Positions 1 through 64,000 of a DNA stretch of 64,000 bases are shown one piece after another. The position numbers and the translations under genes were made by a program. Location: positions 1,240,001-1,304,000 of the forward strand of contig NZ_LLKN01000002.1 of the NCBI RefSeq assembly GCF_002900095.1. Direction: 5' to 3'. Below the pieces are notes generated by a model. The model had not been told where the DNA came from. It saw nothing but the letters and a program-made list of their open reading frames with translations, and did no database searches. Every line of letters starts with the position of its first letter. Position 1 is the first letter of the stretch. The DNA is from Salegentibacter mishustinae. Its GTDB lineage: Bacteria; Bacteroidota; Bacteroidia; Flavobacteriales; Flavobacteriaceae.

Positions 1-1946
1 TAAAAATGCTGGGCTATACCATCAATACCATGAGTTTGGGTGGAATGGCAATTGCAATTGGAGCACTGGTAGATGATGCTATTATTGATGTGGAGAATGT
101 TTATAAACGCCTGCGCGAGAATATTCGAAAACCTAAAGCTGAAAGGCAGTCGGTGATCACCGTGGTAAGGGATGCATCGGTGGAAATTAGAAGTTCCATC
201 ATCATAGCAACCCTTATCATTATCGTCTCTTTTGTGCCGCTGTTTTTCCTTGGCGGAATGGAAGGCCGATTGCTGAAACCTCTGGGAATTGCTTTTATCA
301 CTTCAGTATTGACGTCGCTGATTGTAGCGGTAACCGTTACTCCCGTGCTGTGTAGCTATCTTCTGAAAAAGGAGAAAATGCTGAAAAAGCAGTCCGAAGG
401 AACAAAAGTGGAAAGATGGTTACAGAAGGCCTACGCCGATATTCTAAATCGTGCCTTAAAGATCCCTAAAACCGTGATCACGGTAACAGTGGTTGCTTTT
501 TTACTGAGTATTGCGTTATTTACGCAATTAGGAAGAAGTTTTCTTCCTGAATTCAACGAGGGATCACTAGTGATAAGTGTGGTGGGGCCTCCATCCATGT
601 CGCTAGAAGAAAGTAATAAGACTGGAAACCAGGTAGAGCAATTATTGCTTGAAATGGCTGAAGTGGATGTGGTTACCAGAAGGACTGGTAGGGCTGAACT
701 GGACGAGCATGCCCAGGGAGTAAATGCCGCCGAGATCGATGTACCATTCACCCTGGAAGATAAATCGAAGGAGGAGTTTTTTGAAGAGGTACGGAAGAAA
801 TTAAGTATCGTTCCGGGGGTTAATATTACGCTGGGGCAGCCCATTGCTCACCGTATCGATCATATGCTTTCAGGTACGAGAGCCAATATCGCAATTAAGA
901 TCTTTGGACCCGATCTTCAACAGCTATATGAAATAGGTAAAAACGTGGAGGAGAATATTACTCCTATCGATGGGCTTGCCGATGTAGCTGTTGATCAGCA
1001 GATCGAAGTACCACAGATCAAGATAAGCCCAAAACGACAGATCCTTTCAGCTTATGGAATGACCGTAGGACAGTTAATGGAGCAGGTAGATATCGCCTTT
1101 GCCGGTCACGAAGTTGGTGAGATTTATGAAGGTCAGAAGTATTTTGACCTGGTGGTGCGTTATAAGGAGGATGTTAGAAACAGCATTGAAAAAATCAGAA
1201 CTGCCTTGATAGGATTGCCAAATGGTTCACAGGTTCCATTGGAACAGCTCGCTAGTGTTTCTTCTGTAAGCAGTCCTAATACCATTAGCCGGGAAGATGT
1301 GCAAAGGAAAATCGTTGTTGCTGCCAATGTGCAGGGTCGGGATTTAAGAAGTGCGGTGGAAGAGATCCAGGTAACCGTGAATTCTTCAGTGACTATTCCC
1401 GAAGGTTACAGGGTACAATATGGCGGACAATTTGAAAGTGAATCCAGAGCTTCACAAATGCTGTTGATCACTGCCATTATTGCAATCTTCGTGATTTTCC
1501 TCCTGTTGTATTTTGAATTCAACAATGTGAAACTCGCTTTTGTTGTGCTTATCAATTTACCCCTGGCTTTGATTGGTGGAATCTTAATCGTATACTTTAC
1601 TTCAGGAATTGTAAGTATAGCTTCCACGATAGGTTTTATCAGTTTATTTGGGATCGCGACACGAAACGGAATTCTGCTGGTTTCGAGATATGAAGATCTG
1701 CGGAAGGAAGGCCTTAGGGGTTATGAGCTCATTAAATCTGGTGCGCTCGACAGGTTAAATCCAATTCTGATGACCGCGTTTACCACAGGACTGGCACTTA
1801 TTCCGCTAGCTTTAAAAGGAGGCGAACCGGGAAGTGAGATTCAAAGCCCAATGGCGGTGGTGATACTTGGAGGATTGCTCTCAGCAACGGTACTAAACCT
1901 GGTTGTGATACCTTGTGTGTATGAATTAGTTACGAGGGAAGATTAA
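1..1946 (+). CDS. Heavy-metal efflux RND transporter, CusA/CzcA type (5' truncated by window)
   Basis: This is the C-terminal ~646 residues of an inner-membrane HME-RND pump; full-length members have about 1,040, so the N-terminal third lies before the window and the frame is open to base 1. It drives proton-coupled export of cations such as Cu, Ag, Zn or Co through a tripartite envelope complex. The sequence opens in the TM4 region (GALVDDAIIDVENV), which carries the acidic proton-relay residues typical of the family. A large periplasmic loop follows, then the last TM bundle with FGIATRNGILLV and the closing SPMAVVILGGLLSATVLNLVV block. The metal cannot be read from this part alone, but the HMA and Mer-like genes next door, on the opposite strand, fit a metal-resistance cluster. 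The family is certain, the substrate is not. Confidence 0.93.
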   Translation, partial: KMLGYTINTMSLGGMAIAIGALVDDAIIDVENVYKRLRENIRKPKAERQSVITVVRDASVEIRSSIIIATLIIIVSFVPLFFLGGMEGRLLKPLGIAFITSVLTSLIVAVTVTPVLCSYLLKKEKMLKKQSEGTKVERWLQKAYADILNRALKIPKTVITVTVVAFLLSIALFTQLGRSFLPEFNEGSLVISVVGPPSMSLEESNKTGNQVEQLLLEMAEVDVVTRRTGRAELDEHAQGVNAAEIDVPFTLEDKSKEEFFEEVRKKLSIVPGVNITLGQPIAHRIDHMLSGTRANIAIKIFGPDLQQLYEIGKNVEENITPIDGLADVAVDQQIEVPQIKISPKRQILSAYGMTVGQLMEQVDIAFAGHEVGEIYEGQKYFDLVVRYKEDVRNSIEKIRTALIGLPNGSQVPLEQLASVSSVSSPNTISREDVQRKIVVAANVQGRDLRSAVEEIQVTVNSSVTIPEGYRVQYGGQFESESRASQMLLITAIIAIFVIFLLLYFEFNNVKLAFVVLINLPLALIGGILIVYFTSGIVSIASTIGFISLFGIATRNGILLVSRYEDLRKEGLRGYELIKSGALDRLNPILMTAFTTGLALIPLALKGGEPGSEIQSPMAVVILGGLLSATVLNLVVIPCVYELVTRED

Positions 1947-1972
1947 TTCATTTCTAAAATTTTAAAAAAAAT

Positions 1973-1998
1973 TGGCGGGCTCGATGTAGAGTCCGCCA
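1973..1998. terminator. Bidirectional hairpin terminator between convergent genes
   Basis: A ten-base-pair stem (TGGCGGGCTC against GAGTCCGCCA, one G-U pair) with a six-base loop lies between the RND gene and the convergent HMA gene. The A-run on its left gives a U-run for minus-strand transcripts, and a weaker T-rich stretch lies to the right. Confidence 0.75.
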
Positions 1999-2032
1999 TT
2001 AATTAATGTTCTTTAAAACTCCCTTTTTCCGG

Positions 2033-2518
2033 CTAATAAACCTGGGTGATATTTAATTTCCACTTATTAGTTAAATTACCGTCTTCTTCATCCTGAACTA
2101 TCCCTTTTACTTTTACAATTCCGGGTTTTAACCTGGAACGTAAGTTGGTAGAAGTTGCTTCAGCTATCTTAAAAGTTTCTTTCCCGGTTTGTATTGCATA
2201 AGTGCCATCCTGCTCAACGAAGTTGCCCTTTATAACTATTTCGGCATTCTTAGCTGAAAAACCATTCTTTTTTACTTCCTCCTGAATTTGCCTAAGGCTC
2301 AAGTTATTGTTATTTGCCAAATCAAGATAAGCTTTACCGTCATTCAGGCTAACCTGCACTTTTTCCAGGCCATCCAATTTTTCAAGACCTCGCTCCAGTC
2401 CATAAGCACAGGGGGCACAGTCCATTCCAAACACTTCCTGATCTATTTTCTGAATCTGGGCATTGGAACTAAAACTTCCAAATACAACAACTACAATTAA
2501 TAATACTATTTTTTTCAT
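2033..2518 (-). CDS. Periplasmic heavy-metal-associated (HMA) domain protein
   Basis: 161 residues with a cleavable signal peptide (MKKIVLLIVVVVFGSFSSNAQ), so the protein is exported. An HMA-like domain covers about residues 24-95 with the metal-binding motif GMDCAPC, in which the two Cys are two residues apart as in MerP and Atx1. A second domain of ~65 residues (VEQDGTYAIQTGKETFKI and onward) is not one I recognise. It is the last gene of the minus-strand unit starting at 4198. The likely role is metal capture or delivery in the periplasm beside the neighbouring efflux proteins. The HMA call is firm, the partner is inferred from position. Confidence 0.85.
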   Translation of the reverse strand: MKKIVLLIVVVVFGSFSSNAQIQKIDQEVFGMDCAPCAYGLERGLEKLDGLEKVQVSLNDGKAYLDLANNNNLSLRQIQEEVKKNGFSAKNAEIVIKGNFVEQDGTYAIQTGKETFKIAEATSTNLRSRLKPGIVKVKGIVQDEEDGNLTNKWKLNITQVY

Positions 2519-2545
2519 CTGTTTATTTTATTAAATTTATTTATA

Positions 2546-3385
2546 CTATAACCAATAACTTAAATTAATGGATACCCGATAGTTTTCTTTGATTGCCTTT
2601 GGGGTTAAATCCTGTACCACTGGAAACAGCGCTCCGAAAGAAATACCCCAAGCCCCGTAAAGTCCTAAGAATGAAGGTCCCACTAATACTTTTTTGCTAC
2701 GTTCGTCTGTAAAATTTTGTTGACCGGTATATTTATTGTCTCCTGGAAACTCGACTAATGATTCAATAAAAACCCGCCAATCGGGTTTAGGATAATCCCC
2801 CATAAAAACATCGGGACGATAACCTATCACCATGCTTGCATAGGGTAAATCGCCTAATTGCTCGTTGTCCTTTTCAAAATAATATTGGTAACCGCCACCT
2901 AACCAGGCGTACCAGGTACGTGAGGCATATCCCGTAGAAATGGCCCCATGGATAGAGTTCCCTACATTCACCTGTCCGCGAACATCCTCAGTAGGGGCAG
3001 ATACACCTAAAATTGCTGTGGATTCAAACCTCTTTCCTACCCCAAAAGCATTTGAAAAAAAACGATACCACAAAGCAGCCTCGATATCTCCATTGGAAGG
3101 CATCATACTATTTCCACGGGTTCGTGGAGCATTTTCCAGACGCTCAATCACAGTAGGAGTGGTAAGGGTAACCTGTAAATCTTCCGTAATGCCATAGAAA
3201 AATGTATACCGAAGCATATAAGAGGCCTCGTCTTCGGTCGCTATACTCATTCCGGAAGCGTTCATGATTATACCGCCTTTTGCCAGGGTGGGGGTTTGTA
3301 ATCCATAAATTGGGCCATGCCCCTGGGCTTCTACTTTATACAGTGTCGATAACCCTATGAATAGGATCAAAAAATAATTTTTCAT
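2546..3385 (-). CDS. Outer-membrane beta-barrel protein, transporter (MetA/phenol-degradation-like) type
   Basis: 279 residues from the start chosen at 3385, where MKNYFLILFIGLSTLYKVEA is a clean signal peptide. The open frame runs 37 codons further upstream but would overlap the MerT-like gene, so the internal Met is preferred. The mature protein has alternating aromatic beta strands, a GHGPIYGLQTPTLAKGG start, and a C-terminal aromatic residue (SINLSYWL), all typical of outer-membrane barrels of the PF13557-like transporter family that accompany metal and Mer-like genes in Bacteroidota. It lies 11 bases after the MerT-like gene, so the two are probably co-transcribed. Function beyond an outer-membrane channel or porin is inferred. 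Confidence 0.75.
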   Translation of the reverse strand: MKNYFLILFIGLSTLYKVEAQGHGPIYGLQTPTLAKGGIIMNASGMSIATEDEASYMLRYTFFYGITEDLQVTLTTPTVIERLENAPRTRGNSMMPSNGDIEAALWYRFFSNAFGVGKRFESTAILGVSAPTEDVRGQVNVGNSIHGAISTGYASRTWYAWLGGGYQYYFEKDNEQLGDLPYASMVIGYRPDVFMGDYPKPDWRVFIESLVEFPGDNKYTGQQNFTDERSKKVLVGPSFLGLYGAWGISFGALFPVVQDLTPKAIKENYRVSINLSYWL

Positions 3386-3396
3386 GTTTTGTAAAT

Positions 3397-3795
3397 TTAA
3401 ACTTCTAAAAATCTTTGAATGGGCAATAGTAAATAAGCAGCAAACAATCCAAGGACATAAAGGCCAAAGGAAAACCAAAGAATGGCTTTGCTCCATCTTG
3501 TTGCTGTATCACATGCGGTCTCATTTCCGTTTTCATCGATCTCGCAGGTTTGGTTTCTTTTTCTTCCGTAGAACAACCAGAAATTAAAGCCTATCATAAT
3601 CCCGGCAATCAGGAAGGTCCAGTCTTTATATTTGCTCATGGTAATGAGCCAGGGCAGGTCAGAAGCCAATCCCGCAACCACAGCTCCCATTCCCAGGGCA
3701 ACCAGTAGCGAAGGCAGGGCGCAACACAGTAAGGTGGAAACCGAGGTAAAAAGGGATCCTATACTTACGAAGTCTTCTTTTATTTTAGCAAACAT
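3397..3795 (-). CDS. MerT-like inner-membrane metal transport protein
   Basis: 132 residues with three or four predicted membrane helices. The first helix carries a vicinal Cys pair (LLCCALPSLL, residues 24-25), the feature through which MerT-type proteins take Hg(II) or similar soft metals across the inner membrane. A second Cys pair lies in the loop around residues 73-84 (TCEIDENGNETAC). It lies 25 bases after the HMA protein at 3821-4198, which would act as its MerP-like donor. The assignment rests on this arrangement plus the general MerT/MerTP look; the transported metal is unknown. Confidence 0.75.
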   Translation of the reverse strand: MFAKIKEDFVSIGSLFTSVSTLLCCALPSLLVALGMGAVVAGLASDLPWLITMSKYKDWTFLIAGIMIGFNFWLFYGRKRNQTCEIDENGNETACDTATRWSKAILWFSFGLYVLGLFAAYLLLPIQRFLEV

Positions 3796-3820
3796 CTTTA
3801 TTGTTTTTATACAGGTATCT

Positions 3821-4198
3821 CTATCCGTTTACAGAAGCCCCCTTTTCGGTTACAACTTCCACTTCAAACCCACGGTCTTTGATAAGGGAGAGTATCTTTT
3901 CTTCTGAAATCTGCTTTGGATCATATTCAATTATCGAGGAGCTTTTATCAAAGCTTGTTTCACTTTTAATAATGCCTTTTTGCTCCTTCAACATTGAATC
4001 GATACCATTAGCACAACCGGACTGGCAATGCATGCCTTTAATTTTTAAGTGTAAGATTTTTTCCGTCATCTCCTTTTGGATTTTAAATTCAATTTGATTT
4101 TCATTTTTCTGATCCATAGCGCTAGCGGTATTTCCAGAAAACGCAAGGGTCGTTCCGGTTAACAATACCGCGAATAATTCTTTATGTAAACCTATCAT
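3821..4198 (-). CDS. MerP-like HMA protein
   Basis: 125 residues with an N-terminal signal-like stretch (FAVLLTGTTLAFSGNTASA) and an HMA fold at about 48-118. The metal motif reads GMHCQSGC, with three residues between the two Cys instead of the usual two. The domain otherwise follows the beta-alpha-beta pattern (KILHLKIKGMHC, IIKSETSFDKSSSIIEYDP, IKDRGFEVEVV). It is the first gene of a four-gene minus-strand unit and has a G-tract operator-like motif about 50-60 bases upstream. Likely role: periplasmic metal relay to the MerT-like protein. Confidence 0.82.
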   Translation of the reverse strand: MIGLHKELFAVLLTGTTLAFSGNTASAMDQKNENQIEFKIQKEMTEKILHLKIKGMHCQSGCANGIDSMLKEQKGIIKSETSFDKSSSIIEYDPKQISEEKILSLIKDRGFEVEVVTEKGASVNG

Positions 4199-4246
4199 CT
4201 TATAATTGATTTTTAAAAATTAACTATGTCAAAATTAGGGGCAGCA

Positions 4247-4260
4247 GGGGGGTGGTAACC
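4247..4260. promoter_or_regulatory. G-tract operator candidate 1 (CsoR/FrmR-type)
   Basis: GGGGGGTGGTAACC lies 49-62 bases upstream of the MerP-like gene. It matches the shape GGGG(T/A)GGTnnCC seen in front of three other units of this cluster. G-tract operators flanked by short inverted bases are what CsoR/RcnR/FrmR repressors bind. Confidence 0.6.
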
Positions 4261-4332
4261 AAATTAGATTTTATTTTTTTCTTTAAAAAAATCCTACTGC
4301 TTAATCTTCTAAAAATCTGAAATATTCTTTTT

Positions 4333-4680
4333 TCATTTTTTCTTTCGGATAGTATAATGAATGGTCTGGGCAATTATCAGCCCCTCGCGCACTATGTAGG
4401 AATCTGCTCCGTCATCTATTTGTGAACTGTCTGAATATGCAGTCCATTCCAGAAAAGCTATTTCATCTTCAAAAAGAAAATTGATATAGTTAAACTCCGC
4501 TTCGGGGAAATCCTTTATCAGCATTTTATTTAATTCCCTTAGTCCTTCATGTCCTTTATAAATACCATGCGTAGTAAGCAGGATCAAATCTTTGGAAAAG
4601 TTTTTCTGCAGATCCTCTTCTATAGATCCCTTTTTAGAAAGTTCTAGATGATCTTTTAATACTTCTTCTGTAGTTCTCAT
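4333..4680 (-). CDS. SnoaL-like / NTF2-fold protein
   Basis: 115 residues with no signal or membrane segment. The pattern of an N-terminal helix (EEVLKDHLELSKKGSIEEDL), then YKGHEGLRELNKML and a curved sheet (AEFNYINFLFEDEIAFLEWTAY) is that of the SnoaL/NTF2 cone fold. These proteins are often annotated as nuclear transport factor 2 family and have varied, mostly unknown activities. It is the last gene of the unit permease-MFS-DoxX-SnoaL, 54 bases after the DoxX-like gene. Its place in a metal cluster suggests a stress-related role, but nothing in the sequence shows a catalytic function. Confidence 0.7.
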   Translation of the reverse strand: MRTTEEVLKDHLELSKKGSIEEDLQKNFSKDLILLTTHGIYKGHEGLRELNKMLIKDFPEAEFNYINFLFEDEIAFLEWTAYSDSSQIDDGADSYIVREGLIIAQTIHYTIRKKK

Positions 4681-4734
4681 AGGCTAAAAATTTTAAATTT
4701 AAACTAGGCTTTAAAAAATTGTTTGCAGCACATT

Positions 4735-5190
4735 CTATTTTTCGGGATTAGCCCTTATGGATACCTTATTTGTTGTTGAGACCCAAATATTGATCACTGC
4801 TGCCAGTATAATTATATTTTTCATTACATATTGACCTTTCATAGTTAATACAAATGGGAAATGGGAGAACATTTTTTCGGGAAAAATGAAGAAGGTTGAA
4901 AAAGTTCCTAACATATGCAGGAAAAGTAAGCCTAAAGCCCATTTCAAAAACTTCCCCGATAACAAGCATATGCCAATAAGGCTTTCACAAATAGCCAATA
5001 CAGGCATACAACTTCCTTGTGGAAAGAAATGGCCGCTCAGGGTACAAATGGTTGAGGAAGCTAAATCTTCCGCCGGGCTCAGCCCAACAAAAAATTTAAC
5101 CATCCCAAACCAGATGAAAATTATGCCAATGCTCCACCTTAAAAAGGTTATGGCCTTACCAGAATCTAAATGGTTGTTGTAGCTTATCAT
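4735..5190 (-). CDS. DoxX/DUF417-like integral membrane protein
   Basis: 151 residues with four hydrophobic helices and the features RWSIGIIFIWFGMVKFFVGL near the N-terminus and FVLTMKGQYVMKNIIIL in the last third. Both are typical of DoxX/DUF417 (YkgB-like) inner-membrane proteins. The gene start overlaps the MFS stop by four bases, so translation is probably coupled. The family is linked to oxidative or thiol stress in several bacteria; the role here is inferred from position only. Confidence 0.72.
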   Translation of the reverse strand: MISYNNHLDSGKAITFLRWSIGIIFIWFGMVKFFVGLSPAEDLASSTICTLSGHFFPQGSCMPVLAICESLIGICLLSGKFLKWALGLLFLHMLGTFSTFFIFPEKMFSHFPFVLTMKGQYVMKNIIILAAVINIWVSTTNKVSIRANPEK

Positions 5191-6380
5191 TTAGTTGATA
5201 ATTTTATTTCTGTCTTTAAAAGTTTTGCGGCTACAATCGTAAATACTACCTGTACAACCGCAAAAATAATTAACGCCTGATCTAACCCTAATTTCAATAA
5301 TTCCCCAAACAATAAGCTCCCAAGGCCAAAGCCGGTAAACAATGCAAAAACATTCAGTCCCATGGCCTGGCCTCCCTTTGTTTTACCACCCAATTCGGTT
5401 ACTATACCTGCAAATAGAGGTTGAGTGAGGTCGTATCCCAAAGAGATCAAGGTGACTGCAAGGGCCGCGACAAGAACGGGTATTTCCAGGGCGAGACTGG
5501 CTGTTGCTATGGCCGCTGTTGCCAAGCCTGTTAAAATAATAGGATATCGCCCCCTGCGATCGGCTGCGCGCCCTATAAGGGAACCAAAGAAAAATCCTGG
5601 CAGGCCATAACCCAGAATGGCCAAACCAATTTCTATTGGCCCCAGATCATACTTTTGTACAAAATAGACCCCTAACCAGGTATAAATACCTGAATGGAAG
5701 ATCCCATTCCAGAATACAAATAAATAGGTCCTTAACCCGCGTGGGAAAGCAAGTAGCCTGTAAAACCCACCTACCATTTTTTTGAATGAAGTACGATTGG
5801 ATTTATGAGGTTCCTGTTTCCAGCCCATTCGGGCTACCTGTATCCACAAAGCCAAAGCGGCCAAGAGGACAGTTGCCAAAAATAACATACGCCAGCCTGT
5901 ATAAGGTTCCAACATTACCCCGGCGGTAGAACCTAAAGCCATTCCCCCTTCCATAGCGGCAAATAAAAGTCCCAGGGGTCTCCCTCTCTCTGAAGGTTTG
6001 AACATATCTCCTACAAGTGCCAGGGACATTGGCACCACACCGCTTGCCCCTAAACCCGTTAGCAATCGTAACAGGATGAGTTGTGAAGCAGATTGCACCA
6101 GGGCGGTTATCGCTGTTAATACAATAAAAGCCAGTAGGGATATTTGAAGTATGCGTTTTCTTCCAAATTTATCGGATATGAAACCATAAAACAGGACTGA
6201 AACTCCGTAAGCCAGCATATAAGCTGGTACTATAAGACCAATCCGCTGTTCTGATACATTAAAAATAGTTGCCAGTTTAGGAATAAGTGGCGCTATCATA
6301 TACGCCTGAAAAAATATTAAACCCGCTGCCATGGCCAGGGGAGCAAAAATGGTTTTTAAGGGTTTATTTAGATTGTCCAT
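5187..6380 (-). CDS. MFS transporter (drug/arabinose-efflux type)
   Basis: 397 residues with twelve predicted membrane helices. The conserved loop 2-3 motif reads GFISDKFGRKRILQIS, and its repeat in the second half is IGRAADRRGRYPIILTG; both are hallmarks of the Major Facilitator Superfamily. It lies 25 bases downstream of the permease reading frame and overlaps the DoxX-like gene by four bases, so it belongs to the same minus-strand unit. The substrate cannot be read from the sequence. The unit's G-tract operator suggests induction by the same signal as the Csp and thioredoxin-like genes. Confidence 0.88.
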   Translation of the reverse strand: MDNLNKPLKTIFAPLAMAAGLIFFQAYMIAPLIPKLATIFNVSEQRIGLIVPAYMLAYGVSVLFYGFISDKFGRKRILQISLLAFIVLTAITALVQSASQLILLRLLTGLGASGVVPMSLALVGDMFKPSERGRPLGLLFAAMEGGMALGSTAGVMLEPYTGWRMLFLATVLLAALALWIQVARMGWKQEPHKSNRTSFKKMVGGFYRLLAFPRGLRTYLFVFWNGIFHSGIYTWLGVYFVQKYDLGPIEIGLAILGYGLPGFFFGSLIGRAADRRGRYPIILTGLATAAIATASLALEIPVLVAALAVTLISLGYDLTQPLFAGIVTELGGKTKGGQAMGLNVFALFTGFGLGSLLFGELLKLGLDQALIIFAVVQVVFTIVAAKLLKTEIKLSTK

Positions 6381-6405
6381 TATTGGAAGGTTTTGAAATT
6401 TATAT

Positions 6406-7527
6406 TCATTTGGCTTTTTGAATAAACTGCCATCTCACAATTAGCAGAACAATCCCGATGATCCCAAAAATAATATTCAGATAAAAAGTATGGGAATTGG
6501 TATCAAAACTTAGCATGTTTTGTAAAGATTCAGGGCGTGCTGTGGGAATTGCATTAAAAACGGCAAAAAGATAATGTACGGTTATCCCGGCAGCTACCAT
6601 ACATACGTATAGCAATAGAGACATATAGATGGTAAATTTCCAGCCGTAGTACTTTGCATTAAGATATATTACCGTAGCCGCAACCAGGTCTGCTCACAGG
6701 AAAGCCATTACCCCGGCAAAAGAAGCATTTTTTGACCATAAGATCGCCGCCAATGGTATATTGCCCAGGGAACCAACAAAAGTAAAGACAGCCAGGATAG
6801 GAGCTACCAAAGCATGTTCCACTATTGCGAGGAAAGACTGGGTTTCGGCACCACTTTCAAGAAAAATTGAATTCCAAAAACTGTCGGGTACAAAAGCCGA
6901 AACGATTCCTGCAATGGTAAAACCTATCAATACTTCTTTGTAGGCCATTTTCCATTCTCCAAGAAATTTATAGCTGATGATTTTAATCCCTTTCTTAGAA
7001 GTAAGCTTTTCATACCATTTCATTCCCTCGGGAGAAGGGTGTTTCAATTCTTCGGCTTCCAGTTTTTCGGCATGTTCCTTTCCGGCCCGGGCAACTTTTT
7101 TTGATATAAAAAAGCGGTACAATAAATAAGCATATATAATCATTATTGTCCCGAGTGCGAAATTGGCAACAACAAATTTCCATCCTACCAACAGCCATAA
7201 TACTATTCCTGTTTCTATTACAAGATTTGTAGTGGCTATTAAAAAAGAAATAGCATTTTTAGGATGGGCACCCTTTACCATTACTGATCGCGTGGCCGCC
7301 AGAGAAGCGAAAGAACACGAAGAAGATATAAAACCAAAAAATCCGCCAAGACTCATTTGCTTTATCCCGGTTTTACCTAACACATTGGACATTTGTTCCC
7401 TGGTGACCAAAGTTTGGATAGCAGCGGAAAGGATATAGCCTAAAATAAAAGCCCATAAAGTATACCATATTAATAATCCGGTAGTTTTTAAAGATTCGAC
7501 AAGGAGTTGTAAAATATTTGATTCCAT
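6406..7527 (-). pseudogene. YraQ/UPF0718-family permease interrupted by an in-frame TGA
   Basis: The minus-strand frame encodes a permease with SSSCSFASLAATRS in its first half, a central hydrophilic linker (HAEKLEAEELKHPSPEG) and a second transport half. The frame is closed by TGA at 6694-6696, right after GVMAFL, and continues without a shift as ADLVAATVIYLNAKYYGWKF for about 95 more codons to 6406, including two more membrane helices. The break is a single stop codon with no indel, most simply TGG (Trp) to TGA. The 277-residue product may still be made, but it would lack the last helices. It heads the minus-strand unit with MFS, DoxX and SnoaL, and has an operator-like G-tract at 7608. A natural nonsense mutation or sequencing error is more likely than recoding. 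Confidence 0.85.
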
Positions 7528-7607
7528 AATGGGTTGGTTTTGATAAATATTTATTTAAAAATGCATTAAACAAAAATTAAAGAGGTGCCAAACATAAAAT
7601 CGAACAT

Positions 7608-7619
7608 AGGGTGGTATCC
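7608..7619. promoter_or_regulatory. G-tract operator candidate 2
   Basis: AGGGTGGTATCC, 81-92 bases upstream of the permease, in the series GGGG(T/A)GGTnnCC. It lies inside a short palindrome (TAGG...CCTA). Confidence 0.55.
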
Positions 7620-7643
7620 TAATGTTAGCTTTCTTTATTAAAA

Positions 7644-7673
7644 AAAAGGAGCAACTTTTTAGCCGCTCCTTTT
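7644..7673 (-). terminator. Rho-independent terminator after the Csp gene
   Basis: A nine-base-pair perfect stem (AAAAGGAGC against GCTCCTTTT, 12-base loop), with an A-run on its left giving the U-run for minus-strand transcripts. It separates the copper-storage gene from the permease unit. Confidence 0.8.
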
Positions 7674-7693
7674 AAATTTTTTTTACATTTTTT

Positions 7694-8020
7694 TTAAGCT
7701 GCCATTTCTTTACAGCTTTCGGCACAGGTTCGACATTTTTCTGCGCATTGCTGGCAAACTTCACTGTCAAACTTTGCACATTCATCAGCACAGGCTTTAC
7801 ATAAGTCGGCACAAATGGCACATAGGCGTTTTGAATAATCAGACTGGCTTGCAAGTAGTTGAACACAGGCTGTGCATAAAGCAATACAATCCAGACAAAA
7901 TTTGTGGCATTCTTTCATGTCTGGTTCCCCCAAATGTTGGTCAAGGCAAATTCTCGCCGCAGTAATGCAGGCGTTGCAATCATCGATACATTTTTGCATT
8001 TCTGAACTTAATGGTTTCAT
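7694..8020 (-). CDS. Cys-rich four-helix-bundle copper storage protein (Csp, DUF326-like)
   Basis: 108 residues with 19 Cys arranged as repeated CxxxC, CxxC and CxxxCxxC along predicted helices (KCIDDCNAC, KFCLDCIALCTAC, RLCAICADLCKACADEC, VCQQCAEKCRTCAESC). This is the signature of Csp proteins, whose four-helix bundle holds many Cu(I) ions on inward-facing Cys. No signal peptide or Tat motif is visible, so it is the cytosolic type. It is a single-gene unit with its own G-tract operator-like motif upstream and a strong terminator downstream. Its likely job is to buffer Cu(I) or a related thiophilic metal. Confidence 0.88.
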   Translation of the reverse strand: MKPLSSEMQKCIDDCNACITAARICLDQHLGEPDMKECHKFCLDCIALCTACVQLLASQSDYSKRLCAICADLCKACADECAKFDSEVCQQCAEKCRTCAESCKEMAA

Positions 8021-8114
8021 AATTTAAATGGTTTTAGTTACTTCCTGATTTGCTCGGAAATCAGAAATAAAAGATTAAGAGCCGAACCTCTTTTCAAATA
8101 TCGACTCATAGCCC

Positions 8115-8125
8115 GGGGGGTAGGC
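8115..8125. promoter_or_regulatory. G-tract operator candidate 3 (weaker match)
   Basis: GGGGGGTAGGC lies about 95-105 bases upstream of the Csp start. It keeps the G-tract but departs from the GGTnnCC half seen in the other four copies. Confidence 0.4.
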
Positions 8126-8171
8126 AAGCCGATTAATAAAGATTTAACATTTTAATTTGATTAAAAAAAAA

Positions 8172-8191
8172 GGCAGCCAAAAATGGCTGCC
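8172..8191 (-). terminator. Rho-independent terminator after the thioredoxin-like gene
   Basis: An eight-base-pair perfect stem (GGCAGCCA against TGGCTGCC, four-base loop), with a nine-A tract on the left that becomes a U-run in the minus-strand transcript. Confidence 0.85.
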
Positions 8192-8231
8192 ATAAAAAGT
8201 TTCAGATTTTAATTTCAGTACGATGGTTTTG

Positions 8232-8504
8232 CTAACTGGCTTTTCCTATTCCTGCTTCGATAAGTTTTTCTTTGCTTATACCATTGTTTGTACAGCACTC
8301 AAGCAATTTTCCATCAACCGCCACCGCGGGAATTCTCTTTACACCGTACTCCTGCACTTTGTCTATACAGGTCTTATCCTCACATTGTTCCACCAGGTTA
8401 TAGGTGGTAATCTCGCAACTATCGCAGGACAACTCTTTCACCATTTTTACAACCGGATCACAAACCGGACAATTTGCCGTAAATATTTCTATTTGTCTTT
8501 TCAT
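8232..8504 (-). CDS. Thioredoxin/glutaredoxin-fold small protein
   Basis: 90 residues: beta1 with a redox-type motif (IEIFTANCPVCDPVV, CPVC at residues 12-15), further Cys pairs (SCDSCE, QCEDKTC), the cis-Pro loop (KRIPAVAVDGKL) and a CC pair after it. This is the short thioredoxin-like family often found with mercury or copper genes. It could reduce or deliver metal-bound thiols in the cytosol. It is a single-gene unit between its own terminator and a G-tract operator-like motif. The fold is well supported, the partner unknown. Confidence 0.82.
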   Translation of the reverse strand: MKRQIEIFTANCPVCDPVVKMVKELSCDSCEITTYNLVEQCEDKTCIDKVQEYGVKRIPAVAVDGKLLECCTNNGISKEKLIEAGIGKAS

Positions 8505-8578
8505 TTTTTTTTGAATTTAAATTAACAATCAGTTTTATCCTTCTTATTAAAGAACAATCCAAAGATAAGAGCGGAACC

Positions 8579-8590
8579 GGGGTGGTCTCC
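8579..8590. promoter_or_regulatory. G-tract operator candidate 4
   Basis: GGGGTGGTCTCC, 75-86 bases upstream of the thioredoxin-like gene; a full match to the GGGG(T/A)GGTnnCC series. Confidence 0.6.
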
Positions 8591-8596
8591 AAATAA

Positions 8597-8625
8597 AAAA
8601 ACCTGCTTTTTTACGACAGATTTTT
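8597..8625 (-). terminator. Probable terminator after the CsoR-family gene
   Basis: Nine-base arms (AAAAACCTG against CAGATTTTT, one mismatch) lie downstream of the repressor gene. The A-rich left side would give U residues in the minus-strand RNA. Confidence 0.5.
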
Positions 8626-8662
8626 ATTAGTATTAAAATTAAATGGAAAATTTTTGAATGTT

Positions 8663-9055
8663 TTACTCTGATCTATTTTCGGAAATGTAAGATTCCAGCC
8701 TTCGTTTAAGTTCATCAATCTCCTTCATTTTATCGGTAAGGCTGTTAAGCTCAAGGTCGGGAAATTGTTTGCGAATAAATTCAATTCGCTCTTCATTACC
8801 GCAATTACCGGGACAGGCTTCCACAGTTTCTGAAATTGTGATCGCCAGCGCTTTGCGGTACACTTCATCTAAAAGAAGAAAATGCGCCTTATCAAGTCCT
8901 TTTTGCGCCGCTTTGAACTGGATCAGAATCTTTTCTGGATCTTTATTTTCATCCAGCATTTTTATAAGTCCGTTAAGCTGGCCGCTGATGCTCTGCAAGC
9001 GAGTTTTTATATCTTTACTTAGATCTCTAGGAATCATACTTTTAATTTTCAGCAA
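8663..9055 (-). CDS. CsoR/FrmR-family metal- or thiol-sensing transcriptional repressor
   Basis: 130 residues; a second possible start is Met7 (MIPRDLSKDI). The helical layout and SISGQLNGLIKMLDENKDPEKILIQFKA match the all-helical CsoR/RcnR/FrmR (DUF156) repressors, which bind G-tract operators as tetramers. Against FrmR, the conserved helix-2 Cys is Pro40 and the helix-2 His is Val65, so the classical Cu or formaldehyde site is missing. Instead there is a C-terminal CPGNC (Cys81 and Cys85) and a long charged tail (KMKEIDELKRRLESYI), perhaps a coiled coil. It has a G-tract motif 15-27 bases upstream, so autoregulation is likely. The family call is good; the ligand cannot be stated. Confidence 0.8.
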   Translation of the reverse strand: MLKIKSMIPRDLSKDIKTRLQSISGQLNGLIKMLDENKDPEKILIQFKAAQKGLDKAHFLLLDEVYRKALAITISETVEACPGNCGNEERIEFIRKQFPDLELNSLTDKMKEIDELKRRLESYISENRSE

Positions 9056-9069
9056 GATACATCTGGAGT

Positions 9070-9082
9070 GGGGGAGGTCACC
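9070..9082. promoter_or_regulatory. G-tract operator candidate 5 (at the repressor's own start)
   Basis: GGGGGAGGTCACC, immediately upstream of the CsoR-family gene and between it and the ArsR-controlled unit. It fits autoregulation. Confidence 0.6.
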
Positions 9083-9099
9083 AAAAGTATTTTAAATTT

Positions 9100-9306
9100 T
9101 TAGCAGCAATTTGTTCCTTCCTGAATGGGTGGACAGGCAACATTACCATAAGAACAATAAACACAGCAATCACCTTCTTTTGGTTTTAATAAATGCTTGC
9201 AATTATCACATTGGTAAAAAAACTGACAGGCTGTTGTGGGCATTTCCTCTTCTTTTGTGTGTCCGCAACCAGGACATGTAATGGTAGAAACTAGTTCTAT
9301 TTCCAT
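9100..9306 (-). CDS. GDCCVxC-domain small Cys-rich protein
   Basis: 68 residues with an N-terminal zinc-ribbon-like CPGCGH, a middle CDNC, then the signature GDCCVYCSYGNVACPPIQ and a closing CC. The GDCCVxC family occurs beside mercury and metal genes, and some relatives carry selenocysteine in place of a Cys; here all positions are Cys. It lies 13 bases after the flavin reductase and is the last gene of the ArsR-controlled unit. It probably binds a thiophilic metal; no activity is known. Confidence 0.83.
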   Translation of the reverse strand: MEIELVSTITCPGCGHTKEEEMPTTACQFFYQCDNCKHLLKPKEGDCCVYCSYGNVACPPIQEGTNCC

Positions 9307-9319
9307 AATCTATTTATTT

Positions 9320-10666
9320 TTAAAGCATATGAGGGATATCTGATGACAAAGTCGGATACGTAAATATCATCGTCCTTAACTCATTAATTTTCATTTTGGT
9401 CTTTATCGCCATGGCGAATAAATTGATGGTTTCTTCCGCGTTAGGGCCTATTAGATGTGCGCCAAGAATAGTCTGATTTTCTTTATTAATGATGGTTTTA
9501 TAGGCATATTCCTTAACATTCAGTCTTTTTGCATTGAACCAGCTTTCCGCATGGTTATAATTGACCTGATATTCTATCTGTTTTGATTTGGCTTCTGCTT
9601 CGGTCAATCCTACTGATGCCAGGGTAGGTAAAGTAAAAACTACGGAAGGCATTGGTGGATAATTAACTTTTTTCTTGTTCCCTTTGATGATGTTTGATGC
9701 TACAACATGTCCTTCCATCACCGCGACCGGTGTAAGGGGCAAGCCTCTGGAATCTGCCGAATCTCCTGCTGCATAAATATTAGGGTTAGAGGTGCTTTGA
9801 AGGTATTCGTTGACCAGGATTCCTTTTTTTGAAAAAGATATCCCTGCTTTTTCCAAATCTAAATCAAAAATAGCGGGAGGACGACCGGCCGAGTTAAAGA
9901 CAGAGTCAGTCCTATAAGTTACCTCTTTTCCATTGGATTTTCCTGTTACTACAAAATGATCTTCTTTCTTTTCAATTTTTGAGACTTCAGTTTCCAAAAC
10001 CAGTTTAATTCCCAGGTTTTGCGTTGCATTCACAAGATGTTGTACAATGTCATGGTCAAAGTTTTCCAATGGATGATCACCACGATGTAATATGGTTACA
10101 TCGGCACCGGCCCGCGCAGCGATATGGGCAAATTCAAAGGCAATGTAGCCTCCTCCAATAAATAAAAGTGATTCAGGTAGCTTTTTCAGGTTAAGGAAAT
10201 CTGTACTTGAAAGTGCTAATTTTCCACCTTCAAAATCCAGTACCCGGGGTTTTGCACCTGTTGCGATCACGAATTTATCAGCTTCAATAACTTCATCACC
10301 TAACTGTAAGGTGTTATCAGATAAAAATTTAGCTGAAGTGTGATAGGTGTCTATGTCTTTATTCTTATATCCTTTTTCAATTTTAGGAGGCATGGCATCG
10401 ACAAAAGATTGCTTAAAAGCCATAATATCTTCCCAATTGACTTCAGGCACAGTATCTATTCCATTTCCTTTAAGTCTTTGGGCAAAATCACGTACTTCCG
10501 TTGCTCCTATAATCACCTTTTTAGGATCACAGCCTCTTAGGGCACAGGTTCCACCGTAGGGAAGTTCATCAGTAATGCCCACCTTAAGGCATTTGGAGGC
10601 ACATTTATTAGCAACAGTCATACCTGACATCCCGGAACCTATTACAAATACATCATATTTTTTCAT
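9320..10666 (-). CDS. FAD-dependent pyridine nucleotide-disulfide oxidoreductase (MerA-like neighbour, not a classical MerA)
   Basis: 448 residues: FAD-binding GSGMSGMTVANK at about 10-21, redox-active pair Cys41 and Cys46 in GGTCALRGCDPKK, NAD(P)H-binding FIGGGYIAFEFA, second FAD motif IYAAGDSADS and a dimerisation domain ending at IPHML. Mercuric reductases carry a C-terminal vicinal Cys pair that hands Hg(II) to the active site; this protein ends without any Cys pair, and an N-terminal HMA domain is also absent. It abuts MerTP with no gap. It could reduce a low-molecular-weight disulfide, or reduce metal delivered by MerTP through another route. Confidence 0.85.
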   Translation of the reverse strand: MKKYDVFVIGSGMSGMTVANKCASKCLKVGITDELPYGGTCALRGCDPKKVIIGATEVRDFAQRLKGNGIDTVPEVNWEDIMAFKQSFVDAMPPKIEKGYKNKDIDTYHTSAKFLSDNTLQLGDEVIEADKFVIATGAKPRVLDFEGGKLALSSTDFLNLKKLPESLLFIGGGYIAFEFAHIAARAGADVTILHRGDHPLENFDHDIVQHLVNATQNLGIKLVLETEVSKIEKKEDHFVVTGKSNGKEVTYRTDSVFNSAGRPPAIFDLDLEKAGISFSKKGILVNEYLQSTSNPNIYAAGDSADSRGLPLTPVAVMEGHVVASNIIKGNKKKVNYPPMPSVVFTLPTLASVGLTEAEAKSKQIEYQVNYNHAESWFNAKRLNVKEYAYKTIINKENQTILGAHLIGPNAEETINLFAMAIKTKMKINELRTMIFTYPTLSSDIPHML

Positions 10667-11308
10667 CTACTTCTCTTTTTTATTTTCTGTATCGATTACT
10701 TTATAACCAGTTGTATTTATTGCTTTTCTGATTGCGGTTAAATCGACTTTAGTTTTATCATATTCTACCACGGTATTGGTATTTTCGTAACTCGCTTTTA
10801 CTTCTAAAATCCCATCTAATTGATTTACTGCGTGTTTTACGCTTTCTTCACAACCAGCACAAGTCATTCCCTCAACATCAAATTCTATAGTTTGAATATC
10901 TGACTGGCTAACCACTACAATATCTTTTTTATTATCAGGATAGAATATTTTTGAATAGTATGGGAAAGCTAACATTAACACGGAGAAAATAGTAACTATA
11001 CCCAGAAAAGCTTTGGATTTAAAGAAAGAAGGCTTTTCGTCTTCGTCACAGGCGCAGTCTATCTCCTCCTGGGTTTTTGGTTTTAATTTTTGATACCAGG
11101 CAAAAGCCAGTACTAAGATGGTAATACCAATAAGATATGGTCTGAAGGGTTCCATCCAGGAAAAAGAGGAGGCGATGCCGGCGCTGCCTGAAATCAAGGC
11201 CAATATCGGTGTGATACAGCAAAGTGAGGCCGCCGCCGCTGTAAGCAATCCAGCTCCTAAAAGTCCGCTGGATTCATTTTTTTTAGGTGATTTAGAATTC
11301 GTTTTCAT
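10667..11308 (-). CDS. merTP: MerTP: MerT-MerP fusion transporter
   Basis: 213 residues. The N-terminal part has MerT-like membrane helices with a vicinal Cys pair (SLCCITPIL, about residues 29-30), a Cys pair in the cytoplasmic loop (DCACDEDE) and a third helix. The C-terminal ~70 residues are an HMA/MerP domain with GMTCAGC. This fused arrangement is known from Bacteroidota mercury operons. It imports or relays Hg(II) or a similar soft metal to the following flavin reductase, whose start is adjacent. No MerB lyase gene is present. The fusion is certain, the metal is inferred. Confidence 0.88.
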   Translation of the reverse strand: MKTNSKSPKKNESSGLLGAGLLTAAAASLCCITPILALISGSAGIASSFSWMEPFRPYLIGITILVLAFAWYQKLKPKTQEEIDCACDEDEKPSFFKSKAFLGIVTIFSVLMLAFPYYSKIFYPDNKKDIVVVSQSDIQTIEFDVEGMTCAGCEESVKHAVNQLDGILEVKASYENTNTVVEYDKTKVDLTAIRKAINTTGYKVIDTENKKEK

Positions 11309-11350
11309 TATTTAAGCTATTTTATTTTTGTGATTTATTTATTAAACTAT

Positions 11351-11722
11351 TTAAACGGCTATTTTAGATTGTTTTATTCCTTGAAATATATAAGAAAGGA
11401 TTTTTTCCCCTCCATCGTTTAAAGAATAAAATAGGGTTTGACCTTCCCGTCGTGACGAAATGATTCCGGCATCTTTGATTTTTCGGATATGCTGGGAAAC
11501 TGCCGGCACGCTCATTTCCAGAATATCAGCGATATCACAGGGACAAAGTTCATTTTCCACATCTAACAGGAAAAGGATTTTTAAACGTACCTCATTTCCC
11601 GCAAGCGTTAAAATTTTACTCATTGTTTGAAAGCTGGAAGAAGATTTGTCAATAGTGTTCTTACAGCGTAATATTTGCTTATGATCAGCTTCATTTCTGG
11701 TACAGGTTATTTCTAAACTCAT
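11351..11722 (-). CDS. ArsR/SmtB-family metal-responsive repressor
   Basis: 123 residues with a winged-helix domain: LAGNEVRLKILFLLDVENELCPCDIADIL, then recognition helix SVPAVSQHIRKIKDAGII and wing RREGQTLFYSLND. The ELCPCD motif places two Cys in helix 3, the classical ArsR metal site. An N-terminal extension adds Cys7 and Cys19. It is first in the unit ArsR-MerTP-reductase-GDCCVxC. Upstream lies a nine-base inverted repeat over the promoter, so it probably represses its own operon until metal binds. Confidence 0.88.
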   Translation of the reverse strand: MSLEITCTRNEADHKQILRCKNTIDKSSSSFQTMSKILTLAGNEVRLKILFLLDVENELCPCDIADILEMSVPAVSQHIRKIKDAGIISSRREGQTLFYSLNDGGEKILSYIFQGIKQSKIAV

Positions 11723-11745
11723 AAATAGTATTTTTAATTACGAAA

Positions 11746-11789
11746 CAAATGTATCATTAATATATTATTTAAGCAAATTATTAAATAAT
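11746..11789 (-). promoter_or_regulatory. Promoter with ArsR-type operator
   Basis: On the minus strand a -7 box TACATTTG (11746-11753) and a -33 TTG (11774-11776) are 20 bases apart, the Bacteroidota promoter form. A perfect nine-base inverted repeat, ATTATTTAA (11764-11772) and TTAAATAAT (11781-11789), brackets the -33 element, the expected place for a repressor site. Confidence 0.7.
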
Positions 11790-12293
11790 AGTTAGTATAA
11801 ATATTCTGCTTCATACATTTAAGAGATTATGACCACTAATTTCAAAGACCTTCTGGTTGTAAATCGGTCAGCACATTACCGCTTCATTCTGCGAAATGCT
11901 CCATTTCGGGTAAAGAGCTTCCCTAAGAATATCTTGGGCATCCTTTTTATTTTCCTAATGATGTATCCGCTATATAGTAGTTATCGCTCTTCGTGTAATC
12001 TTATACTTAATTAAGTAAAAAAGGACGCCCGCTAAATCGGAATTCCATTCTTGCATTTACTTCGCTTCCAGTTGTTTTTCAATTTCAGTATTTCCATTTC
12101 CTTCCCGGCCGTTGCTGTCCCTACCTTTTTTGTAATGCAAAATACCAATATTTAGAAGTTAGTCCAGGTTGCATAAGCCAGTCGCTTACTCCTTTTTATA
12201 AACCTTCCCTAATTCTAAATATTGAAAATGTATCAGCATCAAAAAAGGTAATAGCAAACGGCGCTATAGGAAGTAAATCAACAAATAAAAATT
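11790..12293. other. Gap between the metal cluster and the conjugative element
   Basis: No convincing gene. A plus-strand frame at 11829-12014 codes for a basic, low-complexity peptide with no family look. On the minus strand at about 12045-12140 a short open stretch ends in ...GNGNTEIEKQLEAK and stop, which looks protein-like and could be the tail of a lost gene, but it has no start. The boundary of the conjugative element may lie in this gap; no integrase or direct repeat was recognised. Confidence 0.4.
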
Positions 12294-12398
12294 ATGAAAT
12301 CATTTCAAAACAACATACCCGGAAGCAAAGTGAAAAAATCAAAAAAGGAAAACGCTCCGGATATAATAAGTAAATCAATGTTTAATCAATCTGCTTAG
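12294..12398 (+). CDS. Possible 34-residue basic peptide upstream of ssb
   Basis: ATG at 12294 opens a 34-codon frame (MKSFQNNIPGSKVKKSK and onward, ending FNQSA), rich in Lys, with no family I recognise. It ends 26 bases before ssb, so it could be a leader peptide or small protein of the same transcript. It is supported only by the frame and its position. Confidence 0.3.
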   Translation: MKSFQNNIPGSKVKKSKKENAPDIISKSMFNQSA

Positions 12399-12424
12399 AA
12401 AGCAGGTATCTAAATCTTTTAATT

Positions 12425-12772
12425 ATGAGTAATCTAAGAAACCAAGTACAGTTAATCGGAAATGTGGGGAACACCCCGGAAATCAAAAACTTTGAAAGTG
12501 GAAAAAAAGTAAGCACTTTTTCACTGGCTACCAATGAATACTACCACAAGGAAGGGGAAAAAATTCAACAAACCGACTGGCACAATGTAGTGGCCTGGGG
12601 AAAGCAGGCTGAGCTTATCGAGAAATATGTCGATAAAGGTAAAGAAGTGGCCATCCGCGGAAAACTAACTTCCAGATCCTATGAAACCGAAACAGGAGAA
12701 AAAAGATATGTAACTGAAATTTTAGTAAGTGAAATCCTGTTTTTAGGTAGTAATGAAAGTTCATTTAATTAA
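12425..12772 (+). CDS. ssb: Single-stranded DNA-binding protein (element-borne)
   Basis: 115 residues forming one OB fold: RNQVQLIGNVGNTPEI at the N-terminus, then VSTFSLATNEYY, TDWHNVVAWGKQAELIEKYVDKGKEVAIRGKL and YVTEILVSEILFL. It would coat single-stranded DNA during transfer and replication of the element. It lacks the flexible acidic tail (DDDIPF type) through which chromosomal SSBs recruit partners, ending instead in GSNESSFN. Short, tail-less SSBs are common in Bacteroidota conjugative elements. A strong terminator follows. Confidence 0.92.
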   Translation: MSNLRNQVQLIGNVGNTPEIKNFESGKKVSTFSLATNEYYHKEGEKIQQTDWHNVVAWGKQAELIEKYVDKGKEVAIRGKLTSRSYETETGEKRYVTEILVSEILFLGSNESSFN

Positions 12773-12811
12773 AATATCGAAGATCTTTTAATTCTTAATT
12801 ATCAAAAAAAT

Positions 12812-12847
12812 AAAGAGGGCGCTCCCTTCGAAAGTTGCTCCCTCTTT
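12812..12847 (+). terminator. Rho-independent terminator after ssb
   Basis: AAAGAGGG (12812-12819) pairs with CCCTCTTT (12840-12847) and is followed by T residues, 40 bases after the ssb stop and 30 bases before the RadC-like gene. Confidence 0.7.
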
Positions 12848-12876
12848 TAATTAGTAACCCTTTAAATAAGATAATA

Positions 12877-13326
12877 ATGAAATCCAAAGTTAATGAAATA
12901 GCGATAAGCTACACCGGAAGTTTAAAAACAAATTTGCTACCCAAAATTTCAAGTTCCAGAAGTGCAGCAGATTTAGCGTTCGCACAATGGAATAAAAACG
13001 AGATCGAACTGCAGGAAACTTTTAAAATAATGCTACTTAATAATGCTAATAAAGTAAAAGGTATTTACGAAGTTTCTAAAGGAGGTATTACCGGGACACT
13101 GGTCGATGTTCGAATCTTATTCGCAGTTGTATTAAAGTCTTTAACCACGGCACTAATCTTATTGCACAATCACCCCAGCGGAACCCTTAGACCAAGTGAA
13201 GCGGATAAAAGCCTGACCAGGAAAATTAAAAATGCGGCATCATTTTTTGATGTGAAAGTCCTGGATCATATTATCCTTATGCCTGATGGTAATTACTACA
13301 GTTTTGCAGATGAAGGAATTTTGTAA
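12877..13326 (+). CDS. RadC-like JAB-domain protein
   Basis: 149 residues from the ATG at 12877; the open frame begins 14 codons earlier inside the ssb terminator, so the internal start is chosen. The JAB/MPN metalloprotease-like motif is clear: LLHNHPSGTLRPSEAD (HxHP...SxxD). Only the RadC C-terminal domain is present, without the helix-hairpin-helix region of chromosomal RadC. Such short proteins are regular components of Bacteroidota conjugative elements and genomic islands. The biochemical role is unknown; the DNA repair name is historical. A strong terminator follows. Confidence 0.85.
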   Translation: MKSKVNEIAISYTGSLKTNLLPKISSSRSAADLAFAQWNKNEIELQETFKIMLLNNANKVKGIYEVSKGGITGTLVDVRILFAVVLKSLTTALILLHNHPSGTLRPSEADKSLTRKIKNAASFFDVKVLDHIILMPDGNYYSFADEGIL

Positions 13327-13357
13327 TTTACCTGGCACATTCTAACTAGATTGTAAG

Positions 13358-13384
13358 CACTTCTAATTTTAGAAGTGTTTTTTT
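13358..13384 (+). terminator. Rho-independent terminator after the RadC-like gene
   Basis: CACTTCTA and TAGAAGTG form a perfect eight-base-pair stem with a four-base loop, followed by seven T. Confidence 0.9.
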
Positions 13385-13500
13385 AGGCTCAAATATTTCA
13401 ATGAATCTTCTAAGCAAAGCAGTTCTATAAAAGGTCATATAAAAATAGCTTGGTTGGTAGTGCTTAACAGTAAGGAGCATTTCAAGCTCAATCAATTAAA

Positions 13501-13536
13501 AAAGGGAAAATTCGCTGTTACCTGAATTTTCCCTTT
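13501..13536 (+). terminator. Strong 13-bp hairpin in the gap before the mobilisation genes
   Basis: AAAGGGAAAATTC (13501-13513) pairs perfectly with GAATTTTCCCTTT (13524-13536) and CTTTTTAGG follows. No gene recognised here ends just before it, so it may insulate the mobilisation region or end a small RNA from 13385 onward. Confidence 0.6.
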
Positions 13537-13780
13537 CTTTTTAGGTCATTGAAACCTACTCAATAAAGATAAAAAAAAATCTTGAATCTGGACACCCTTT
13601 TGAATAAGAATTATTTATTACTCGCTACCTGTTACTAAAAAAATCCTTATATTTATTTCGCTGATCTTCAGCATTCAAATTTATGCAGGGCTATCCATTT
13701 TTGACTTTCGCCGATAATCCTGCACATCAAAAAAATATTAATTCGGAAATTTTTTCCGGGAATTGGCAAGTGGCTTTTGA

Positions 13781-13895
13781 CTGTCTATTAAGACAGCCAA
13801 CAGACCAAATTGTACGGAATTTTTGTCCCGCGTTGCGGGACGAAAAGGAGTAGCAAGAGGGTAACACGCTACGCGATGTTAAGCACTCCTTTTCG
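13781..13895. other. Candidate origin of transfer (oriT)
   Basis: Three inverted repeats lie in tandem: CTGTCT/AGACAG (13781-13796, four-base loop), GTCCCGC/GCGGGAC (13825-13841, three-base loop) and CGAAAAGGAGT/ACTCCTTTTCG (13841-13851 and 13885-13895), the last enclosing GTAGC/GCTAC. The block lies about 120 bases before the BfmA-like and relaxase genes, the usual place of oriT. The nick site cannot be named from sequence alone. A 56-codon frame crosses it (13683-13853) but was not accepted as a gene. Confidence 0.55.
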
Positions 13896-14017
13896 GTTTT
13901 AAATAACTGAAAATCAATTGTTTAAAATTTATTTAAATTCCTGATTTTAAGCAATTTGCCACAAATGCCCTGCCAGAGCCCATTTTTAGGGAAGAATTTG
14001 CGACAAATCGGCGAATT

Positions 14018-14419
14018 ATGGACTCATTTATCGGCATCAGGTTCAAAAAGGAAACAGCTAAACGTTTCCAGGAATTTTCAAGAACACACTTCAAATCGCA
14101 CACCGAAGCCCTGGAAACAATGCTCGACTTTTTCTTTTATAATGAAATCTCCCCACACGAAAGATTGGGCCCAACCGGGAGGACTATCGAAGCTTCTTTT
14201 AAAAAACGTATCAATGCGGTTATTGCCATTATGCGTGATATGGAGAAAACCCAAACAAAACCTACCGCGGCGATGATCGCTTCACTTTTCCAAACCGAAG
14301 TACCTCAAAAGAAACCACTCATCCTGGAAAAGAAAATCCTTCGGGAGAAAAAGGATGGTATTCCCAAACAGGAACGAGATGGTTTGGGTGAAAAGAATTT
14401 TTCTGATAATAACCTGTAA
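14018..14419 (+). CDS. BfmA/BtgA-like mobilisation accessory protein
   Basis: 133 residues: an N-terminal part resembling a ribbon-helix-helix DNA-binding domain (FIGIRFKKETAKRFQEFSRTHFKSHTEALETMLDFF), a central helix (SFKKRINAVIAIMRDMEKTQTKPTAAMIASLF) and a basic tail. This is the form of Bacteroides BfmA/BtgA relaxosome accessory proteins, which bind oriT and help the relaxase. It lies just after the candidate oriT and 11 bases before the relaxase gene, so an operon is likely. An overlapping frame from 13956 is a shadow. Confidence 0.8.
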   Translation: MDSFIGIRFKKETAKRFQEFSRTHFKSHTEALETMLDFFFYNEISPHERLGPTGRTIEASFKKRINAVIAIMRDMEKTQTKPTAAMIASLFQTEVPQKKPLILEKKILREKKDGIPKQERDGLGEKNFSDNNL

Positions 14420-14430
14420 AATTTCCTGCT

Positions 14431-15462
14431 ATGTATATCACCATCACACCTCAAAAGTTAGGGGGGAATTACTCCCAAAGTACCGCCGGTTTTGTTAGCT
14501 ATCTCGAAAAGGAAAACGAAGGCGTAGAAGAAGTGGCAAAGGAACATTTCTTTAATCAATATGAGGATGCCATCACCCCGGAGGAAGTCGTAAAAGAAAT
14601 TGATAACAATACCGCCAAGCTCAAAAAGAAAGAACCGAAGTTCTATTCCATTACTGTTAGCCCTTCCAAATACGAATTAAAACGCCTGCAAAATAGTAGC
14701 AAGGATCTAAAAAGGTATACCCGGGAACTGATGAAGGATTATGTGGCCTGTTTTAACCGGGAGATAGACGGAAGGCCAATTAATATCAATGATATTAAAT
14801 ATTACGGTAAAATTGAACATAGCAGGAGTTTTAAAGGTACAGATCGCCAGGTTCGCGAAAACCAGCCTTATGCTACTAAAATTCTTCAACTCAAAAGTGA
14901 AATCCGAAAAATAGAAACCGGACTGATGCAAGGAAGTATTCAAAAACGGGAAAAAGAAATTGAGAAACTGGAAGCACAGGCGCCACACTGCCAAGATGGT
15001 AAGCGAATCGTACAAGGAATGCCCAAAGCAGGCAACCAAAGCCATATCCATATTATCGTAAGTAGAAAAGATGCTTCCAATTCGGTTAGCTTATCCCCGG
15101 GAAGTAAATACAAAGCTTCGGAAGTTAATTTTAAAGGTAAGACCGTTAAACGCGGATTTGACCGGGACCGCTTTTTTGAAAAAGCAGAAAAGACCTTTGA
15201 TAAAACCTTCGGCTATCAGCGCAATTTTGTGGAAACCTATACGGCTCGAAAGGAATTTATTAAAAACCCGAACCACTATTTTACCGCGCTAATGGGATTA
15301 CCGGCTAACGAAAAAGCACTTGCTTTTAAGCTTATCCGGGAATCAGGGATCCCGATGATGCCCAGCATTCCAACTTCCCAGGCACAACTTGCCCTCAAAA
15401 TTTTTAACAGGCTTAAGAAAGGGGTGGAGGTAGCCGTTAAATCAAGTTCAATCGGTATTTAA
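14431..15462 (+). CDS. DUF5712-type relaxase (MobB-like)
   Basis: 343 residues. An HIHIIV motif (His205 and His207) and an upstream His in KIEHSR (His130) fit the three-His metal site of rolling-circle-type relaxases, and the N-terminal YITITPQKLGGNYSQSTAGFVSYLEKEN matches the DUF5712 family of Bacteroidota mobilisation proteins. A Tyr for strand transfer is expected; candidates in the N-terminal third include Tyr14 and Tyr24, which I cannot decide between. A coiled-coil segment lies at about 150-185. It would nick oriT and pilot the strand through the coupling protein encoded next. Confidence 0.85.
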   Translation: MYITITPQKLGGNYSQSTAGFVSYLEKENEGVEEVAKEHFFNQYEDAITPEEVVKEIDNNTAKLKKKEPKFYSITVSPSKYELKRLQNSSKDLKRYTRELMKDYVACFNREIDGRPININDIKYYGKIEHSRSFKGTDRQVRENQPYATKILQLKSEIRKIETGLMQGSIQKREKEIEKLEAQAPHCQDGKRIVQGMPKAGNQSHIHIIVSRKDASNSVSLSPGSKYKASEVNFKGKTVKRGFDRDRFFEKAEKTFDKTFGYQRNFVETYTARKEFIKNPNHYFTALMGLPANEKALAFKLIRESGIPMMPSIPTSQAQLALKIFNRLKKGVEVAVKSSSIGI

Positions 15463-15473
15463 TTTTAATTATT

Positions 15474-17063
15474 ATGGACATAGAAAATCTTGTTAGACTG
15501 CTTCTGATCATCGGGCCGGTAAGCATATTGTTCTATATATGTTTTAGGCTGATCAACCGCTTTGCTTTTATTTTGAATTTATTGCTGATGGTGGCCCTTG
15601 GCATTTATGGGGTCCAGGATAACCAGTGGATTCCGGCTTTGTTATTCCTGGGTTGTCCGTTGCTCCTGATCAATACCCTGATGTATGTTTTTTTACATAC
15701 TCACCAGGATAATAAAAAGATCAATAAAAAATACCAGATCGGTTTTGCAACCACCAAAGGAAAATTTAAACTGGAAAATATTAAACGGGGCGCTTCCGTT
15801 ATTGGCTCTGCCGGAAGCGGGAAGACCGAAAGCGTAGTGTATGGCTTTTTAAAGCATTTTCAACAGGAAAATTTTTGTGGGGTGATCCACGACTATAAGG
15901 ACTTTGAGCTCACTGAAATGGCCTACCCGCTTTTTAAAGACCGGGAAATTCCCTTTAAGATTATTTCCTTTGATAAGATCCTCCATCGGGTGAATCCCAT
16001 CGCTCCACCATACCTGGAAAATGAGGAAAGCGTCAATGAAGTCTCCCGGGTACTGGTGGAAAACCTATTGGAACAACGAGAGTCAGGTACCTCGGGGACT
16101 ACAAAATTTTTTAATGATGCCGCGGAAGGGCTAATCGGAGGACTGATCTGGAAATTAAAAGCGGATTATCCGAAGTTTTGTACCCTTCCACACCTTATCG
16201 CCATCTACCAATACCTGGATACCGATAGCCTTATCCAGTTTTTGGAAACCAATACCACCTCTCGAGCGATGGCCGATGCCTTTATCAGCGGTAAAGATTC
16301 TGAGCGGCAAACGGCCGGGGTAAAAAGTACCCTGGCCAATGCCCTTAAAAGGATCAGTACCCAACAGATCTTTATGGTCCTTTCTAAAGATGAAGTTCCG
16401 CTTCATATTAATAGTGAGCAAAACCCTTCGGTTATTTCAGTGGTCAATAATCCCAAATACGAAGCTTCCTACTCCCCGGTCATAGCCACTATTATCCATA
16501 CCATCACTAAACAAATGAGTGTGCGTAACTCTAAAGCTTCTTTCCTGCTGATGGAAGAAGCGCCAACACTTCGTTTGCTGAATATGCACCGCATTCCTGC
16601 CACGCTGAGGAGTTATGATATCGCTACTATTTATGTAATGCAGGATAAGATCCAAAACGATATGATGTATGGGGATAAAGCCAGTAAGGCAATCCTGAGT
16701 AATCTTTCCTATCAGTTCTTTGGAAAGGTAAATGACCCCGACACCGCCAAATATTACGAGCGCTTTTTTGAAATTGTGAAAAAGCCCACAACCAGTGTCA
16801 ACCGCGGGTATAGCCTGGATTTTGACACAAGGGTGACCACCGGGGAGAAGGAAATTCCAAAAATCAGGGCTGATGTTTTCTTTCGGTTAAAACAAGGAGA
16901 ATTTATAACCTATGCAGACGGGAAGGATAAAAAAGTACAGTTTAAATTGCAGAAGATTTACCGCGATCTACCTTCAGCTAACGACCAAAAACCTTATTCC
17001 AAAGCTGATTTAGAAGCTAATTTTGAAAGGGTGTATAAGGAGGCCAGGTCTATATTTGAGTAA
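15474..17063 (+). CDS. Type IV coupling ATPase (VirD4/TraG-like, MobC)
   Basis: 529 residues with two or three N-terminal membrane helices (about 7-75), Walker A GSAGSGKT (111-118), a Walker B region with SFLLMEEAPTLRLL, and a C-terminal domain ending in GEFITYADGKDKKVQFKLQ. It belongs to the type IV secretory system conjugative DNA transfer (TraG/VirD4) family and would link the relaxosome to the mating channel. It lies 11 bases after the relaxase. In Bacteroidota elements this gene is commonly called mobC or traG-like; it is distinct from the VirB4-type TraG at 22862-25264. Confidence 0.9.
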   Translation: MDIENLVRLLLIIGPVSILFYICFRLINRFAFILNLLLMVALGIYGVQDNQWIPALLFLGCPLLLINTLMYVFLHTHQDNKKINKKYQIGFATTKGKFKLENIKRGASVIGSAGSGKTESVVYGFLKHFQQENFCGVIHDYKDFELTEMAYPLFKDREIPFKIISFDKILHRVNPIAPPYLENEESVNEVSRVLVENLLEQRESGTSGTTKFFNDAAEGLIGGLIWKLKADYPKFCTLPHLIAIYQYLDTDSLIQFLETNTTSRAMADAFISGKDSERQTAGVKSTLANALKRISTQQIFMVLSKDEVPLHINSEQNPSVISVVNNPKYEASYSPVIATIIHTITKQMSVRNSKASFLLMEEAPTLRLLNMHRIPATLRSYDIATIYVMQDKIQNDMMYGDKASKAILSNLSYQFFGKVNDPDTAKYYERFFEIVKKPTTSVNRGYSLDFDTRVTTGEKEIPKIRADVFFRLKQGEFITYADGKDKKVQFKLQKIYRDLPSANDQKPYSKADLEANFERVYKEARSIFE

Positions 17064-17102
17064 GCTGAAAATAGTTTTTAATATCATTTCATTTTTGGTA
17101 GA

Positions 17103-17158
17103 TGTCAAGTAAATACTGTAAAAAACTTGACAATTTATATTTTAATTCATTATCTTTG
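17103..17158 (+). promoter_or_regulatory. Promoter and operator of the AbiE pair
   Basis: A perfect eight-base inverted repeat, TGTCAAGT (17103-17110) and ACTTGACA (17125-17132), overlaps the -33 TTG (17127-17129). The -7 box TATCTTTG is at 17151-17158, 21 bases on. The ATG at 17166 would leave an almost leaderless mRNA. AbiEi antitoxins are known to repress their own promoter through inverted repeats. Confidence 0.7.
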
Positions 17159-17165
17159 CCATATT

Positions 17166-17891
17166 ATGAATATTGCGACATCCATAAAGTATCAAGTAGA
17201 TCGTATAAATACCGGGAAGGTATTTACCTATGATAGCCTATCCATTCCCCAGAATGAATTCTCCGCTGCTGCAAAAGCTTTAAGCAGGATGGTTGCCAGG
17301 GGTGTGATTAAAAGATATAAAAAAGGGATGTATTATAAGCCCAAACAAACTATTTTTGGGGAAATAAAACCAAGTGAGGAAGAATTACTTTATAGTTATC
17401 TTTTTGAAAATGGTGAGCCAATTGCATACATAACAGGGACTCGGTTATATAATGAACTTGGCCTTACTACTCAAATCCCTACAACACTAAGAGTGGCCAG
17501 TTGGGATAAGATGATAAAAACCAAGATTGGAAACCTTGTTGTAAAGCCTGCTAAAAGTTATGCACCTGTTTCAAAAGAAAATATTCCTTTCTTGCAATTA
17601 CTGGACGTAATGAAAGATTTTAAGAAAATTCCGGATCTGGATAAAAAGAAGGGGGTTGATTTTTTAAAGAAAAAAATCAAAGGGCTTTCTCACACCGATA
17701 AAATACAACTAGTTGATCTTGCTAAATCCTATCCTCCCAAGGTGAGGGCATTTTTAGGAGCTCTTCTTGAAGCACTCTCTTTTAAAGAAATGAGTGAATC
17801 GCTTAAAAACACCCTTAATTATTTAAGCAACTATGAATTCGGAATATCCGAAAAAATACTGACCACCACTACAAACTGGAAGATTTCCTGA
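17166..17891 (+). CDS. AbiEi-like antitoxin (DUF6088 family)
   Basis: 241 residues from the ATG at 17166; the frame opens 13 codons earlier inside the promoter, so that start is rejected. The N-terminal winged-helix (VDRINTGKVFTYDSL...AAAKALSRMVARGVIKRYKKGMYY) and the C-terminal region match the DUF6088/AbiEi antitoxins of type IV toxin-antitoxin systems, which repress transcription and counter the AbiEii nucleotidyltransferase. Its stop overlaps the toxin start by one base (TGATG). The pair lies between the mobilisation and tra blocks, a usual cargo site. Confidence 0.83.
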   Translation: MNIATSIKYQVDRINTGKVFTYDSLSIPQNEFSAAAKALSRMVARGVIKRYKKGMYYKPKQTIFGEIKPSEEELLYSYLFENGEPIAYITGTRLYNELGLTTQIPTTLRVASWDKMIKTKIGNLVVKPAKSYAPVSKENIPFLQLLDVMKDFKKIPDLDKKKGVDFLKKKIKGLSHTDKIQLVDLAKSYPPKVRAFLGALLEALSFKEMSESLKNTLNYLSNYEFGISEKILTTTTNWKIS

Positions 17892-18868
17892 TGAAATTAC
17901 ATGATTTTAAAAATGCATTTCAGGGGGCTATTGTAGCTACTGCTCAACATTTTGGAATTTCTGAAATCTATGTGGAAAAGGACTATTGGGTTACTTTAGC
18001 ACTTAAAGAGATTTTTACCAATGAATCAACCAGGGAGCTCGCCGTTTTTAAAGGTGGAACATCCCTTTCTAAATGCTTCAGGATTATTGAGCGCTTTTCC
18101 GAAGATATCGATTTGGTCGTTATAAAAGAGGAGGGGGAAACCGATAATTCCCTAAAACGAAAACTCAAAAAAGTCACTGGTGCACTGGAACCTGTTATGA
18201 CTGTTATTCCCGACCATCCTTTAGAAAACAAACGAGGCAAAATTAGAAAAGTGGTCTATGGTTACGATAAAGTAGGCGTGGAGGGTGCCTTCGGCCAGAT
18301 CCGGGATCATATTGTAGTGGAAGCTTCAAGTCTTGGGAAATCCCATCCTTCAGAAATAGTCAATGTCCATTCTATGATTACGGCCTTTATTGCCACGACT
18401 AATAATGTAGATCTTATCAATGCGTACCACCTTGAACCTTTTAAGGTTACGGTATTAAGTATAGAACGTACCTTTTGTGAAAAAATAATAAGCCTGGTCC
18501 GGTTTTCCTATACCGAAAATCCTTTGGAAGATTTAACAGATAAGGTTCGCCATACTTATGATTTGCATCAACTGCTGCAACAAGATAAAATCTCTTCGTT
18601 TTTGCAATCTGATGATTTTGAAAAAATGCTGCTGCAAGTAGGTAAAGATGATGATAAGGCCATTCCCAAGGATAAGGAGTGGTTACTGAAACATCCGTCC
18701 CAGTCCCTGTTCTTTAGTCAAACAGAGATGGTTTGGAAATCCTTGAGCAAAACTTATTCTGGTTCGTTTAGTGAGTTGCTAACCGGAGACCTTCCCGAAG
18801 AGAGGGAGGTTCTAAAATCCCTGATGAGGATTTCGGGAAGGTTAAAAGAAGTGAAATGGGAAATTTAA
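17891..18868 (+). CDS. AbiEii-like nucleotidyltransferase toxin
   Basis: 325 residues with the nucleotidyltransferase motif GGTSLSK (55-61) and SEDIDL (70-75, acidic pair Asp72 and Asp74), followed by a helical domain. This is the AbiEii/AbiGii toxin family, enzymes that add nucleotides to tRNA or other targets; with AbiEi they give phage abortive infection and element stability. Its start overlaps the antitoxin stop, giving coupled translation. A bidirectional hairpin separates it from the convergent traN. Confidence 0.88.
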   Translation: MKLHDFKNAFQGAIVATAQHFGISEIYVEKDYWVTLALKEIFTNESTRELAVFKGGTSLSKCFRIIERFSEDIDLVVIKEEGETDNSLKRKLKKVTGALEPVMTVIPDHPLENKRGKIRKVVYGYDKVGVEGAFGQIRDHIVVEASSLGKSHPSEIVNVHSMITAFIATTNNVDLINAYHLEPFKVTVLSIERTFCEKIISLVRFSYTENPLEDLTDKVRHTYDLHQLLQQDKISSFLQSDDFEKMLLQVGKDDDKAIPKDKEWLLKHPSQSLFFSQTEMVWKSLSKTYSGSFSELLTGDLPEEREVLKSLMRISGRLKEVKWEI

Positions 18869-18885
18869 ATTTTAGAGCTTCTAAT

Positions 18886-18906
18886 TTGATAAGCTTTCCT
18901 TATCAA
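18886..18906. terminator. Bidirectional terminator between abiEii and traN
   Basis: TTGATAAG and CTTATCAA form a perfect eight-base-pair stem with a five-base loop between two convergent genes; the right arm overlaps the traN stop. Confidence 0.65.
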
Positions 18907-19736
18907 TTCGGATTATTAATTAACCGATGCGATACCTTTAGTTTTAAATTTCGTTCCCCGTCTTTTTCATTGAGCTCCAAAATCGCCCTCCTTTCTTTAG
19001 ACAATGAAAACTTTGGCAGTACATAAACTATTTTTACAGTTTTATTTTTTCGAACCTTGGTCGGCATCTTGTATTTAAAAACCGGATCCTGGTATAAACG
19101 CTGCAGGGATTTCTTCTTTCCCTTTTTGCGTGTTTCACTGACCAATTTTAAGAAATTGAGATCGTAATCCAGACCTGATCTATTCTCAATTTTGATCACA
19201 AAATAGAGCTGCTCCTTATTAAAAACGATATCCTCAACACTTAATATGATACCGTACTTACGTTTTTTTATCCGGCCAATACGTTGTTTCTTACTAAGCA
19301 AGTAGCTGCAGAATTTTCGGTAATAATCTTCCTTATCGCTTAAGTATTTTTGTGAATTACTGGTCTTAATAGAAACCATAGCAACAGGCTTTTCCTTTCC
19401 TATACTTTCGGCTTTCGGGATAAAATAGTTCAGCCTGGTAAGTTGTTCCTTATACTTCAGGATGTAGGAAAAGACCGATCCATCTTCGCCGATAACGAGC
19501 AAGTTACTTTCCTTGCCGGGTTTGGCTTGCAGTAGGCCAAAATGCTGTTGTTTTTCCCGATTATAAGTAAAAATAAAATTTGCTGCACCCGTAATGCCCT
19601 GGTTGATCGCTTTAGGGAAAAATAGAGCAACATTTTTATAATCATTGGCGTAAATGGTGTCCAGTTTTTCCTGGGTTTGTGCACTGGTGATGATAAAAAC
19701 CAGTAGAGCGGCCTTGGTTAAAATATACTTTTTCAT
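18903..19736 (-). CDS. traN: Conjugative transposon protein TraN (DUF4138)
   Basis: 277 residues with a signal peptide (KYILTKAALLVFIITSAQT) and the DUF4138 pattern (YANDYKNVALFFPKAINQGITGAANFIFTYN near the N-terminus). A Lys/Arg-rich middle and a beta-rich C-terminal part (IVFNKEQLYFVIKIENRSGLDYDL) follow. TraN is a periplasmic or outer-membrane part of the Bacteroidota mating channel, comparable in position to VirB9. It is the last of eight tra genes read on the minus strand in the order E-F-G-I-J-K-M-N. Confidence 0.9.
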   Translation of the reverse strand: MKKYILTKAALLVFIITSAQTQEKLDTIYANDYKNVALFFPKAINQGITGAANFIFTYNREKQQHFGLLQAKPGKESNLLVIGEDGSVFSYILKYKEQLTRLNYFIPKAESIGKEKPVAMVSIKTSNSQKYLSDKEDYYRKFCSYLLSKKQRIGRIKKRKYGIILSVEDIVFNKEQLYFVIKIENRSGLDYDLNFLKLVSETRKKGKKKSLQRLYQDPVFKYKMPTKVRKNKTVKIVYVLPKFSLSKERRAILELNEKDGERNLKLKVSHRLINNPN

Positions 19737-19746
19737 AATGATTGTT

Positions 19747-20733
19747 TTATTGGTTAGCCATTCCCCAGTCGGGTTCAGGTTTGCTGGCTTTGAGAATTAA
19801 TCGGTAATTATTTAGAATAGTCACTTTTAGGTTGCGGTTATTTCGCCGAAACACTTTGCTTATCCCACTGACTTGGGGTAAGCTAGGGATATTGATATCA
19901 CTAATTACATCGTCCAGGACTTCCGTAGTAACTTCCGCTCGGAAATTATTCTCGATGTAAATACCTTCGCTACCATCTTCAAGGTCAAAAGCTTTTAAGC
20001 TAGTTTGATGCTTATTGATATTTTCGATCTCAATCAAGACGCGATTTGGCTGAAAACTCACAAAGCCGAAAACCGGAGTATTTTTGGGGATAAATTTGTC
20101 ACGAATCCTGGCAGGTTGTGCAAGTCGCATTCGAAGCCTGGAGTTTGCTTTCACCACTTGGGTACCATCAACCATCACTTTAATTTCCTTATCGGTAATA
20201 TTTGTAAAATGATCCTTAGATTCCTTGGGAGCAGAAGCAAAAAATAATTGATGTTCCAGTCCCATTTCTTTGGCTTCGATTTTTCGCTTTACTTCAATTT
20301 CCGAAGTATCTACTTTTGGTACTGTTTTTATTAGGCCCGGGCTGTTATTCTCCGGTGGGCTGGTTGGCCGCGTTTGTGTAAGCTTTGCAATTTGGGCCTG
20401 CCGGGCTTTTCCCAGCTCATAAATACTATCGATCTTGCGCTCTTTTTCTTTTTCCAAAAGCTCGGTGTCGTAATAGCCTAAAGAATCTAAAAACGTTTCA
20501 TCATAAATACTTGGCGCATTCTTATCCCGAACTACTTTAAGGTTGTCAATAGCCTCCAGTTTGGAATCATAGGTTTGCTGGCTTTCTTCTTCAAGGTCCG
20601 GGATCTCCGTTTGCCGGAGGTTTTCCTGTTGCTCTTCATCCTCCCCGGTGATCATCAAGGTATAGGAGATAAGAAAAATCACAATGACCGCCAGAACGCT
20701 AATGAATACGATTTTGTTCTTTTCAATTTTCAT
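19747..20733 (-). CDS. traM: Conjugative transposon protein TraM
   Basis: 328 residues: short cytoplasmic start, one membrane helix (IVFISVLAVIVIFLISYTLMI), a charged coiled-coil stretch (about 30-150, rich in Glu, Lys and Gln), then a C-terminal beta domain (LRMRLAQPARIRDKFIPKNTPVFGFVSF and onward). This is the layout of VirB10-like TraM, which spans the envelope and bridges inner and outer membrane parts. It lies 10 bases before traN. Confidence 0.9.
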   Translation of the reverse strand: MKIEKNKIVFISVLAVIVIFLISYTLMITGEDEEQQENLRQTEIPDLEEESQQTYDSKLEAIDNLKVVRDKNAPSIYDETFLDSLGYYDTELLEKEKERKIDSIYELGKARQAQIAKLTQTRPTSPPENNSPGLIKTVPKVDTSEIEVKRKIEAKEMGLEHQLFFASAPKESKDHFTNITDKEIKVMVDGTQVVKANSRLRMRLAQPARIRDKFIPKNTPVFGFVSFQPNRVLIEIENINKHQTSLKAFDLEDGSEGIYIENNFRAEVTTEVLDDVISDINIPSLPQVSGISKVFRRNNRNLKVTILNNYRLILKASKPEPDWGMANQ

Positions 20734-20744
20734 CCGTTTTAATT

Positions 20745-21359
20745 TTAATTTTGTGAGGGTACTTTTCTTAAACTGTTTTCGAAATAATCCGCAATGAGAA
20801 GTCCGTGTGGATTATGGGGGAAGTGACGATCTACGATGAGCAGTTTTCCCGTGGTAACCAGTTCGTAGGTATCCACAATGCTGCCGCGGTTAATCTCGAA
20901 AATAACAGTGGTTTTAAAACCATAGGAACCTTCCTTTTCTTCGAGCTGTGAATCGATCGTTAATACCTTTTGAACCAGCGAGTACTGCAATAAGCGGTTG
21001 TAAACCCCTTCCGCCTTTTTCTGCCTGTATAGGTTGTCTACCGAACTATTGCCAAGCCATAATGCTTTTTCCAGGTTTTTCTTAAAGCTATTGGCATCAA
21101 TATTATAGAAGTAGGTGTGAAACAGCTCCAGGTGGGCAAGGGCCTCCACCTGGAAGTTTTCTTTTTGAGTAACCAGTTTTAATGGAATAATACTGCCATC
21201 GGTGTTGATAGCAAAAGCGGTGTTTAGCGCCTTGTTCCGAGTGGAGATAGCCATCCAAATGGCAAAGGCACTGCAACTCATCGAGCAAACCACTACGGCT
21301 AGTACGATAAAACGGTTGAGTTTTAAAACTGAGTAGATATTTTTATAAGGTGTTTTCAT
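20745..21359 (-). CDS. traK: Conjugative transposon protein TraK
   Basis: 204 residues with one N-terminal membrane helix (LNRFIVLAVVVCSMSCSAFAIWM) and a periplasmic domain carrying HLELFHTYFYNIDANSFKKNLEKALWLG. This is the TraK family of Bacteroidota conjugative elements, VirB8-like in place and topology. It lies 11 bases upstream of traM and 46 bases after traJ. Confidence 0.9.
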   Translation of the reverse strand: MKTPYKNIYSVLKLNRFIVLAVVVCSMSCSAFAIWMAISTRNKALNTAFAINTDGSIIPLKLVTQKENFQVEALAHLELFHTYFYNIDANSFKKNLEKALWLGNSSVDNLYRQKKAEGVYNRLLQYSLVQKVLTIDSQLEEKEGSYGFKTTVIFEINRGSIVDTYELVTTGKLLIVDRHFPHNPHGLLIADYFENSLRKVPSQN

Positions 21360-21405
21360 ATTTAAAATTTTTATTGATTTTAATCGGATAAAATCCTAAT
21401 GAGCT

Positions 21406-22254
21406 TTATGTGGTGAACAGTCTCAGTGTAAAAGAAATAGCACGCCTGTAGAGTTTGAATTTTAAAATCACGATAAAAGCTATAGATCCCAGCTCTACAA
21501 CCGGGGCAAAAAAACCGCTCCCGTAATCCGTACCGAATAGGTTTTCCCAAAAATTGGTATTAATTTCTGTGTAAAGGGCATTGATAAACACATTAACCAG
21601 GAAGAAGGCTGGGACCAGCATATATACCGCCGCATACAGCCTGAAAAAGCCATAAGCCATCGAGCGAAACTTCTCAAATACCGCCAGACTAAGCACCAGG
21701 GGAAAAAAGGCCTGCATTATTCCTAATAGGAAATAACGTTCCGCCAGGAATAAGGGATAGATGAATAAATCCAGCATCCATAAGAACAGGCTAATTAAAA
21801 ATGCAAAGGTTTTAAAGCCGTAAAGGGGTGTCACCAGGGCCTCATAAAGTAAGGCCATGGCTTTGCGCATCGCCCCCATAGGGGAGACATCTTCTTCTAT
21901 AGGAATCTCTTGCATCTGAAGAGGTAATAGGGCAGGGGCGGTGTCGCGATACTGGTTTTCAATGGCCACAAGAATGTTGTCAAAGAATCCCAGGATTTGC
22001 GTTGAAAAAATAACCAGCAGAACTACCGCAAAGTTTTTCGCCAAATCACCGGGGGAAAGCCCCCAGGTATAGCCCTGCCTATCGGCTACCCCTTCATTAT
22101 ACTTTTTAAGGATGTTGACCAAAAAGAAGAGCACCGCCAGAGTTTTCATACCTACGATTGTATACTGAGAAAATTCGCTCTCCTGGATGGTTTGGAAAAC
22201 GCTGTCGATATATTCGACACCTACGGCCATTATGATCATTCCTTCCATCATCAA
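21406..22254 (-). CDS. traJ: Conjugative transposon protein TraJ
   Basis: 282 residues with about six or seven membrane helices and the conserved loop NKYRDTAPALLP-like segment (here ENQYRDTAPALLPLQMQE). It matches TraJ of Bacteroidota elements, VirB6-like in the channel core. The start region has several Met (MMMEGMIIMAV); the first overlaps the traI stop by four bases, which supports coupled translation. Confidence 0.9.
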   Translation of the reverse strand: MMMEGMIIMAVGVEYIDSVFQTIQESEFSQYTIVGMKTLAVLFFLVNILKKYNEGVADRQGYTWGLSPGDLAKNFAVVLLVIFSTQILGFFDNILVAIENQYRDTAPALLPLQMQEIPIEEDVSPMGAMRKAMALLYEALVTPLYGFKTFAFLISLFLWMLDLFIYPLFLAERYFLLGIMQAFFPLVLSLAVFEKFRSMAYGFFRLYAAVYMLVPAFFLVNVFINALYTEINTNFWENLFGTDYGSGFFAPVVELGSIAFIVILKFKLYRRAISFTLRLFTT

Positions 22255-22832
22255 AAGCCTGTTTCCCGGTTATTGATCTTATCCTGCATTTCTCGAAAAG
22301 AAATGATCTCGCGGTAACGCTTGGTCTTTAACCGCACATCGGTGACCATTTCTTTAGACTCGAGTTCTTTTTGCTTTAAAACCTCCGCCCGCTCGGCATC
22401 ACTCATTTTTAAATGATCACTTGATAAGATTTCATCGATAAACCTTGCGTTCTCCAGGGAGTTTTCTACGACGGCACTGAAGGATTCGGTGACCCGACTT
22501 ACTTCTTCTGGTTTGATGTAAGGGGAATTCAAAATATCCCGAAGGTCATCCTGCATCACCGCAATAAGGCGTTGGTTGTTACGACCTATCTCACGAACGG
22601 CTTTTAAATCCTGCACTACGCTATTGACCTTCTCAATACTCTCTTTCTGTGCCTTTAAAAAGTTGACGGTCTTGACAAGATTAGCGGTTTGCTTGGCCGA
22701 TTCAACCAGGGATTTAACCAGGCTGACGAAGTTCGTATTATCATACACCGGCATCCCCTGGCAGGCAGCGCCTGCAGGCAAGCATAAAGCAAGGGCTATT
22801 GTAAATACTAAAGTTTTGTGTTTATTTTTCAT
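22251..22832 (-). CDS. traI: Conjugative transposon protein TraI (DUF4141-like)
   Basis: 193 residues with a signal peptide ending near AACQG, then a long helical, Lys/Glu-rich body (SLVESAKQTANLVKTVNFLKAQKESIEKVNSV and onward). This is the form of the DUF4141/TraI family, comparable to VirB5 pilus-tip-type proteins. It lies between the traG ATPase gene and traJ, as expected for the E-F-G-I-J order. Confidence 0.8.
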   Translation of the reverse strand: MKNKHKTLVFTIALALCLPAGAACQGMPVYDNTNFVSLVKSLVESAKQTANLVKTVNFLKAQKESIEKVNSVVQDLKAVREIGRNNQRLIAVMQDDLRDILNSPYIKPEEVSRVTESFSAVVENSLENARFIDEILSSDHLKMSDAERAEVLKQKELESKEMVTDVRLKTKRYREIISFREMQDKINNRETGF

Positions 22833-22861
22833 ATCAAAGTGTTTTAAATTGTGATGTGCGC

Positions 22862-25264
22862 TTAGGGCTGTTTGATAAATTCCTTGATAGCCTTTTCCAT
22901 ATTTTTGGTCTTTTTATAAATGGCCATTATGGCCTCGTTTTCGGTTCCGTCGGTGAGATAGGCAGCATAGACTTCGGGTGGTACTTCCAGGCGGAAAATG
23001 TTACTTTCCTTACCGATCTTGATAAAGATCTCGGTGTACTTCCGTTTTCCGGTCAAATTATTCCTGATCGATTTCAACTGCTTGCGATCATGGCTGGAGA
23101 GGCTCAAGCGCTTGACCAGTTCTTCATAACCTTTTTCATTATTCAGGCTGTAAATCACCTGGGTGTTTTCCAGGATGCTTGAGGAAGTCGCATTATTAGG
23201 AAGCTGATTTATGGATTGTAAGATAATTCCAATGGCCCCGTTCTGTTTACGGATTGCCTGGTAGTAGAATTCCACGCTTTCCAAGACATTTTCAAACTTG
23301 AGTTGCTTGGCGAATTCATCAAAAAGGATGATTCCCTTTTCTGCTCTGTTTTTCCAGATCGTACGTTGGATCGCTGACTTGATTAGTTTGAGCATCACCG
23401 AGAGAATCTCTTTATTGTCCTTGACTTCATCGAGTTCAAAGACAATCAGCCGCTTATCTTCGATCTTGTAAGTTTGATCTTCGCTAACTTCAAATAAGAA
23501 GCTGTATAGACCATCGCCGACATACTCCGAGAGCACGTGCAAAAAGTTGGTAACATTGAAGTAGTCGGGATGGATTTTAAGGGTCTCCAGCAGCTCATCT
23601 TTTCGGTGCTCGATAAAACGGTAAAAACTATCTAAGGAATGGTTTCCCGTGGTGTTTTTGTAATAGTAACGGAGGATCTTTTTTATGGCTACGGATTGTG
23701 CTTTAGTAACCTTGTCATCTGCAGCAATGAGTTCCAATAGGAACACCGAAAGATCCTCCAGCCGCTCTGGACTTACATCATCGATATTTGATATGTAGAA
23801 AGGATTAATACCTAGACTTTTTCCGCTCTTGTAGCGCAAAACAGTGTACTTATCAGGATAGAGTTTAGCGAACTTGGTATAAGAACCTCCTAGATCGATA
23901 ATCACCAGGCGTACCCCGTTTTCAAAATATTGACGTAGAATGTTATTGGCCAGAAAGGATTTTCCTTCCCCGGTAGGGGCGAAGATGGCAAAGTTCCGCG
24001 CCTTGATGCGTTTCTTTCCCTCATCCCAAACATCTTTTAGTACAGGAATATTATGCTCACGGTCATTAAAAATGATGCCGGTAGGGTCCGATTTATAATT
24101 GGTATTATTGATATAGAGACACAAGGCATGTTTCATATCGGTCACATAGAGATCTTCATCGGAAAAATTGGAAGAGAAGCAGCAGTAGCTGTTTAGCAGG
24201 TAATTCTTTCGTTCCTCACCCCGTGGAGCGTAAGGGGTAATATCGAGTTCCTTGAACTCAGCCTTAATTTTAGAGGCAATGCCTTCCAAATTACGAGGAT
24301 CACGATCCCAGAAGATCACATTAAGATGGCCCCGGATAATCCGCGAGTTATCATCGCTATTAATCTTTTCCAGGATTTCCTGGATCTTTCCTAAAATGAC
24401 TTTGTTTTGAGACCCGAAATTTGAACTTTTGCTGAGCTCTTCAACTTTTTTATCCAGTAGCTTGCGCCATTTGTGTTTATCATCCAGGTAGAGTACCTGG
24501 TTGACTATATGGTTCTCTCTTAAATGAAGCCCCAGCCCATCAATAAACCCCTGGTGAAATACAAAGTCATCAGATGTGAATTTCTCATTGGTTTTGCTCG
24601 ACTGTACCCTTTCGCCAAAGCACAGCTCGCTATTGATAGCCAGGGCATCAAAATAATTGTCCCCCGTTTGAATATGTTGTTTTTCGAGTAGGATATCAGT
24701 ATCGAAACCTTCATTAAAACCGTTGAAGTATTCGGTAGTTAGGGTAGTGATTTCTTCTGGTGGTATTGCTTTTATAGAAACCTTTCGGCTGTTAGCAATA
24801 AAGGAAACACAATCGTTTACTGAGCCGATAAAGCTTTTAAAGTTGGCATCCAGTTCACTTACAATTTCTTTGGAGACTTTCCGAAAAGGGTTTACATATT
24901 TGAAGTTGTTTAAAGCTTTGTTCCTGGTCAGGGTGAAAAATATTAAAGAGCGGTGCGCTATATATTCCCGATCTTTAAAATGATCCCGTGTGGCTTTTTC
25001 TAAAAAGGTTATGTTTGGAAGTGAAGTTGCAGTGAATGCTTTCTTCTCATAAATATCCTGCTTTTGCACTACTGTACCCACCGGCAGGGACTTAAGCGCC
25101 TGAAACCAGGTGGCGTGCAGGTCTTCAAAATCTTTTTCCGATAAGGAGTAAATTTCAGGTAGGTCAAGCCGGTAACATAGGACGATGTTACCGTTTGCGG
25201 TAAAAACAACATTGTCCCGAATATCTGTAATAGGCCAGTGAGAGGCGAGGTTAATCTTTTTCAT
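22862..25264 (-). CDS. traG: Conjugation ATPase TraG (VirB4 type)
   Basis: 800 residues. Walker A is APTGEGKS at 429-436 (FAIFAPTGEGKSFLANNILRQYF) and Walker B lies in KGIILFDEFAKQL. The N-terminal half (ADLDxPEIYSLSEKDFE-like start, here CYRLDLPEIYSLSEKDF) is the VirB4 coupling domain. It powers pilus and channel assembly at the inner membrane. The start overlaps traF by 14 bases. Confidence 0.92.
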   Translation of the reverse strand: MKKINLASHWPITDIRDNVVFTANGNIVLCYRLDLPEIYSLSEKDFEDLHATWFQALKSLPVGTVVQKQDIYEKKAFTATSLPNITFLEKATRDHFKDREYIAHRSLIFFTLTRNKALNNFKYVNPFRKVSKEIVSELDANFKSFIGSVNDCVSFIANSRKVSIKAIPPEEITTLTTEYFNGFNEGFDTDILLEKQHIQTGDNYFDALAINSELCFGERVQSSKTNEKFTSDDFVFHQGFIDGLGLHLRENHIVNQVLYLDDKHKWRKLLDKKVEELSKSSNFGSQNKVILGKIQEILEKINSDDNSRIIRGHLNVIFWDRDPRNLEGIASKIKAEFKELDITPYAPRGEERKNYLLNSYCCFSSNFSDEDLYVTDMKHALCLYINNTNYKSDPTGIIFNDREHNIPVLKDVWDEGKKRIKARNFAIFAPTGEGKSFLANNILRQYFENGVRLVIIDLGGSYTKFAKLYPDKYTVLRYKSGKSLGINPFYISNIDDVSPERLEDLSVFLLELIAADDKVTKAQSVAIKKILRYYYKNTTGNHSLDSFYRFIEHRKDELLETLKIHPDYFNVTNFLHVLSEYVGDGLYSFLFEVSEDQTYKIEDKRLIVFELDEVKDNKEILSVMLKLIKSAIQRTIWKNRAEKGIILFDEFAKQLKFENVLESVEFYYQAIRKQNGAIGIILQSINQLPNNATSSSILENTQVIYSLNNEKGYEELVKRLSLSSHDRKQLKSIRNNLTGKRKYTEIFIKIGKESNIFRLEVPPEVYAAYLTDGTENEAIMAIYKKTKNMEKAIKEFIKQP

Positions 25265-25535
25265 AATGGATACCTGAGTTTCTTTTATTACTGATCATTT
25301 TTGGAAATGCCCCGGTCATCTGTAGAAATTCCAGGAGCCGACTGATACGGTTTAACCCGATATACAAGAATGCATTAAAGAGCAGGGCGCTAATAATCAC
25401 ATCCAGACTGAAGGAGAAAATGATCACCATTAGGGACGCGATTATCGAAAGCATCATTAGCGCGAATAGGGGAAGGGAAAGTCCAAAGATGACGGCACCC
25501 TTGCGAATGTTCTTATAAGGACTATATTTTTTCAT
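25251..25535 (-). CDS. traF: Conjugative transposon protein TraF (DUF4133)
   Basis: 94 residues with two membrane helices (about 13-55) and the conserved YKNIRKGAVIFGL at the start, matching DUF4133, a VirB3-like inner-membrane component. It overlaps traG by 14 bases. Confidence 0.85.
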   Translation of the reverse strand: MKKYSPYKNIRKGAVIFGLSLPLFALMMLSIIASLMVIIFSFSLDVIISALLFNAFLYIGLNRISRLLEFLQMTGAFPKMISNKRNSGIHYEKD

Positions 25536-25581
25536 AAGTTTTCTTTTATGATTTCCAAATGTCGCTTAGCGACGGATTGAC

Positions 25582-25869
25582 CTAGACTACAATGGTGATC
25601 AAATAGGTGAAGATGCCTACCACAGCGCCTGCGATAAGAACAAAGACCAACACCCTGGTTATTCCTTTTTTCAAATCGGAGTTTTCCCCAAAGAAGTGGC
25701 CGGCATTAAAAAGAAAGCCGACTAAAAAGATGACTCCAAGGATGATTGGAAATATATTCCTTATAGTATCGGAAATATCGGCTACGGAATCTTCGATCCC
25801 ACCGATTTGCGCAAAAAGTGACGTGGATAGCAACAAGAAGAATGTTGACAGAAAGATTGATTTTTTCAT
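25582..25869 (-). CDS. traE: Conjugative transposon protein TraE (DUF4134)
   Basis: 95 residues with a signal peptide (SIFLSTFFLLLSTSLFAQ), two membrane helices and the DUF4134 pattern (GIEDSVADISDTIRNIFPIILGVIFLVGFLFNAGHFF). These small VirB2-like proteins are the probable pilin. It is the first tra gene of the minus-strand operon. Between traF and traE there is a small palindrome, GTCGCTTAGCGAC (about 25569-25581). Confidence 0.85.
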   Translation of the reverse strand: MKKSIFLSTFFLLLSTSLFAQIGGIEDSVADISDTIRNIFPIILGVIFLVGFLFNAGHFFGENSDLKKGITRVLVFVLIAGAVVGIFTYLITIVV

Positions 25870-26027
25870 AACGAAGGATTTTAAATTTTTGACTCGTTTT
25901 CGTTATGAGAAAATTAGAAATTTAATGACTTAAATAATTGGAAATCAATAATTTGTGAATAAAATATAATTTGTAGTTAATTGAATTTCAATACTTTCAT
26001 TTAGCATTAAATAATATTAGTTTTTGG

Positions 26028-26040
26028 AAGGGGGGTGTTG
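26028..26040. promoter_or_regulatory. G6-TGTT motif shared with the rteC upstream region
   Basis: AAGGGGGGTGTTG lies about 160 bases upstream of traE. The same 12 bases (AAGGGGGGTGTT) occur at 36306-36317, about 40 bases upstream of rteC. A shared site for an element regulator is possible; only two copies are seen. Confidence 0.35.
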
Positions 26041-26052
26041 ATAACTTAAAAT

Positions 26053-26268
26053 GTGGAAAGGGGAGATGGATACAAAAACGTCAATTTTGTGATTTTGTTC
26101 CTTCAACTATACATGGTTTTTGGACAAGAACCGGCAAATAGAAAACGAATTGATATTAATATTGGACACGGAGGAAAAGATTCCGGTGCCATCGGAATAA
26201 AAGGCATTAGTAATCGAGATGAAAATCACTATTACAATAGAACAGTTTGTATTGTGCAGTGGCTTTAG
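26053..26268 (+). pseudogene. Remnant of an N-acetylmuramoyl-L-alanine amidase
   Basis: The frame (GTG start, 71 codons) gives a signal-like segment (VNFVILFLQLYMVFGQ) followed by IDINIGHGGKDSGAIG, which is the first strand and zinc-His motif (HGGKDSGA) of amidase_3 enzymes. The frame then ends after ENHYYNRTVCIVQWL, so the other zinc ligands and the catalytic Glu of a ~180-residue domain are missing. A full amidase of this type is common in the tra region of Bacteroidota elements. The truncation lies at the left edge of the AT-rich defence insert, consistent with disruption by that insertion. Confidence 0.65.
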
Positions 26269-26595
26269 TAGTAGTTAAATATTTATTTAAAATTGAAGAA
26301 TTATGAAAGCGTTGTGGGCTGAAATTATGAAAGTTATAAATGATATCGTAGGCGAATTTAATAAGACTTCTATTTGCAGACACCGGTTAAAAGTTATAAT
26401 CTACAAAGCAGCCTTTTGGACTATAATTTTCCGTAATATCTAACTTTAGCTTTGGTTAAGGGCCAAAGTTTATGCTACATTTTTTGAAAAGAATTTTTAA
26501 AAGTTTCTTCTTCGATGTTAATGGAACCCTTTTTATAAGAGGAGAAGAAGCATGTGGTGTTTTAAAGTCTTAATATGCAACGTAGTAATCAATAT

Positions 26596-26682
26596 TAATT
26601 ACGATTTAATAGGTAAAAAACACGTTAAAACGAAAAATAATTACGATATGATGTTTTAATATTACATTTTTAGTTATATTTG
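26596..26682 (+). promoter_or_regulatory. Promoter and direct repeats upstream of the AAA ATPase gene
   Basis: A -7 box TATATTTG lies at 26675-26682, 32 bases before the ATG. Two direct copies of TAATTACGAT lie at 26596-26605 and 26638-26647. The ATPase has a C-terminal helix-turn-helix, so these could be its own binding sites. A -33 TTG is not obvious. Confidence 0.45.
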
Positions 26683-26713
26683 TAACGTAAACTAAAAATA
26701 ATATCACAGATAA

Positions 26714-27802
26714 ATGTATACAGAGCTTATTAAAATAATTGAAGGTGGTCTTAATCACAATCCAAAGAAAGTTGTCAGTTATTCTAAACACTTGGCCAAA
26801 AAGTTAAGAGAAGATGGAGCGGATAAACTTGCAGATAAGATTATGAAAACTATTGAAGGTTCAACAGGTATTCCTGTATATAAAGATCAATTATTTGATG
26901 CACCTGTAGATAATGATACAAGACTAAATATTGCTGACATTATTCTACCTCAAGATATAAAGTTAGATATTTTGCTTTCTGAAAGTATTCAAAACCCTGT
27001 GAATAATTTTATCTCTCTGGTTAATTCAAAAAATGAAATAGAAAGTAAGGGCCTGGAAATGAATTTATCATTATTGCTTTATGGCCCACCTGGATGTGGG
27101 AAAACAACATTAGCTAAGCATATTGCTAAAGAATTAGATATTCCTATAGTGATAGCTAGATTTGATTCTTTAATATCATCACTTTTAGGTAATACCGCAA
27201 AGAATATCAGAAAATTGTTTGATTATGCAAAAAGTAAACCATGCATATTATTTCTTGATGAGTTTGATGCAATTGCTAAAGCAAGAGACGATAATCATGA
27301 AACAGGTGAGTTAAAAAGGGTAATCAATAGTTTGCTTCAAAATATTGACGATTTTTTAGAAACAGGTATTCTAATTGCTGCTACAAATCATGAACAACTG
27401 TTAGATAGCGCCATTTGGAGAAGGTTTGAAAAGGTAATTAATGTAAACAAACCAAATTCAGACGAAATTAAGAACCTTATAGGGAGCTATTTTAATAAAG
27501 TAGACTCAAAACTAGATATTGAAGACAAGAAGTTTGATATGTTATCTTCTTATTTAAATGATTTCTCACACTCTGAAATAATTAAGATTATAAATAGTGC
27601 CTTTTACAATTCAATTATTAAAAACAAAGAATTTGAATATGATGAAATTTTTTCTGAATACTTCAAATACAAACACAACAATAGGTTTACGCCAGAAGAA
27701 ATGATACGTTTTTTAAATGAGAGTCATATACCTCAAAAACAAATTGCCAGTTACCTTGATATTTCAATAAGACAAGTGAGAAACGCATTAAATGTAGAAT
27801 AA
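26714..27802 (+). CDS. AAA+ ATPase, IetA-like (defence/stability pair with the following subtilase)
   Basis: 362 residues: N-terminal helical region, then an AAA+ core with Walker A GPPGCGKT (124-131), Walker B ILFLDEFD (178-185), sensor 1 AATN (222-225) and an arginine-rich WRRFEK just after it. The C-terminus is a small helix-turn-helix (IPQKQIASYLDISIRQVRNAL). The next gene starts two bases after its stop and encodes a subtilisin-like protease. This pairing is that of IetA-IetS, described in Agrobacterium as a plasmid stability/incompatibility pair with IetS as toxin and IetA as antitoxin, and reported as an anti-phage system. It is AT-rich compared with the surrounding tra and mob genes. 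Confidence 0.8.
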   Translation: MYTELIKIIEGGLNHNPKKVVSYSKHLAKKLREDGADKLADKIMKTIEGSTGIPVYKDQLFDAPVDNDTRLNIADIILPQDIKLDILLSESIQNPVNNFISLVNSKNEIESKGLEMNLSLLLYGPPGCGKTTLAKHIAKELDIPIVIARFDSLISSLLGNTAKNIRKLFDYAKSKPCILFLDEFDAIAKARDDNHETGELKRVINSLLQNIDDFLETGILIAATNHEQLLDSAIWRRFEKVINVNKPNSDEIKNLIGSYFNKVDSKLDIEDKKFDMLSSYLNDFSHSEIIKIINSAFYNSIIKNKEFEYDEIFSEYFKYKHNNRFTPEEMIRFLNESHIPQKQIASYLDISIRQVRNALNVE

Positions 27803-27803
27803 G

Positions 27804-30491
27804 ATGGCAAAAAAGAATTTACCTATAAAGTTATTTCAAAAAAGGGAAAAAACTGATGATAGAAGAGTCGAAGGTGGGGGTGGTGATTCAATACCAAAAT
27901 GGCAACTCGAAGGAGAAGAGCTTTCAGCAAGAGCTCAGAGTCTTTTAGAACCGCTAAATGAGTTAAATATAATTTTTAAAACTCGTGATAATACAAGGAG
28001 TTTTATTCCTGCAACTTTACGTGTAGATATTGATGATTTAGCTATTGCAAAAACTCATAGAAAAGACATTCAGAAGTTGTTCAACGGTCGGTATACTAAA
28101 AATAATATTATTGGTTTTATAGATTCTAATAGTGCTATTGTAAAAGTAGATAATATTGAAGATAGCAACGCTATAAGAAGGAATATCAAAAATTATCACA
28201 GTAACCCTAAAGCGGTTTCTGCTGTAGAGACTATTGAAATATATGAACCATTTATTGTAGATTTTGAAGAGAATGAAACTGTAAAAATTTCGCTGATAGA
28301 TTTTCTAAACTATGAAGTAAATAACGCAGTTAAGCGATCATTCGAAAAATACTGTGAGCAAAAAAACGTAAATATTATAGAAACAAATTACTCGTCAGGC
28401 TTAATCATTTTTAAAATCAAAAATGCAACTAAAGCACAATTAGATAGTATTAGTGATTTTGAAGCCTTAGAATCTATAACGTTTATGCCAAAATATAGCG
28501 TGGGTATGGATCTTTTGGAAACAACGGAAGCACTTGATATTAAGGAACCCATTAAGGATGAAAAATATCCTATTGTTGGAGTTCTTGATTCTGGTATCTC
28601 GAAAAATAAGTATCTAAAACCTTGGCTTTTGGATAGAAATTATTCGTCATATCCAAAAGAATTAATAGATCCAACTCACGGTTCTTGTGTTTCTAGTATT
28701 ATTATATATGGTGATGAATTGGAAGGGCTAAACTGGACAGGTAATTCTGGGTGTAAACTTTTTGACGCAACTGTATTTCCTGATGAAAAAAAAGAAAGAA
28801 TAGATGAGGATGAGTTAGTTCTAAATATTAGAACAGCAATAAAGAATAATTCTGATATTAAAATTTGGAATCTTTCCTTAGGTACAGCATCTGAATCGGA
28901 TTTAAGTGATTTTTCAGATTTTGGAAAAGCCTTAGATGATATTCAAATATCAAATGATGTGATTATTTGTAAGTCTACTGGAAATTGTAGAAACTTTGAG
29001 AAAGGTTTTCCTAAAAGTAGAGTTGCTCGGTCTGGTGACTCAATGAGGTCACTAGTTGTAGGCTCAATAACACATTCCAAAAATGAGAGTGATATTGCAG
29101 AAATAAATCATCCATCACCTTTTACTAGAATTGGTCCAGGTCCTGCTAATAGTATTAAACCAGATTTAGTCTCATATGGTGGCAATGCTGGAATGCATGA
29201 AGGGAGAAGAATTGAAAACGGCGTTAAAGCTATTGCAGCAGATGGCAGTTCTGTAAAAATAATTGGAACTAGTTTTTCAACACCAAGAGTAACTTCGCTA
29301 TTGTCAGAATTAAATTTTAAAGTAAAAGAAAACTTTAATCCAACTTTATTAAAAGCATTAGCTATTCATTCAGCTAAATATCCTTCAGGTGTAAATTTTA
29401 CGATAGGCGAAAAGGTGAATCAAATGGGTTTTGGTGTAGCCTCTTCAGCAGACGAGATTATCTATAATGACCCGCACGAGATTACTTTGGTATTGCAGGA
29501 GAACATTAATAAAGGTGAATTTATCGAGATACTTGATTTTCCTTTTCCAGAAAGTTTGATTAACGACGACGGCTTCTTTTATGGTGAAATTAAAATAACA
29601 TTGGTAGCGCAACCTGTATTAAGAGAAAAACAAGGAGCTGAATATTGTCAATCACATTTAAAATTACGATTTGGTACTTATGATGATATAAAAAATAGAG
29701 ATACAACTAAAGCAAATATTCTAAATCCAATAGGGCCCGGTGATCCAAAAAATGTAATACTAGATTCTAATTACGGTAGCGTATATAAAAAAGATACCTC
29801 TAGCGATTATGCTAGAGAAAGAATGCTTTTAAACTATGGTAAAAAATACCAACCTATTAAAAAACATTCTATTAATCTTGATGAAATGACTGCATCTAGA
29901 CAAAGAGATAGTTTGGCAGCGGGAAGAAAATGGTTTGCTGAGATAAGAGGAATTTATCGCGATTTTGCTCTAACAAGATCTGAAGAAGATGGAGAAATTT
30001 TAAATCAAGATTTTACTTTAATAATAACTATTAGAGATACCAAAGGAGAACAGCAAGTTTATAACGAAGTGTCTAGATTATTGGCGGATAGAAACTTTCT
30101 CCACTCTAATATAAAAATAAGGGAAGAAATCCGAATAGAGGTTGATTCTTCAGTAGGTGCAGAAGTAGTAGATGATGAGCTACAACTTTGGGAAATTGAA
30201 GCAATTAAAAGAGCTGAAATACTCATGAATATAGCCCACCCTGATTTAGAGAATAATACCTTGATTTTCGAATATGATATTGATAATCAAATTGAAGGAT
30301 TCACAGCAAACGACTTAGACACGTTATCTAAATATTTAGAAAATCAAGTTGAGAAAGTAGCAATTAATTATATGCCATTAGATGAAGAAATTAGAAAAAT
30401 GGAAATTAATAAATTGGATAGTAATAAATTAATACAATCTGGTATCAATGATAATATAGATAAACTATTAATGCTAGGTTGGGTAAGATAA
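27804..30491 (+). CDS. Subtilisin-like (S8) serine protease, IetS-like
   Basis: 895 residues with no signal peptide, so probably cytosolic. The catalytic triad can be read: Asp262 in VGVLDSG, His292 in DPTHGSCVSS and Ser490 in GTSFSTP, with Asn394 (STGNC) as oxyanion residue. The first ~250 residues and the last ~330 are extra domains; the C-terminal part ends in an acidic helical region (DKLLMLGWVR). This three-part layout fits IetS. It is translationally close to the AAA+ gene (two-base gap), as in the known toxin-antitoxin or defence pair. The trigger and substrate are unknown. Confidence 0.82.
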   Translation: MAKKNLPIKLFQKREKTDDRRVEGGGGDSIPKWQLEGEELSARAQSLLEPLNELNIIFKTRDNTRSFIPATLRVDIDDLAIAKTHRKDIQKLFNGRYTKNNIIGFIDSNSAIVKVDNIEDSNAIRRNIKNYHSNPKAVSAVETIEIYEPFIVDFEENETVKISLIDFLNYEVNNAVKRSFEKYCEQKNVNIIETNYSSGLIIFKIKNATKAQLDSISDFEALESITFMPKYSVGMDLLETTEALDIKEPIKDEKYPIVGVLDSGISKNKYLKPWLLDRNYSSYPKELIDPTHGSCVSSIIIYGDELEGLNWTGNSGCKLFDATVFPDEKKERIDEDELVLNIRTAIKNNSDIKIWNLSLGTASESDLSDFSDFGKALDDIQISNDVIICKSTGNCRNFEKGFPKSRVARSGDSMRSLVVGSITHSKNESDIAEINHPSPFTRIGPGPANSIKPDLVSYGGNAGMHEGRRIENGVKAIAADGSSVKIIGTSFSTPRVTSLLSELNFKVKENFNPTLLKALAIHSAKYPSGVNFTIGEKVNQMGFGVASSADEIIYNDPHEITLVLQENINKGEFIEILDFPFPESLINDDGFFYGEIKITLVAQPVLREKQGAEYCQSHLKLRFGTYDDIKNRDTTKANILNPIGPGDPKNVILDSNYGSVYKKDTSSDYARERMLLNYGKKYQPIKKHSINLDEMTASRQRDSLAAGRKWFAEIRGIYRDFALTRSEEDGEILNQDFTLIITIRDTKGEQQVYNEVSRLLADRNFLHSNIKIREEIRIEVDSSVGAEVVDDELQLWEIEAIKRAEILMNIAHPDLENNTLIFEYDIDNQIEGFTANDLDTLSKYLENQVEKVAINYMPLDEEIRKMEINKLDSNKLIQSGINDNIDKLLMLGWVR

Positions 30492-30535
30492 TATATGTTT
30501 AATCTTAAAAATATGAGCCGATAAGAGAAATAAAA

Positions 30536-30569
30536 AATCCAATCTATTGCTTGAACAATAAATTGGATT
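30536..30569. terminator. Hairpin after the subtilase gene
   Basis: AATCCAAT (30536-30543) pairs with ATTGGATT (30562-30569), with an inner ATTG/CAAT pair. No good T-run follows on the plus strand, so read-through into the ubiquitin-like cassette is possible. Confidence 0.4.
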
Positions 30570-30634
30570 ATAAAATGGGATTTAAAGTTTTGACGGACTC
30601 TATAATATAAGGCTTATCTACCTTATAACTCCCT

Positions 30635-30737
30635 TTGTACTGTACTACAATGGTAATACTTTTTTAAATATTACACAAGTTTTGTTGTCAGATACGTCAA
30701 AACAGTAACCGTTCTCATACTGAGAATAAATGAGAAC
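30635..30737 (+). promoter_or_regulatory. Promoter and inverted repeat upstream of the ubiquitin-like cassette
   Basis: A -33 TTG (30635-30637) and a -7-like TACTTTTT (30657-30664) are 19 bases apart. Downstream, GTTCTCAT (30711-30718) and ATGAGAAC (30730-30737) form a perfect inverted repeat, with a further TGAGAA copy between them. The frame's first ATG (30730) lies inside this repeat, which argues for the later start at 30763. Confidence 0.5.
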
Positions 30738-30762
30738 ATTAATATTTAATATAATTATTACA

Positions 30763-31206
30763 ATGAAAAATTTTATTTACAAAGTTAACAGAAAGAAATT
30801 TGAGACAGTTAACACAATTATTACAGGAAAAGAAATTTTAGAAAATGCAAATTTGTTGCCTGTAGAAGATTACGAATTATTAATTAAGGTAAACGAAAAA
30901 GGTTTCGAACCAGTTCAATTAAATGAAGAAATTGATTTAAAAGGAGCTGGAATTGAAGGTTTTTTTGCTAAACCTTATAAGAAGCTAATAATTTATGTTG
31001 ATGACGAACCTGTTGAAGTTGATGAATGTTTTATGACACCAAATGAAATACTAACTGCTGCTGGGAAAAATGCTAATGGTTTTTATTTAAAACAAATTAG
31101 AGGACATAAGGAAGTTAGTTACAAGAATGACAGAGAGCATAAAATTGCCATTAAAAATGGTTTAAAATTTAGTTCGTGTAAACTTGAACCTACAACTGTT
31201 TCATAG
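30763..31206 (+). CDS. Tandem ubiquitin-like (multiubiquitin, PF14452-type) protein
   Basis: 147 residues from the ATG at 30763. Two similar beta-grasp halves can be seen: residues 2-73 (FIYKVNRKKFETVNTIITG KEIL through KPYKKL, with a TGKEIL helix) and 74-147 (LIIYVDDEPVEVDECFMTPNEIL and onward). The pattern strand-strand-helix start (T-G/P-x-E-I-L) repeats in both. These are the multiubiquitin proteins that travel with E2-like and E1-JAB genes in bacterial ubiquitin-like conjugation operons. The C-terminus ends in KLEPTTVS with no Gly-Gly, so either the tail is processed or the last residue is attached directly. It is the first gene of a three-gene cassette. Confidence 0.82.
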   Translation: MKNFIYKVNRKKFETVNTIITGKEILENANLLPVEDYELLIKVNEKGFEPVQLNEEIDLKGAGIEGFFAKPYKKLIIYVDDEPVEVDECFMTPNEILTAAGKNANGFYLKQIRGHKEVSYKNDREHKIAIKNGLKFSSCKLEPTTVS

Positions 31207-31208
31207 TT

Positions 31209-31568
31209 ATGGGAAATCAAGGGTTAATGAGTCAGTTGCAAAACAAAGGGCTCGAAACTTGGATGCACACAAATAACTTTGTGTGCTTCAAGTTTATCGT
31301 ACCAATAGGAAGATTTAAAGGACAAGAAATTGAAATCGCTTTACAAGGTCAACAATTTCCAATGTTACCGCCTTCAGGTCCACATATAAAACCGCATTTA
31401 CTTCCTATTACTGGGGGTGGAGGCACACATCCTTATGGTGGAATACACGACAGAAAAGTTCCTACACAAGAATATCAGTATTGGAGTAGACCATTTAAAG
31501 GCTGGACTTCTGGTATGACTGCAGATGATTATTTAGCATTTTTAAGAACATTATTGGATTTCGAATGA
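31209..31568 (+). CDS. E2-like conjugating protein (Prok-E2 family E type) without a visible catalytic Cys
   Basis: 119 residues. The strand NNFVCFKFIVPIGRFKGQEIEIAL followed by QQFPMLPPSGP matches the E2 strand 3-4 and YPxxPP loop. GTHPYGG stands where E2 enzymes have HPN and EYQYWSRPF where they have the W-x-P loop, and a C-terminal helix (MTADDYLAFLRTLL) follows. The only Cys is residue 26, inside the early strand and not after the HP motif where ubiquitin E2s keep it. This suggests either another catalytic residue (Ser or His in the HDRKVPTQEYQYWS stretch) or direct transfer from E1. Two bases separate it from the ubiquitin-like gene, and it overlaps the E1-JAB gene by four bases. Confidence 0.72.
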   Translation: MGNQGLMSQLQNKGLETWMHTNNFVCFKFIVPIGRFKGQEIEIALQGQQFPMLPPSGPHIKPHLLPITGGGGTHPYGGIHDRKVPTQEYQYWSRPFKGWTSGMTADDYLAFLRTLLDFE

Positions 31569-33055
31569 AGTATAGTATAACAATGACAGAAAATGTCAAT
31601 AGGATATTTTTTGAGCACCTCATTCGAGAGGATGGTCAAGAAGATTTATGCTTTGCTTTTTATAAATTATCTTCTGGTAAATCACGAAAAACAGGAGTGA
31701 TTAATGAAGTAATTTTACCAGAATTTGGAGACAGAAATGTACACGGAAATGTAAGTTTTAATTCAGCTTATTTTGATAAAGTCACATCTTATGCTTTAGC
31801 TAATAATTTTGGTATCTGTTTTATACATAGTCATCCTTATCCAGGTTGGCAAGGAATGAGCTTTGATGACATAGAGGCAGAGAAAATGTTAGCTCCAAGA
31901 GTTAAGGCCGTAACAGGATTACCTCTAGTTGGTATGACAATTGGGACAGATAATTATTGGAGTGCACGCTTTTGGATAAAAGAAACTCCAAATACTTATG
32001 AGAGATATTGGTGTGAATCTGTAAGGGTAGTAGGGAAGTCCCTAAAAACCTATTTCTGTGATGATATTTTTCCAAAGTCTAATTTCGGAGAAGAGTTTAA
32101 ACGTACTATTTCATCTTGGGGGGATTTAAAACAACATGAAATTTCTAGGTTAAAAATCGGAATAGTAGGATTAGGTAGTGTGGGTTCTATAGTTGCTGAA
32201 GCTATTATAAGGACAGGAATAAGGAATTTAACACTTATCGATTTTGATCTAGTAGAATTGAAAAATTTAGATAGATTATTAGCAATAAATAGAGTTGATA
32301 TTGGAAAATTTAAAGTAGATGTTCAAAAAGAGCGTTTTTTAAAAACTGAACTCATTTCAGATTTAAGTATTAATGCTGTTCCGTATAGTATTACTGAAAA
32401 AGAAGGACAAGAAGCAGCTCTTGATTGTGATATTTTATTTTCCTGTGTAGATATGCCTTTACCAAGATATGCTTTAGATTGCTTGTCATTTGCAAATTTA
32501 ATTCCAGTAATTGATGGTGGAATTGATACAAATCCAAAGGATGATTTATCAAATATTGACCAAGCAAGATGGAAGACTCACACAATAGGACCTGAAAGAA
32601 TATGTATGCAATGTTTAGGTCAATATAAACCTGAAGATGCTGCATTGGAAATATCAGGAGAGTTGGATAATCCGAATTATATTAAAGGATTACCAAAGAA
32701 TCATTTTATTAATAGAGGTGAAAATGTTTTTGGTTTTAGTTTGAGTTTAGCAGGAATGGAAATACAACAATTCTTATCCTTGATTTTGAAACCAAGAGGA
32801 ATTAATTATGGTCCGAAAGAAATGGATTTCAATACAGGGAATATAGATTTCGATTTTGAAAATGAATGCAGACAAGATTGTGCAATTTCTCAAGGTTTAC
32901 TTGGTTGTGCAGATGAATTGAATAAAACTTTGATAATAAAACATTTAGGAGCAGAAAATAATAGAATGAAACATGAAAATTCCATAGTAAATAAAAAGAA
33001 CAAAGGATTTTATACATTTTTCAAAGAATCTATAAATTCCTTGTTTAGTTTTTAA
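31565..33055 (+). CDS. JAB protease-E1 (ThiF) fusion of a ubiquitin-like conjugation cassette
   Basis: 496 residues. The N-terminal JAB/JAMM domain carries IHSHPYPGWQGMSFDD: His88, His90, Ser99 and Asp102 are the metal and catalytic pattern of ubiquitin-like isopeptidases. From about 197 an E1/ThiF adenylation domain follows: GLGSVG (202-207), LIDFDLVELKNLDR (226-237) and SCVDMPLPRYALD (294 and on). Zinc-type Cys pairs are CMQC (347-350) and CRQDC near the end. Cys294 is a possible thioester Cys. One polypeptide thus joins the activating and removing enzymes of the tandem ubiquitin-like protein. Similar operons (Bil and multiubiquitin types) are linked to phage defence. Confidence 0.85.
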   Translation: MKYSITMTENVNRIFFEHLIREDGQEDLCFAFYKLSSGKSRKTGVINEVILPEFGDRNVHGNVSFNSAYFDKVTSYALANNFGICFIHSHPYPGWQGMSFDDIEAEKMLAPRVKAVTGLPLVGMTIGTDNYWSARFWIKETPNTYERYWCESVRVVGKSLKTYFCDDIFPKSNFGEEFKRTISSWGDLKQHEISRLKIGIVGLGSVGSIVAEAIIRTGIRNLTLIDFDLVELKNLDRLLAINRVDIGKFKVDVQKERFLKTELISDLSINAVPYSITEKEGQEAALDCDILFSCVDMPLPRYALDCLSFANLIPVIDGGIDTNPKDDLSNIDQARWKTHTIGPERICMQCLGQYKPEDAALEISGELDNPNYIKGLPKNHFINRGENVFGFSLSLAGMEIQQFLSLILKPRGINYGPKEMDFNTGNIDFDFENECRQDCAISQGLLGCADELNKTLIIKHLGAENNRMKHENSIVNKKNKGFYTFFKESINSLFSF

Positions 33056-33063
33056 TTTTTTTA

Positions 33064-33104
33064 GCTGCATATAGTGAGTCGTTATTTCAAAAGCTATTTG
33101 CAGC
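33064..33104 (+). terminator. Terminator after the ubiquitin-like cassette
   Basis: GCTGCATATAG (33064-33074) pairs with CTATTTGCAGC (33094-33104), one mismatch in eleven, followed by a T-rich stretch (CTTTAATTTTTGTTTC). Confidence 0.7.
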
Positions 33105-33444
33105 CTTTAATTTTTGTTTCTTTTGTTTTAAGGCAAAAGATAATTTGGAATAAAAAAAGATTAATTGAAGTTCTTCCTATAAAATGTGCTTAGTGTCGAT
33201 TTTATTAATCCTGGATTTAGTTTTACTGCTAATTTCCTTAATTGAGTTTGTAATAGAAAAGCTTCACAAATATTTTGAATTATTAAAGTATGGAGGATTT
33301 CCTTTAAATTTTTCTTCTTCATTATTCCAAAAAAAAGCACCTGACAACTTGATTTCCAGGTTTTTTCGCTCCAAAAAAAGCCGTGTCTTAAATTTGCTTG
33401 GTAATCTTGCTCATAAATATTCAATAATCCATTAGAATCTATAT
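33105..33444. other. Gap at the right edge of the defence insert
   Basis: Two short overlapping frames on opposite strands (33161-33424 minus and 33184-33435 plus) have no family features. The minus-strand one (MNIYEQDYQANLRHGFFWSEKT...) could be a remnant, but I would not call it. The insert appears to end here, since the next genes are again element backbone. Confidence 0.4.
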
Positions 33445-34107
33445 TTATTCTCTTTTATCACGACTACTTTTCTCAAAAGCAATCAAATTAAATAACTCCC
33501 GCATTCTGCTTCTAACACGGTTCCCATAGCGCTCTTCCAATTCTTCAGCATTTAAATTTGTAGTAGCGTGTGTCTTCAATCTTTTACGGGTTTCAAGGTA
33601 GAGTTCATATCTTGAAAGCAATACTTCACCCATCACATTCAAATCTTTGCCATAGAATCTCCCAGGGGGCTCTACACCCAGGTCATCAAAGCAGAAAAAC
33701 TTAGTATTACCATAATCTTCAATGGTTTTATAACCCAAGTGGTTAAAACTAAAAGTAACGTTGCGGCAAGGAATCATTTCATATGGACGTTGCCTGGGAG
33801 CCAAATGCCTTAATAATTTCATTAATGAAGTCTTTCCACATCCTACCGGTCCGGAGAGTAAAATTCCTTTCTCAATATCCAATCCATATTTTTTGCAGTT
33901 GTCTTTATCCCTTAGGAAATATGAAATTAGTTTTAGCAGAATAGTTTTGTCTTCTTTGTAAATCTTGAATTGCTTTCCAAAAAGAAGCTTTCCCTTGGCA
34001 TTGAGATAAATTAAGATTTTTTTGAAATCATAGTGCACGTAGCTCCCATCAAATTTGCCCAGGGAATACTCCACGCCACCTTCGGTTATTTTAGAGGGGT
34101 TGACCAT
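33445..34107 (-). CDS. DnaC/IstB-like ATPase (replication helper of the element)
   Basis: 220 residues with Walker A GPVGCGKT in ILLSGPVGCGKTSLMKLLRHLA, Walker B KFFCFDDLGVEPPG and a sensor region KTHATTNLNAEELEERYGNRVRSRMRELF typical of helicase-loading DnaC/IstB ATPases. It overlaps the preceding replication-like gene by 17 bases on the same strand. These two are regularly found together in Bacteroidota elements and would support replication of the excised circle. Confidence 0.83.
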   Translation of the reverse strand: MVNPSKITEGGVEYSLGKFDGSYVHYDFKKILIYLNAKGKLLFGKQFKIYKEDKTILLKLISYFLRDKDNCKKYGLDIEKGILLSGPVGCGKTSLMKLLRHLAPRQRPYEMIPCRNVTFSFNHLGYKTIEDYGNTKFFCFDDLGVEPPGRFYGKDLNVMGEVLLSRYELYLETRKRLKTHATTNLNAEELEERYGNRVRSRMRELFNLIAFEKSSRDKRE

Positions 34108-34843
34108 AATCTTTATTTTTACTGGTTCGCAAGTTGTCCCGGAATTGGGACGCCCCGTTTTGGTATGTCTTCTTTTTTTCTTTGGCCAGCATAAATTTAT
34201 CCATCCAATGCATGGCTAGTGCCTGCCAATCTCTGATCTCTAATCCATCACTGGTTTTCCATTCCCTACTTTGATAATATTCAAAGAATTTTTTTCCGTA
34301 ATCCGAATTAAAATTTTTACTATTAAAAAAATCTAAAATTACCTTCAAGCTGTTTGGTTGTTTATTATGTTTTCTTTGTTTGGTATTGTTTATAGTAGAT
34401 ACCAATGCTTGTCCACCTATGGGACGCTGTGAGTACACAGCTTGTCCATTATTGGGAGGGTGCCGATTCATTACAGGTTCTTCTATGGGATGGTAGCGTT
34501 CCGCAAGTTGTTCTAGTTTGGGATCGTAATGTCCCTGATCTGGTTCATCGGTTGTCCCAATAATGGCCATCTTAATTTTACTGCCTTTGTAGGGATTATT
34601 TGATGGGAAGTAGCTAAGGTATTCCCAAGTATCAAGATCGGTTACACACCTATGATAAGTAGATTTTGAACCGATCTTGGCTACCTTCATTAAATCCCTT
34701 CGATTAACAAAAAAGTTATCTGCAAACCGGCTGCTATTCCATTCCTGGAATAAGGCCATATACAAACTGATATGGGTAGGATTTAAACGGTCATCAAAAT
34801 AGAATTTCTCAAAAGCGGCGTTTAGTTGCTTGATATAGTTCAT
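34091..34843 (-). CDS. DnaD/replisome-organiser-like protein
   Basis: 250 residues. The N-terminal ~100 residues form a winged-helix type region (MNYIKQLNAAFEKFYFDDRLNPTHISLYMALFQEWN...NRRDLMKVAKIGSKSTYHRCVTDLDTWEYL). A variable Pro/Gln-rich linker comes next, then a C-terminal helix pair (VILDFFNSKNFNSDYGKKFFEYYQSREWKTSDGLEIRDWQALAMHWMDKF) like the DnaD/phage replication family. It overlaps the DnaC-like gene and lies two bases after the excisionase-like gene, so the three form an operon. Confidence 0.72.
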   Translation of the reverse strand: MNYIKQLNAAFEKFYFDDRLNPTHISLYMALFQEWNSSRFADNFFVNRRDLMKVAKIGSKSTYHRCVTDLDTWEYLSYFPSNNPYKGSKIKMAIIGTTDEPDQGHYDPKLEQLAERYHPIEEPVMNRHPPNNGQAVYSQRPIGGQALVSTINNTKQRKHNKQPNSLKVILDFFNSKNFNSDYGKKFFEYYQSREWKTSDGLEIRDWQALAMHWMDKFMLAKEKKKTYQNGASQFRDNLRTSKNKDYGQPL

Positions 34844-34845
34844 TG

Positions 34846-35127
34846 TTATAGATCTAAATTAAGTACACGATTATCTTCCATGACCTTTTGGATTTCCGCA
34901 GCATCATAATAAATAATCCCGCCTATTTTGGTATAGGGTAGCGTGCCGTTTACTCGGAGGTTTTGAAGTGTTCCCGGGCTTATTTGTAAATAATCCATAA
35001 CTTCTGAAGATTTCAGATATTTTTTTATTCTACCTGGTTTCTGCTCGTTCAGTAGTTGTTTAATGTCTTCGAGTAACTCTATTTTGAAATCCTGAAGATC
35101 GTCTGTAGTAATAATTGATGTTGGCAT
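34846..35127 (-). CDS. Excisionase-like helix-turn-helix protein
   Basis: 93 residues: acidic N-terminal helix, then a MerR/Xis-type winged helix (YLKSSEVMDYLQISPGTLQNLRVNGTLPYTKIGGIIYYDAAEIQKVM). The fold is that of excisionase or element regulatory proteins in Bacteroidota. It is the first gene of the unit with the DnaD- and DnaC-like genes. Upstream at 35233-35251 lies the palindrome TTTTTCG-n5-CGAAAAA, a possible operator. Confidence 0.78.
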   Translation of the reverse strand: MPTSIITTDDLQDFKIELLEDIKQLLNEQKPGRIKKYLKSSEVMDYLQISPGTLQNLRVNGTLPYTKIGGIIYYDAAEIQKVMEDNRVLNLDL

Positions 35128-35232
35128 AATAGAACAAATTTTATGGCTGGGAACATTTCATTTGTTAGTTCCTGACCTGGTTTATAATTGTTCTATAAAA
35201 TTGAAATTGTTTCCAGGAAATAATTCCCTAGG

Positions 35233-35251
35233 TTTTTCGTAGTACGAAAAA
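35233..35251. promoter_or_regulatory. Palindrome upstream of the excisionase-like gene
   Basis: TTTTTCG (35233-35239) and CGAAAAA (35245-35251) with five bases between, 106-124 bases upstream. A related TTTTCGTAGTAACGA occurs near 35352, close to the rteC stop. Confidence 0.4.
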
Positions 35252-35380
35252 GTTTAACGTTTAATAGAAAACGATGAGAATTGATTCAATTTAAGATTCA
35301 GGTAGGAGGGAAGAAGTAGAAATTCTTTGTAAAATTAATGGAGCGCTGATTTTCGTAGTAACGATTTACTTCGAAAAAAA

Positions 35381-36265
35381 TTATTTTTCATCATCCTGTC
35401 GCATTTTGGCTTCCAACTTTGCAGCTATTTGGTGAAGATATTTACTCCTAGGATCTTTTCTGGCTCTCATCTCACTATAAGTCTTATGATAATTATCGAG
35501 CTTAATATTAAAAAAGTCTTCAAATGCAGAGATAAGTGTTTTAAGATCTGCAGTCCCATGGTTGATATCCCCTTTAAGGTATAAACCATAAATTACTTCT
35601 ACTAAGGAAGTTTTAGATCCAGACCATAGTAGAAGATTTGGTTGACGTTCCCGGAAATCTCCGCTACTTCCCGGTTGAATCAGTTCCAACTTCTCCCGAA
35701 TATAATGTATGTAGCGGTAAAGCGCCTGGACCTTAGACCAAAGCATATCGTGGCTGGTCGAAAATTCAGGATTTTGATAATAGTTTATAGTAGGGCTAAA
35801 GGAGAAATCCATCTTACCACTGCGGCTGAAAAATTGTGGATCCAGGTAATTGTGGTTTTGCTCCATATAGTTGACAAAACTGTTATTTTCAGAAAAAAAT
35901 CTATTGATCTTTTTAACCTCCTTTTCCAAATAACGAACTTTATGAGAATTACCGACTTTTGGGAGCTTTAATTCACAAGACCGGACTTCGGTGAAATAAA
36001 TAAGATAGCTCATAGGTAACGGTTTTATATTTTTAAAAAACTCGATTTCTGCTTGAGTATTTTCAAAATCATCCTTATCTACTTGCTTTTGCAATTTGGA
36101 AAGAATTTTAATGCATAAACTAATGCCATCTTCAGCTTTCTTCAAATCAGGTTTACCTGACTGAATTAAGCTTTCAACATTTTCGCTGAATATAGACATT
36201 GTTTTCTCGAACATGAGATTTGTATTTAATGAAAACAAATAATGCCTTTGCTGTGCTATTTTCAA
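35381..36265 (-). CDS. rteC: RteC-like element regulator
   Basis: 294 residues; an alternative start is Met18 (MFEKTMSIFSEN) at 36214. The conserved RteC segment FFKNIKPLPMSYLIYFTEVRSCELKLP is present, with a helical N-terminal half and a C-terminal winged-helix-like region (LYLKGDINHGTADLKTLISAFEDFFNIKLDNYHKTYSEMRARKD). In CTnDOT, RteC activates excision genes. No rteA/rteB pair is present in the window. A G6-TGTT motif lies just upstream. Confidence 0.82.
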   Translation of the reverse strand: MKIAQQRHYLFSLNTNLMFEKTMSIFSENVESLIQSGKPDLKKAEDGISLCIKILSKLQKQVDKDDFENTQAEIEFFKNIKPLPMSYLIYFTEVRSCELKLPKVGNSHKVRYLEKEVKKINRFFSENNSFVNYMEQNHNYLDPQFFSRSGKMDFSFSPTINYYQNPEFSTSHDMLWSKVQALYRYIHYIREKLELIQPGSSGDFRERQPNLLLWSGSKTSLVEVIYGLYLKGDINHGTADLKTLISAFEDFFNIKLDNYHKTYSEMRARKDPRSKYLHQIAAKLEAKMRQDDEK

Positions 36266-36305
36266 TACGGCTTTTTAAAGGGTAAATATTTAAAAATATG
36301 CTTCA

Positions 36306-36318
36306 AAGGGGGGTGTTA
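36306..36318. promoter_or_regulatory. Second copy of the G6-TGTT motif, upstream of rteC
   Basis: AAGGGGGGTGTTA overlaps the stop of the aminotransferase-GNAT gene and lies about 40 bases upstream of the first rteC start. It matches the copy at 26028 over 12 bases. Confidence 0.35.
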
Positions 36319-38733
36319 ATCTTTTTGTAGCCAATCTAAAGCTTCAAGACTGAAGTTATCATCCGCTTGAACATAGGCTATTTTTGGTATTAAAGTGGCT
36401 CCCAATTTCTTTTTTTCAAAACTTGCACTAAAGCCAAAGTTAATTTTATCGAATTTTAAAGTCCCGGCGGTTTTTATTGACTGGTATAAAAGCTGACGAT
36501 AGACATTGAATTTTTCATTATATCCATAATCCATCCCTACAAAAGCAGGTATAAAAGTTTTGCCGGATCGCGTTATAAACATCACACCTAGGATCTTATC
36601 CGGTACGTCGGGATTATCTGCTTTAAGATATAATGCTAGAAAATCCCACTTCGGACTTTTAACCATTTCAGCAAATAGCTTTTTAGGAAATTTAAAAGTG
36701 TTAATTCCTAAGTTGTTTCTCCAAACCTGTTCAAATAATTGGTGATATTTATCAATTTCTTCTGGGGTAGGTGAGCATACAATCCTGGTTTTAAAGTAAT
36801 TCTCAAATGCCTTGATATCCTTTTTGAAATGTTTCCTGGAGCGTTTGCTGAGTGTAGAAATATATTGTTCTTCATTCTCCCAGTTAAAATTGGCAATTTC
36901 GCAGGAATCGGGCATATCTACGGAAATGAAACCTTGCTTGTGAAGAAAAGTGTTCAGCGTATTTGTTTTTTCAAAATCCCTTAAAATGATGAGTTTAGCC
37001 CCTACGTTAGATTTTATTTCATCAATTTTCTCTAAAAATAACCGCATGGCTTGAATGCGTTGAGGATGATCATCGTCTAAAAACAAATGGGCTCCTTCTG
37101 AAAAAACGGATCCTAAGGATAGCACCATATCCGTCATATAATAGGGGTCCTTTAAGCGCATTTCTTCAATGGCTTTCGAGGTTTTTGCATCAGACAGCAT
37201 ATCATTTTTTAAAAGCGCACTGGTAAGAGGTGCCGCCAAAATGATTTTCCCTGTTTTGTCTTTTATGGTAATGTAATGGAAGCCCCAATTATGCTCCTTT
37301 AAATTATTATTGGTAAAAACTTTCTCTAAAAAATCAAGACCGTCCCAGTCAAAAGTACCTTTACCGGAAAAGCAGGTATCCCATTCCGATTTATTTATTT
37401 GTTGAATGGTTTCGGTATATTCCAGGTTTAGTTCATCGATTTGAGTAGTGGCAGGATTATTTTTTTCAGTTGTTCGAATTCCAAATGATTTGTAAATGCT
37501 GGTTAAATCAGTATGGGTTTCTTCTATAGCCAGGGGAAAGTGATAGCTCATCGCATCTACCAGTGCTTTTATATCTTTCAATTCATTATGCCTGGAAATC
37601 GTAATTCTAACTCCGGTATTTTTAACCGGAACTGCCGGAAACAAACCAAGGTTAACAAAAAAACCGGCCTCCATCATTTTACTTACAAAATTATACCCTG
37701 TAGCCGGTAGCCCTGTACCAATATAAAATACCGGGGAGGTATTCTTATGTACCAGCGGTAGATCAGAAGTCTCTAATAATTGATTAAAATAATCAATTTT
37801 AGCAGCTAAGTCTGACTGTAATTCATAGATTTCAGAAGATAGATGAATCTCCGCAGAAGCGGTTGCAGCAGCAACTGAAGCAGGTTCCAATTGGGCTGAA
37901 AATGTAAGGGGTCCTCCGAAATTTTTAATTTTTTTATGCAATTTTTTATCAGGACATACCAGCACCGCACCACTAGCCCCAAAAGTTTTACTCAACGTGC
38001 CGAACAGTAATATATTTTCTGGAAGGTCTTGAAATACAGACATAACATAACCCGAACCGTGCTTTCCTTTCCAACTCATTCCGTGAACATCATCAATGTA
38101 AAGATTTAACTGCGGGTATTTTTTGGATAACTCCATTAAGTCTTTTAAAGGGGCAAAATCCCCGTACATGGAATAAACCCCGTCTGCCATATACCAAATT
38201 TTATTGGCCTTATTTCTTAAGTCTTTGATATAATGTTCCAACATATCCATATTGCTATGCCTAATCATCCTTACTGTGACTCCTTTTGATTTTAAAACCT
38301 CCGTGGCACTTTGAACACTCCAGTGTACCTGGTGATCCAAGATTACCGCATCACCATCCCTTACCGCTGTGGGAATGACTGCTAAATGCCCAAGTGTACT
38401 ATTTTTAGTGATGAGTATGGGATGCTGGTACATTTGGAAAATTTTTTCTTCCAAGGGCGCATAGAGCGGATGTGAAATATATGTTTTGGATAAAGGAAAC
38501 TGGGTTCCGTATTTTTCAATAGCATTTATTGCTGCTCTTTTTAACCTTTTATCTTGTTCAAGTCCCAAGTAACCCGTGGTTCCGAAGTGATAGGAACGTT
38601 TTCCGTTGATGGTTATATGCCGCCCGTTTAATTCATTGCCCTCTGCATGGAGATGGATTACCCCAGCATTGGTAGCATTAGTTATTACTTCATCAACCGT
38701 ATCCAGGAAATTATTGTGTTTAACTTTAGCCAT
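36316..38733 (-). CDS. Fusion enzyme: alpha-oxoamine synthase-type aminotransferase + GNAT-like domain
   Basis: 805 residues. Residues ~25-420 are a PLP enzyme of the alpha-oxoamine synthase group (AONS/KBL/SPT): YHFGTTGYLGL, the DDVHG loop (about 214-218) and the PLP Lys249 in FGTLSKTFGASG. These enzymes join an amino acid to an acyl thioester with loss of CO2. From about 440 the rest resembles GNAT/FemAB-type acyltransferases (KTSKAIEEMRLKDPYYMTDMVLSLG, FWALYLKADNP-like strand, NFGFSASFEKKKLGATLIPKIAYV). A two-step lipid or signal synthesis, condensation and then N-acylation, is a reasonable guess. It lies 50 bases upstream of rteC on the same strand; whether it is cargo of the element is open. 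Confidence 0.78.
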   Translation of the reverse strand: MAKVKHNNFLDTVDEVITNATNAGVIHLHAEGNELNGRHITINGKRSYHFGTTGYLGLEQDKRLKRAAINAIEKYGTQFPLSKTYISHPLYAPLEEKIFQMYQHPILITKNSTLGHLAVIPTAVRDGDAVILDHQVHWSVQSATEVLKSKGVTVRMIRHSNMDMLEHYIKDLRNKANKIWYMADGVYSMYGDFAPLKDLMELSKKYPQLNLYIDDVHGMSWKGKHGSGYVMSVFQDLPENILLFGTLSKTFGASGAVLVCPDKKLHKKIKNFGGPLTFSAQLEPASVAAATASAEIHLSSEIYELQSDLAAKIDYFNQLLETSDLPLVHKNTSPVFYIGTGLPATGYNFVSKMMEAGFFVNLGLFPAVPVKNTGVRITISRHNELKDIKALVDAMSYHFPLAIEETHTDLTSIYKSFGIRTTEKNNPATTQIDELNLEYTETIQQINKSEWDTCFSGKGTFDWDGLDFLEKVFTNNNLKEHNWGFHYITIKDKTGKIILAAPLTSALLKNDMLSDAKTSKAIEEMRLKDPYYMTDMVLSLGSVFSEGAHLFLDDDHPQRIQAMRLFLEKIDEIKSNVGAKLIILRDFEKTNTLNTFLHKQGFISVDMPDSCEIANFNWENEEQYISTLSKRSRKHFKKDIKAFENYFKTRIVCSPTPEEIDKYHQLFEQVWRNNLGINTFKFPKKLFAEMVKSPKWDFLALYLKADNPDVPDKILGVMFITRSGKTFIPAFVGMDYGYNEKFNVYRQLLYQSIKTAGTLKFDKINFGFSASFEKKKLGATLIPKIAYVQADDNFSLEALDWLQKD

Positions 38734-38957
38734 AACTTTTGATATGAAAATTTCCTTTTCAAGCTATGATAAAAATCTATTAAAATCCTGAGCGTTATAA
38801 TAAAAAGTCTTTTCAGAACAGTTATTCGGCTTTTCGTTCAAATAGCACTAAAACCTATGAGATTAACTTTATCACATAATATATAATTCAAGAAAAATGT
38901 TCTGGTAAGACGTATTGGAATTTTATTTTATATTAGTGATATCCAAATTATTACGGG

Positions 38958-39329
38958 ATGGTTGTGGATGGTACTTATGCAAAAATGTGGATTTCCAGGG
39001 GGATCCTATACTTTGTCTATAAAGAAATTTATGAGATCAATAGGAGTATGGCCAAACAGATCGTAAGCCAGCGATTACAGCTGCAGAATGAAAATTCATA
39101 TCCTATATTTTGTGATCTAAGAGCCGTTACCCTTGCACAAAAACAAGCCAGGGACTATTTGGCTATTGAAGGTGCATATATGACAACGGCACTAGCCCTA
39201 CTAGTTGAAGATGAGCACGCCATGGTAATCGCCCAGATGTATATTAAAACAAATAGCCCGGCTTATCCTACCCAAGTATTTACTAATAAGGAAAAGGCAC
39301 TTTCGTTCTTGCAGGACTATAAAAAGTAA
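38958..39329 (+). CDS. STAS/SpoIIAA-like small protein
   Basis: 123 residues. Strand GTYAKMWISRGILYFVYKE, then helix INRSMAKQIVSQRLQLQ, strand YPIFCDLRAV, helix LAQKQARDYLAIEGAYMTTALALLVEDEHAMVIAQMYI and a C-terminal helix (NKEKALSFLQDYKK) give the alternating alpha-beta look of STAS-like or SpoIIAA-like proteins common in Flavobacteriia. Function unknown. It lies 20 bases before the AraC-type regulator and is probably co-transcribed. Confidence 0.55.
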   Translation: MVVDGTYAKMWISRGILYFVYKEIYEINRSMAKQIVSQRLQLQNENSYPIFCDLRAVTLAQKQARDYLAIEGAYMTTALALLVEDEHAMVIAQMYIKTNSPAYPTQVFTNKEKALSFLQDYKK

Positions 39330-39349
39330 CCATTAATAAAATAATAATT

Positions 39350-40273
39350 ATGGAAAAGCAAATCAGCAACGAGGAGAAAATGAGGTTCAATTCTTTGTAC
39401 CAACAAATCATCGAGATTGCCTGTGGTAATTTTATGTTTCGCCAGGAACCGACTGGTCGCCGAGACCCACTAGATACTATTGGCGTATTACTAAATATGA
39501 TGTCCGAGGAAATTTATAATTCCTGTTTCAAATCCCAGGAGCAGGAGGAACCTCCGGAATATCATTTTTCAATATTCCTGGATAATAGCTATCATATAAC
39601 TTCCTATACTACCAAAACTCCCAAAATCCTGAATTGGGAGGACAAAAAAATTGATAGGCCAGTTTCAGAAATTCTTTCAAATAATTCTGTAACTATTTTA
39701 AAAGAGGAATTGGAGTCTAATGGAGGGAAAACTTATCAGCGATTAATTTCATTAGACTTTCTAACTGAAAATAAAAGCCTATACAGGACTCCCTGCACTA
39801 TTCAGAAGATGACGGGAATTAATTCAGAATGTTCTTATGTAATTACCGCTTTTCGTTTCGAAAATAAAAATGAGGAGGACGAGAAAGATAGGAATACCAC
39901 CCGTTCTTCAAAATCAGGAAAGAAGGAAAGTACAGCAACAAAATTACTCCTAAAACAAGTGCGTCTCTATATTCTCCGGAACCTACATACGGAACTACCT
40001 TCCCTTAAGGAATTGGGACTTATTCACCGTACGAATAAAACCAAGCTCAAAGAAGAATTTAAGAAAATGTATGGCACTACCATACCTCGGTTCCATATGA
40101 AAAAAAGGCTCGAAAAAGGTGCTCTTTTAATTCGAAGTACGGAATTGCCTATTTCCATAATTATGCAGAAATGCGGTTTTAAAGATCACTCACATTTTTC
40201 TAAAAATTTCAAGCTTCAATATGGTCAGACGCCTTCGCAATATAGAATGGAAAATGCCTGGTCAATTCAATAA
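39350..40273 (+). CDS. AraC-family transcriptional regulator
   Basis: 307 residues with a C-terminal AraC/XylS double helix-turn-helix (LPSLKELGLIHRTNKTKLKEEFKKMYGTTIPRFHMKKRLEKGALLIRSTELPISIIMQKCGFKDHSHFSKNFKLQYGQTPSQYR). The N-terminal ~190 residues have no recognised sensor domain; a charged, low-complexity linker (NEEDEKDRNTTRSSKSGKKES) joins the two. In Flavobacteriia such regulators often sit next to DUF6520 genes, as here. Confidence 0.85.
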   Translation: MEKQISNEEKMRFNSLYQQIIEIACGNFMFRQEPTGRRDPLDTIGVLLNMMSEEIYNSCFKSQEQEEPPEYHFSIFLDNSYHITSYTTKTPKILNWEDKKIDRPVSEILSNNSVTILKEELESNGGKTYQRLISLDFLTENKSLYRTPCTIQKMTGINSECSYVITAFRFENKNEEDEKDRNTTRSSKSGKKESTATKLLLKQVRLYILRNLHTELPSLKELGLIHRTNKTKLKEEFKKMYGTTIPRFHMKKRLEKGALLIRSTELPISIIMQKCGFKDHSHFSKNFKLQYGQTPSQYRMENAWSIQ

Positions 40274-40491
40274 CAGAATAGTTTTTCGGCTTTAGCGACC
40301 ATTTTGTTTGAGTTTATTTGATGAATTTTACTATTGTAAATGATAGTAGCCATAAGCTTATACTACTTTCAAATTTCAGGAATGCACTGGAATATTTACA
40401 CCATAAAAGAAATGTTACAAATCTTTTTGCGCAGAAAGTAGGAGAAGCCGAAAATCCTTCAAAGAGTAGGTATATATTAAAACTTTATATT

Positions 40492-40779
40492 ATGAAAAAG
40501 TTATTTTTAATTCCAGCAATGGCGCTTCTTGTTGTTTTAGGTATGTCCTTTACAAGTTTAGGAAGTGAAACCGATATTCAACCGGAACCGGTTGCGAATG
40601 ATTATGTGCTGCTCAATGGATCTTGGCAGTCTATACCAGAACAAGCTTGTGATCCGGGAGGAGAAATTTGCCAAGTTCAGTTTGGTGAAAATGGTCCTGT
40701 TTATGATGTTTATGATGAAATGGACAGGAATACGCGTAAATCGAGTACCTCTGAAGATCCGACCATTATTAATCCCTAA
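40492..40779 (+). CDS. DUF6520-like secreted small protein
   Basis: 95 residues from the ATG at 40492, which begins a signal peptide (MKKLFLIPAMALLVVLGMSF). The open frame runs 58 codons further upstream with no such start, so the internal Met is chosen. The mature part carries one Cys pair in QACDPGGEICQVQF and an acidic, Asp/Tyr-rich tail. This fits the DUF6520 family of Bacteroidota, of unknown function. It faces the SusC-SusD-M16 operon across a bidirectional terminator. Confidence 0.7.
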   Translation: MKKLFLIPAMALLVVLGMSFTSLGSETDIQPEPVANDYVLLNGSWQSIPEQACDPGGEICQVQFGENGPVYDVYDEMDRNTRKSSTSEDPTIINP

Positions 40780-40796
40780 TTGAATACTTTAGGTAT

Positions 40797-40828
40797 AAGG
40801 CACATCACCACTAATTGGGATGTGCCTT
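40797..40828. terminator. Bidirectional terminator
   Basis: AAGGCACATC and GATGTGCCTT form a perfect ten-base-pair stem with a 12-base loop and T-run to the right. It lies between the convergent DUF6520-like and M16 genes. Confidence 0.85.
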
Positions 40829-40842
40829 TTTATATCTTATTT

Positions 40843-43731
40843 CTATTCAGCTAACTCTTCTGGGTGCAATATTAATTCATATGAATGATCCTCTTTTAAA
40901 TATTTTATTGCAGTATTTGTAATATCTTCTCTTTTTAAAGAATTTAAATATTCTTCCCAGTCTTTGGAACCATTTATTCGCTCACCATACCTATAATGCT
41001 TGTATAAATTGTCCAATTTATTACTAAGCTTTTCTTGATTTATTCTACTATATTGAGCTAAAAGCTTATTTATGGCGTTAGAAAAAATATTTTGATCTAT
41101 TTTTCCCAGTTTTATATTACTTATAAGTTCTTTGGTTAAGTTCCTAATTTTAGGAAGCTCTTCAGGGACACAATTGAATCTAAACATGATTTCATACCTT
41201 CCTAGAGGTCTATTGTAATTACCGCCAGCTCCGTAGTGATAAAGTGAAAGTCCTTCATCTGAACGGAATTTAAATAATAAATCGTTTAGAATCATCCCTA
41301 ATACCTTTACCTTAACCTCTTCTTTCCAAGTATCCTTTTTCGCACGAGGTTTTACAAACTCCAAACCAAAATAGGAGTTTATATTGGTATACAAATCCGA
41401 AATGTTACCCTTTTTAAAAACAGGTCCTTGAGTTAAAGTTTCTGAATGCCTCTGATTGGAACATTCTAATTTTTTATGATTGGGTAAGTTTCCTAAATAC
41501 TTCTGGAGTAAGGGAAGAATGTCTTTTTTATCAAAATGACCAGTAACAATAAAAGTAAAATTTTCCGCACTGTTAAATAGAGCTCTATAAATCTCGAAAG
41601 CGCGATTTAAATTCACTTTTTTAATTCCTTTTATTCTATCTGAGGAATATGGTGGTTGGGTCGAATCTTTTGTGAGCGTATTTATGGCATCAATTAAATC
41701 ATTCACAGGATTTAAAGAATTATAGGAATTGCTTAAACTTTGGTGTTTCCAATCTTTAAATGCCAATTCATTTATTTGAGGTTGTGAAAAATATAAAAAG
41801 ATTATTTGTAAGAAATCTTCAAATTCCTCCTTAGTAACTTTACCCTTAATACCAGCTTCTTTAAAAGAAATGTAAGGATAAATACCAGTTTGAATTGAAT
41901 TAAATTTTTGAAAATAACGTTCAAGATCAAATTTTGAAAACTGCCCTATTCCTGTATTTTTAATTATGGAAGGAGCATATATAGCCGAAAAATAGTCGTT
42001 CTTAGGGAAACAGGCTGCCCCAAATGGGGTAAAGGCATGAAGTGATATTTTGCCTGAGGACGAATTACCCTTTAACGGATTTAATACTATTTTGAGGCCG
42101 TTTTCAAGCACATACTCCTTAATATTACTGCTTTTTTCAAAGGTTGAAGCGATTTTTCGTGGCTCTAAGGCTTGAACCTCTTTTTCATTTAGTAATTTGG
42201 TTGGAGCTCGAGGAATTTTAAATTGATTTACTGGTGATTTAAAAACTTCTCTTATTATACTTCGAACCTTTTTTTCGTTCTCTAAAAGACTAGAATAATC
42301 TGAAGGTAAAATAATTCCTATATCTTCAGGTTCATTTGAGAATAGTCGCTGGACGCTATTGTTGATCTCTTCTTTGCTAAAATTCGCTATAATATCCCTG
42401 GTACAGGCGTTTTTATTTTTAGGTAATATATCGTGATATACAAAATGTTTTTTGATTTCTGCAAGCCAATAATCTGTATTACTTGTTTGAGTTAAGGAAA
42501 AATCCTTTAGAAATTGTTTCCTGGTTTTTTCTAATTCTCTTTTTGAAATTCCATATTCCTTAAGTTGTTGTATTATAGAGATAGTCTTTTCAAGGGCTGC
42601 TACTTCCTCATGCATTCTGGTTCTGATAATAACCTTTAAAGCGCTTTCCGGTTTTCCCGAATTGGAAGTTTTTGTTTCCATAGTATGAATACTAAATCTT
42701 CTTGCGTTGTGGTTGTAAACCTTCGCTTCTTCTCTAAAACGCGTGTTTAGAATCTTAGTAATAAAATGAGCTTCTAGCAGACTTTTATAACCAGATAAAG
42801 AATTTCGCTTCTTTAAAGTAGTCTGGTCTCTAAAATATAAGTTTAAATTTATAGGTTTTCCAAAAGACTTCTTAATTGAATTTACTTCTCTTTTGACAAT
42901 TGAAAATTTATGATCGCTATTAAAGTACAATTCAGTACAATTCTCTTCCTTAAGAACCTTAGTTCTTCTTTGAATGGCTGAGAAGTTTTTTTTGATCAGG
43001 GATTCTAACTCCTTTGGATTTTCAATATTTCCCACAATGCTAATAGCCATAAGGTCTGGACGATACCACTTTCGATGAAATTTTTGTAAATCCTTATAAG
43101 GAAAGGTCTTGTTGTGAACTATAAAATTCTGATTATCTTTATGCATGCATGGGAATAACTTACCATTTAAAATTTCTTCTGTAGCTAACTCCTCCCTGGA
43201 TGCAGACATTGCTAAATATTCTTGCAATAAGACCCCTCTTTCTCTGTTAATATTATTTTTTGACAAGTTTAATTCTGTAGCAATATCCCGGAACCATTTT
43301 AGTCCAACCAATATTGACCTTGTACTGGATTGGGGAATTTCAAAATCATAAACGGTTGCTTTTCCTCCGGTTTTACCACTTACATTCCGAGCATTCATTC
43401 CCAATGATAACAGTAGTCTTTCGTTACTCTTTAAACCTTCCGGGAAATTCGTCGTTTCCCGAAAGGCTAAATGTTCAATATGGTGAGCAAAATTATTTTG
43501 GTGAGGTTTTTCTTTAAAACTACCAGTTTTCACAATGAAGTTCATTTTAACTTCGCCAGATACATTGTTTAATGGTTTTATATAATATGTTAAGCCATTA
43601 TCTAAAACTCCATGTAGGATGCTGGTATCTATTTCCTTAGTTTTAGTAGTACTATCTAGATCATACTGAGAATAGCCAACTTCAGAAAGGAGTGTTACTA
43701 AAACTCCAAAAATAAAACATATATTTTTCAT
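40843..43731 (-). CDS. Exported M16-family zinc metallopeptidase
   Basis: 962 residues with a signal peptide (MKNICFIFGVLVTLLSEVGYSQ). The inverted zinc motif HxxEH is His83-x-x-Glu86-His87 (AHHIEHLAF), with the distal Glu expected near Glu164 in NRERGVLLQE. The length matches two-half M16 proteins (pitrilysin/PqqL-like), with the second, non-catalytic half from about 530. It lies one base after the SusD-like gene and would digest peptides brought in or processed by the SusC/SusD pair. Confidence 0.88.
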   Translation of the reverse strand: MKNICFIFGVLVTLLSEVGYSQYDLDSTTKTKEIDTSILHGVLDNGLTYYIKPLNNVSGEVKMNFIVKTGSFKEKPHQNNFAHHIEHLAFRETTNFPEGLKSNERLLLSLGMNARNVSGKTGGKATVYDFEIPQSSTRSILVGLKWFRDIATELNLSKNNINRERGVLLQEYLAMSASREELATEEILNGKLFPCMHKDNQNFIVHNKTFPYKDLQKFHRKWYRPDLMAISIVGNIENPKELESLIKKNFSAIQRRTKVLKEENCTELYFNSDHKFSIVKREVNSIKKSFGKPINLNLYFRDQTTLKKRNSLSGYKSLLEAHFITKILNTRFREEAKVYNHNARRFSIHTMETKTSNSGKPESALKVIIRTRMHEEVAALEKTISIIQQLKEYGISKRELEKTRKQFLKDFSLTQTSNTDYWLAEIKKHFVYHDILPKNKNACTRDIIANFSKEEINNSVQRLFSNEPEDIGIILPSDYSSLLENEKKVRSIIREVFKSPVNQFKIPRAPTKLLNEKEVQALEPRKIASTFEKSSNIKEYVLENGLKIVLNPLKGNSSSGKISLHAFTPFGAACFPKNDYFSAIYAPSIIKNTGIGQFSKFDLERYFQKFNSIQTGIYPYISFKEAGIKGKVTKEEFEDFLQIIFLYFSQPQINELAFKDWKHQSLSNSYNSLNPVNDLIDAINTLTKDSTQPPYSSDRIKGIKKVNLNRAFEIYRALFNSAENFTFIVTGHFDKKDILPLLQKYLGNLPNHKKLECSNQRHSETLTQGPVFKKGNISDLYTNINSYFGLEFVKPRAKKDTWKEEVKVKVLGMILNDLLFKFRSDEGLSLYHYGAGGNYNRPLGRYEIMFRFNCVPEELPKIRNLTKELISNIKLGKIDQNIFSNAINKLLAQYSRINQEKLSNKLDNLYKHYRYGERINGSKDWEEYLNSLKREDITNTAIKYLKEDHSYELILHPEELAE

Positions 43732-43732
43732 T

Positions 43733-45139
43733 TTAATAACCAGGATTTTGAGAAAGGTTTGGATTCTTCATTCGCTCCTGGGCAGGTATTGGATAAAGTA
43801 CATCTGTATCTTCCCACGTAGGATTACTATTTCCTAAAACTGTACTGGCTCTTTCAGTTCGTTTTAAATCTAGCCACCGATGACCCCATTCCGAAAATAA
43901 TTCCCTTCTGCGCTCCTGTGCTATTTCCTTTAATAATTGCGCTTTACTCAATTCCGGAAATATTTCAGATATAGGATCTAGACCAGCTCTAGTTCGAATC
44001 TGATCCAAATCTTCTTTAGCCCCTGGGAGGTCATTGAGTTCAGTCCTGGCTTCAGATCGAATTAAGAACTGCTCTGCCAGGCGTAATACCATCGAGTTTT
44101 CCAGGATTGGAAGTTCACTGCTATTTCTAATTTTATATTTATAAGGGAAATAGGCATCCCTACTAGCATTATAATCTATCCAATTCAATAATCTTTTGTC
44201 TTCTGGCCTAAAATCGGTTAATAAACTTTCCGGAAGTTTAGCAATCGCAAAGAAGGAAAAGAAAGGATCTATTATAAAAAGATTTCCTTCATTGGTATGA
44301 GTAACGATTGATCCATTTCCTAATGGGGAAATTTGCCATATAGCTTCTCTACTATTGGCTAGAAAAACCTCGTCAAGATCATCCGGTAATTCATAAAGGC
44401 TTTCTTCGGCAATAACTTGCGAACTTAGTTCTTCTGCTTTTTCCCAATCCTTTAAGTATAGATATACCCTGGCCAATAGGGCAGTAGCAGCAAATTTGTT
44501 AACCTGGGTCCGATCTGCATTTCGATACTCTACAGTTAATGATTCCCTGGCAATTTCTAAATCATCTATTATTTGCTTATAGATTTCACTTGCGGAGACT
44601 CTTGGTGCCAGTTCATTATTCTGGTAATTTGTACTTAAAATCAGAGGCACTTCCTCATAAAGATTTACTAAATAGAAATAGGTGAATGCTCGTATAAATT
44701 TTGCTTCTCCATTTAATTGCGAAATAAGATCTGGAGAAAGATTTTCTGCATTCTCTATTCCTTCTATATAGGAATTAGCCATATAAATTATGTTGTAAGC
44801 ACTTGACCACAAAGCGAGGTTATTTTGGTTGTCTGGGAATAATTCGTTTTCCTCGAACGCCATGCGCTCAGGATTGGTAGTTGTTATATTCTGTATGTTA
44901 TCCGCCGATAAGCCAGATAGAAACGTGACGCTACGGGTATAACCGCCACTAAAATCTGCAACAAACAGTTCATTATAAATACCTTGCATGGCACTAATAG
45001 CAGTTTCATCACTCCCAAAAACTTCGTCTCTAATTAATTTGTTGTTGGGAGAATCTACTTCAACGAAATCTTCACAGGAGATCAATAAAAAACTCAAGAT
45101 CAAAATCGTTAAAATGCTTATTGGTAATTTCGTTTTCAT
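43733..45139 (-). CDS. RagB/SusD-family outer-membrane lipoprotein
   Basis: 468 residues; a lipoprotein signal ends at Cys22 (LSFLLISCEDF). It has the SusD-type helical repeat core (FIRAFTYFYLVNLYEEVPLIL...YKQIIDDLEIARESL) and the family C-terminus (ERRRELFSEWGHRWLDLKRT, LYPIPAQERMKNPNLSQNPGY). It forms the lid of the SusC-like channel. It sits 10 bases after the SusC gene and one base before the M16 gene. Confidence 0.92.
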   Translation of the reverse strand: MKTKLPISILTILILSFLLISCEDFVEVDSPNNKLIRDEVFGSDETAISAMQGIYNELFVADFSGGYTRSVTFLSGLSADNIQNITTTNPERMAFEENELFPDNQNNLALWSSAYNIIYMANSYIEGIENAENLSPDLISQLNGEAKFIRAFTYFYLVNLYEEVPLILSTNYQNNELAPRVSASEIYKQIIDDLEIARESLTVEYRNADRTQVNKFAATALLARVYLYLKDWEKAEELSSQVIAEESLYELPDDLDEVFLANSREAIWQISPLGNGSIVTHTNEGNLFIIDPFFSFFAIAKLPESLLTDFRPEDKRLLNWIDYNASRDAYFPYKYKIRNSSELPILENSMVLRLAEQFLIRSEARTELNDLPGAKEDLDQIRTRAGLDPISEIFPELSKAQLLKEIAQERRRELFSEWGHRWLDLKRTERASTVLGNSNPTWEDTDVLYPIPAQERMKNPNLSQNPGY

Positions 45140-45149
45140 AAGATTAGTT

Positions 45150-48140
45150 TTAAAAAATTATTTGTAAGCCTCCAGTAATTGTTTTCAACGTTCTAAAACT
45201 AGAGCCAGAAGAAGGAAACTCAGGATCCATTCCTTCATAAGGGGAAAGTGTGATTAGATTTTGTCCGTGAGTAAAAAGTCTCAATTGTTCAATGCCTATT
45301 TTATCTAGAAATTCTTCAGATAAATTATAACCGAGAGAAATAGTTTTTAATCTAAGAAATGAAGCATCCTGGATAGGAAATAAAGAATTTTCTACAAAGT
45401 TAAATGCAGTATTTGCCTGTCTTGATTGAGAAATGGTCTGGTAATTACCTTCATTTTCTAAAGCAGGTAAAACCTTAGTTGATACATTCCGAGGCCTACC
45501 TGCATTAAAGACAGTAAATCGTCCTTTTTGTTTTACAAATTCCCATAAAAATTGAAATGAGAAATTTTTATAGGAAAAGGAGTTATTTATACCACCAAAA
45601 AAGTCTCGATTCAAATCCTGTATTATTGTTCGATCCTGATAATCAAAACTGCCATCATCATTAACATCCCGTACTGTATAAAATCCAGTCTCAGGATCAA
45701 GTCCCGTATATTCATACAAAAGCGATATATTTAAAGGATGGCCAACTTTATAGGTATTGGCAAAAGATGATTGTTCCAGGTCGGGATAGTTTACCAATTC
45801 ATTACGAGGAAAACTTATGTTAAAAGAAGTTTGCCATTGAAAATTGTCATTCCTGAAGTTTTCACTAGTAGCCTCAATTTCCCAGCCTGTATTTTCTACA
45901 GTGGCAGGGAGATTAGCCTGGACTGAGCTAAACCCTGTAATAGCCGGAAGAGGATAGCCGACCAGCTGGTTGTCAGATCGGTTTCTGTACCAACTTACAC
46001 CTAATCTAAATTTATCTTCAAAAAAGCCAAGCTCTACAGCACCTTCAAGCTTTTTATTCTCCTCCCATGAATAATTGGGGTTTGCCAGTGTGGTAGGGTA
46101 TAAACCTCCTGGTCCAACAGTAGCCTCGTAGGCATCAAGGTAACCATAATCACCAATCTGGTCATTTCCTGTGGTTCCAAAACTGCCTCGAAATTTACCA
46201 AAAGATAAGAACGGGAATGCTTTTTTTATAAATGGTTCATCAGAAAAAATCCATGCAGCTCCGATTGCACCAAAATTTGAAAAACGGTTGTCCGGACCAA
46301 ATCGTGAAGAACCATCCCGACGCCCCGTTAAATTAATATAGTATTTGCGCTGCCAGTTGATACCTATGCGTGAAAACAAGGCACTGTATCTGTATTCTGT
46401 AGTTACACTTTCAGCATTTAGAATTCTTTCGGCAGCTGCTAAATTTCCAATGAGAATTTCAGAGGAATAACCACTTCCCTGAAACCTTATTCGATTACTG
46501 TTATTTTCCTGCAGTGTAGCACCTATAATAGATTCTATACTTAGTTTTCCTATGCTCGTATTATAGATAAGCTGCGGTTCTATAATCCAAGATTTCCTTT
46601 TGGTATATAGATGTGATGAACTATTGTCAATAGCTTCTGCCGGGTTATAAGAACGTCTCGGTAACTTTATGTTCTCTTTACTATCAAATGAAGTGTAACC
46701 TAAATTGGTTTTAAATCGTAAATTGGAAATAAGTTTATAAGATAAACTTAAGTTGGTGATAAGGTTATTTGTGGTAGTTACACTATTGTTGTAATTCCCT
46801 TCAAGTGGATTATCCAAACCGGCCAATGACCACTCTTCCCAGTTTAAAGTATTATCATCATTAAAAACTTCAGGTGCGTTGGGGGGCAGCCTTGAAATGG
46901 ATGAAGTAAGATTTATATTCCCTACTAAATTATTAATATCTACCCCGTAATTAACCGAAAGGTTTAAATTGAATTTATCATCTTTTGACTGGTGATTAAG
47001 ATTTAAATTACCGGTTACCTTTTGATAATCATAATCTCCTGGATAGACCGTACCCTGGGTAAAATAAGAACCACCTAATCTATAAGAAGTATATTCGTCT
47101 CCTCCTGAGAAAGTTAAATTGGCATTAGTGGTCTCCGATGTGCCCCCAAATACAAAATCCTGCCAATCAGTGTACCGATCCTGGTCCCACAATAATAGAT
47201 CATAAGCATTATTCTCCGTCGGTTCAACTTCATCATTCTCGAAAGCTCTTCTTCTTATTTCTAGATATTCTTGGGTGTTTAATAAATCCAATCGATTCGG
47301 GACAGTCGTTACACCGGTATAAAAATTTGCTTCGATGCCGGTGCCAATTCCTCTTCCTTTTTTGGTGGTGATTAAGATCACCCCGTTAGCCCCACGCGAC
47401 CCGTATATAGCAGTAGCATCAGCATCCTTTAAAACTTCAATACTTTTTATATTGGAAACATTAAGGTTGTTGAGTGGGTCTAAACCAGCATTCCCTATTA
47501 TAGTGTTAGTCTCTACGGGGATTGAATTAATAGGGACACCGTCAATAATATACAATGGGAAATTTCCTTCTTCTCGAAGGCTGTTTGTGCCCCTTATTCT
47601 AATGGTGGAAGCTGTCCCTGGATTACTGCCTCCGGGAGTAATCTCAACCCCAGCCATTCTCCCTTGCAAGGCTTGTATGGGGCTCACCACCGGCTGTAGT
47701 TCTATTTCCTCTGCGGTAACTCTTGAAATATTCCCTGTACGTTCCCTTTCAGTTGTGGTATAATAACCAGCATTAATTTTCACTTCACCAAGGGCAGAAA
47801 CATCCTCCTCTAATTGAATACTAATTTCTTCGTTGTTATCTACCGGAATTTCTACAGTTTTAAAACCTATATAAGAAAAAACCAAAGTCCCATTGGCAGG
47901 GGCAGTAATACTATACTCGCCATCCAGGTTAGTTACTGTTCCTCTACTGGTATTTTTAACCGTTATAGTTACGCCTGGAATGGGAAGGCCGTTCTGATCT
48001 TGTACTACACCCACTACTGCTTGCTGCTGCAAGGGAAGGGGAGTAATGGTTGCTGCCTGTGCAGACTTTGATAGGAAGAAGAGTATCCCACCAAGAATAA
48101 TTAGCGCCACCCATTTGAGGCGCGAGTAATTATTTTTCAT
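45150..48140 (-). CDS. SusC/RagA-family TonB-linked outer-membrane protein
   Basis: 996 residues: signal peptide, N-terminal carboxypeptidase-D-like domain (VVGVVQDQNGLPIPGVTITVKNTSRGTVTNLDGEYSI), then the plug (PVVSPIQALQGRMAGVEIT, IRIRGTNSLREEGNFPLYIIDGVP, VLKDADATAIYGSRGANGVILITTKKG) and a 22-strand barrel. With SusD it takes up large nutrients using TonB energy. The M16 partner points to peptide rather than glycan substrate; no glycoside hydrolase or sigma/anti-sigma pair is present. A hairpin lies 47-82 bases upstream. Confidence 0.93.
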   Translation of the reverse strand: MKNNYSRLKWVALIILGGILFFLSKSAQAATITPLPLQQQAVVGVVQDQNGLPIPGVTITVKNTSRGTVTNLDGEYSITAPANGTLVFSYIGFKTVEIPVDNNEEISIQLEEDVSALGEVKINAGYYTTTERERTGNISRVTAEEIELQPVVSPIQALQGRMAGVEITPGGSNPGTASTIRIRGTNSLREEGNFPLYIIDGVPINSIPVETNTIIGNAGLDPLNNLNVSNIKSIEVLKDADATAIYGSRGANGVILITTKKGRGIGTGIEANFYTGVTTVPNRLDLLNTQEYLEIRRRAFENDEVEPTENNAYDLLLWDQDRYTDWQDFVFGGTSETTNANLTFSGGDEYTSYRLGGSYFTQGTVYPGDYDYQKVTGNLNLNHQSKDDKFNLNLSVNYGVDINNLVGNINLTSSISRLPPNAPEVFNDDNTLNWEEWSLAGLDNPLEGNYNNSVTTTNNLITNLSLSYKLISNLRFKTNLGYTSFDSKENIKLPRRSYNPAEAIDNSSSHLYTKRKSWIIEPQLIYNTSIGKLSIESIIGATLQENNSNRIRFQGSGYSSEILIGNLAAAERILNAESVTTEYRYSALFSRIGINWQRKYYINLTGRRDGSSRFGPDNRFSNFGAIGAAWIFSDEPFIKKAFPFLSFGKFRGSFGTTGNDQIGDYGYLDAYEATVGPGGLYPTTLANPNYSWEENKKLEGAVELGFFEDKFRLGVSWYRNRSDNQLVGYPLPAITGFSSVQANLPATVENTGWEIEATSENFRNDNFQWQTSFNISFPRNELVNYPDLEQSSFANTYKVGHPLNISLLYEYTGLDPETGFYTVRDVNDDGSFDYQDRTIIQDLNRDFFGGINNSFSYKNFSFQFLWEFVKQKGRFTVFNAGRPRNVSTKVLPALENEGNYQTISQSRQANTAFNFVENSLFPIQDASFLRLKTISLGYNLSEEFLDKIGIEQLRLFTHGQNLITLSPYEGMDPEFPSSGSSFRTLKTITGGLQIIF

Positions 48141-48186
48141 AATTTTACGTGTGATTTAAATGAAACATTGTTTTATTTAAGCTTAG

Positions 48187-48222
48187 GCCTTCCCCGCTCA
48201 GACTCCAATCTAGAGGGAAGGC
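48187..48222. promoter_or_regulatory. Leader hairpin upstream of the SusC-like gene
   Basis: GCCTTCCC (48187-48194) pairs perfectly with GGGAAGGC (48215-48222). On the plus strand it is followed by five T. In the minus-strand mRNA it would lie 47-82 bases before the SusC start, so it could be a leader structure or the end of a plus-strand antisense RNA. Confidence 0.45.
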
Positions 48223-48554
48223 TTTTTGGCTTAACACCTTTAACTAAGGCTAATTCACTTTTTCTTTACATAACAATTTCTTTTTTGCTAAACTTAACGG
48301 CCCTACCCGTTAACACCTATTAACCCAAATCAAATATTCCCAGTGCCTCGAGGAGACCCCACCCAAAGCTGTTTTTGAATACTAGGGCACAAAACAGCAA
48401 CCCACGGGATTGTTAAAGTGATTTCCTTGTTCCCGCAAACAAGAATTAGCGAATACAGTACTAGTTACTGCCGACCACTATGGCCTATAATAATGTAGGG
48501 GCAAAAAAAGCGAGACTTATAGCTTTTAAATTGTAGAAGATAACTTTGAAAATT
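48223..48554. other. Gap between the SusC operon and the XRE gene, left part
   Basis: No open frame or repeat that I can support. The promoter of the minus-strand SusC operon should lie here, but no clear TTG/TAnnTTTG pair was found. A TAACTTTG box at 48541-48548 could start the candidate RNA that follows. Confidence 0.35.
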
Positions 48555-48697
48555 AAGAAGAGTTTAAAACCAAAAAAGACGTGGTGACTCAACTTATGCC
48601 ATCAAGGTACTGGTATACCGTGCAACGATAAGAGAGCCCACGCCTAGGTCGTGAGCATCCTTGCTTATCATCTCGTTGCATAAATTACCAGTTTTTG
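48555..48697 (+). ncRNA. Candidate structured RNA
   Basis: A long-range fold can be drawn: ACTGGTA (48609-48615) with TACCAGT (48686-48692), a 5+5-base internal loop, then TGCAACGA (48621-48628) with TCGTTGCA (48673-48680), TAAG (48629-48632) with CTTA (48664-48667), and inner CACG (48639-48642) with CGTG (48650-48653). A T5 run follows the outer stem at 48692-48696, like an intrinsic terminator end. A -7-like TAACTTTG lies at 48541. There is no coding frame. The strand and the 5' end are guesses; I recognise no RNA family. Confidence 0.45.
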
Positions 48698-48790
48698 ACG
48701 GCGAGATTCAAAGCGAATGCTTCTAATATTTTACTTTAAGAAGTTTCGCAAAAATAATAATATGAGGTAAATATAATAATTATTTTTAAA

Positions 48791-48808
48791 ATTGGGATAT
48801 ATCCCAAT
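48791..48808. promoter_or_regulatory. 18-bp perfect palindrome, operator of the XRE gene
   Basis: ATTGGGATATATCCCAAT is a perfect palindrome. It lies 46-63 bases upstream of the XRE regulator ATG and just before a TATTTTTTG-like -7 region, the place for autorepression. Confidence 0.7.
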
Positions 48809-48853
48809 AATATTTTTTGCCATTTACAAGAAATTGCTTTGAAATGGTTCATT

Positions 48854-49102
48854 ATGGATATAAATAAAGATTTTCTTAAGGAAATAGGTAAGAAAATTAT
48901 TGAGATCAGAGAAAAAAAAGGTGAAAAACAATCGGATCTTAGTTTCCATACTGGATTAGAAGTTTCAGAAATCAGTAAATACGAGCAAGGAAAAATAAAT
49001 ATGACCTTTAAAACATTTTTAAAATTTGCTCATGTATTAGATGTTCATCCCAAAGAACTGTTGGATTTTGAATTTGATATTAAAAGGCATAAGATTAAGT
49101 AG
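48854..49102 (+). CDS. XRE-family helix-turn-helix regulator
   Basis: 82 residues from the ATG at 48854; the frame could start five codons earlier at TTG. The whole protein is one Cro/CI-type domain (LKEIGKKIIEIREKKGEKQSDLSFHTGLEVSEISKYEQGKINMTFKTFLKFAHVLDVHPKELLDF). An 18-base palindrome upstream is its likely operator. It opens the accessory array. Confidence 0.88.
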   Translation: MDINKDFLKEIGKKIIEIREKKGEKQSDLSFHTGLEVSEISKYEQGKINMTFKTFLKFAHVLDVHPKELLDFEFDIKRHKIK

Positions 49103-49111
49103 ATTTCGCTC

Positions 49112-49128
49112 TTACGGAAATCCGTAAA
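49112..49128. promoter_or_regulatory. TACGGAAATCCGTA palindrome, copy 1
   Basis: TTACGGAAATCCGTAAA lies 57-73 bases before the small Cys/His gene, followed by TATAGTTTTATAT. The same 16 bases in reverse complement occur at 55566-55581 upstream of the restriction-modification gene. Confidence 0.5.
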
Positions 49129-49184
49129 TTTCTTCGGCTATATAGTTTTATATTTAAGAATTATTCATTTAAAATTATACTGTT

Positions 49185-49394
49185 ATGCAAAAATTTTATG
49201 TCAACACCAATGCTCAGTCTAATGGAGATCACGAAGTTCACGAAGATACCTATTGTTCTAATGCTCCATCGCCAGAAAACCGCAGGGATCTGGGATATCA
49301 CCAGGACTGCCACGGTGCTGTTAGGGAAGCCAAAAAAATATATAATAAATCCAATGGTTGCTATTATTGCTGTAGGGCTTGCCATACTAGTTAA
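49185..49394 (+). CDS. Small Cys/His-rich protein
   Basis: 69 residues beginning MQKFYVNTNAQSNGDHEVHED with a spaced set of Cys and His: EVHEDTYC, LGYHQDCHGAV and NGCYYCCRACHTS at the C-terminus. The order suggests a zinc-binding fold. I have the impression of similar short proteins in other Bacteroidota but cannot name a family. A frame on the same strand (49198-49422) and one on the minus strand are shadows. It is preceded by the TACGG palindrome and so may be co-regulated with the restriction-modification gene. Confidence 0.65.
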   Translation: MQKFYVNTNAQSNGDHEVHEDTYCSNAPSPENRRDLGYHQDCHGAVREAKKIYNKSNGCYYCCRACHTS

Positions 49395-49547
49395 TTCAAA
49401 GCTAGGTAATCTGCCAAAATAGTATAATCCCCAATTCTTATTTTTAATCCAACTTTGTTTATTCCTGTGAAAGGTGTATTAAATTTGTATTTTGTTTGGG
49501 ATAAAACGAATTAGCTGCAAGCTTTCAAGAAAAATTCCAAAAAAAAT

Positions 49548-50972
49548 ATGAGTCTGAGAAATCCTGTTTTAGAAATCGAACCTGGAAAACCATTCGAAAA
49601 TTGTAAATTAGAAAGAGAGAAATATTCCGATGTTTTAACAGAAATTGTTAGTAGCTACTATGACGGGTTTGTACTAGCAATTAATAACAGGTGGGGTGAA
49701 GGAAAAACTACCTTCGTAAAGATGTGGCAGCAAGCATTGATAGATAAAAAATTTCAAACAGTTTATTTCAATGCTTGGGAAAATGATTTTGAGGATAATC
49801 CATTAACTGCTTTGATGGGAGAGTTGAAAACTCTTACAAACAAAGAAACTGAACCGAAATTTCAGAAAGCACTTAAAAATGCTTCGATTCTAACTACTCA
49901 TATAGCACCCGTTTTGGCACAAGCATTAGTCGATAAATATGTCGTTGATACGAAAGGAATAAAAGACATAATTGTCAATGCCTCCAAAGGTTTAGCAGAT
50001 ATTTTCGAAAATGATGTAAATAACTACCAAAAGAAAAAAGTAGGAATATCGAACTTCAAAAAAAGTCTAGCAAAATTTATTGCGGACAGTAATAATGGAA
50101 AACCTATAATATTCATAATTGATGAGTTAGATAGATGTCGCCCCAATTATGCCGTTAGTATCTTGGAGCAAATCAAACACTTTTTCTCTGTACCCAATAT
50201 CGTATTCGTACTTTCAATTGATAAAAAACAATTAGGAAATGCTATTAGAGGAGTTTACGGGAGTGATAGAATAAATTCGGATGAATATTTAAGAAGATTT
50301 ATTGATGTAGAATATTCGATTCCTAGACCTCCAAACGATTTATTTTATAAATACCTAATTGACAAATTGAATTTTGATGAGTTTTTCCAATCCCCAGAAA
50401 GAAAAAAGTATCGAGAACTAGTTGATGACAAAGAAAGATTTTTAAATACGTGTCGACTCCTATTTAATAATTCGAATATTGTTCTTCGTCAACAAGAACG
50501 AATTTTAATTTTGTCAAGGTTGTCCCTTAGAACATATACTTTCAATAATTATGTTTATCCTTCAGTTTATTTAGTCTTGATCTATATTAAAATTCTCAAG
50601 GATGAATTTTATCAAAAAATAATTAGTAAGAAACTTTCATTTTCAGAATTACAAAATGAATTATTTAATTTGTTTGCAGACTCTGTTACAGATAGAAATC
50701 GAAGAGAGATTATGTTTATTGAAGTTTATTTTTTGATGTTCTATAATAATTTCAAATATGAACATCACGAAAAAAGAGAACTATATGACCGGGGAGAAAG
50801 TTTTGAGGATAAGGACAAAAAACTACTCATTCATTCAATGTTTGGAAAGGACTATGATTCAGAATTTCTCTTTACAATAATAAATATAGAAAGAGCAAAT
50901 TATAATTCTAATTCTTTTAGTTTGGAACACATAATCAAAAAAATAGATTTGCTGGAATCACTTAAAGCATAA
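49548..50972 (+). CDS. KAP-family P-loop NTPase
   Basis: 474 residues. Walker A is NNRWGEGKTTF (about 46-56) and Walker B is IIFIIDELDRCRPNYAV (about 187-203), the order and wording of the KAP family (VILEQIKHFF follows). Most KAP NTPases have two membrane helices between the motifs; here that stretch (THIAPVLAQALVDKYV) is only mildly hydrophobic, so the protein is probably soluble. KAP NTPases are often part of phage-defence or conflict loci. A TAAATTTG -7 box (49480-49487) lies upstream, and an intergenic repeat element follows the stop. Confidence 0.85.
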   Translation: MSLRNPVLEIEPGKPFENCKLEREKYSDVLTEIVSSYYDGFVLAINNRWGEGKTTFVKMWQQALIDKKFQTVYFNAWENDFEDNPLTALMGELKTLTNKETEPKFQKALKNASILTTHIAPVLAQALVDKYVVDTKGIKDIIVNASKGLADIFENDVNNYQKKKVGISNFKKSLAKFIADSNNGKPIIFIIDELDRCRPNYAVSILEQIKHFFSVPNIVFVLSIDKKQLGNAIRGVYGSDRINSDEYLRRFIDVEYSIPRPPNDLFYKYLIDKLNFDEFFQSPERKKYRELVDDKERFLNTCRLLFNNSNIVLRQQERILILSRLSLRTYTFNNYVYPSVYLVLIYIKILKDEFYQKIISKKLSFSELQNELFNLFADSVTDRNRREIMFIEVYFLMFYNNFKYEHHEKRELYDRGESFEDKDKKLLIHSMFGKDYDSEFLFTIINIERANYNSNSFSLEHIIKKIDLLESLKA

Positions 50973-50983
50973 AAGACAGCAGC

Positions 50984-51113
50984 TATGTCGGTTATAGAAA
51001 ACAGCGGGTTTTGCCGAAAAAGTTCAATTTTAGAAAGCAAGAAAGAAAATGATTAAGCCGGAAAGTCCGTGTACCAAATAGAGCTATCTGAAAACAGTTA
51101 GCGTTGTACACTA
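50984..51113 (+). repeat. Intergenic cassette-type element, copy A
   Basis: Begins 12 bases after the KAP stop. Shares AGCGGGTTTT-n-CGAAAAA, AATTTTAGAAAGCAAG and TTAAGCCGG-n-TCCG with copies at 61531 and 63495, in that order and spacing. It ends with CAGTTAGCGTTGTACAC near the next gene. Confidence 0.6.
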
Positions 51114-51135
51114 TTTTTATCAAAATTTAATTTCA

Positions 51136-52212
51136 ATGAAAGTTAAAATTCTACTGCTATTTACCTTAATATTTACTTCTACATATTCTCAATCTACCAA
51201 TTCTCAAATTAAAAATTATTTAGATAGCGTTGATGATTCAGATTTTTCAGGAGCAATACTAGTAGCTCAAAAGGATAAAATAATTGCCGAAAGGGCTTAT
51301 GGATTTTCAAGTATAGAATACGATGCCGAAAACAAAACTGATACTAAATTTAATATAGCTTCCATCACAAAAATGTTTACCGCTGTGGCAGCTTTACAAC
51401 TTTATGAGCAGGGGAAAATAGCGCTTAAGAAACCAATAGGGGAGTATCTACCAGATTACCCAAATAAGACTGTTAGGAATTCCGTTACAGTCCATCAACT
51501 CTTAACACATACTTCGGGATTCAACAATTTCTATGTTACTGATTTAGATAAAATCAGGCATTTAGAATATGAAGAAATTTCTGACTTCGTTCCGCTATTT
51601 GTAAATGACACGTTACTATCTAAACCAGGAACTAGATATGACTATAGCGGCACTGGATTCGTGGTTCTAGGTTTAATAGTTGAGAAAGTTTCCGGAGAAA
51701 ATTATTATGATTATATAAGGAAGCATATTCTTGAACCCTCAGATATGATGGCAACATCAGAAATCCAAGTAGACTCTATCGTTAAAAATAAAGCAAGCGG
51801 ATATACTTCACAATTTGGTCAAAATAAAGCTTTAAAGAAAAATGAGTATTACTTAACGAAAGCATCCCCCGCTGGATTCTACTATTCTACAACAGAAGAT
51901 TTATTTAAGTTCTCGAAAGCGCTGAGAAATCATAAATTATTAAATAAGGAAACAACAGATTTGATGTTGGAGCCAAAAGTAAAGGGATATAACACCTATC
52001 TAGGATATGGGATAGATATTGATAATAGATACAACCAAACTATAATTGGTCACAGCGGCGGATGGTATGGAATCCATTGTGAATTAATGGATTTTATGGA
52101 AGATGATTATACAGTAGTTATTTTATCAAATATTGATGATGGTGGGAAAAAAGGAGCTTCAAAAGTAGCAGATTTCTTTAAGAATTTGCTCGCCGATAAA
52201 GAATTGAACTAA
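51136..52212 (+). CDS. Exported serine hydrolase, beta-lactamase/class C-like
   Basis: 358 residues with a signal peptide (KILLLFTLIFTSTYSQ). The SxxK motif is Ser76-x-x-Lys79 (IASITKMFTAV), the YxN-equivalent is Tyr170-Ser-Gly (YDYSGTGF) and the KTG-equivalent is His306-Ser-Gly (GHSGGWYG). These are the motifs of the class C beta-lactamase-like, DD-peptidase and esterase family. Substrate unknown; it is not a proven lactamase. Confidence 0.88.
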   Translation: MKVKILLLFTLIFTSTYSQSTNSQIKNYLDSVDDSDFSGAILVAQKDKIIAERAYGFSSIEYDAENKTDTKFNIASITKMFTAVAALQLYEQGKIALKKPIGEYLPDYPNKTVRNSVTVHQLLTHTSGFNNFYVTDLDKIRHLEYEEISDFVPLFVNDTLLSKPGTRYDYSGTGFVVLGLIVEKVSGENYYDYIRKHILEPSDMMATSEIQVDSIVKNKASGYTSQFGQNKALKKNEYYLTKASPAGFYYSTTEDLFKFSKALRNHKLLNKETTDLMLEPKVKGYNTYLGYGIDIDNRYNQTIIGHSGGWYGIHCELMDFMEDDYTVVILSNIDDGGKKGASKVADFFKNLLADKELN

Positions 52213-52315
52213 TTAATAGGTAACTAAAAAAGGTAGCCTTTCTAGATATGGAGGGGAATTCCTTGATTTAAAAGTGATATTTGAAAGATGAATATAAAAT
52301 TAAAATGCTTTTTAT

Positions 52316-52978
52316 ATGCTTCAAAGTAACCCAACGAAGAAAGGTACAGGAATCGAATTGTGGGGGGATTACGGTGACTTAACGAGTCTTTATGAAACCA
52401 TTCACAAAATAGGAGAAAGACTAAATGAATACAAAAAAGAAGAAAAGGGACAGTCAGATATAATAATGGGCTTTGCTTATGAGGTTCGCAAAGCATTCCA
52501 GTATTCAAGGATGAAAGAAAAATTTATTTTTGATTCTGAAAACAAGGTTGAATATTTTGGCTTTAAATATTTATGGACAGATTTACTTTATTTAATTTCT
52601 GTTCTTCGCTATAATGCTGGATATGCAGTATTAGATGGAATAGATCAAGCTAATCTTTATATTTTGGAACATAGCTGTAAAAAGGCTTTGTTTGATTACG
52701 ATCCGCAAGGTGCACAGCAGATTCAACATTTTATAGGGCAAAAAATTGATATACATAATTACCTGGTTTTTTTAGTACTTCAGGGTATTAATATAGAATA
52801 TTTAGGCAAGACCCCGGGGAAAAGAAGATTTAGAGGGATACCTAATTTATTAATTGCATACTCCCCATTTTCCCCAGCATATAAAATGTGGAAATCTGAT
52901 ATGGAAAGTAGTGCTAAGGCTTTAAAATGTGAAGTGCACGAAATAGGTTATGATAATTATCCGGAAATAGTGTGGTAG
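52316..52978 (+). CDS. Hypothetical protein (DUF6904-like)
   Basis: 220 residues, no signal or membrane segment. It opens MLQSNPTKKGTGIELWGDYGDLTSLYETIHKI and has an aromatic, helical body (FGFKYLWTDLLYLISVLRYNAGY, QQIQHFIGQKIDIHNYLVFLVLQGINIEYLGKTPGKRRFRGIPNLL). I believe it belongs to DUF6904, but the name is from memory and unverified. No catalytic motif is evident. It stands alone in the array. Confidence 0.7.
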   Translation: MLQSNPTKKGTGIELWGDYGDLTSLYETIHKIGERLNEYKKEEKGQSDIIMGFAYEVRKAFQYSRMKEKFIFDSENKVEYFGFKYLWTDLLYLISVLRYNAGYAVLDGIDQANLYILEHSCKKALFDYDPQGAQQIQHFIGQKIDIHNYLVFLVLQGINIEYLGKTPGKRRFRGIPNLLIAYSPFSPAYKMWKSDMESSAKALKCEVHEIGYDNYPEIVW

Positions 52979-53334
52979 AAAAAGTAATTAACCCTTGAAA
53001 AAAAGAGATAATCAATCTCTTTTCGTTTGCGATAACCGGAGACCTTTGGACACAGGAAAAAATAAAATTAGAGCATAAAGACTGGAAAATTCTACCATAA
53101 CTAAATACTGTATTTGAAAATGAATTATTTGTTCATGAAAACCTTGATCCTTTTTTTGATAAATTGGTACCGAGAAACAATTAACCACTACTCGGGGATT
53201 TGAATGTTCATGTGTAGATATTCTCGACGATTTTGCTTGAAAATAACAGCGCAAACGTATAGAATATAAAAGGATTATATAGAGTTAATAATTGTTTGTT
53301 CAGGCTGAAAATAATCCAAATCTAAATTTACAAT
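52979..53334. other. Gap with a 15-bp repeat
   Basis: AAAGTAATTAACCCT lies directly after the DUF6904-like stop (52981-52995) and again after the GNAT stop (53878-53892). A small palindrome (AGAGATAATCAATCTCT) follows the first copy. A minus-strand frame at 53012-53254 has no protein features and was not called. Confidence 0.5.
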
Positions 53335-53853
53335 TTGAAGGAAATTGCAAGCATAAAAACCGACCGACTTTTACTAAGAGCGATAAGATCATCTGATCTT
53401 GTGAACATCTATAAAGGGCTTTCCAATCTGGAGGTAATCAAACATTACGGGGTAAGCTTTGAAAGTCTGGAAGCTACAAAAGAGCAAATGGACTGGTTTG
53501 CTGGTTCCAAGCAATTTTGGTGGGCAATTTGCTCTCCTAATAATATATTCTATGGAGCTGGCGGTTTAAATGATTTATCTATAGAACATAAAAAGGCAGA
53601 GATCGGACTTTGGTTAATGCCTGATTTTTGGGGTAAGGGAATTATGACAGAAGTAATGCCATTAATTTGCAGTTACGGTTTTGAAAAACTTGGAATTCAT
53701 CGCATAGAAGGTTTTGTAAATACCGATAATAAAAACTGTAAAAAGGCTATGGCAAAACTCGATTTTCAGCACGAAGGAACGATGAAAGAGTGCGAAGTAA
53801 AAAACGGTCAATTTGTAAGTGTTGATATTTACGCAAAGCTAAAGACCAGCTAG
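53335..53853 (+). CDS. GNAT acetyltransferase, RimJ/RimL type
   Basis: 172 residues, from TTG at 53335; no ATG fits the conserved N-terminus (SIKTDRLLLRAIRSSDLVNIYKGLSN). The acetyl-CoA loop reads GLWLMPDFWGKGIMTEVMPLICSYGFEKLGIHRIEGFVNTDNKNCKKAMAKLDFQHEGTMKECEV, the RimJ/RimL form. These acetylate protein N-termini or small amines, including antibiotics. It resembles the GNAT at 54832 in layout but is not a close copy. Confidence 0.85.
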   Translation: MKEIASIKTDRLLLRAIRSSDLVNIYKGLSNLEVIKHYGVSFESLEATKEQMDWFAGSKQFWWAICSPNNIFYGAGGLNDLSIEHKKAEIGLWLMPDFWGKGIMTEVMPLICSYGFEKLGIHRIEGFVNTDNKNCKKAMAKLDFQHEGTMKECEVKNGQFVSVDIYAKLKTS

Positions 53854-53877
53854 TGATCCGTTTATAGCAAAAAGAAT

Positions 53878-53905
53878 AAAGTAATTAACCCTACTGCTAG
53901 TGTCA
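53878..53905 (+). repeat. Partial copy of the intergenic element (3' end), with 15-bp repeat
   Basis: AAAGTAATTAACCCT (second copy) followed by ACTGCTAGTGTCAAC, which resembles the 3' end of the element at 61531-61660 (ACCGCTAGTGTTAA). It suggests the remains of a deleted cassette. Confidence 0.45.
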
Positions 53906-53929
53906 ACCTAGGTTAGAACCTCTCAACTG

Positions 53930-54037
53930 GTCTTTAAATTTTATGAAAAACTAGGTTTTCAATTAATTAAAGTGAAAAAAGATTTCTGGGCGAAAGGATA
54001 TGCTCTATATGAACTGGAAATAAAGCTTATTTGTTAA
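53930..54037 (+). pseudogene. C-terminal remnant of a GNAT acetyltransferase
   Basis: An open stretch of 35 codons reads [22 protein letters not shown] and ends in [12 protein letters not shown] and stop. FYEKLGFQ is the conserved end of GNAT domains. It has no start and only the last helix and strand of a domain, so it is a decayed acetyltransferase, unrelated in detail to the two intact ones. Confidence 0.6.
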
Positions 54038-54080
54038 GCTCATTGTTAAAGCAAAGATGGGCATTACATAAAAAACTAAA

Positions 54081-54776
54081 ATGATAGATATTATTGATTT
54101 GAGTCAGGAGATTTATGAAGGAATGCCGGTTTTTAAAGATCTACCACAGGTTAAAATGACCATACATAATTCTCATGAAGAATGGAGTGGAATTAAAAAC
54201 CCAGAAAAGAAAACACCAGCCGTACATAAGTTAGAATTAGGCGAGCACACCGGGACGCACGTTGATGCTATAAATCATATGGCAAAACAATATGAAGGGC
54301 AATCAATAGATACCATGCCTTTGTCTATGTTTTACACAGAAGGAATTTGTCTGGATTTTTCCCATAAAAACTTAAAAGAATTAATTGAGCCTGAAGAAAT
54401 TGAATCAGCGTGTTTAAAATCAAAAATAGAAATTAAAAAAGGGGATACGGTTCTACTTTATACTGATCATTATCGTAAATATTTTAATACCGAAAATTGG
54501 GGTAGTGGTCCTGGAATATCAGCCTCTTGTGCAAAGTGGTTAGGGGAGAAGAGAATCTTTGCTTTTGGTGTAGAAACAATGTCTCCTGGAGTATCTGGAA
54601 TTTCAAATAGAGAAGTACATCATATTTGTGGGGAAATGAAATTTACCCACTACGAAAATATGGTGAATTTATATAAATTGATAGGAAGAGGAAGATTTCG
54701 CTTTATAGGATTACCACTAAAAATACGTGGTGGTACAGGTTCGCCAGTTCGAGCTGTGGCTGTATTTGAGAATTAG
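54081..54776 (+). CDS. Cyclase-family protein (kynurenine formamidase-like)
   Basis: 231 residues. The metal motif HxGTHxD is His56-Thr-Gly-Thr-His60-Val-Asp62 (GEHTGTHVDAINH), with LSQEIYEGMPVF near the N-terminus and VSGISNREVHHICGEM later. This is the cyclase/KynB metal hydrolase fold. Kynurenine formamide is the best-known substrate, but the family also holds other amidases and lactonases, and no kynurenine genes are nearby. Confidence 0.85.
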   Translation: MIDIIDLSQEIYEGMPVFKDLPQVKMTIHNSHEEWSGIKNPEKKTPAVHKLELGEHTGTHVDAINHMAKQYEGQSIDTMPLSMFYTEGICLDFSHKNLKELIEPEEIESACLKSKIEIKKGDTVLLYTDHYRKYFNTENWGSGPGISASCAKWLGEKRIFAFGVETMSPGVSGISNREVHHICGEMKFTHYENMVNLYKLIGRGRFRFIGLPLKIRGGTGSPVRAVAVFEN

Positions 54777-54831
54777 AAGCTAATCACTTGTGTATTGATA
54801 ATACCTTTATTGAAAATTTTAAAATTCCCTT

Positions 54832-55392
54832 ATGATTATTGAATTTCAAACTAATCGCCTACTCATATCACCTATTTCCTTATCAGATTTAGATAAGATA
54901 CATAGTTTACATTCGCTTCCCGAAACTGATAAATTCAATACGCTAGGAATTCCTGAAAATATTAATCAAACAGAAAAAATAATTGGAGATTGGATTGAAA
55001 AGAATAGCAATCCAGAAAAGAGAAATCTTACATTTAAAGTGGAATTATTGGAAAACGAATTGTTTCTTGGTTTGATATCATTGAATTTGGGTAAACCTAA
55101 ATTTAAAAATGCAGAAGTTTGGTATAAATTTCATTCTGATTTTTGGAATAAAGGCTATGCGACAGAATCTTTAAATAGAATCTTAACTTTCGGATTTGAG
55201 GAACTTAAACTACATAGGATTGAAGCTGGATGCGCAGTAAATAATATAGGCAGTATTCGTACCTTAGAAAAAGTAGGTATGCTTAAAGAGGGGAGAAAAA
55301 GAAAAGTTTTACCCCTTAAAAACGGTTGGTCTGATACTTTTGAATATGCTATTTTAGCAACTGATTATAGTAATACATCTAATATATCTTAA
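54832..55392 (+). CDS. GNAT acetyltransferase, RimJ/RimL type
   Basis: 186 residues: FQTNRLLISPISLSDLDKIHSLHSLPETDKFNTLG at the N-terminus and the acetyl-CoA loop KFHSDFWNKGYATESLNRILTFGFEELKLHRIEAGCAVNNIGSIRTLEKVGMLKEG. It lies 55 bases after the cyclase gene and is probably co-transcribed. Substrate unknown. Confidence 0.87.
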   Translation: MIIEFQTNRLLISPISLSDLDKIHSLHSLPETDKFNTLGIPENINQTEKIIGDWIEKNSNPEKRNLTFKVELLENELFLGLISLNLGKPKFKNAEVWYKFHSDFWNKGYATESLNRILTFGFEELKLHRIEAGCAVNNIGSIRTLEKVGMLKEGRKRKVLPLKNGWSDTFEYAILATDYSNTSNIS

Positions 55393-55532
55393 AAATAGAA
55401 AAGGACCAGAATTATTGCTCCCAAACTAAACGCCAGGCTGGCACCTAGTATAAATCCAATCAAGAGGTTATGTCTTATTTCCTTCTTTATAAAAGATTTT
55501 GGGATGTAATGCTTGTAAAACTCTTCATTCAT
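55389..55532 (-). CDS. Small single-pass membrane protein (47 residues)
   Basis: A minus-strand frame from ATG at 55532 to TAA at 55389 gives 47 residues: a charged N-terminal half (MNEEFYKHYIPKSFIKKEIR) and one clean membrane helix (LLIGFILGASLAFSLGAI). It overlaps the convergent GNAT stop by four bases. The composition looks like a real small inner-membrane protein; no family is recognised. Confidence 0.55.
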   Translation of the reverse strand: MNEEFYKHYIPKSFIKKEIRHNLLIGFILGASLAFSLGAIILVLFYF

Positions 55533-55565
55533 AAAATCGAAATTAAATTATTTGAATGAAATACT

Positions 55566-55581
55566 TTTACGGATTTCCGTA
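55566..55581. promoter_or_regulatory. TACGGATTTCCGTA palindrome, copy 2
   Basis: TTTACGGATTTCCGTA is the reverse complement of 49113-49128 over 16 bases and is also followed by a TAGTTTTTTAT-like stretch. It lies 151-166 bases before the restriction-modification start. Confidence 0.5.
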
Positions 55582-55731
55582 GACCATAGTTTTTTATAAA
55601 AATTCTCTCTTTCTCAGTATTATCTACGATATCTTTAAATTTTTTTCTATTTTTAAGATCTCTTTAACAGAGAACGGGCAAAAGCAACTCCCTACGGTCT
55701 TTTGCACTTATCAACAAACCCCAATTTCTGC

Positions 55732-58700
55732 ATGCAGACGGAACAAGAAATCAATTCTGGTAACCTATCTATACTCAAGCCTCGCAAGGCGCTCAACAAA
55801 GCTTTTCTAAAGGTAAAACCTAACCGTTCCCAAATAGAACAGTTCAAAGAGAACCTTATTCAGTTACTGGATAGGACCAATGATACGGAAAGTGAAGAAT
55901 TTCATAAAAATCTGGTTACCGATTTCCTTAAGAAAACATACTACGATCCCAATCATTTTATAAATACAAAGGGCAGGAATGACCTGGTGATCCATAACGG
56001 AAACAAAGCCAAAAGCAGTGTTGGGGTTATTATAGAAGCAAAGAAGCCTACCAACCGGGCAGAGATGCTGAGCAAGGAGAAGTTGAACGTAAAGGCCTTC
56101 CAGGAGTTGGTGCTTTATTATCTTCGGGAGCGCATTACCCATAAAAACCTGGAAATAAAATATGTGATCGCCACCAACATAAATCAGTGGTTTATTTTTG
56201 ATGCCAATGTTTTTGAAAAGGCGTTTGCACAGAACAAAAAGCTGGTAAGTCAGTTTACCGATTTTGAAGCAGGAAGACTTAGTGGAACAAATACCGACTT
56301 CTTCTATAAGAATATAGCTGAACCTTTTATTTCCGAAAGGAAACAGGAACTGGAGTTTACCTGGTTCGATATTAATAATTACGAAAAGCCACTTCGGAAT
56401 AATAATCCTAAGGATGACAATAAGCTGATTGCCCTTTATAAATTATTGTCGCCGGAACATCTTTTAAAGCTTCCTTTTACTAACGATAGTAACAGCCTCG
56501 ATAAGCGTTTCTATGGCGAGCTACTTCATATTATAGGCTTAACAGAAACCAAACAGGGCGGTAAAAAATTAATTGAACGCCAGAAAGAAGGGCAGCGAAA
56601 TACCGGTTCATTTTTGGAAAATGCCATTATTCAGCTGGATAGTATGGATAAGATAGGCCGTTTGGAAAATGCATCCCAGTTTGGAGAAAACCTCCAGGAA
56701 CGGCTTTTTAATGTTGGGCTGGAACTTAGTATTACCTGGCTAAACAGAATCCTTTTCCTAAAGCTTTTAGAAGCGCAACTGGTCACTTATCACAAAGGAG
56801 ATAGATCTTATGAATTTCTTAGCCTTGACAGAATAAATAATTATGATGATCTAAATAGCTTGTTTTTCCAGGTATTAGCTCGTCAATATTCTGAAAGAAA
56901 TGATGATGTAAAAGCCCTTTTTGAAAAGGTACCGTATCTCAACTCTTCCCTTTTTGAGCCTACAGATATTGAGCACAGCACGCTTTTTATAAGTAATCTT
57001 CGGGACGATAAGACTTTGCCTATTTACAGCGCCACGGTGCTAAAGGATAAAAAAGGGAAAAAACGCAGTGGTGAACTTAACGCCCTGGAATATTTATTTG
57101 AATTCCTTAACGCTTACGACTTTAGCAGTGAAGGCGGGGAGACCATACAGGAAGATAATAAGACCCTCATTAACGCTTCTGTACTGGGACTTATCTTTGA
57201 AAAGATAAATGGCTATAAAGACGGCTCTTTCTTTACGCCCGGCTTTATTACTATGTATATGTGCCGCGAGACCATAAGAAAAGCGGTGGTGCAAAAGTTT
57301 AATGAAGCCAAAGACTGGAATTGTAAAGATCTGGATGAATTATATGATCGTATTGAAGACCGTAAGGAAGCAAATGAACTCATCAATAGCTTAAAGATCT
57401 GTGATCCTGCTGTAGGTTCGGGGCATTTTTTGGTTTCGGCGCTTAATGAAATGATTGCGATTAAGAACGATCTTAATATTCTACAGGATCGGTCAGGAAG
57501 AAGGCTTAAGGAATACCAGGTGGAAGTGGTAAACGATGAACTTATTGTGACCGATGAAGACGGAGAACTTTTTGAATACAATCCTACCGCGAAGGAGAGC
57601 CAGCGTATACAGGAAGCACTTTTTCATGAGAAGCAGAAAATTATTGAGAACTGCCTTTTTGGAGTAGATATCAACCCGAATTCGGTTAAAATATGCCGGC
57701 TCCGGTTGTGGATAGAGTTGCTGAAAAATGCCTACTACAAGAATGAAACGGAACTGGAGACCCTGCCGAATATTGATATTAACATCAAATGCGGAAATTC
57801 CCTTATTTCCCGCTTTGATTTGGATGCCGACTTAAGCAAGGCGCTAAAAGACAGTAAATGGAATATTGACAGCTATCGCAATGCCGTAGATACCTACCGG
57901 AATGCTCAAAACAAGGAGCAAAAGCGGCAGATGGAAAAGATTATCCGGGACATTAAAAGCGATTTTAGGAGTGAGATTTCGGCTAACGATCCCAAGGTGA
58001 AACGCCTGCAAAAAGTAAAAGGCGAGCTCTTTATGATGTCTAACCAAACTCAGATGTTTGAGCTGTCTAAAAGGGGAAAAGCCGCCTGGAATAAAAAGCT
58101 GCAAAAACTCACCAAAGACAGCAAAAAACTGGAAACCGAAATCCAGGAAATAAAAGACAATAAAATTTATGAAAATGCTTTTGAGTGGCGGTTTGAGTTC
58201 CCGGAAGTGTTGGATGAGAACGGGGCTTATGTGGGGTTTGATGTGGTGATTGGAAATCCGCCGTATATAAGAATTCAAGATTTAGTGTCATCTGATAAAG
58301 AGGCTGTAGACTTTTATAATGAGCGGTATGTAACAACTGGAAAAGGAAATTATGATTTGTATGTTCCTTTTGTAGAAAAAGCGATTTCTTTATTATATAG
58401 CAAAGGGATAATGTGCTTTATAATGCCTCATAAATTTATAAATGCCAATTACGGAAGGTCTTTAAAAGGATTTATAGGAGCAGGAAAGCTTCTTGAGAAA
58501 ATTGTTCATTTTGGATCTTCTCAAATATTCGAAGATGCGACCACCTATACCGGTTTGTTCTTTTTATCTAAAAAAGAGAATAAAACAGTCTCTTATTTGG
58601 AGACAGAAGATCTGGAGGAATTTAAAAATGACAGGTTTCTTAGGTTCCAGGAGTCAACAGCATCATTATTAACAGCAGATCAATGGGTTTTTCTAGAACC

Positions 58701-59562
58701 ACAGGCAGCAAGCCTATTGAAAAAATTACAATCCTTTGACAATACATTAGAATCTAAAACCGAACGGATTTTTCAAGGAATTAAAACCAGTGCCGATAAG
58801 ATATTTATCGTGGAGCAGCTAAATGATATAGGGGATCTTGTAGAAATTTATTGTAAAGAAAATGAGAAGAAATATTTTATCGAAAAAGAAATTTTAAAGC
58901 CTTTGATCAAAGGAGGAAACAGCAGACCCTATCAAATTTCAGATACAGATTTACTTCTATTGTTCCCTTATAAAGACGGTGAATTATTAACGCCTGAATT
59001 TCTTGAAGCGGAGACACCAAAAACCTGGGATTATCTTAACGAGCATAAACTATATTTAGAAGGAAGGGAAAAAAACAAGATGGTAGGAGATAAATGGTAT
59101 GGATATGTGTACCCTAAAGCATTAACTGTCATCAACAGTGCCAAAATTTTCACTCCCGACATAGCACCTTCTCCACGTTTTTCTTACGATAGCAAAGGTG
59201 AATTTGCCTTCACTGGTGGAGCAGCGGGCGGATACGGTATCTTACCAAAGAATGATGAAGATTTTAAATTTTTGTTAGCCGTTCTAAACAGCACTGTAAT
59301 CGCCTGGTATATTTCGAAGACCTCCACTCAAATGAGAGGTGGCTGGTTAAGTTTTGAATCAAGGTTTATAAGAAGTATCCCTATTCCTGTTGGACATTCA
59401 GAAATAAAAAAAGAAATCGATATGCTTGTTAGCGAAATTTTGAAAGACACCCAAGAAAATCCTACTATAGACATCACTGCCAACAAAGCAGAAATTGACC
59501 GGTTGGTTTATGAACTTTATGGGTTGACGAAGGAGGAGATTCAAATAGTAGAGAATGGGTAA
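55732..59562 (+). CDS. Type IIG restriction-modification enzyme (Eco57I-like)
   Basis: 1,276 residues from the ATG at 55732; the open frame could begin ten codons earlier at TTG. The N-terminal nuclease domain shows Asp84, Glu102 and Lys104 (GRNDLVIH, IEAKKP), a D-ExK set. The adenine methylase part has motif I DPAVGSGHF (about 558) and motif IV NPPY (about 840), the gamma-class order. The remaining ~400 residues (SRPYQISDTDLLLLFPYKDGE, FAFTGGAAGGYGILPKNDEDFKFLLAVLNST) are a target-recognition domain ending in VYELYGLTKEEI. One chain both cuts and methylates DNA. It overlaps the HEPN-like gene by eight bases. Confidence 0.9.
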   Translation: MQTEQEINSGNLSILKPRKALNKAFLKVKPNRSQIEQFKENLIQLLDRTNDTESEEFHKNLVTDFLKKTYYDPNHFINTKGRNDLVIHNGNKAKSSVGVIIEAKKPTNRAEMLSKEKLNVKAFQELVLYYLRERITHKNLEIKYVIATNINQWFIFDANVFEKAFAQNKKLVSQFTDFEAGRLSGTNTDFFYKNIAEPFISERKQELEFTWFDINNYEKPLRNNNPKDDNKLIALYKLLSPEHLLKLPFTNDSNSLDKRFYGELLHIIGLTETKQGGKKLIERQKEGQRNTGSFLENAIIQLDSMDKIGRLENASQFGENLQERLFNVGLELSITWLNRILFLKLLEAQLVTYHKGDRSYEFLSLDRINNYDDLNSLFFQVLARQYSERNDDVKALFEKVPYLNSSLFEPTDIEHSTLFISNLRDDKTLPIYSATVLKDKKGKKRSGELNALEYLFEFLNAYDFSSEGGETIQEDNKTLINASVLGLIFEKINGYKDGSFFTPGFITMYMCRETIRKAVVQKFNEAKDWNCKDLDELYDRIEDRKEANELINSLKICDPAVGSGHFLVSALNEMIAIKNDLNILQDRSGRRLKEYQVEVVNDELIVTDEDGELFEYNPTAKESQRIQEALFHEKQKIIENCLFGVDINPNSVKICRLRLWIELLKNAYYKNETELETLPNIDINIKCGNSLISRFDLDADLSKALKDSKWNIDSYRNAVDTYRNAQNKEQKRQMEKIIRDIKSDFRSEISANDPKVKRLQKVKGELFMMSNQTQMFELSKRGKAAWNKKLQKLTKDSKKLETEIQEIKDNKIYENAFEWRFEFPEVLDENGAYVGFDVVIGNPPYIRIQDLVSSDKEAVDFYNERYVTTGKGNYDLYVPFVEKAISLLYSKGIMCFIMPHKFINANYGRSLKGFIGAGKLLEKIVHFGSSQIFEDATTYTGLFFLSKKENKTVSYLETEDLEEFKNDRFLRFQESTASLLTADQWVFLEPQAASLLKKLQSFDNTLESKTERIFQGIKTSADKIFIVEQLNDIGDLVEIYCKENEKKYFIEKEILKPLIKGGNSRPYQISDTDLLLLFPYKDGELLTPEFLEAETPKTWDYLNEHKLYLEGREKNKMVGDKWYGYVYPKALTVINSAKIFTPDIAPSPRFSYDSKGEFAFTGGAAGGYGILPKNDEDFKFLLAVLNSTVIAWYISKTSTQMRGGWLSFESRFIRSIPIPVGHSEIKKEIDMLVSEILKDTQENPTIDITANKAEIDRLVYELYGLTKEEIQIVENG

Positions 59563-60292
59563 ACTCCAGTATAATTATAGCAATTTAAAAATCTACGATA
59601 CAGCAATGTTTCCAAAGTTAAAACGAGAAGATTTTTTGAGAAAAAATCATATGAATTTTCTCGAAATGGAATTAAAGGCTTATGAGAGATATATTGCGTT
59701 TACCGAAGACTATTTAGACAAGGCAGTATTAGATTATCAATTAAAACATAAAGATGCTTTAGAAGAAGATACGCTGGACAGGAAAGCAGCTGAAGAATAC
59801 AGAAAGAAAATGTTCGAAGTAGATGGAAATTTCACACAAAGATTTAGAGAATCCATAATTGTACAATTGTTTTCGTTTTTTGAAAAGGCTATTTTAAATT
59901 CTTGTGAAATGTATTATTTCAATAAAGAATTAGACGAAGGCCATCAGGAAGGTATGAATACAAAGGCAGGTTTTGAAGAAGCAAAAGCTTTCTTGAAAAA
60001 GGAAGTACGCTTAACTTTAAATGAACTGAACCCTGAATTAGATTTCTTCTCCAAACTTTCTACGCTTCGAAACAAAATTGTTCATCATCAACTAGGGAAT
60101 CTTTCCGATGATAGGAAAAAGATAAATGATATTAGAGCGTTGTCAAAAAATCGATTTATAATACAAAAGAAAAGGGATTTTTTAACAAGCTATTTTATTC
60201 ATTTCGATAAGCCCGAATTTTCTTTCGAAATAATCGATAAAATTAAATTATTCTATAGAAAATTAGAAGAAAAAGGAGTCTATTATCTATAG
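59555..60292 (+). CDS. HEPN-like helical protein coupled to the restriction enzyme
   Basis: 245 residues, mostly helical, with LRNKIVHH (Arg172-x4-His177), the RX4-6H motif of HEPN RNases, inside RNKIVHHQLGN. Its start overlaps the type IIG stop (ATGGGTAA), so it is made with the enzyme. HEPN proteins are common effectors in defence systems, but a helical dimerisation role without RNase activity is also possible. The link to the restriction enzyme suggests a back-up abortive module or a partner. Confidence 0.65.
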   Translation: MGKLQYNYSNLKIYDTAMFPKLKREDFLRKNHMNFLEMELKAYERYIAFTEDYLDKAVLDYQLKHKDALEEDTLDRKAAEEYRKKMFEVDGNFTQRFRESIIVQLFSFFEKAILNSCEMYYFNKELDEGHQEGMNTKAGFEEAKAFLKKEVRLTLNELNPELDFFSKLSTLRNKIVHHQLGNLSDDRKKINDIRALSKNRFIIQKKRDFLTSYFIHFDKPEFSFEIIDKIKLFYRKLEEKGVYYL

Positions 60293-60335
60293 CAGTATTA
60301 GTAAAGGTAAAAAACAATTTTTAAATATAATTACC

Positions 60336-60431
60336 ATGGCAAAAAAGACAGTTCCAGTAAAACCGCACAGAAGGTCAACCCCTTCTACAACTCCAAGAAA
60401 AAACCCTAATTCACCTAAACCTGGACCATAG
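60336..60431 (+). CDS. Small Pro/Lys-rich peptide (31 residues)
   Basis: ATG at 60336 opens MAKKTVPVKPHRRSTPST and onward, ending PNSPKPGP. Basic and proline-rich, with no fold. It lies 43 bases after the HEPN-like gene. A real short protein is plausible, but there is no family evidence. Confidence 0.35.
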   Translation: MAKKTVPVKPHRRSTPSTTPRKNPNSPKPGP

Positions 60432-60499
60432 ATGATCCAGACAAAAGAACTCCGCCAAAGAAATAAAGGGATAGAGGATAGCTACAAGCTTATAGGACG

Positions 60500-60550
60500 G
60501 TTTATGAACTTTATGTGTTGAGTGAGGAGGAAATTGAGAGTTTAGGGTGA
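60500..60550 (+). pseudogene. C-terminal remnant of a second Eco57I-type enzyme
   Basis: Sixteen codons read VYELYVLSEEEIESLG and stop, matching the end of the intact enzyme (VYELYGLTKEEIQIVENG) in 8 of the first 12 positions. No further homology was seen upstream. It marks a lost or duplicated type IIG gene. Confidence 0.6.
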
Positions 60551-60638
60551 TAAATAATTAATAATGCCTTGTGAATAAAGATTGTGAATTATTAGAAAAA
60601 GATTATATCACGAGTTATATGCAATTTTAGATAGAAAT

Positions 60639-61526
60639 ATGACAAATATTTATTGGCCTGTATACAAGAACATAGAGTCAGAATTGGTTAAATTAACCTA
60701 TGATATACATATTGATGATAACCAAATAAATGTTTACTCATCTAAAATTTCTGATCTAATATTAAGATCTGCTGCAGAGATAGAATCCGTTGCTAAAGAA
60801 CTATACAAAAGGTATGGAGGAAATAAAGAAAAAAGATTATTATTTGATAAAGATTGTATTAAGTTTTTAAACCAATTATGGAAGTTAGAAAATAAATTAG
60901 TTATAATAAGTTCTTCTTCCTGTTTCCAATCTCAGAAGATTATTACACCTTTTATAAAAACTGAAAAAAATTTAAGTAACAAATTAACTTATGGTTGGAA
61001 TAACGCCTATCAACATTTAAAACATAATCGATATCAATCTTTACATTTAGGATCATTGAAGTACTTATTTGATATCCTTGCGGCACTATTCATATTGAAC
61101 CTGTATTTTAGAGATGAAGTCTTTGAAATCACACAGAATTCTGAGGTACCACAAAATATGGGATCAGAAATATTTTCAATAAAAATTCATAAATGGCGTA
61201 GTTATGATGCTGAAGGAGTATATGGTAAAAATGAAGACTTTGATGAGTGTATCTACCTAACAAAAAAAACAGATGAAGCTCACAAAAAAATGATTGAGTC
61301 CACTAAAGCAATGTTAAAGGAACAGCAGGAAATGTTTTTAAAACATCCAAAAACCTTAGAATTTGTGAAAAGTGGAAAATTAAAAAATTACGAAGGGGAT
61401 AATTTAATGTGGGATGTTTTAGGTGAAAATGATTATTGGAATATCATTAATATTACTTCCGAAAAACATACTTTGGATTCAAAGGACAGAAAAATGGAAG
61501 GTGTATTAAACAAAAACTTGATATAA
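60639..61526 (+). CDS. Hypothetical helical protein
   Basis: 295 residues, with no signal peptide. The N-terminal half is helical (SDLILRSAAEIESVAKELYKRYGG, and LTYGWNNAYQHLKHNRYQSLHLGSLKYLFDILAALFILNLYF). The YQHLKHNR segment recalls HEPN/AbiJ-like helices, but I do not claim it. The C-terminal half is charged, with a coiled-coil-like KKMIESTKAMLKEQQEMFLK. Unrecognised family. It ends just before an intergenic element copy. Confidence 0.6.
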   Translation: MTNIYWPVYKNIESELVKLTYDIHIDDNQINVYSSKISDLILRSAAEIESVAKELYKRYGGNKEKRLLFDKDCIKFLNQLWKLENKLVIISSSSCFQSQKIITPFIKTEKNLSNKLTYGWNNAYQHLKHNRYQSLHLGSLKYLFDILAALFILNLYFRDEVFEITQNSEVPQNMGSEIFSIKIHKWRSYDAEGVYGKNEDFDECIYLTKKTDEAHKKMIESTKAMLKEQQEMFLKHPKTLEFVKSGKLKNYEGDNLMWDVLGENDYWNIINITSEKHTLDSKDRKMEGVLNKNLI

Positions 61527-61530
61527 TAAC

Positions 61531-61660
61531 TAAGCGTTCAACATCGGCTATAGCAAGTAGTGGTTTTTGTCAAGACGTGGAATTTAGAAGACCTAGAAAC
61601 AAAAAGTTAAGCTCAGAAATCTGTTTCCCCCTTTGTCCATAACATAACCGCTAGTGTTAA
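61531..61660 (+). repeat. Intergenic cassette-type element, copy D
   Basis: Starts five bases after the hypothetical gene. It has near-inverted ends: AACATCGGCTATAG at the left and CATAACCGCTAGTGTT at the right. The middle shares AATTTAGAA, AAAAAGTTAAGC and AGAAATCTG with copies A and F. Confidence 0.6.
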
Positions 61661-61670
61661 TAAGAAAAAC

Positions 61671-62477
61671 ATGATAAAAAGTTATTCTAGAAAAGACTTA
61701 ATGAAAATTTCAGTTGAGGAACATCTCAAATGCACAGAATTTCCTCGTGTTGGTGCTGTAATTGAAAAGGATGGAGCAATTTTAAGTACAGGCTTTAGAG
61801 GAGAATATGACAAAATGCATGCGGAAAGAGTTGCAATAGAAAAACTGACCCCTGAAGAATTAGAAAACTCTACTTTGTACACAACACTTGAACCATGTGT
61901 TTCGGTTAAAGAAGATCAGAAAATAGAATCATGTGCTGATCTGATTATCCGTTCAAGAATTAAAGAAACTGTTATCGGAGTATTAGACCCAAATGGTACT
62001 ATTTACACTCAAGGATATAGAAAGCTATTAGAAAATAATATTAGTGTGGCATTTTTTAATCGCAAATTACGAGAAGCCGTTGAAGAAGAAACTTTCGAGT
62101 TTGGAGAATTACACAGTATTACCGGACCAGGCAAGAGAAGAATTCCTATCGTACATAGTGGCACAAGCTTAACTGTTCAGTTTTCAGAAAATGATAAAAG
62201 ATCTTTTCAAATCCGCTGGACCACTCTTCAACCAATTTACGGATTTGTTGATTTAATAAGTACAAATGGAGCAGTAAGAGTAGCATCTGGCGCTACAGAA
62301 TTCATGGAAATTACTGATCCGTTGGTTTTTAGATTTCCAAGTCATTTTGCACGGATGAAAAAAGGAATGATAGCTATAGTTTGTCCAGTCGGAGCTACTT
62401 TTTGCCTATTGGTCAAGCTAATTGAAGTGTATAAAAATGATATTCAATTTCAATGGGAGATGAGAAACTTAAATTAA
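61671..62477 (+). CDS. Cytidine/RibD-type deaminase fused to an unknown beta-rich domain
   Basis: 268 residues. The zinc deaminase motifs are His50-Ala-Glu52 (MHAERVAIEKL) and Cys76...Cys88 (LEPCVSVKEDQKIESCADLI), with RibD-like flanking (GAVIEKDGAILSTGFRGEYDKMHAE, TTLEPC). Eleven residues separate the two Cys rather than the RibD eight. From about 140 a beta-rich domain (IPIVHSGTSLTVQFSENDKRSFQIRWTTLQPIYGFVDLIS and onward) is unknown to me. Free nucleotide or RNA/DNA deamination is possible; no riboflavin genes are near. Confidence 0.78.
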   Translation: MIKSYSRKDLMKISVEEHLKCTEFPRVGAVIEKDGAILSTGFRGEYDKMHAERVAIEKLTPEELENSTLYTTLEPCVSVKEDQKIESCADLIIRSRIKETVIGVLDPNGTIYTQGYRKLLENNISVAFFNRKLREAVEEETFEFGELHSITGPGKRRIPIVHSGTSLTVQFSENDKRSFQIRWTTLQPIYGFVDLISTNGAVRVASGATEFMEITDPLVFRFPSHFARMKKGMIAIVCPVGATFCLLVKLIEVYKNDIQFQWEMRNLN

Positions 62478-62564
62478 AAACAAATACTAACAAAGTTTAC
62501 ACTGTTTAGCAGACCACGGGATGCTACGACACTATCCAGGAGACGTTGTTACCATTTTACGCCA

Positions 62565-63527
62565 ATGAGATATGCATTGAATTCAAATAAAGAAAGAGTT
62601 GAAGTATCATATTCAAAGGAAAAAGCAGTTTGTCAACTTTGTGGTGAAACTGTTAATGGAAGAAAAGGTGAAGAAAGGAAAAAACATTGGGCGCATAGAA
62701 AGAAATGCGATCATTGGTATGAACCAATAACTGCCTGGCATCTGAAATGGCAAAATCATTTTCCAAAAGAAAATCGAGAAGTAGTTATTAAAAAAGGGGA
62801 TGAAAAACATCGAGCCGATATTCATTTAGATAATGGAATTATAATCGAAATTCAAAATTCACCAATAAAACCTGCCCACATTCGAGCGCGAGAAGAATTC
62901 TACGGTAAAGAACAGTTAATCTGGATCTTGAACGGGAAAAATCTATTAAGCCATTGCAATATAATTCAGAGTGAAATTCCTTTTAAATATAGCTTTACCA
63001 TAGATTTTCCTAAAAATATCTCAAACAACATCAATTATTTTAACCCTAAATTCTGCAAAGAATTTTTAAAGGTTGGTATATTAAAAGATTTTTCCAGGTC
63101 CTCTTTGGATACTCAAATTGATTACGAAAATCACAAAATAAAATTTGAAGCCTTAGGTGATTTATTCCATATGGATTATGATGAAAAGATTAGACAAAAA
63201 TATTATATGGTAAACTTTTATCAATATTACTTTGAACTAGAATATGTTGCTGAATTTCGAGATAATATAAAATTCAGAACTAACAAGTGGCGTGTAGATT
63301 TAAAAAAATATCACTTGAACAAAAAATACTGGAAGAAATTTATTGATAAAATGTCAGCGCCAGTATTTCTAGATAACTTAGAAGGTATAGAAGAAGATGA
63401 ACTTTTTTGGTTTCAAAAAAATAAAACTGTTCGTAAAGATAAATTTCTTAAAAAATATAGAGAGTTTACAAAAACAGGCAATATTAAGGATTCATCAGAA
63501 ATAGCGGGTTTTAACGAAAAAATGTAA
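62565..63527 (+). CDS. CoiA-like competence/nuclease family protein
   Basis: 320 residues. A zinc-ribbon-like start (Cys23-Cys26, His41-His44, Cys48) is followed by the CoiA nuclease pattern: ITAWHLKWQNHFP, EKHRADIHLDNGIIIEIQNSPI (Asp85, Glu95, Gln97). This D-ExQ pattern is a variant of PD-(D/E)xK seen in CoiA. The last ~150 residues are unrecognised. CoiA-like nucleases appear in defence islands as well as in competence. The stop lies inside intergenic element F. Confidence 0.75.
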   Translation: MRYALNSNKERVEVSYSKEKAVCQLCGETVNGRKGEERKKHWAHRKKCDHWYEPITAWHLKWQNHFPKENREVVIKKGDEKHRADIHLDNGIIIEIQNSPIKPAHIRAREEFYGKEQLIWILNGKNLLSHCNIIQSEIPFKYSFTIDFPKNISNNINYFNPKFCKEFLKVGILKDFSRSSLDTQIDYENHKIKFEALGDLFHMDYDEKIRQKYYMVNFYQYYFELEYVAEFRDNIKFRTNKWRVDLKKYHLNKKYWKKFIDKMSAPVFLDNLEGIEEDELFWFQKNKTVRKDKFLKKYREFTKTGNIKDSSEIAGFNEKM

Positions 63528-63610
63528 TTTAGAAACCAAGGCAAAAAGGGTTAAGTCGACAATTCCGCATTTCACATTTCACTATTTATCCATAGCCGTA
63601 ATCGCTTTAA
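63495..63610 (+). repeat. Intergenic cassette-type element, copy F
   Basis: Runs from the last 11 codons of the CoiA-like gene to just before the next start. It shares AGCGGGTTTT-n-CGAAAAA, AATTTAGAAACCAAG, TTAAGTCG and ATTCCG with copies A and D, and ends with ATAGCCGTAATCGC. Confidence 0.55.
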
Positions 63611-63628
63611 TTAATTAAACAATACTGA

Positions 63629-64000
63629 ATGATAACATCAATTTTTCTCAGACATTTTAAAATTTATAAAGGAATTACTTTTATACCTATTTCAGAAGGA
63701 GTAGGTTTCTCTAGTTTAATAGGAGAAAATGGCGTTGGAAAAAGCTCAGTTTTAGAAGCTATCGATTGTGTACTTAATCAAAAAAATAACAATTGGCCAA
63801 TTAACAACGAGGCAAAAAATGAAGGTGTAGGGGGAGATAATTTTCCATATATCGCACCAATTTTTTTAATAAAAAAGGACCAATTACGTAATTCTAAAAT
63901 ATTAGATCAAGAACAATTTAAGAAGGCTCAAAAACTATCAGATTTTATTTGGGACAACAATTTAAAAGCACCTACTAAAAGTTCCTCAGCATTTAATGCC
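63629..64000 (+). CDS. AAA/OLD-like ATP-dependent nuclease, start only
   Basis: The first 124 codons, cut by the window end. ITSIFLRHFKIYKG at the start and Walker A GENGVGKSS (32-40) followed by VLEAIDCVLN are the N-terminal ABC/SMC-type ATPase domain used by OLD-family and RecF-like proteins. A TOPRIM nuclease would be expected downstream. It follows the CoiA-like nuclease across element F and may form a two-gene defence unit with it. Confidence 0.75.
   Translation, partial: MITSIFLRHFKIYKGITFIPISEGVGFSSLIGENGVGKSSVLEAIDCVLNQKNNNWPINNEAKNEGVGGDNFPYIAPIFLIKKDQLRNSKILDQEQFKKAQKLSDFIWDNNLKAPTKSSSAFNA

Follow-up and report, generated by a model that had tools for sequence, protein, structure and literature searches.

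A diverged Bub-type ubiquitin-like conjugation cassette in Salegentibacter mishustinae that probably works without catalytic cysteines

By the usual account, ubiquitin-like proteins are transferred as cysteine thioesters. The 64-kb stretch of DNA from Salegentibacter mishustinae (Flavobacteriaceae) analysed here, which we call the window, carries three linked genes for a two-domain ubiquitin-like protein (Ubl), an E2-like protein and a fusion of a JAB protease to an E1, and an earlier note on its sequence had drawn attention to an E2 lacking a cysteine in the catalytic position. How might such a cassette hand on its Ubl, and does it belong to a system already known? The genes concerned are as follows.

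30763 to 31206, plus strand: Ubl, 147 aa; start codon chosen by conservation
31198 to 31203, plus strand: codons for the conserved Ubl C-terminus, Val146-Ser147
31209 to 31568, plus strand: E2-like protein, 119 aa, with a catalytic region that has no Cys
31565 to 33055, plus strand: JAB-E1, 496 aa, with JAB at about residues 1–165, a ThiF-type adenylation domain at 180–320, then a crossover loop and C-terminal part

The cassette is a diverged branch of the bacterial ubiquitination-like (Bub) pathway, operon type 6e. The Ubl scores 46.4 bits against Multi_ubiq PF14452 (cut-off 24.5), matched in two stretches, and its best solved matches in a PDB sequence search are BilA 8u38 (E 6.4e-6) and the multi-ubiquitin protein 9d5b. 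JAB-E1 scores 102.8 bits against ThiF and has Citrobacter BubCD 9ea4 as its nearest solved protein in the same kind of search (E 9.7e-17); a fold search with a low-confidence model of JAB-E1 (pLDDT 49.0), used for that search alone, agreed, the top 8 matches all being BubCD chains. Gene set and order are common to relatives of the cassette in a comparison of loci, and the genes are under purifying selection where tested, with dN/dS of 0.07–0.17 in 14 of 16 pairs (the other 2 were saturated and gave no estimate); for both reasons we do not regard the cassette as a chance arrangement. Searches for relatives in viral contigs with E2, E1 and IetS queries found none, and the window E2 had no match among the plasmids searched.

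The earlier note was thus right to recognise a ubiquitin-like conjugation cassette, and its calls for the E2-like and JAB-E1 genes are kept. The start of the Ubl has been revised: ATG 30763 is retained in all five aligned loci and ATG 30730 is missing from relatives L006 and L010, so that the Ubl is 147 aa long. Novelty is not supported: the cassette with its Cys-less E2 belongs to an already characterised family, and as far as the family goes this is one of the outcomes that the note had named as refuting its reading. The Bub pathway is already named and structurally solved, and a Cys-less E2-like protein is part of operon type 6e as Iyer et al. (2006) describe it, so this trait is not new. 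A sulphur-carrier or biosynthetic role of the ThiS/ThiF kind, at which the ThiF-type E1 domain might hint, is extremely improbable: the Ubl has no terminal Gly, JAB is fused to the E1, the best solved match is BubCD and neither ThiF nor MoeB, and nine proteins scanned in and around the cassette yielded no sulphur-metabolism family besides the ThiF-type domain itself.

The E2-like protein reaches 16.2 bits against Pfam Prok-E2_E (PF14462), under the curated cut-off of 25, and 10 of the 18 members of the E2-like set A3 match that family at E ≤ 0.1. Profile-profile comparison aligned the E2 profile of the branch with the classic Bub E2s over 106 columns (probability 96.2, E 2.3e-9), against 0.3% in a control comparison with the Ubl alignment. 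A pooled profile, with 5 classic Bub E2s inside the pool, found BubB at 1.8e-18; with a branch-only profile BubB ranked first, yet at E 1.2. The protein is probably homologous to BubB, a reading carried by the profile-profile match to relatives of BubB, the direct tests being weak. Within it, one residue stands out.

31485 to 31487, plus strand: Ser93 codon, the sole invariant column of 18 diverse E2-like proteins

As had been claimed, the E2-like protein has a single Cys (Cys26) and none after the HP motif. Alignment of homologues, the check proposed for Cys26 as a conserved active site, found it in all eight flavobacterial rows and just 5 of 18 diverse rows; we therefore rule it out in that role. 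The two nucleophiles that the earlier note had offered instead, Ser and His, parted company in the same alignment. His74 and His80 are kept in only 4 and 6 of the 18 diverse proteins and are rejected, and the Ser option gains from Ser93, present in all 18 and also in all 14 proteins of a second set (five proteins are shared between the sets). Of 27 distinct E2-like proteins, 22 have a Trp between +5 and +9 from this Ser; in UBE2D2 the step from Cys85 to Trp93 is +8. The alignment by hhalign with canonical E2s was too weak to use (probability 11% or less), so Ser93 is placed relative to them by the Ser-to-Trp spacing alone. Its position gains no three-dimensional support, because the AlphaFold2 model of the protein, built from 8 rows, was poor (pLDDT 54.7) and Foldseek matched it to nothing at E ≤ 0.001. 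Judged by conservation, Ser93 is a serious candidate for the nucleophile, although we stop a little short of calling it probable.

A non-catalytic E2-like protein would account for the missing cysteine in another way, acting as an RWD-type scaffold while the Ubl passes straight from the E1, as adenylate or Tyr372 ester, to its target. A similar view was taken in 2006, when Cys-less E2-like domains were described as “likely to be catalytically inactive” (Iyer et al., 2006), and an E2-like match is absent from all 15 loci of the subtype that combines a Ubl, another E1 and a DUF6527-like gene (L075–L089, E ≤ 1e-3). A mere scaffold sits less easily with a serine that stays invariant while the remainder of the protein diverges and that lies close to the canonical Cys spacing from the conserved Trp, or with BubB being bound to BubCD in PDB entries; we consider it a credible reading that is nonetheless doubtful.

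The JAB-E1 fusion adds three features to the argument.

31826 to 31870, plus strand: JAMM motif, H88-S-H90-P...S99-x-x-D102
32603 to 32614, plus strand: C347-x-x-C350, a probable zinc pair
32678 to 32680, plus strand: Tyr372 codon, in the crossover loop

That JAB and E1 form one chain with intact JAMM and adenylation motifs was borne out: all 32 JAB-E1s compared share E26, H88, H90, S99 and D102, and at the adenylation positions 31 or 32 of them agree. What had not been foreseen is that the E1 too, as its alignments read, is without a conserved catalytic Cys and has a crossover-loop Tyr instead. The only Cys columns invariant in the E1s of the branch are C347 and C350 (17/17); just one of 47 E1s has a Cys past the CxxC and before the N387 column, and all 47 have the crossover-loop Tyr. 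This residue, Tyr372 here, aligns with Tyr370 of BubCD (numbering checked), and Y370F is the BubCD mutant named in the title of PDB entry 9eav. Such conservation suggests that Tyr372 is catalytic, which we hold to be moderately likely.

Could a thioester be hidden after all, through Cys26 of the E2-like protein or through C294 or the CxxC of the E1? Cys26 is kept by the close relatives, C294 is frequent (16/17, 14/15 and 9/13 E1s by subtype), and in 5 of 7 actinobacterial E2-like proteins of the branch the position corresponding to window residue 84, nine residues ahead of Ser93, is a Cys; two classic rows, L094 and L097, have Cys at residues 85 and 90. Such a route is very unlikely, given the patchy distribution of Cys26 among diverse relatives and its place in an early strand (predicted with low confidence), the pairing of C347 with C350 as a CxxC, and the lack of any Cys in the CxxC-to-N387 interval of 46 of the 47 E1s. 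With no conserved catalytic Cys in either the E2-like protein or the E1, the thioester-free chemistry that the earlier note had put forward is probable, and we regard Cys-free chemistry in this cassette with high confidence.

The third partner is the Ubl. Its tail, EPTTVS, has neither Gly-Gly nor a terminal Gly, as the earlier note had it, and V-[SA] closes all 18 Ubls of the branch, with V146 invariant and the last residue Ser in nine and Ala in nine. A terminal Gly, absent from the window Ubl, is found in 4 of 6 classic standalone Bub Ubls; we describe it as common among classic Bub members and not as defining. Ser147 itself is the more probable candidate than not for the residue that the E1 adenylates.

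Taken as a whole, a Bub-type (type 6e) conjugation cassette working without catalytic cysteines is likely to be the best explanation of this locus. The E1 part would adenylate the Ubl C-terminus, with Val-Ser in place of Gly-Gly, and the nucleophiles that then relay the activated Ubl would be oxygens instead of sulphurs, most likely giving an oxyester of Tyr372 in the E1 crossover loop, of Ser93 in the E2-like protein or of both. The final acceptor would be an amine of the target, and the fused JAB protease may trim the Ubl or remove the tag, reversing the reaction. Conjugation of this kind might serve a role in stress or defence.

Signals flanking the genes had been described as a promoter, inverted repeat and terminator of the cassette’s own.

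30536 to 30569, strand not assigned: inverted repeat at the 5′ edge of the cassette, with 14-nt arms that are 93% complementary
30634 to 30664, plus strand: promoter-like stretch, TTTG-N19-TACTTTTT, inside the conserved 5′ region
33064 to 33104, plus strand: 3′ hairpin followed by a U-rich tail, a probable terminator (folding z = −3.06)

Consensus scans gave this description no backing, as hits stood at chance: 12 consensus promoters in the window against 17.5 in shuffles, 9 against 9.65 for a pattern that we take to be of the Bacteroidota type, and one terminator, the inverted repeat on the minus strand, against 1.0 expected. The 3′ hairpin has a longer loop than the terminator scan permits and hence fell outside it. 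In favour of the description stand the folding score of that hairpin and the 5′ block, from inverted repeat to start codon, which is conserved in relatives L007 and L008 despite different upstream genes; the inverted repeat is conserved both with and without IetAS upstream.

Directly upstream of the cassette, and not needed for it, lies a further pair of genes.

26714 to 27802, plus strand: IetA-type AAA+ ATPase (PADLOC IetA, 456 bits)
27804 to 30491, plus strand: IetS-type subtilase, 895 aa (PADLOC PDLC02201, 1108 bits over residues 1–781), with an extra C-terminal region of about 115 aa

PADLOC calls the two as an IetA and IetS pair; NCBIfam models score below their cut-offs (359 against 510 and 346 against 900). 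IetAS and the Bub cassette might form one tag-and-degrade defence system in which IetA and IetS act on Ubl-tagged proteins. A search of 395 genomes of the window’s phylum gave just two IetS scoring above 1000 bits against PDLC02201. Each sits immediately upstream of a Ubl/E1 cassette, on the same strand, and the two cassettes are of different subtypes. The Hymenobacter IetS (44% identical) is followed by an MBL-like gene, whose Pfam match (E 0.047) misses the cut-off, and by an E2-E1-JAB fusion. A wider hunt for the IetS clade added one lineage from 198 relatives (G048) and none from 295 genomes of the class, so that three of the four lineages seen adjoin a Ubl/E1 system. The exception, the G048 IetS (67% identical), has neither E1 nor Ubl nearby, as is true of 14 IetS loci that are more distant (two of them, L113 and L116, have less than 0.6 kb of sequence on the downstream side). 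The cassette, for its part, occurs with no IetAS match in the sequence available for relatives L007, L008, L009, L011, L012 and L099 (L009 has less than 0.6 kb of upstream sequence), and its 5′ block is kept whatever the upstream genes. Defence genes cluster anyway, and the choice of window was not blind to neighbours. We consider a joint system unlikely. A shade less likely still is a composite “ubiquitin-protease” defence unit, in which Cys-free Tyr/Ser relays would add the Val-Ser Ubl and IetA and IetS, the latter with its extra C-terminal region, would act on the tag or be switched by it; if true, it would correspond in function to ubiquitin working with the proteasome. The repeated position of one IetS clade beside different Ubl/E1 systems bears on whether Ubl tagging is coupled to a dedicated protease in bacteria. 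Literature text searches found neither IetAS beside Ubl systems nor the V-[SA] tail; the main Bub papers lay outside their coverage, so we make no claim that either is unpublished.

The alignments reveal residues kept family-wide where Cys would be expected, a Tyr in the E1 loop and a Ser in the E2-like protein, and point mutants are therefore easily chosen. They also show a conserved Ser or Ala at the end of Ubl tails, in the place of Gly, and make available a distant branch in which the generality of the Bub mechanism can be tested.

Of the known systems, Bub is closest (Citrobacter BubA, BubB and BubCD; PDB 9ea4, 9ea5, 9ea8, 9eae, 9eav), and reportedly uses Cys-independent, oxyester-type chemistry. 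It likewise joins a Ubl, a Cys-less E2 and a one-chain JAB-E1 with JAMM motif and crossover-loop Tyr, and shares the Ser in a (W/H)S(R) motif. It differs in that the branch E2 is clearly linked to the Bub E2 family only via profile-profile comparison, in that the window Ubl ends in Val-Ser and not Gly, and in that the window has no DUF6527 match at E ≤ 1. Nor are regulators of the CapW, CapH+CapP or CapK+CapS type among the direct neighbours scanned, which are IetAS and mobile-element genes; these regulators are reported beside a subset of Bub operons and so are not defining. HTH/M78 or M78 genes lie beside cassette relatives L007 and L091. Operon type 6e (Iyer, Burroughs & Aravind, 2006), in the available text, has JAB N-terminal to the E1, one to three Ubl repeats and a Cys-less E2/RWD-like protein between them, in hosts given as proteobacteria, cyanobacteria and certain actinobacteria, whereas the host here is one of the Flavobacteriaceae and the window E2 is much diverged. 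Bil (BilABCD) resembles the cassette through BilA, the best solved match of its Ubl. The Bil E2 and E1 rely on catalytic Cys, and the JAB of that system is a protein of its own; the cassette, with no conserved Cys in E2 or E1 and with JAB fused to the E1, is not of the Bil type. CBASS type II Cap2 and 6A-MBL systems share the ThiF-type E1 domain (7to3); their E1 is fused to an E2 and accompanied by a cyclase or an MBL protein, a gene set unlike that of the window. IetAS, as defined in PADLOC, is a separate module, a neighbour of the three-gene cassette and not part of it.

The cassette belongs to a family that is already known, and its Cys-less E2 is not new: Iyer et al. (2006; PMC1779556) describe this operon type, with a Cys-less E2-like protein between the ubiquitin-like protein (Ubl) and JAB-E1, and judge that protein likely to be catalytically inactive. 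PMC13373217 supplies the name Bub, counts 544 operons and states that phage protection is not demonstrated; according to a 2025 review (PMC12687455), systems of this type seem to be directed chiefly against phages. Conservation across aligned loci moves the Ubl start from 30730 to 30763.

Cassette and upstream genes in the window
26714-27802, forward strand, IetA, upstream on the same strand, PADLOC defence pair
27804-30491, forward strand, IetS, upstream on the same strand, PADLOC defence pair
30147-30488, extra C-terminal ~115 aa of IetS
30763-33055, forward strand, three-gene cassette (Ubl, E2-like, JAB-E1)
start 30763, forward strand, Ubl, 147 aa, two Multi_ubiq-type stretches
within 30763-33055, forward strand, E2-like protein, 119 aa
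within 30763-33055, forward strand, JAB-E1 fusion, 496 aa

Among solved proteins, the best match to JAB-E1 was Citrobacter BubCD (E 9.7e-17). BubCD chains also filled the first eight places when a model of low confidence (pLDDT 49.0) was used for a fold search. Profile-profile comparison linked the E2 branch to classic Bub E2s at 96.2%, with a clean control at 0.3%. Direct tests were weak: the E2-like protein scored 16.2 bits against Pfam Prok-E2_E (cut-off 25), and a branch-only profile ranked BubB first, yet at E 1.2. A pooled profile reached 1.8e-18, which is not independent because the pool includes five classic Bub E2s.

The earlier note had read the cassette itself correctly. One scan of genome contigs recovered the same three genes in 7/7 confirmed loci (Arenibacter, Zobellia, a Flavobacteriaceae isolate, a Flavobacteriaceae MAG, an Algibacter MAG, Galbibacter and Nonlabens), with E1 identities of 67-92%. 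The closest named relatives of the cassette are Flavobacteriaceae, and the phylum of the window is accordingly taken as Bacteroidota. Values of dN/dS against the window were 0.07-0.17 in 14 of the 16 gene pairs tested (dS > 1 in four of the 14); the remaining two, both Ubl, were saturated. Distribution is sporadic: the cassette occurs in 2/395 genomes of the order, the window's own included, and a search of 60 genomes, again including the window's own, found JAB-E1 relatives in three, near full-length in G000 and G005 and more distant in G014. Actinobacterial plasmids (loci L002, L003 and L033-L038) bear the same cassette branch.

In MoeB/ThiF-type enzymes, a Cys is located in the crossover loop. 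The corresponding column is Tyr in all 47 E1s aligned, from four subtypes (Y372 in the window); between the CxxC and N387 columns, just one of the 47 carries a Cys. The BubCD Tyr, at chain position 372, becomes Tyr370 after a two-residue offset shown by D104A. Since the title of PDB entry 9eav, BubCD(D104A/Y370F)-BubB-BubA, carries Y370F, its depositors deemed this residue worth mutating; we infer that Tyr370 is the nucleophile of BubCD.

Bub chemistry is reportedly Cys-independent. Within the E2-like protein, Ser93 is the sole invariant column among 18 diverse homologues, and its equivalent is invariant in a second set of 14, five of which are shared with the first. A Trp follows the Ser at +5 to +9 in 22 of 27 distinct E2-likes; UBE2D2 has a conserved Trp 8 residues after its catalytic Cys. 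Several points speak against reading Ser93 as the nucleophile: canonical E2s align only weakly, and the structure model of the E2-like protein is poor. In addition, five of seven aligned actinobacterial E2-likes carry a Cys nine residues ahead of the invariant Ser, in the column of window residue 84, and two classic rows show one at 85 and 90.

All 18 aligned branch Ubls end in Val-Ser (9/18) or Val-Ala (9/18). A terminal Gly is present in 4/6 classic standalone Bub Ubls; of two haloarchaeal Ubl candidates, one has a terminal Ser and the other a terminal Glu. In a subtype with a JAB-less E1 (L075-L089), the Ubls end in Ser in 15/15 loci; for eight of these, the stop codon adjoining the start of E1 set the Ubl frame. 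Its E1 is ~390 aa in 13 loci, with a reading frame of ~250 aa in L088 and L089, and its N-terminal part is labelled DUF6791 on the basis of one locus, L080. DUF6527-like genes accompany Ubl and E1, and no E2-like match was found in these 15 loci. Conservation of a non-Gly end argues that the tail is used as encoded; trimming by JAB is also possible, and GGVA is the tail in three actinobacterial Ubls.

The earlier note had also given the cassette its own promoter-like site, inverted repeat and terminator. Consensus promoter and terminator scans gave matches no more often than chance; what stands is a 3' hairpin that folds better than 200/200 shuffles and a 5' block, from inverted repeat to start codon, that is shared by loci preceded by IetAS (window, L006, L010) and loci lacking it upstream (L007, L008). 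Because this block is kept irrespective of IetAS, the cassette looks like its own unit. The slot beside it is exchangeable, holding an HTH/M78 regulator with an AbiEii-type gene, an MqsR/MqsA-Panacea pair, an M78 gene or IetAS.

Loci showing the exchangeable slot
L007, 2544-4706
L011, 3601-4953
L091, 10602-11417

Downstream in this 3.8 Mb genome come genes of mobile-element type, RteC and an HTH_17 protein among them, with TraG-like and DUF5712 genes further left. Together with an AbiEii-type gene, they flank the cassette at 14431-25264 and 33445-36265, which suggests a conjugative element with defence cargo.

IetS matches above 1000 bits to PADLOC model PDLC02201 occurred twice in 395 genomes of the phylum, in the window and in G211, each directly upstream, on the same strand, of a Ubl/E1 cassette of differing subtype. 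Two Hymenobacter plasmids share one IetAS locus, followed there by an E2-E1-JAB fusion and a gene resembling MBL (Pfam E 0.047, below cut-off). The fourth lineage, G048, has IetAS and no E1 or Ubl at the locus, so that three of four lineages seen in this close clade adjoin a Ubl/E1 system, in three subtypes.

IetS-clade loci
window, 26714-30491
L080, 10081-13632
L108 and L109, 5901-9385
L112, 7351-10809

Neither E1 nor Ubl was found at two more distant plasmid IetS loci or twelve distant phylum loci (the downstream side of L113 and L116 ends near a contig end). The link is suggestive and falls short of proof, given the small numbers, a window not chosen blind, the clustering of defence genes and the cassette's retention of its own 5' block. 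IetS is 895 aa in the window, L006 and L010 versus ~780-794 in the rest of the clade; the extra residues matched no Pfam family above cut-off (best DUF4854, 18.4 versus 28 bits). At Rhizobium plasmid locus L041 (2252-7344), an S8 peptidase and an AAA ATPase lie convergent to a classic Ubl-E2 / JAB-E1 / DUF6527-like operon; the relation to IetS is only distant (E 5e-5).

PMC7159879 had already proposed that Ubl conjugation is tied to AAA+ or peptidase conflict systems of a different type. Within the known family, this branch and both its tail motif and its neighbourhood are variants that deserve a bench test.
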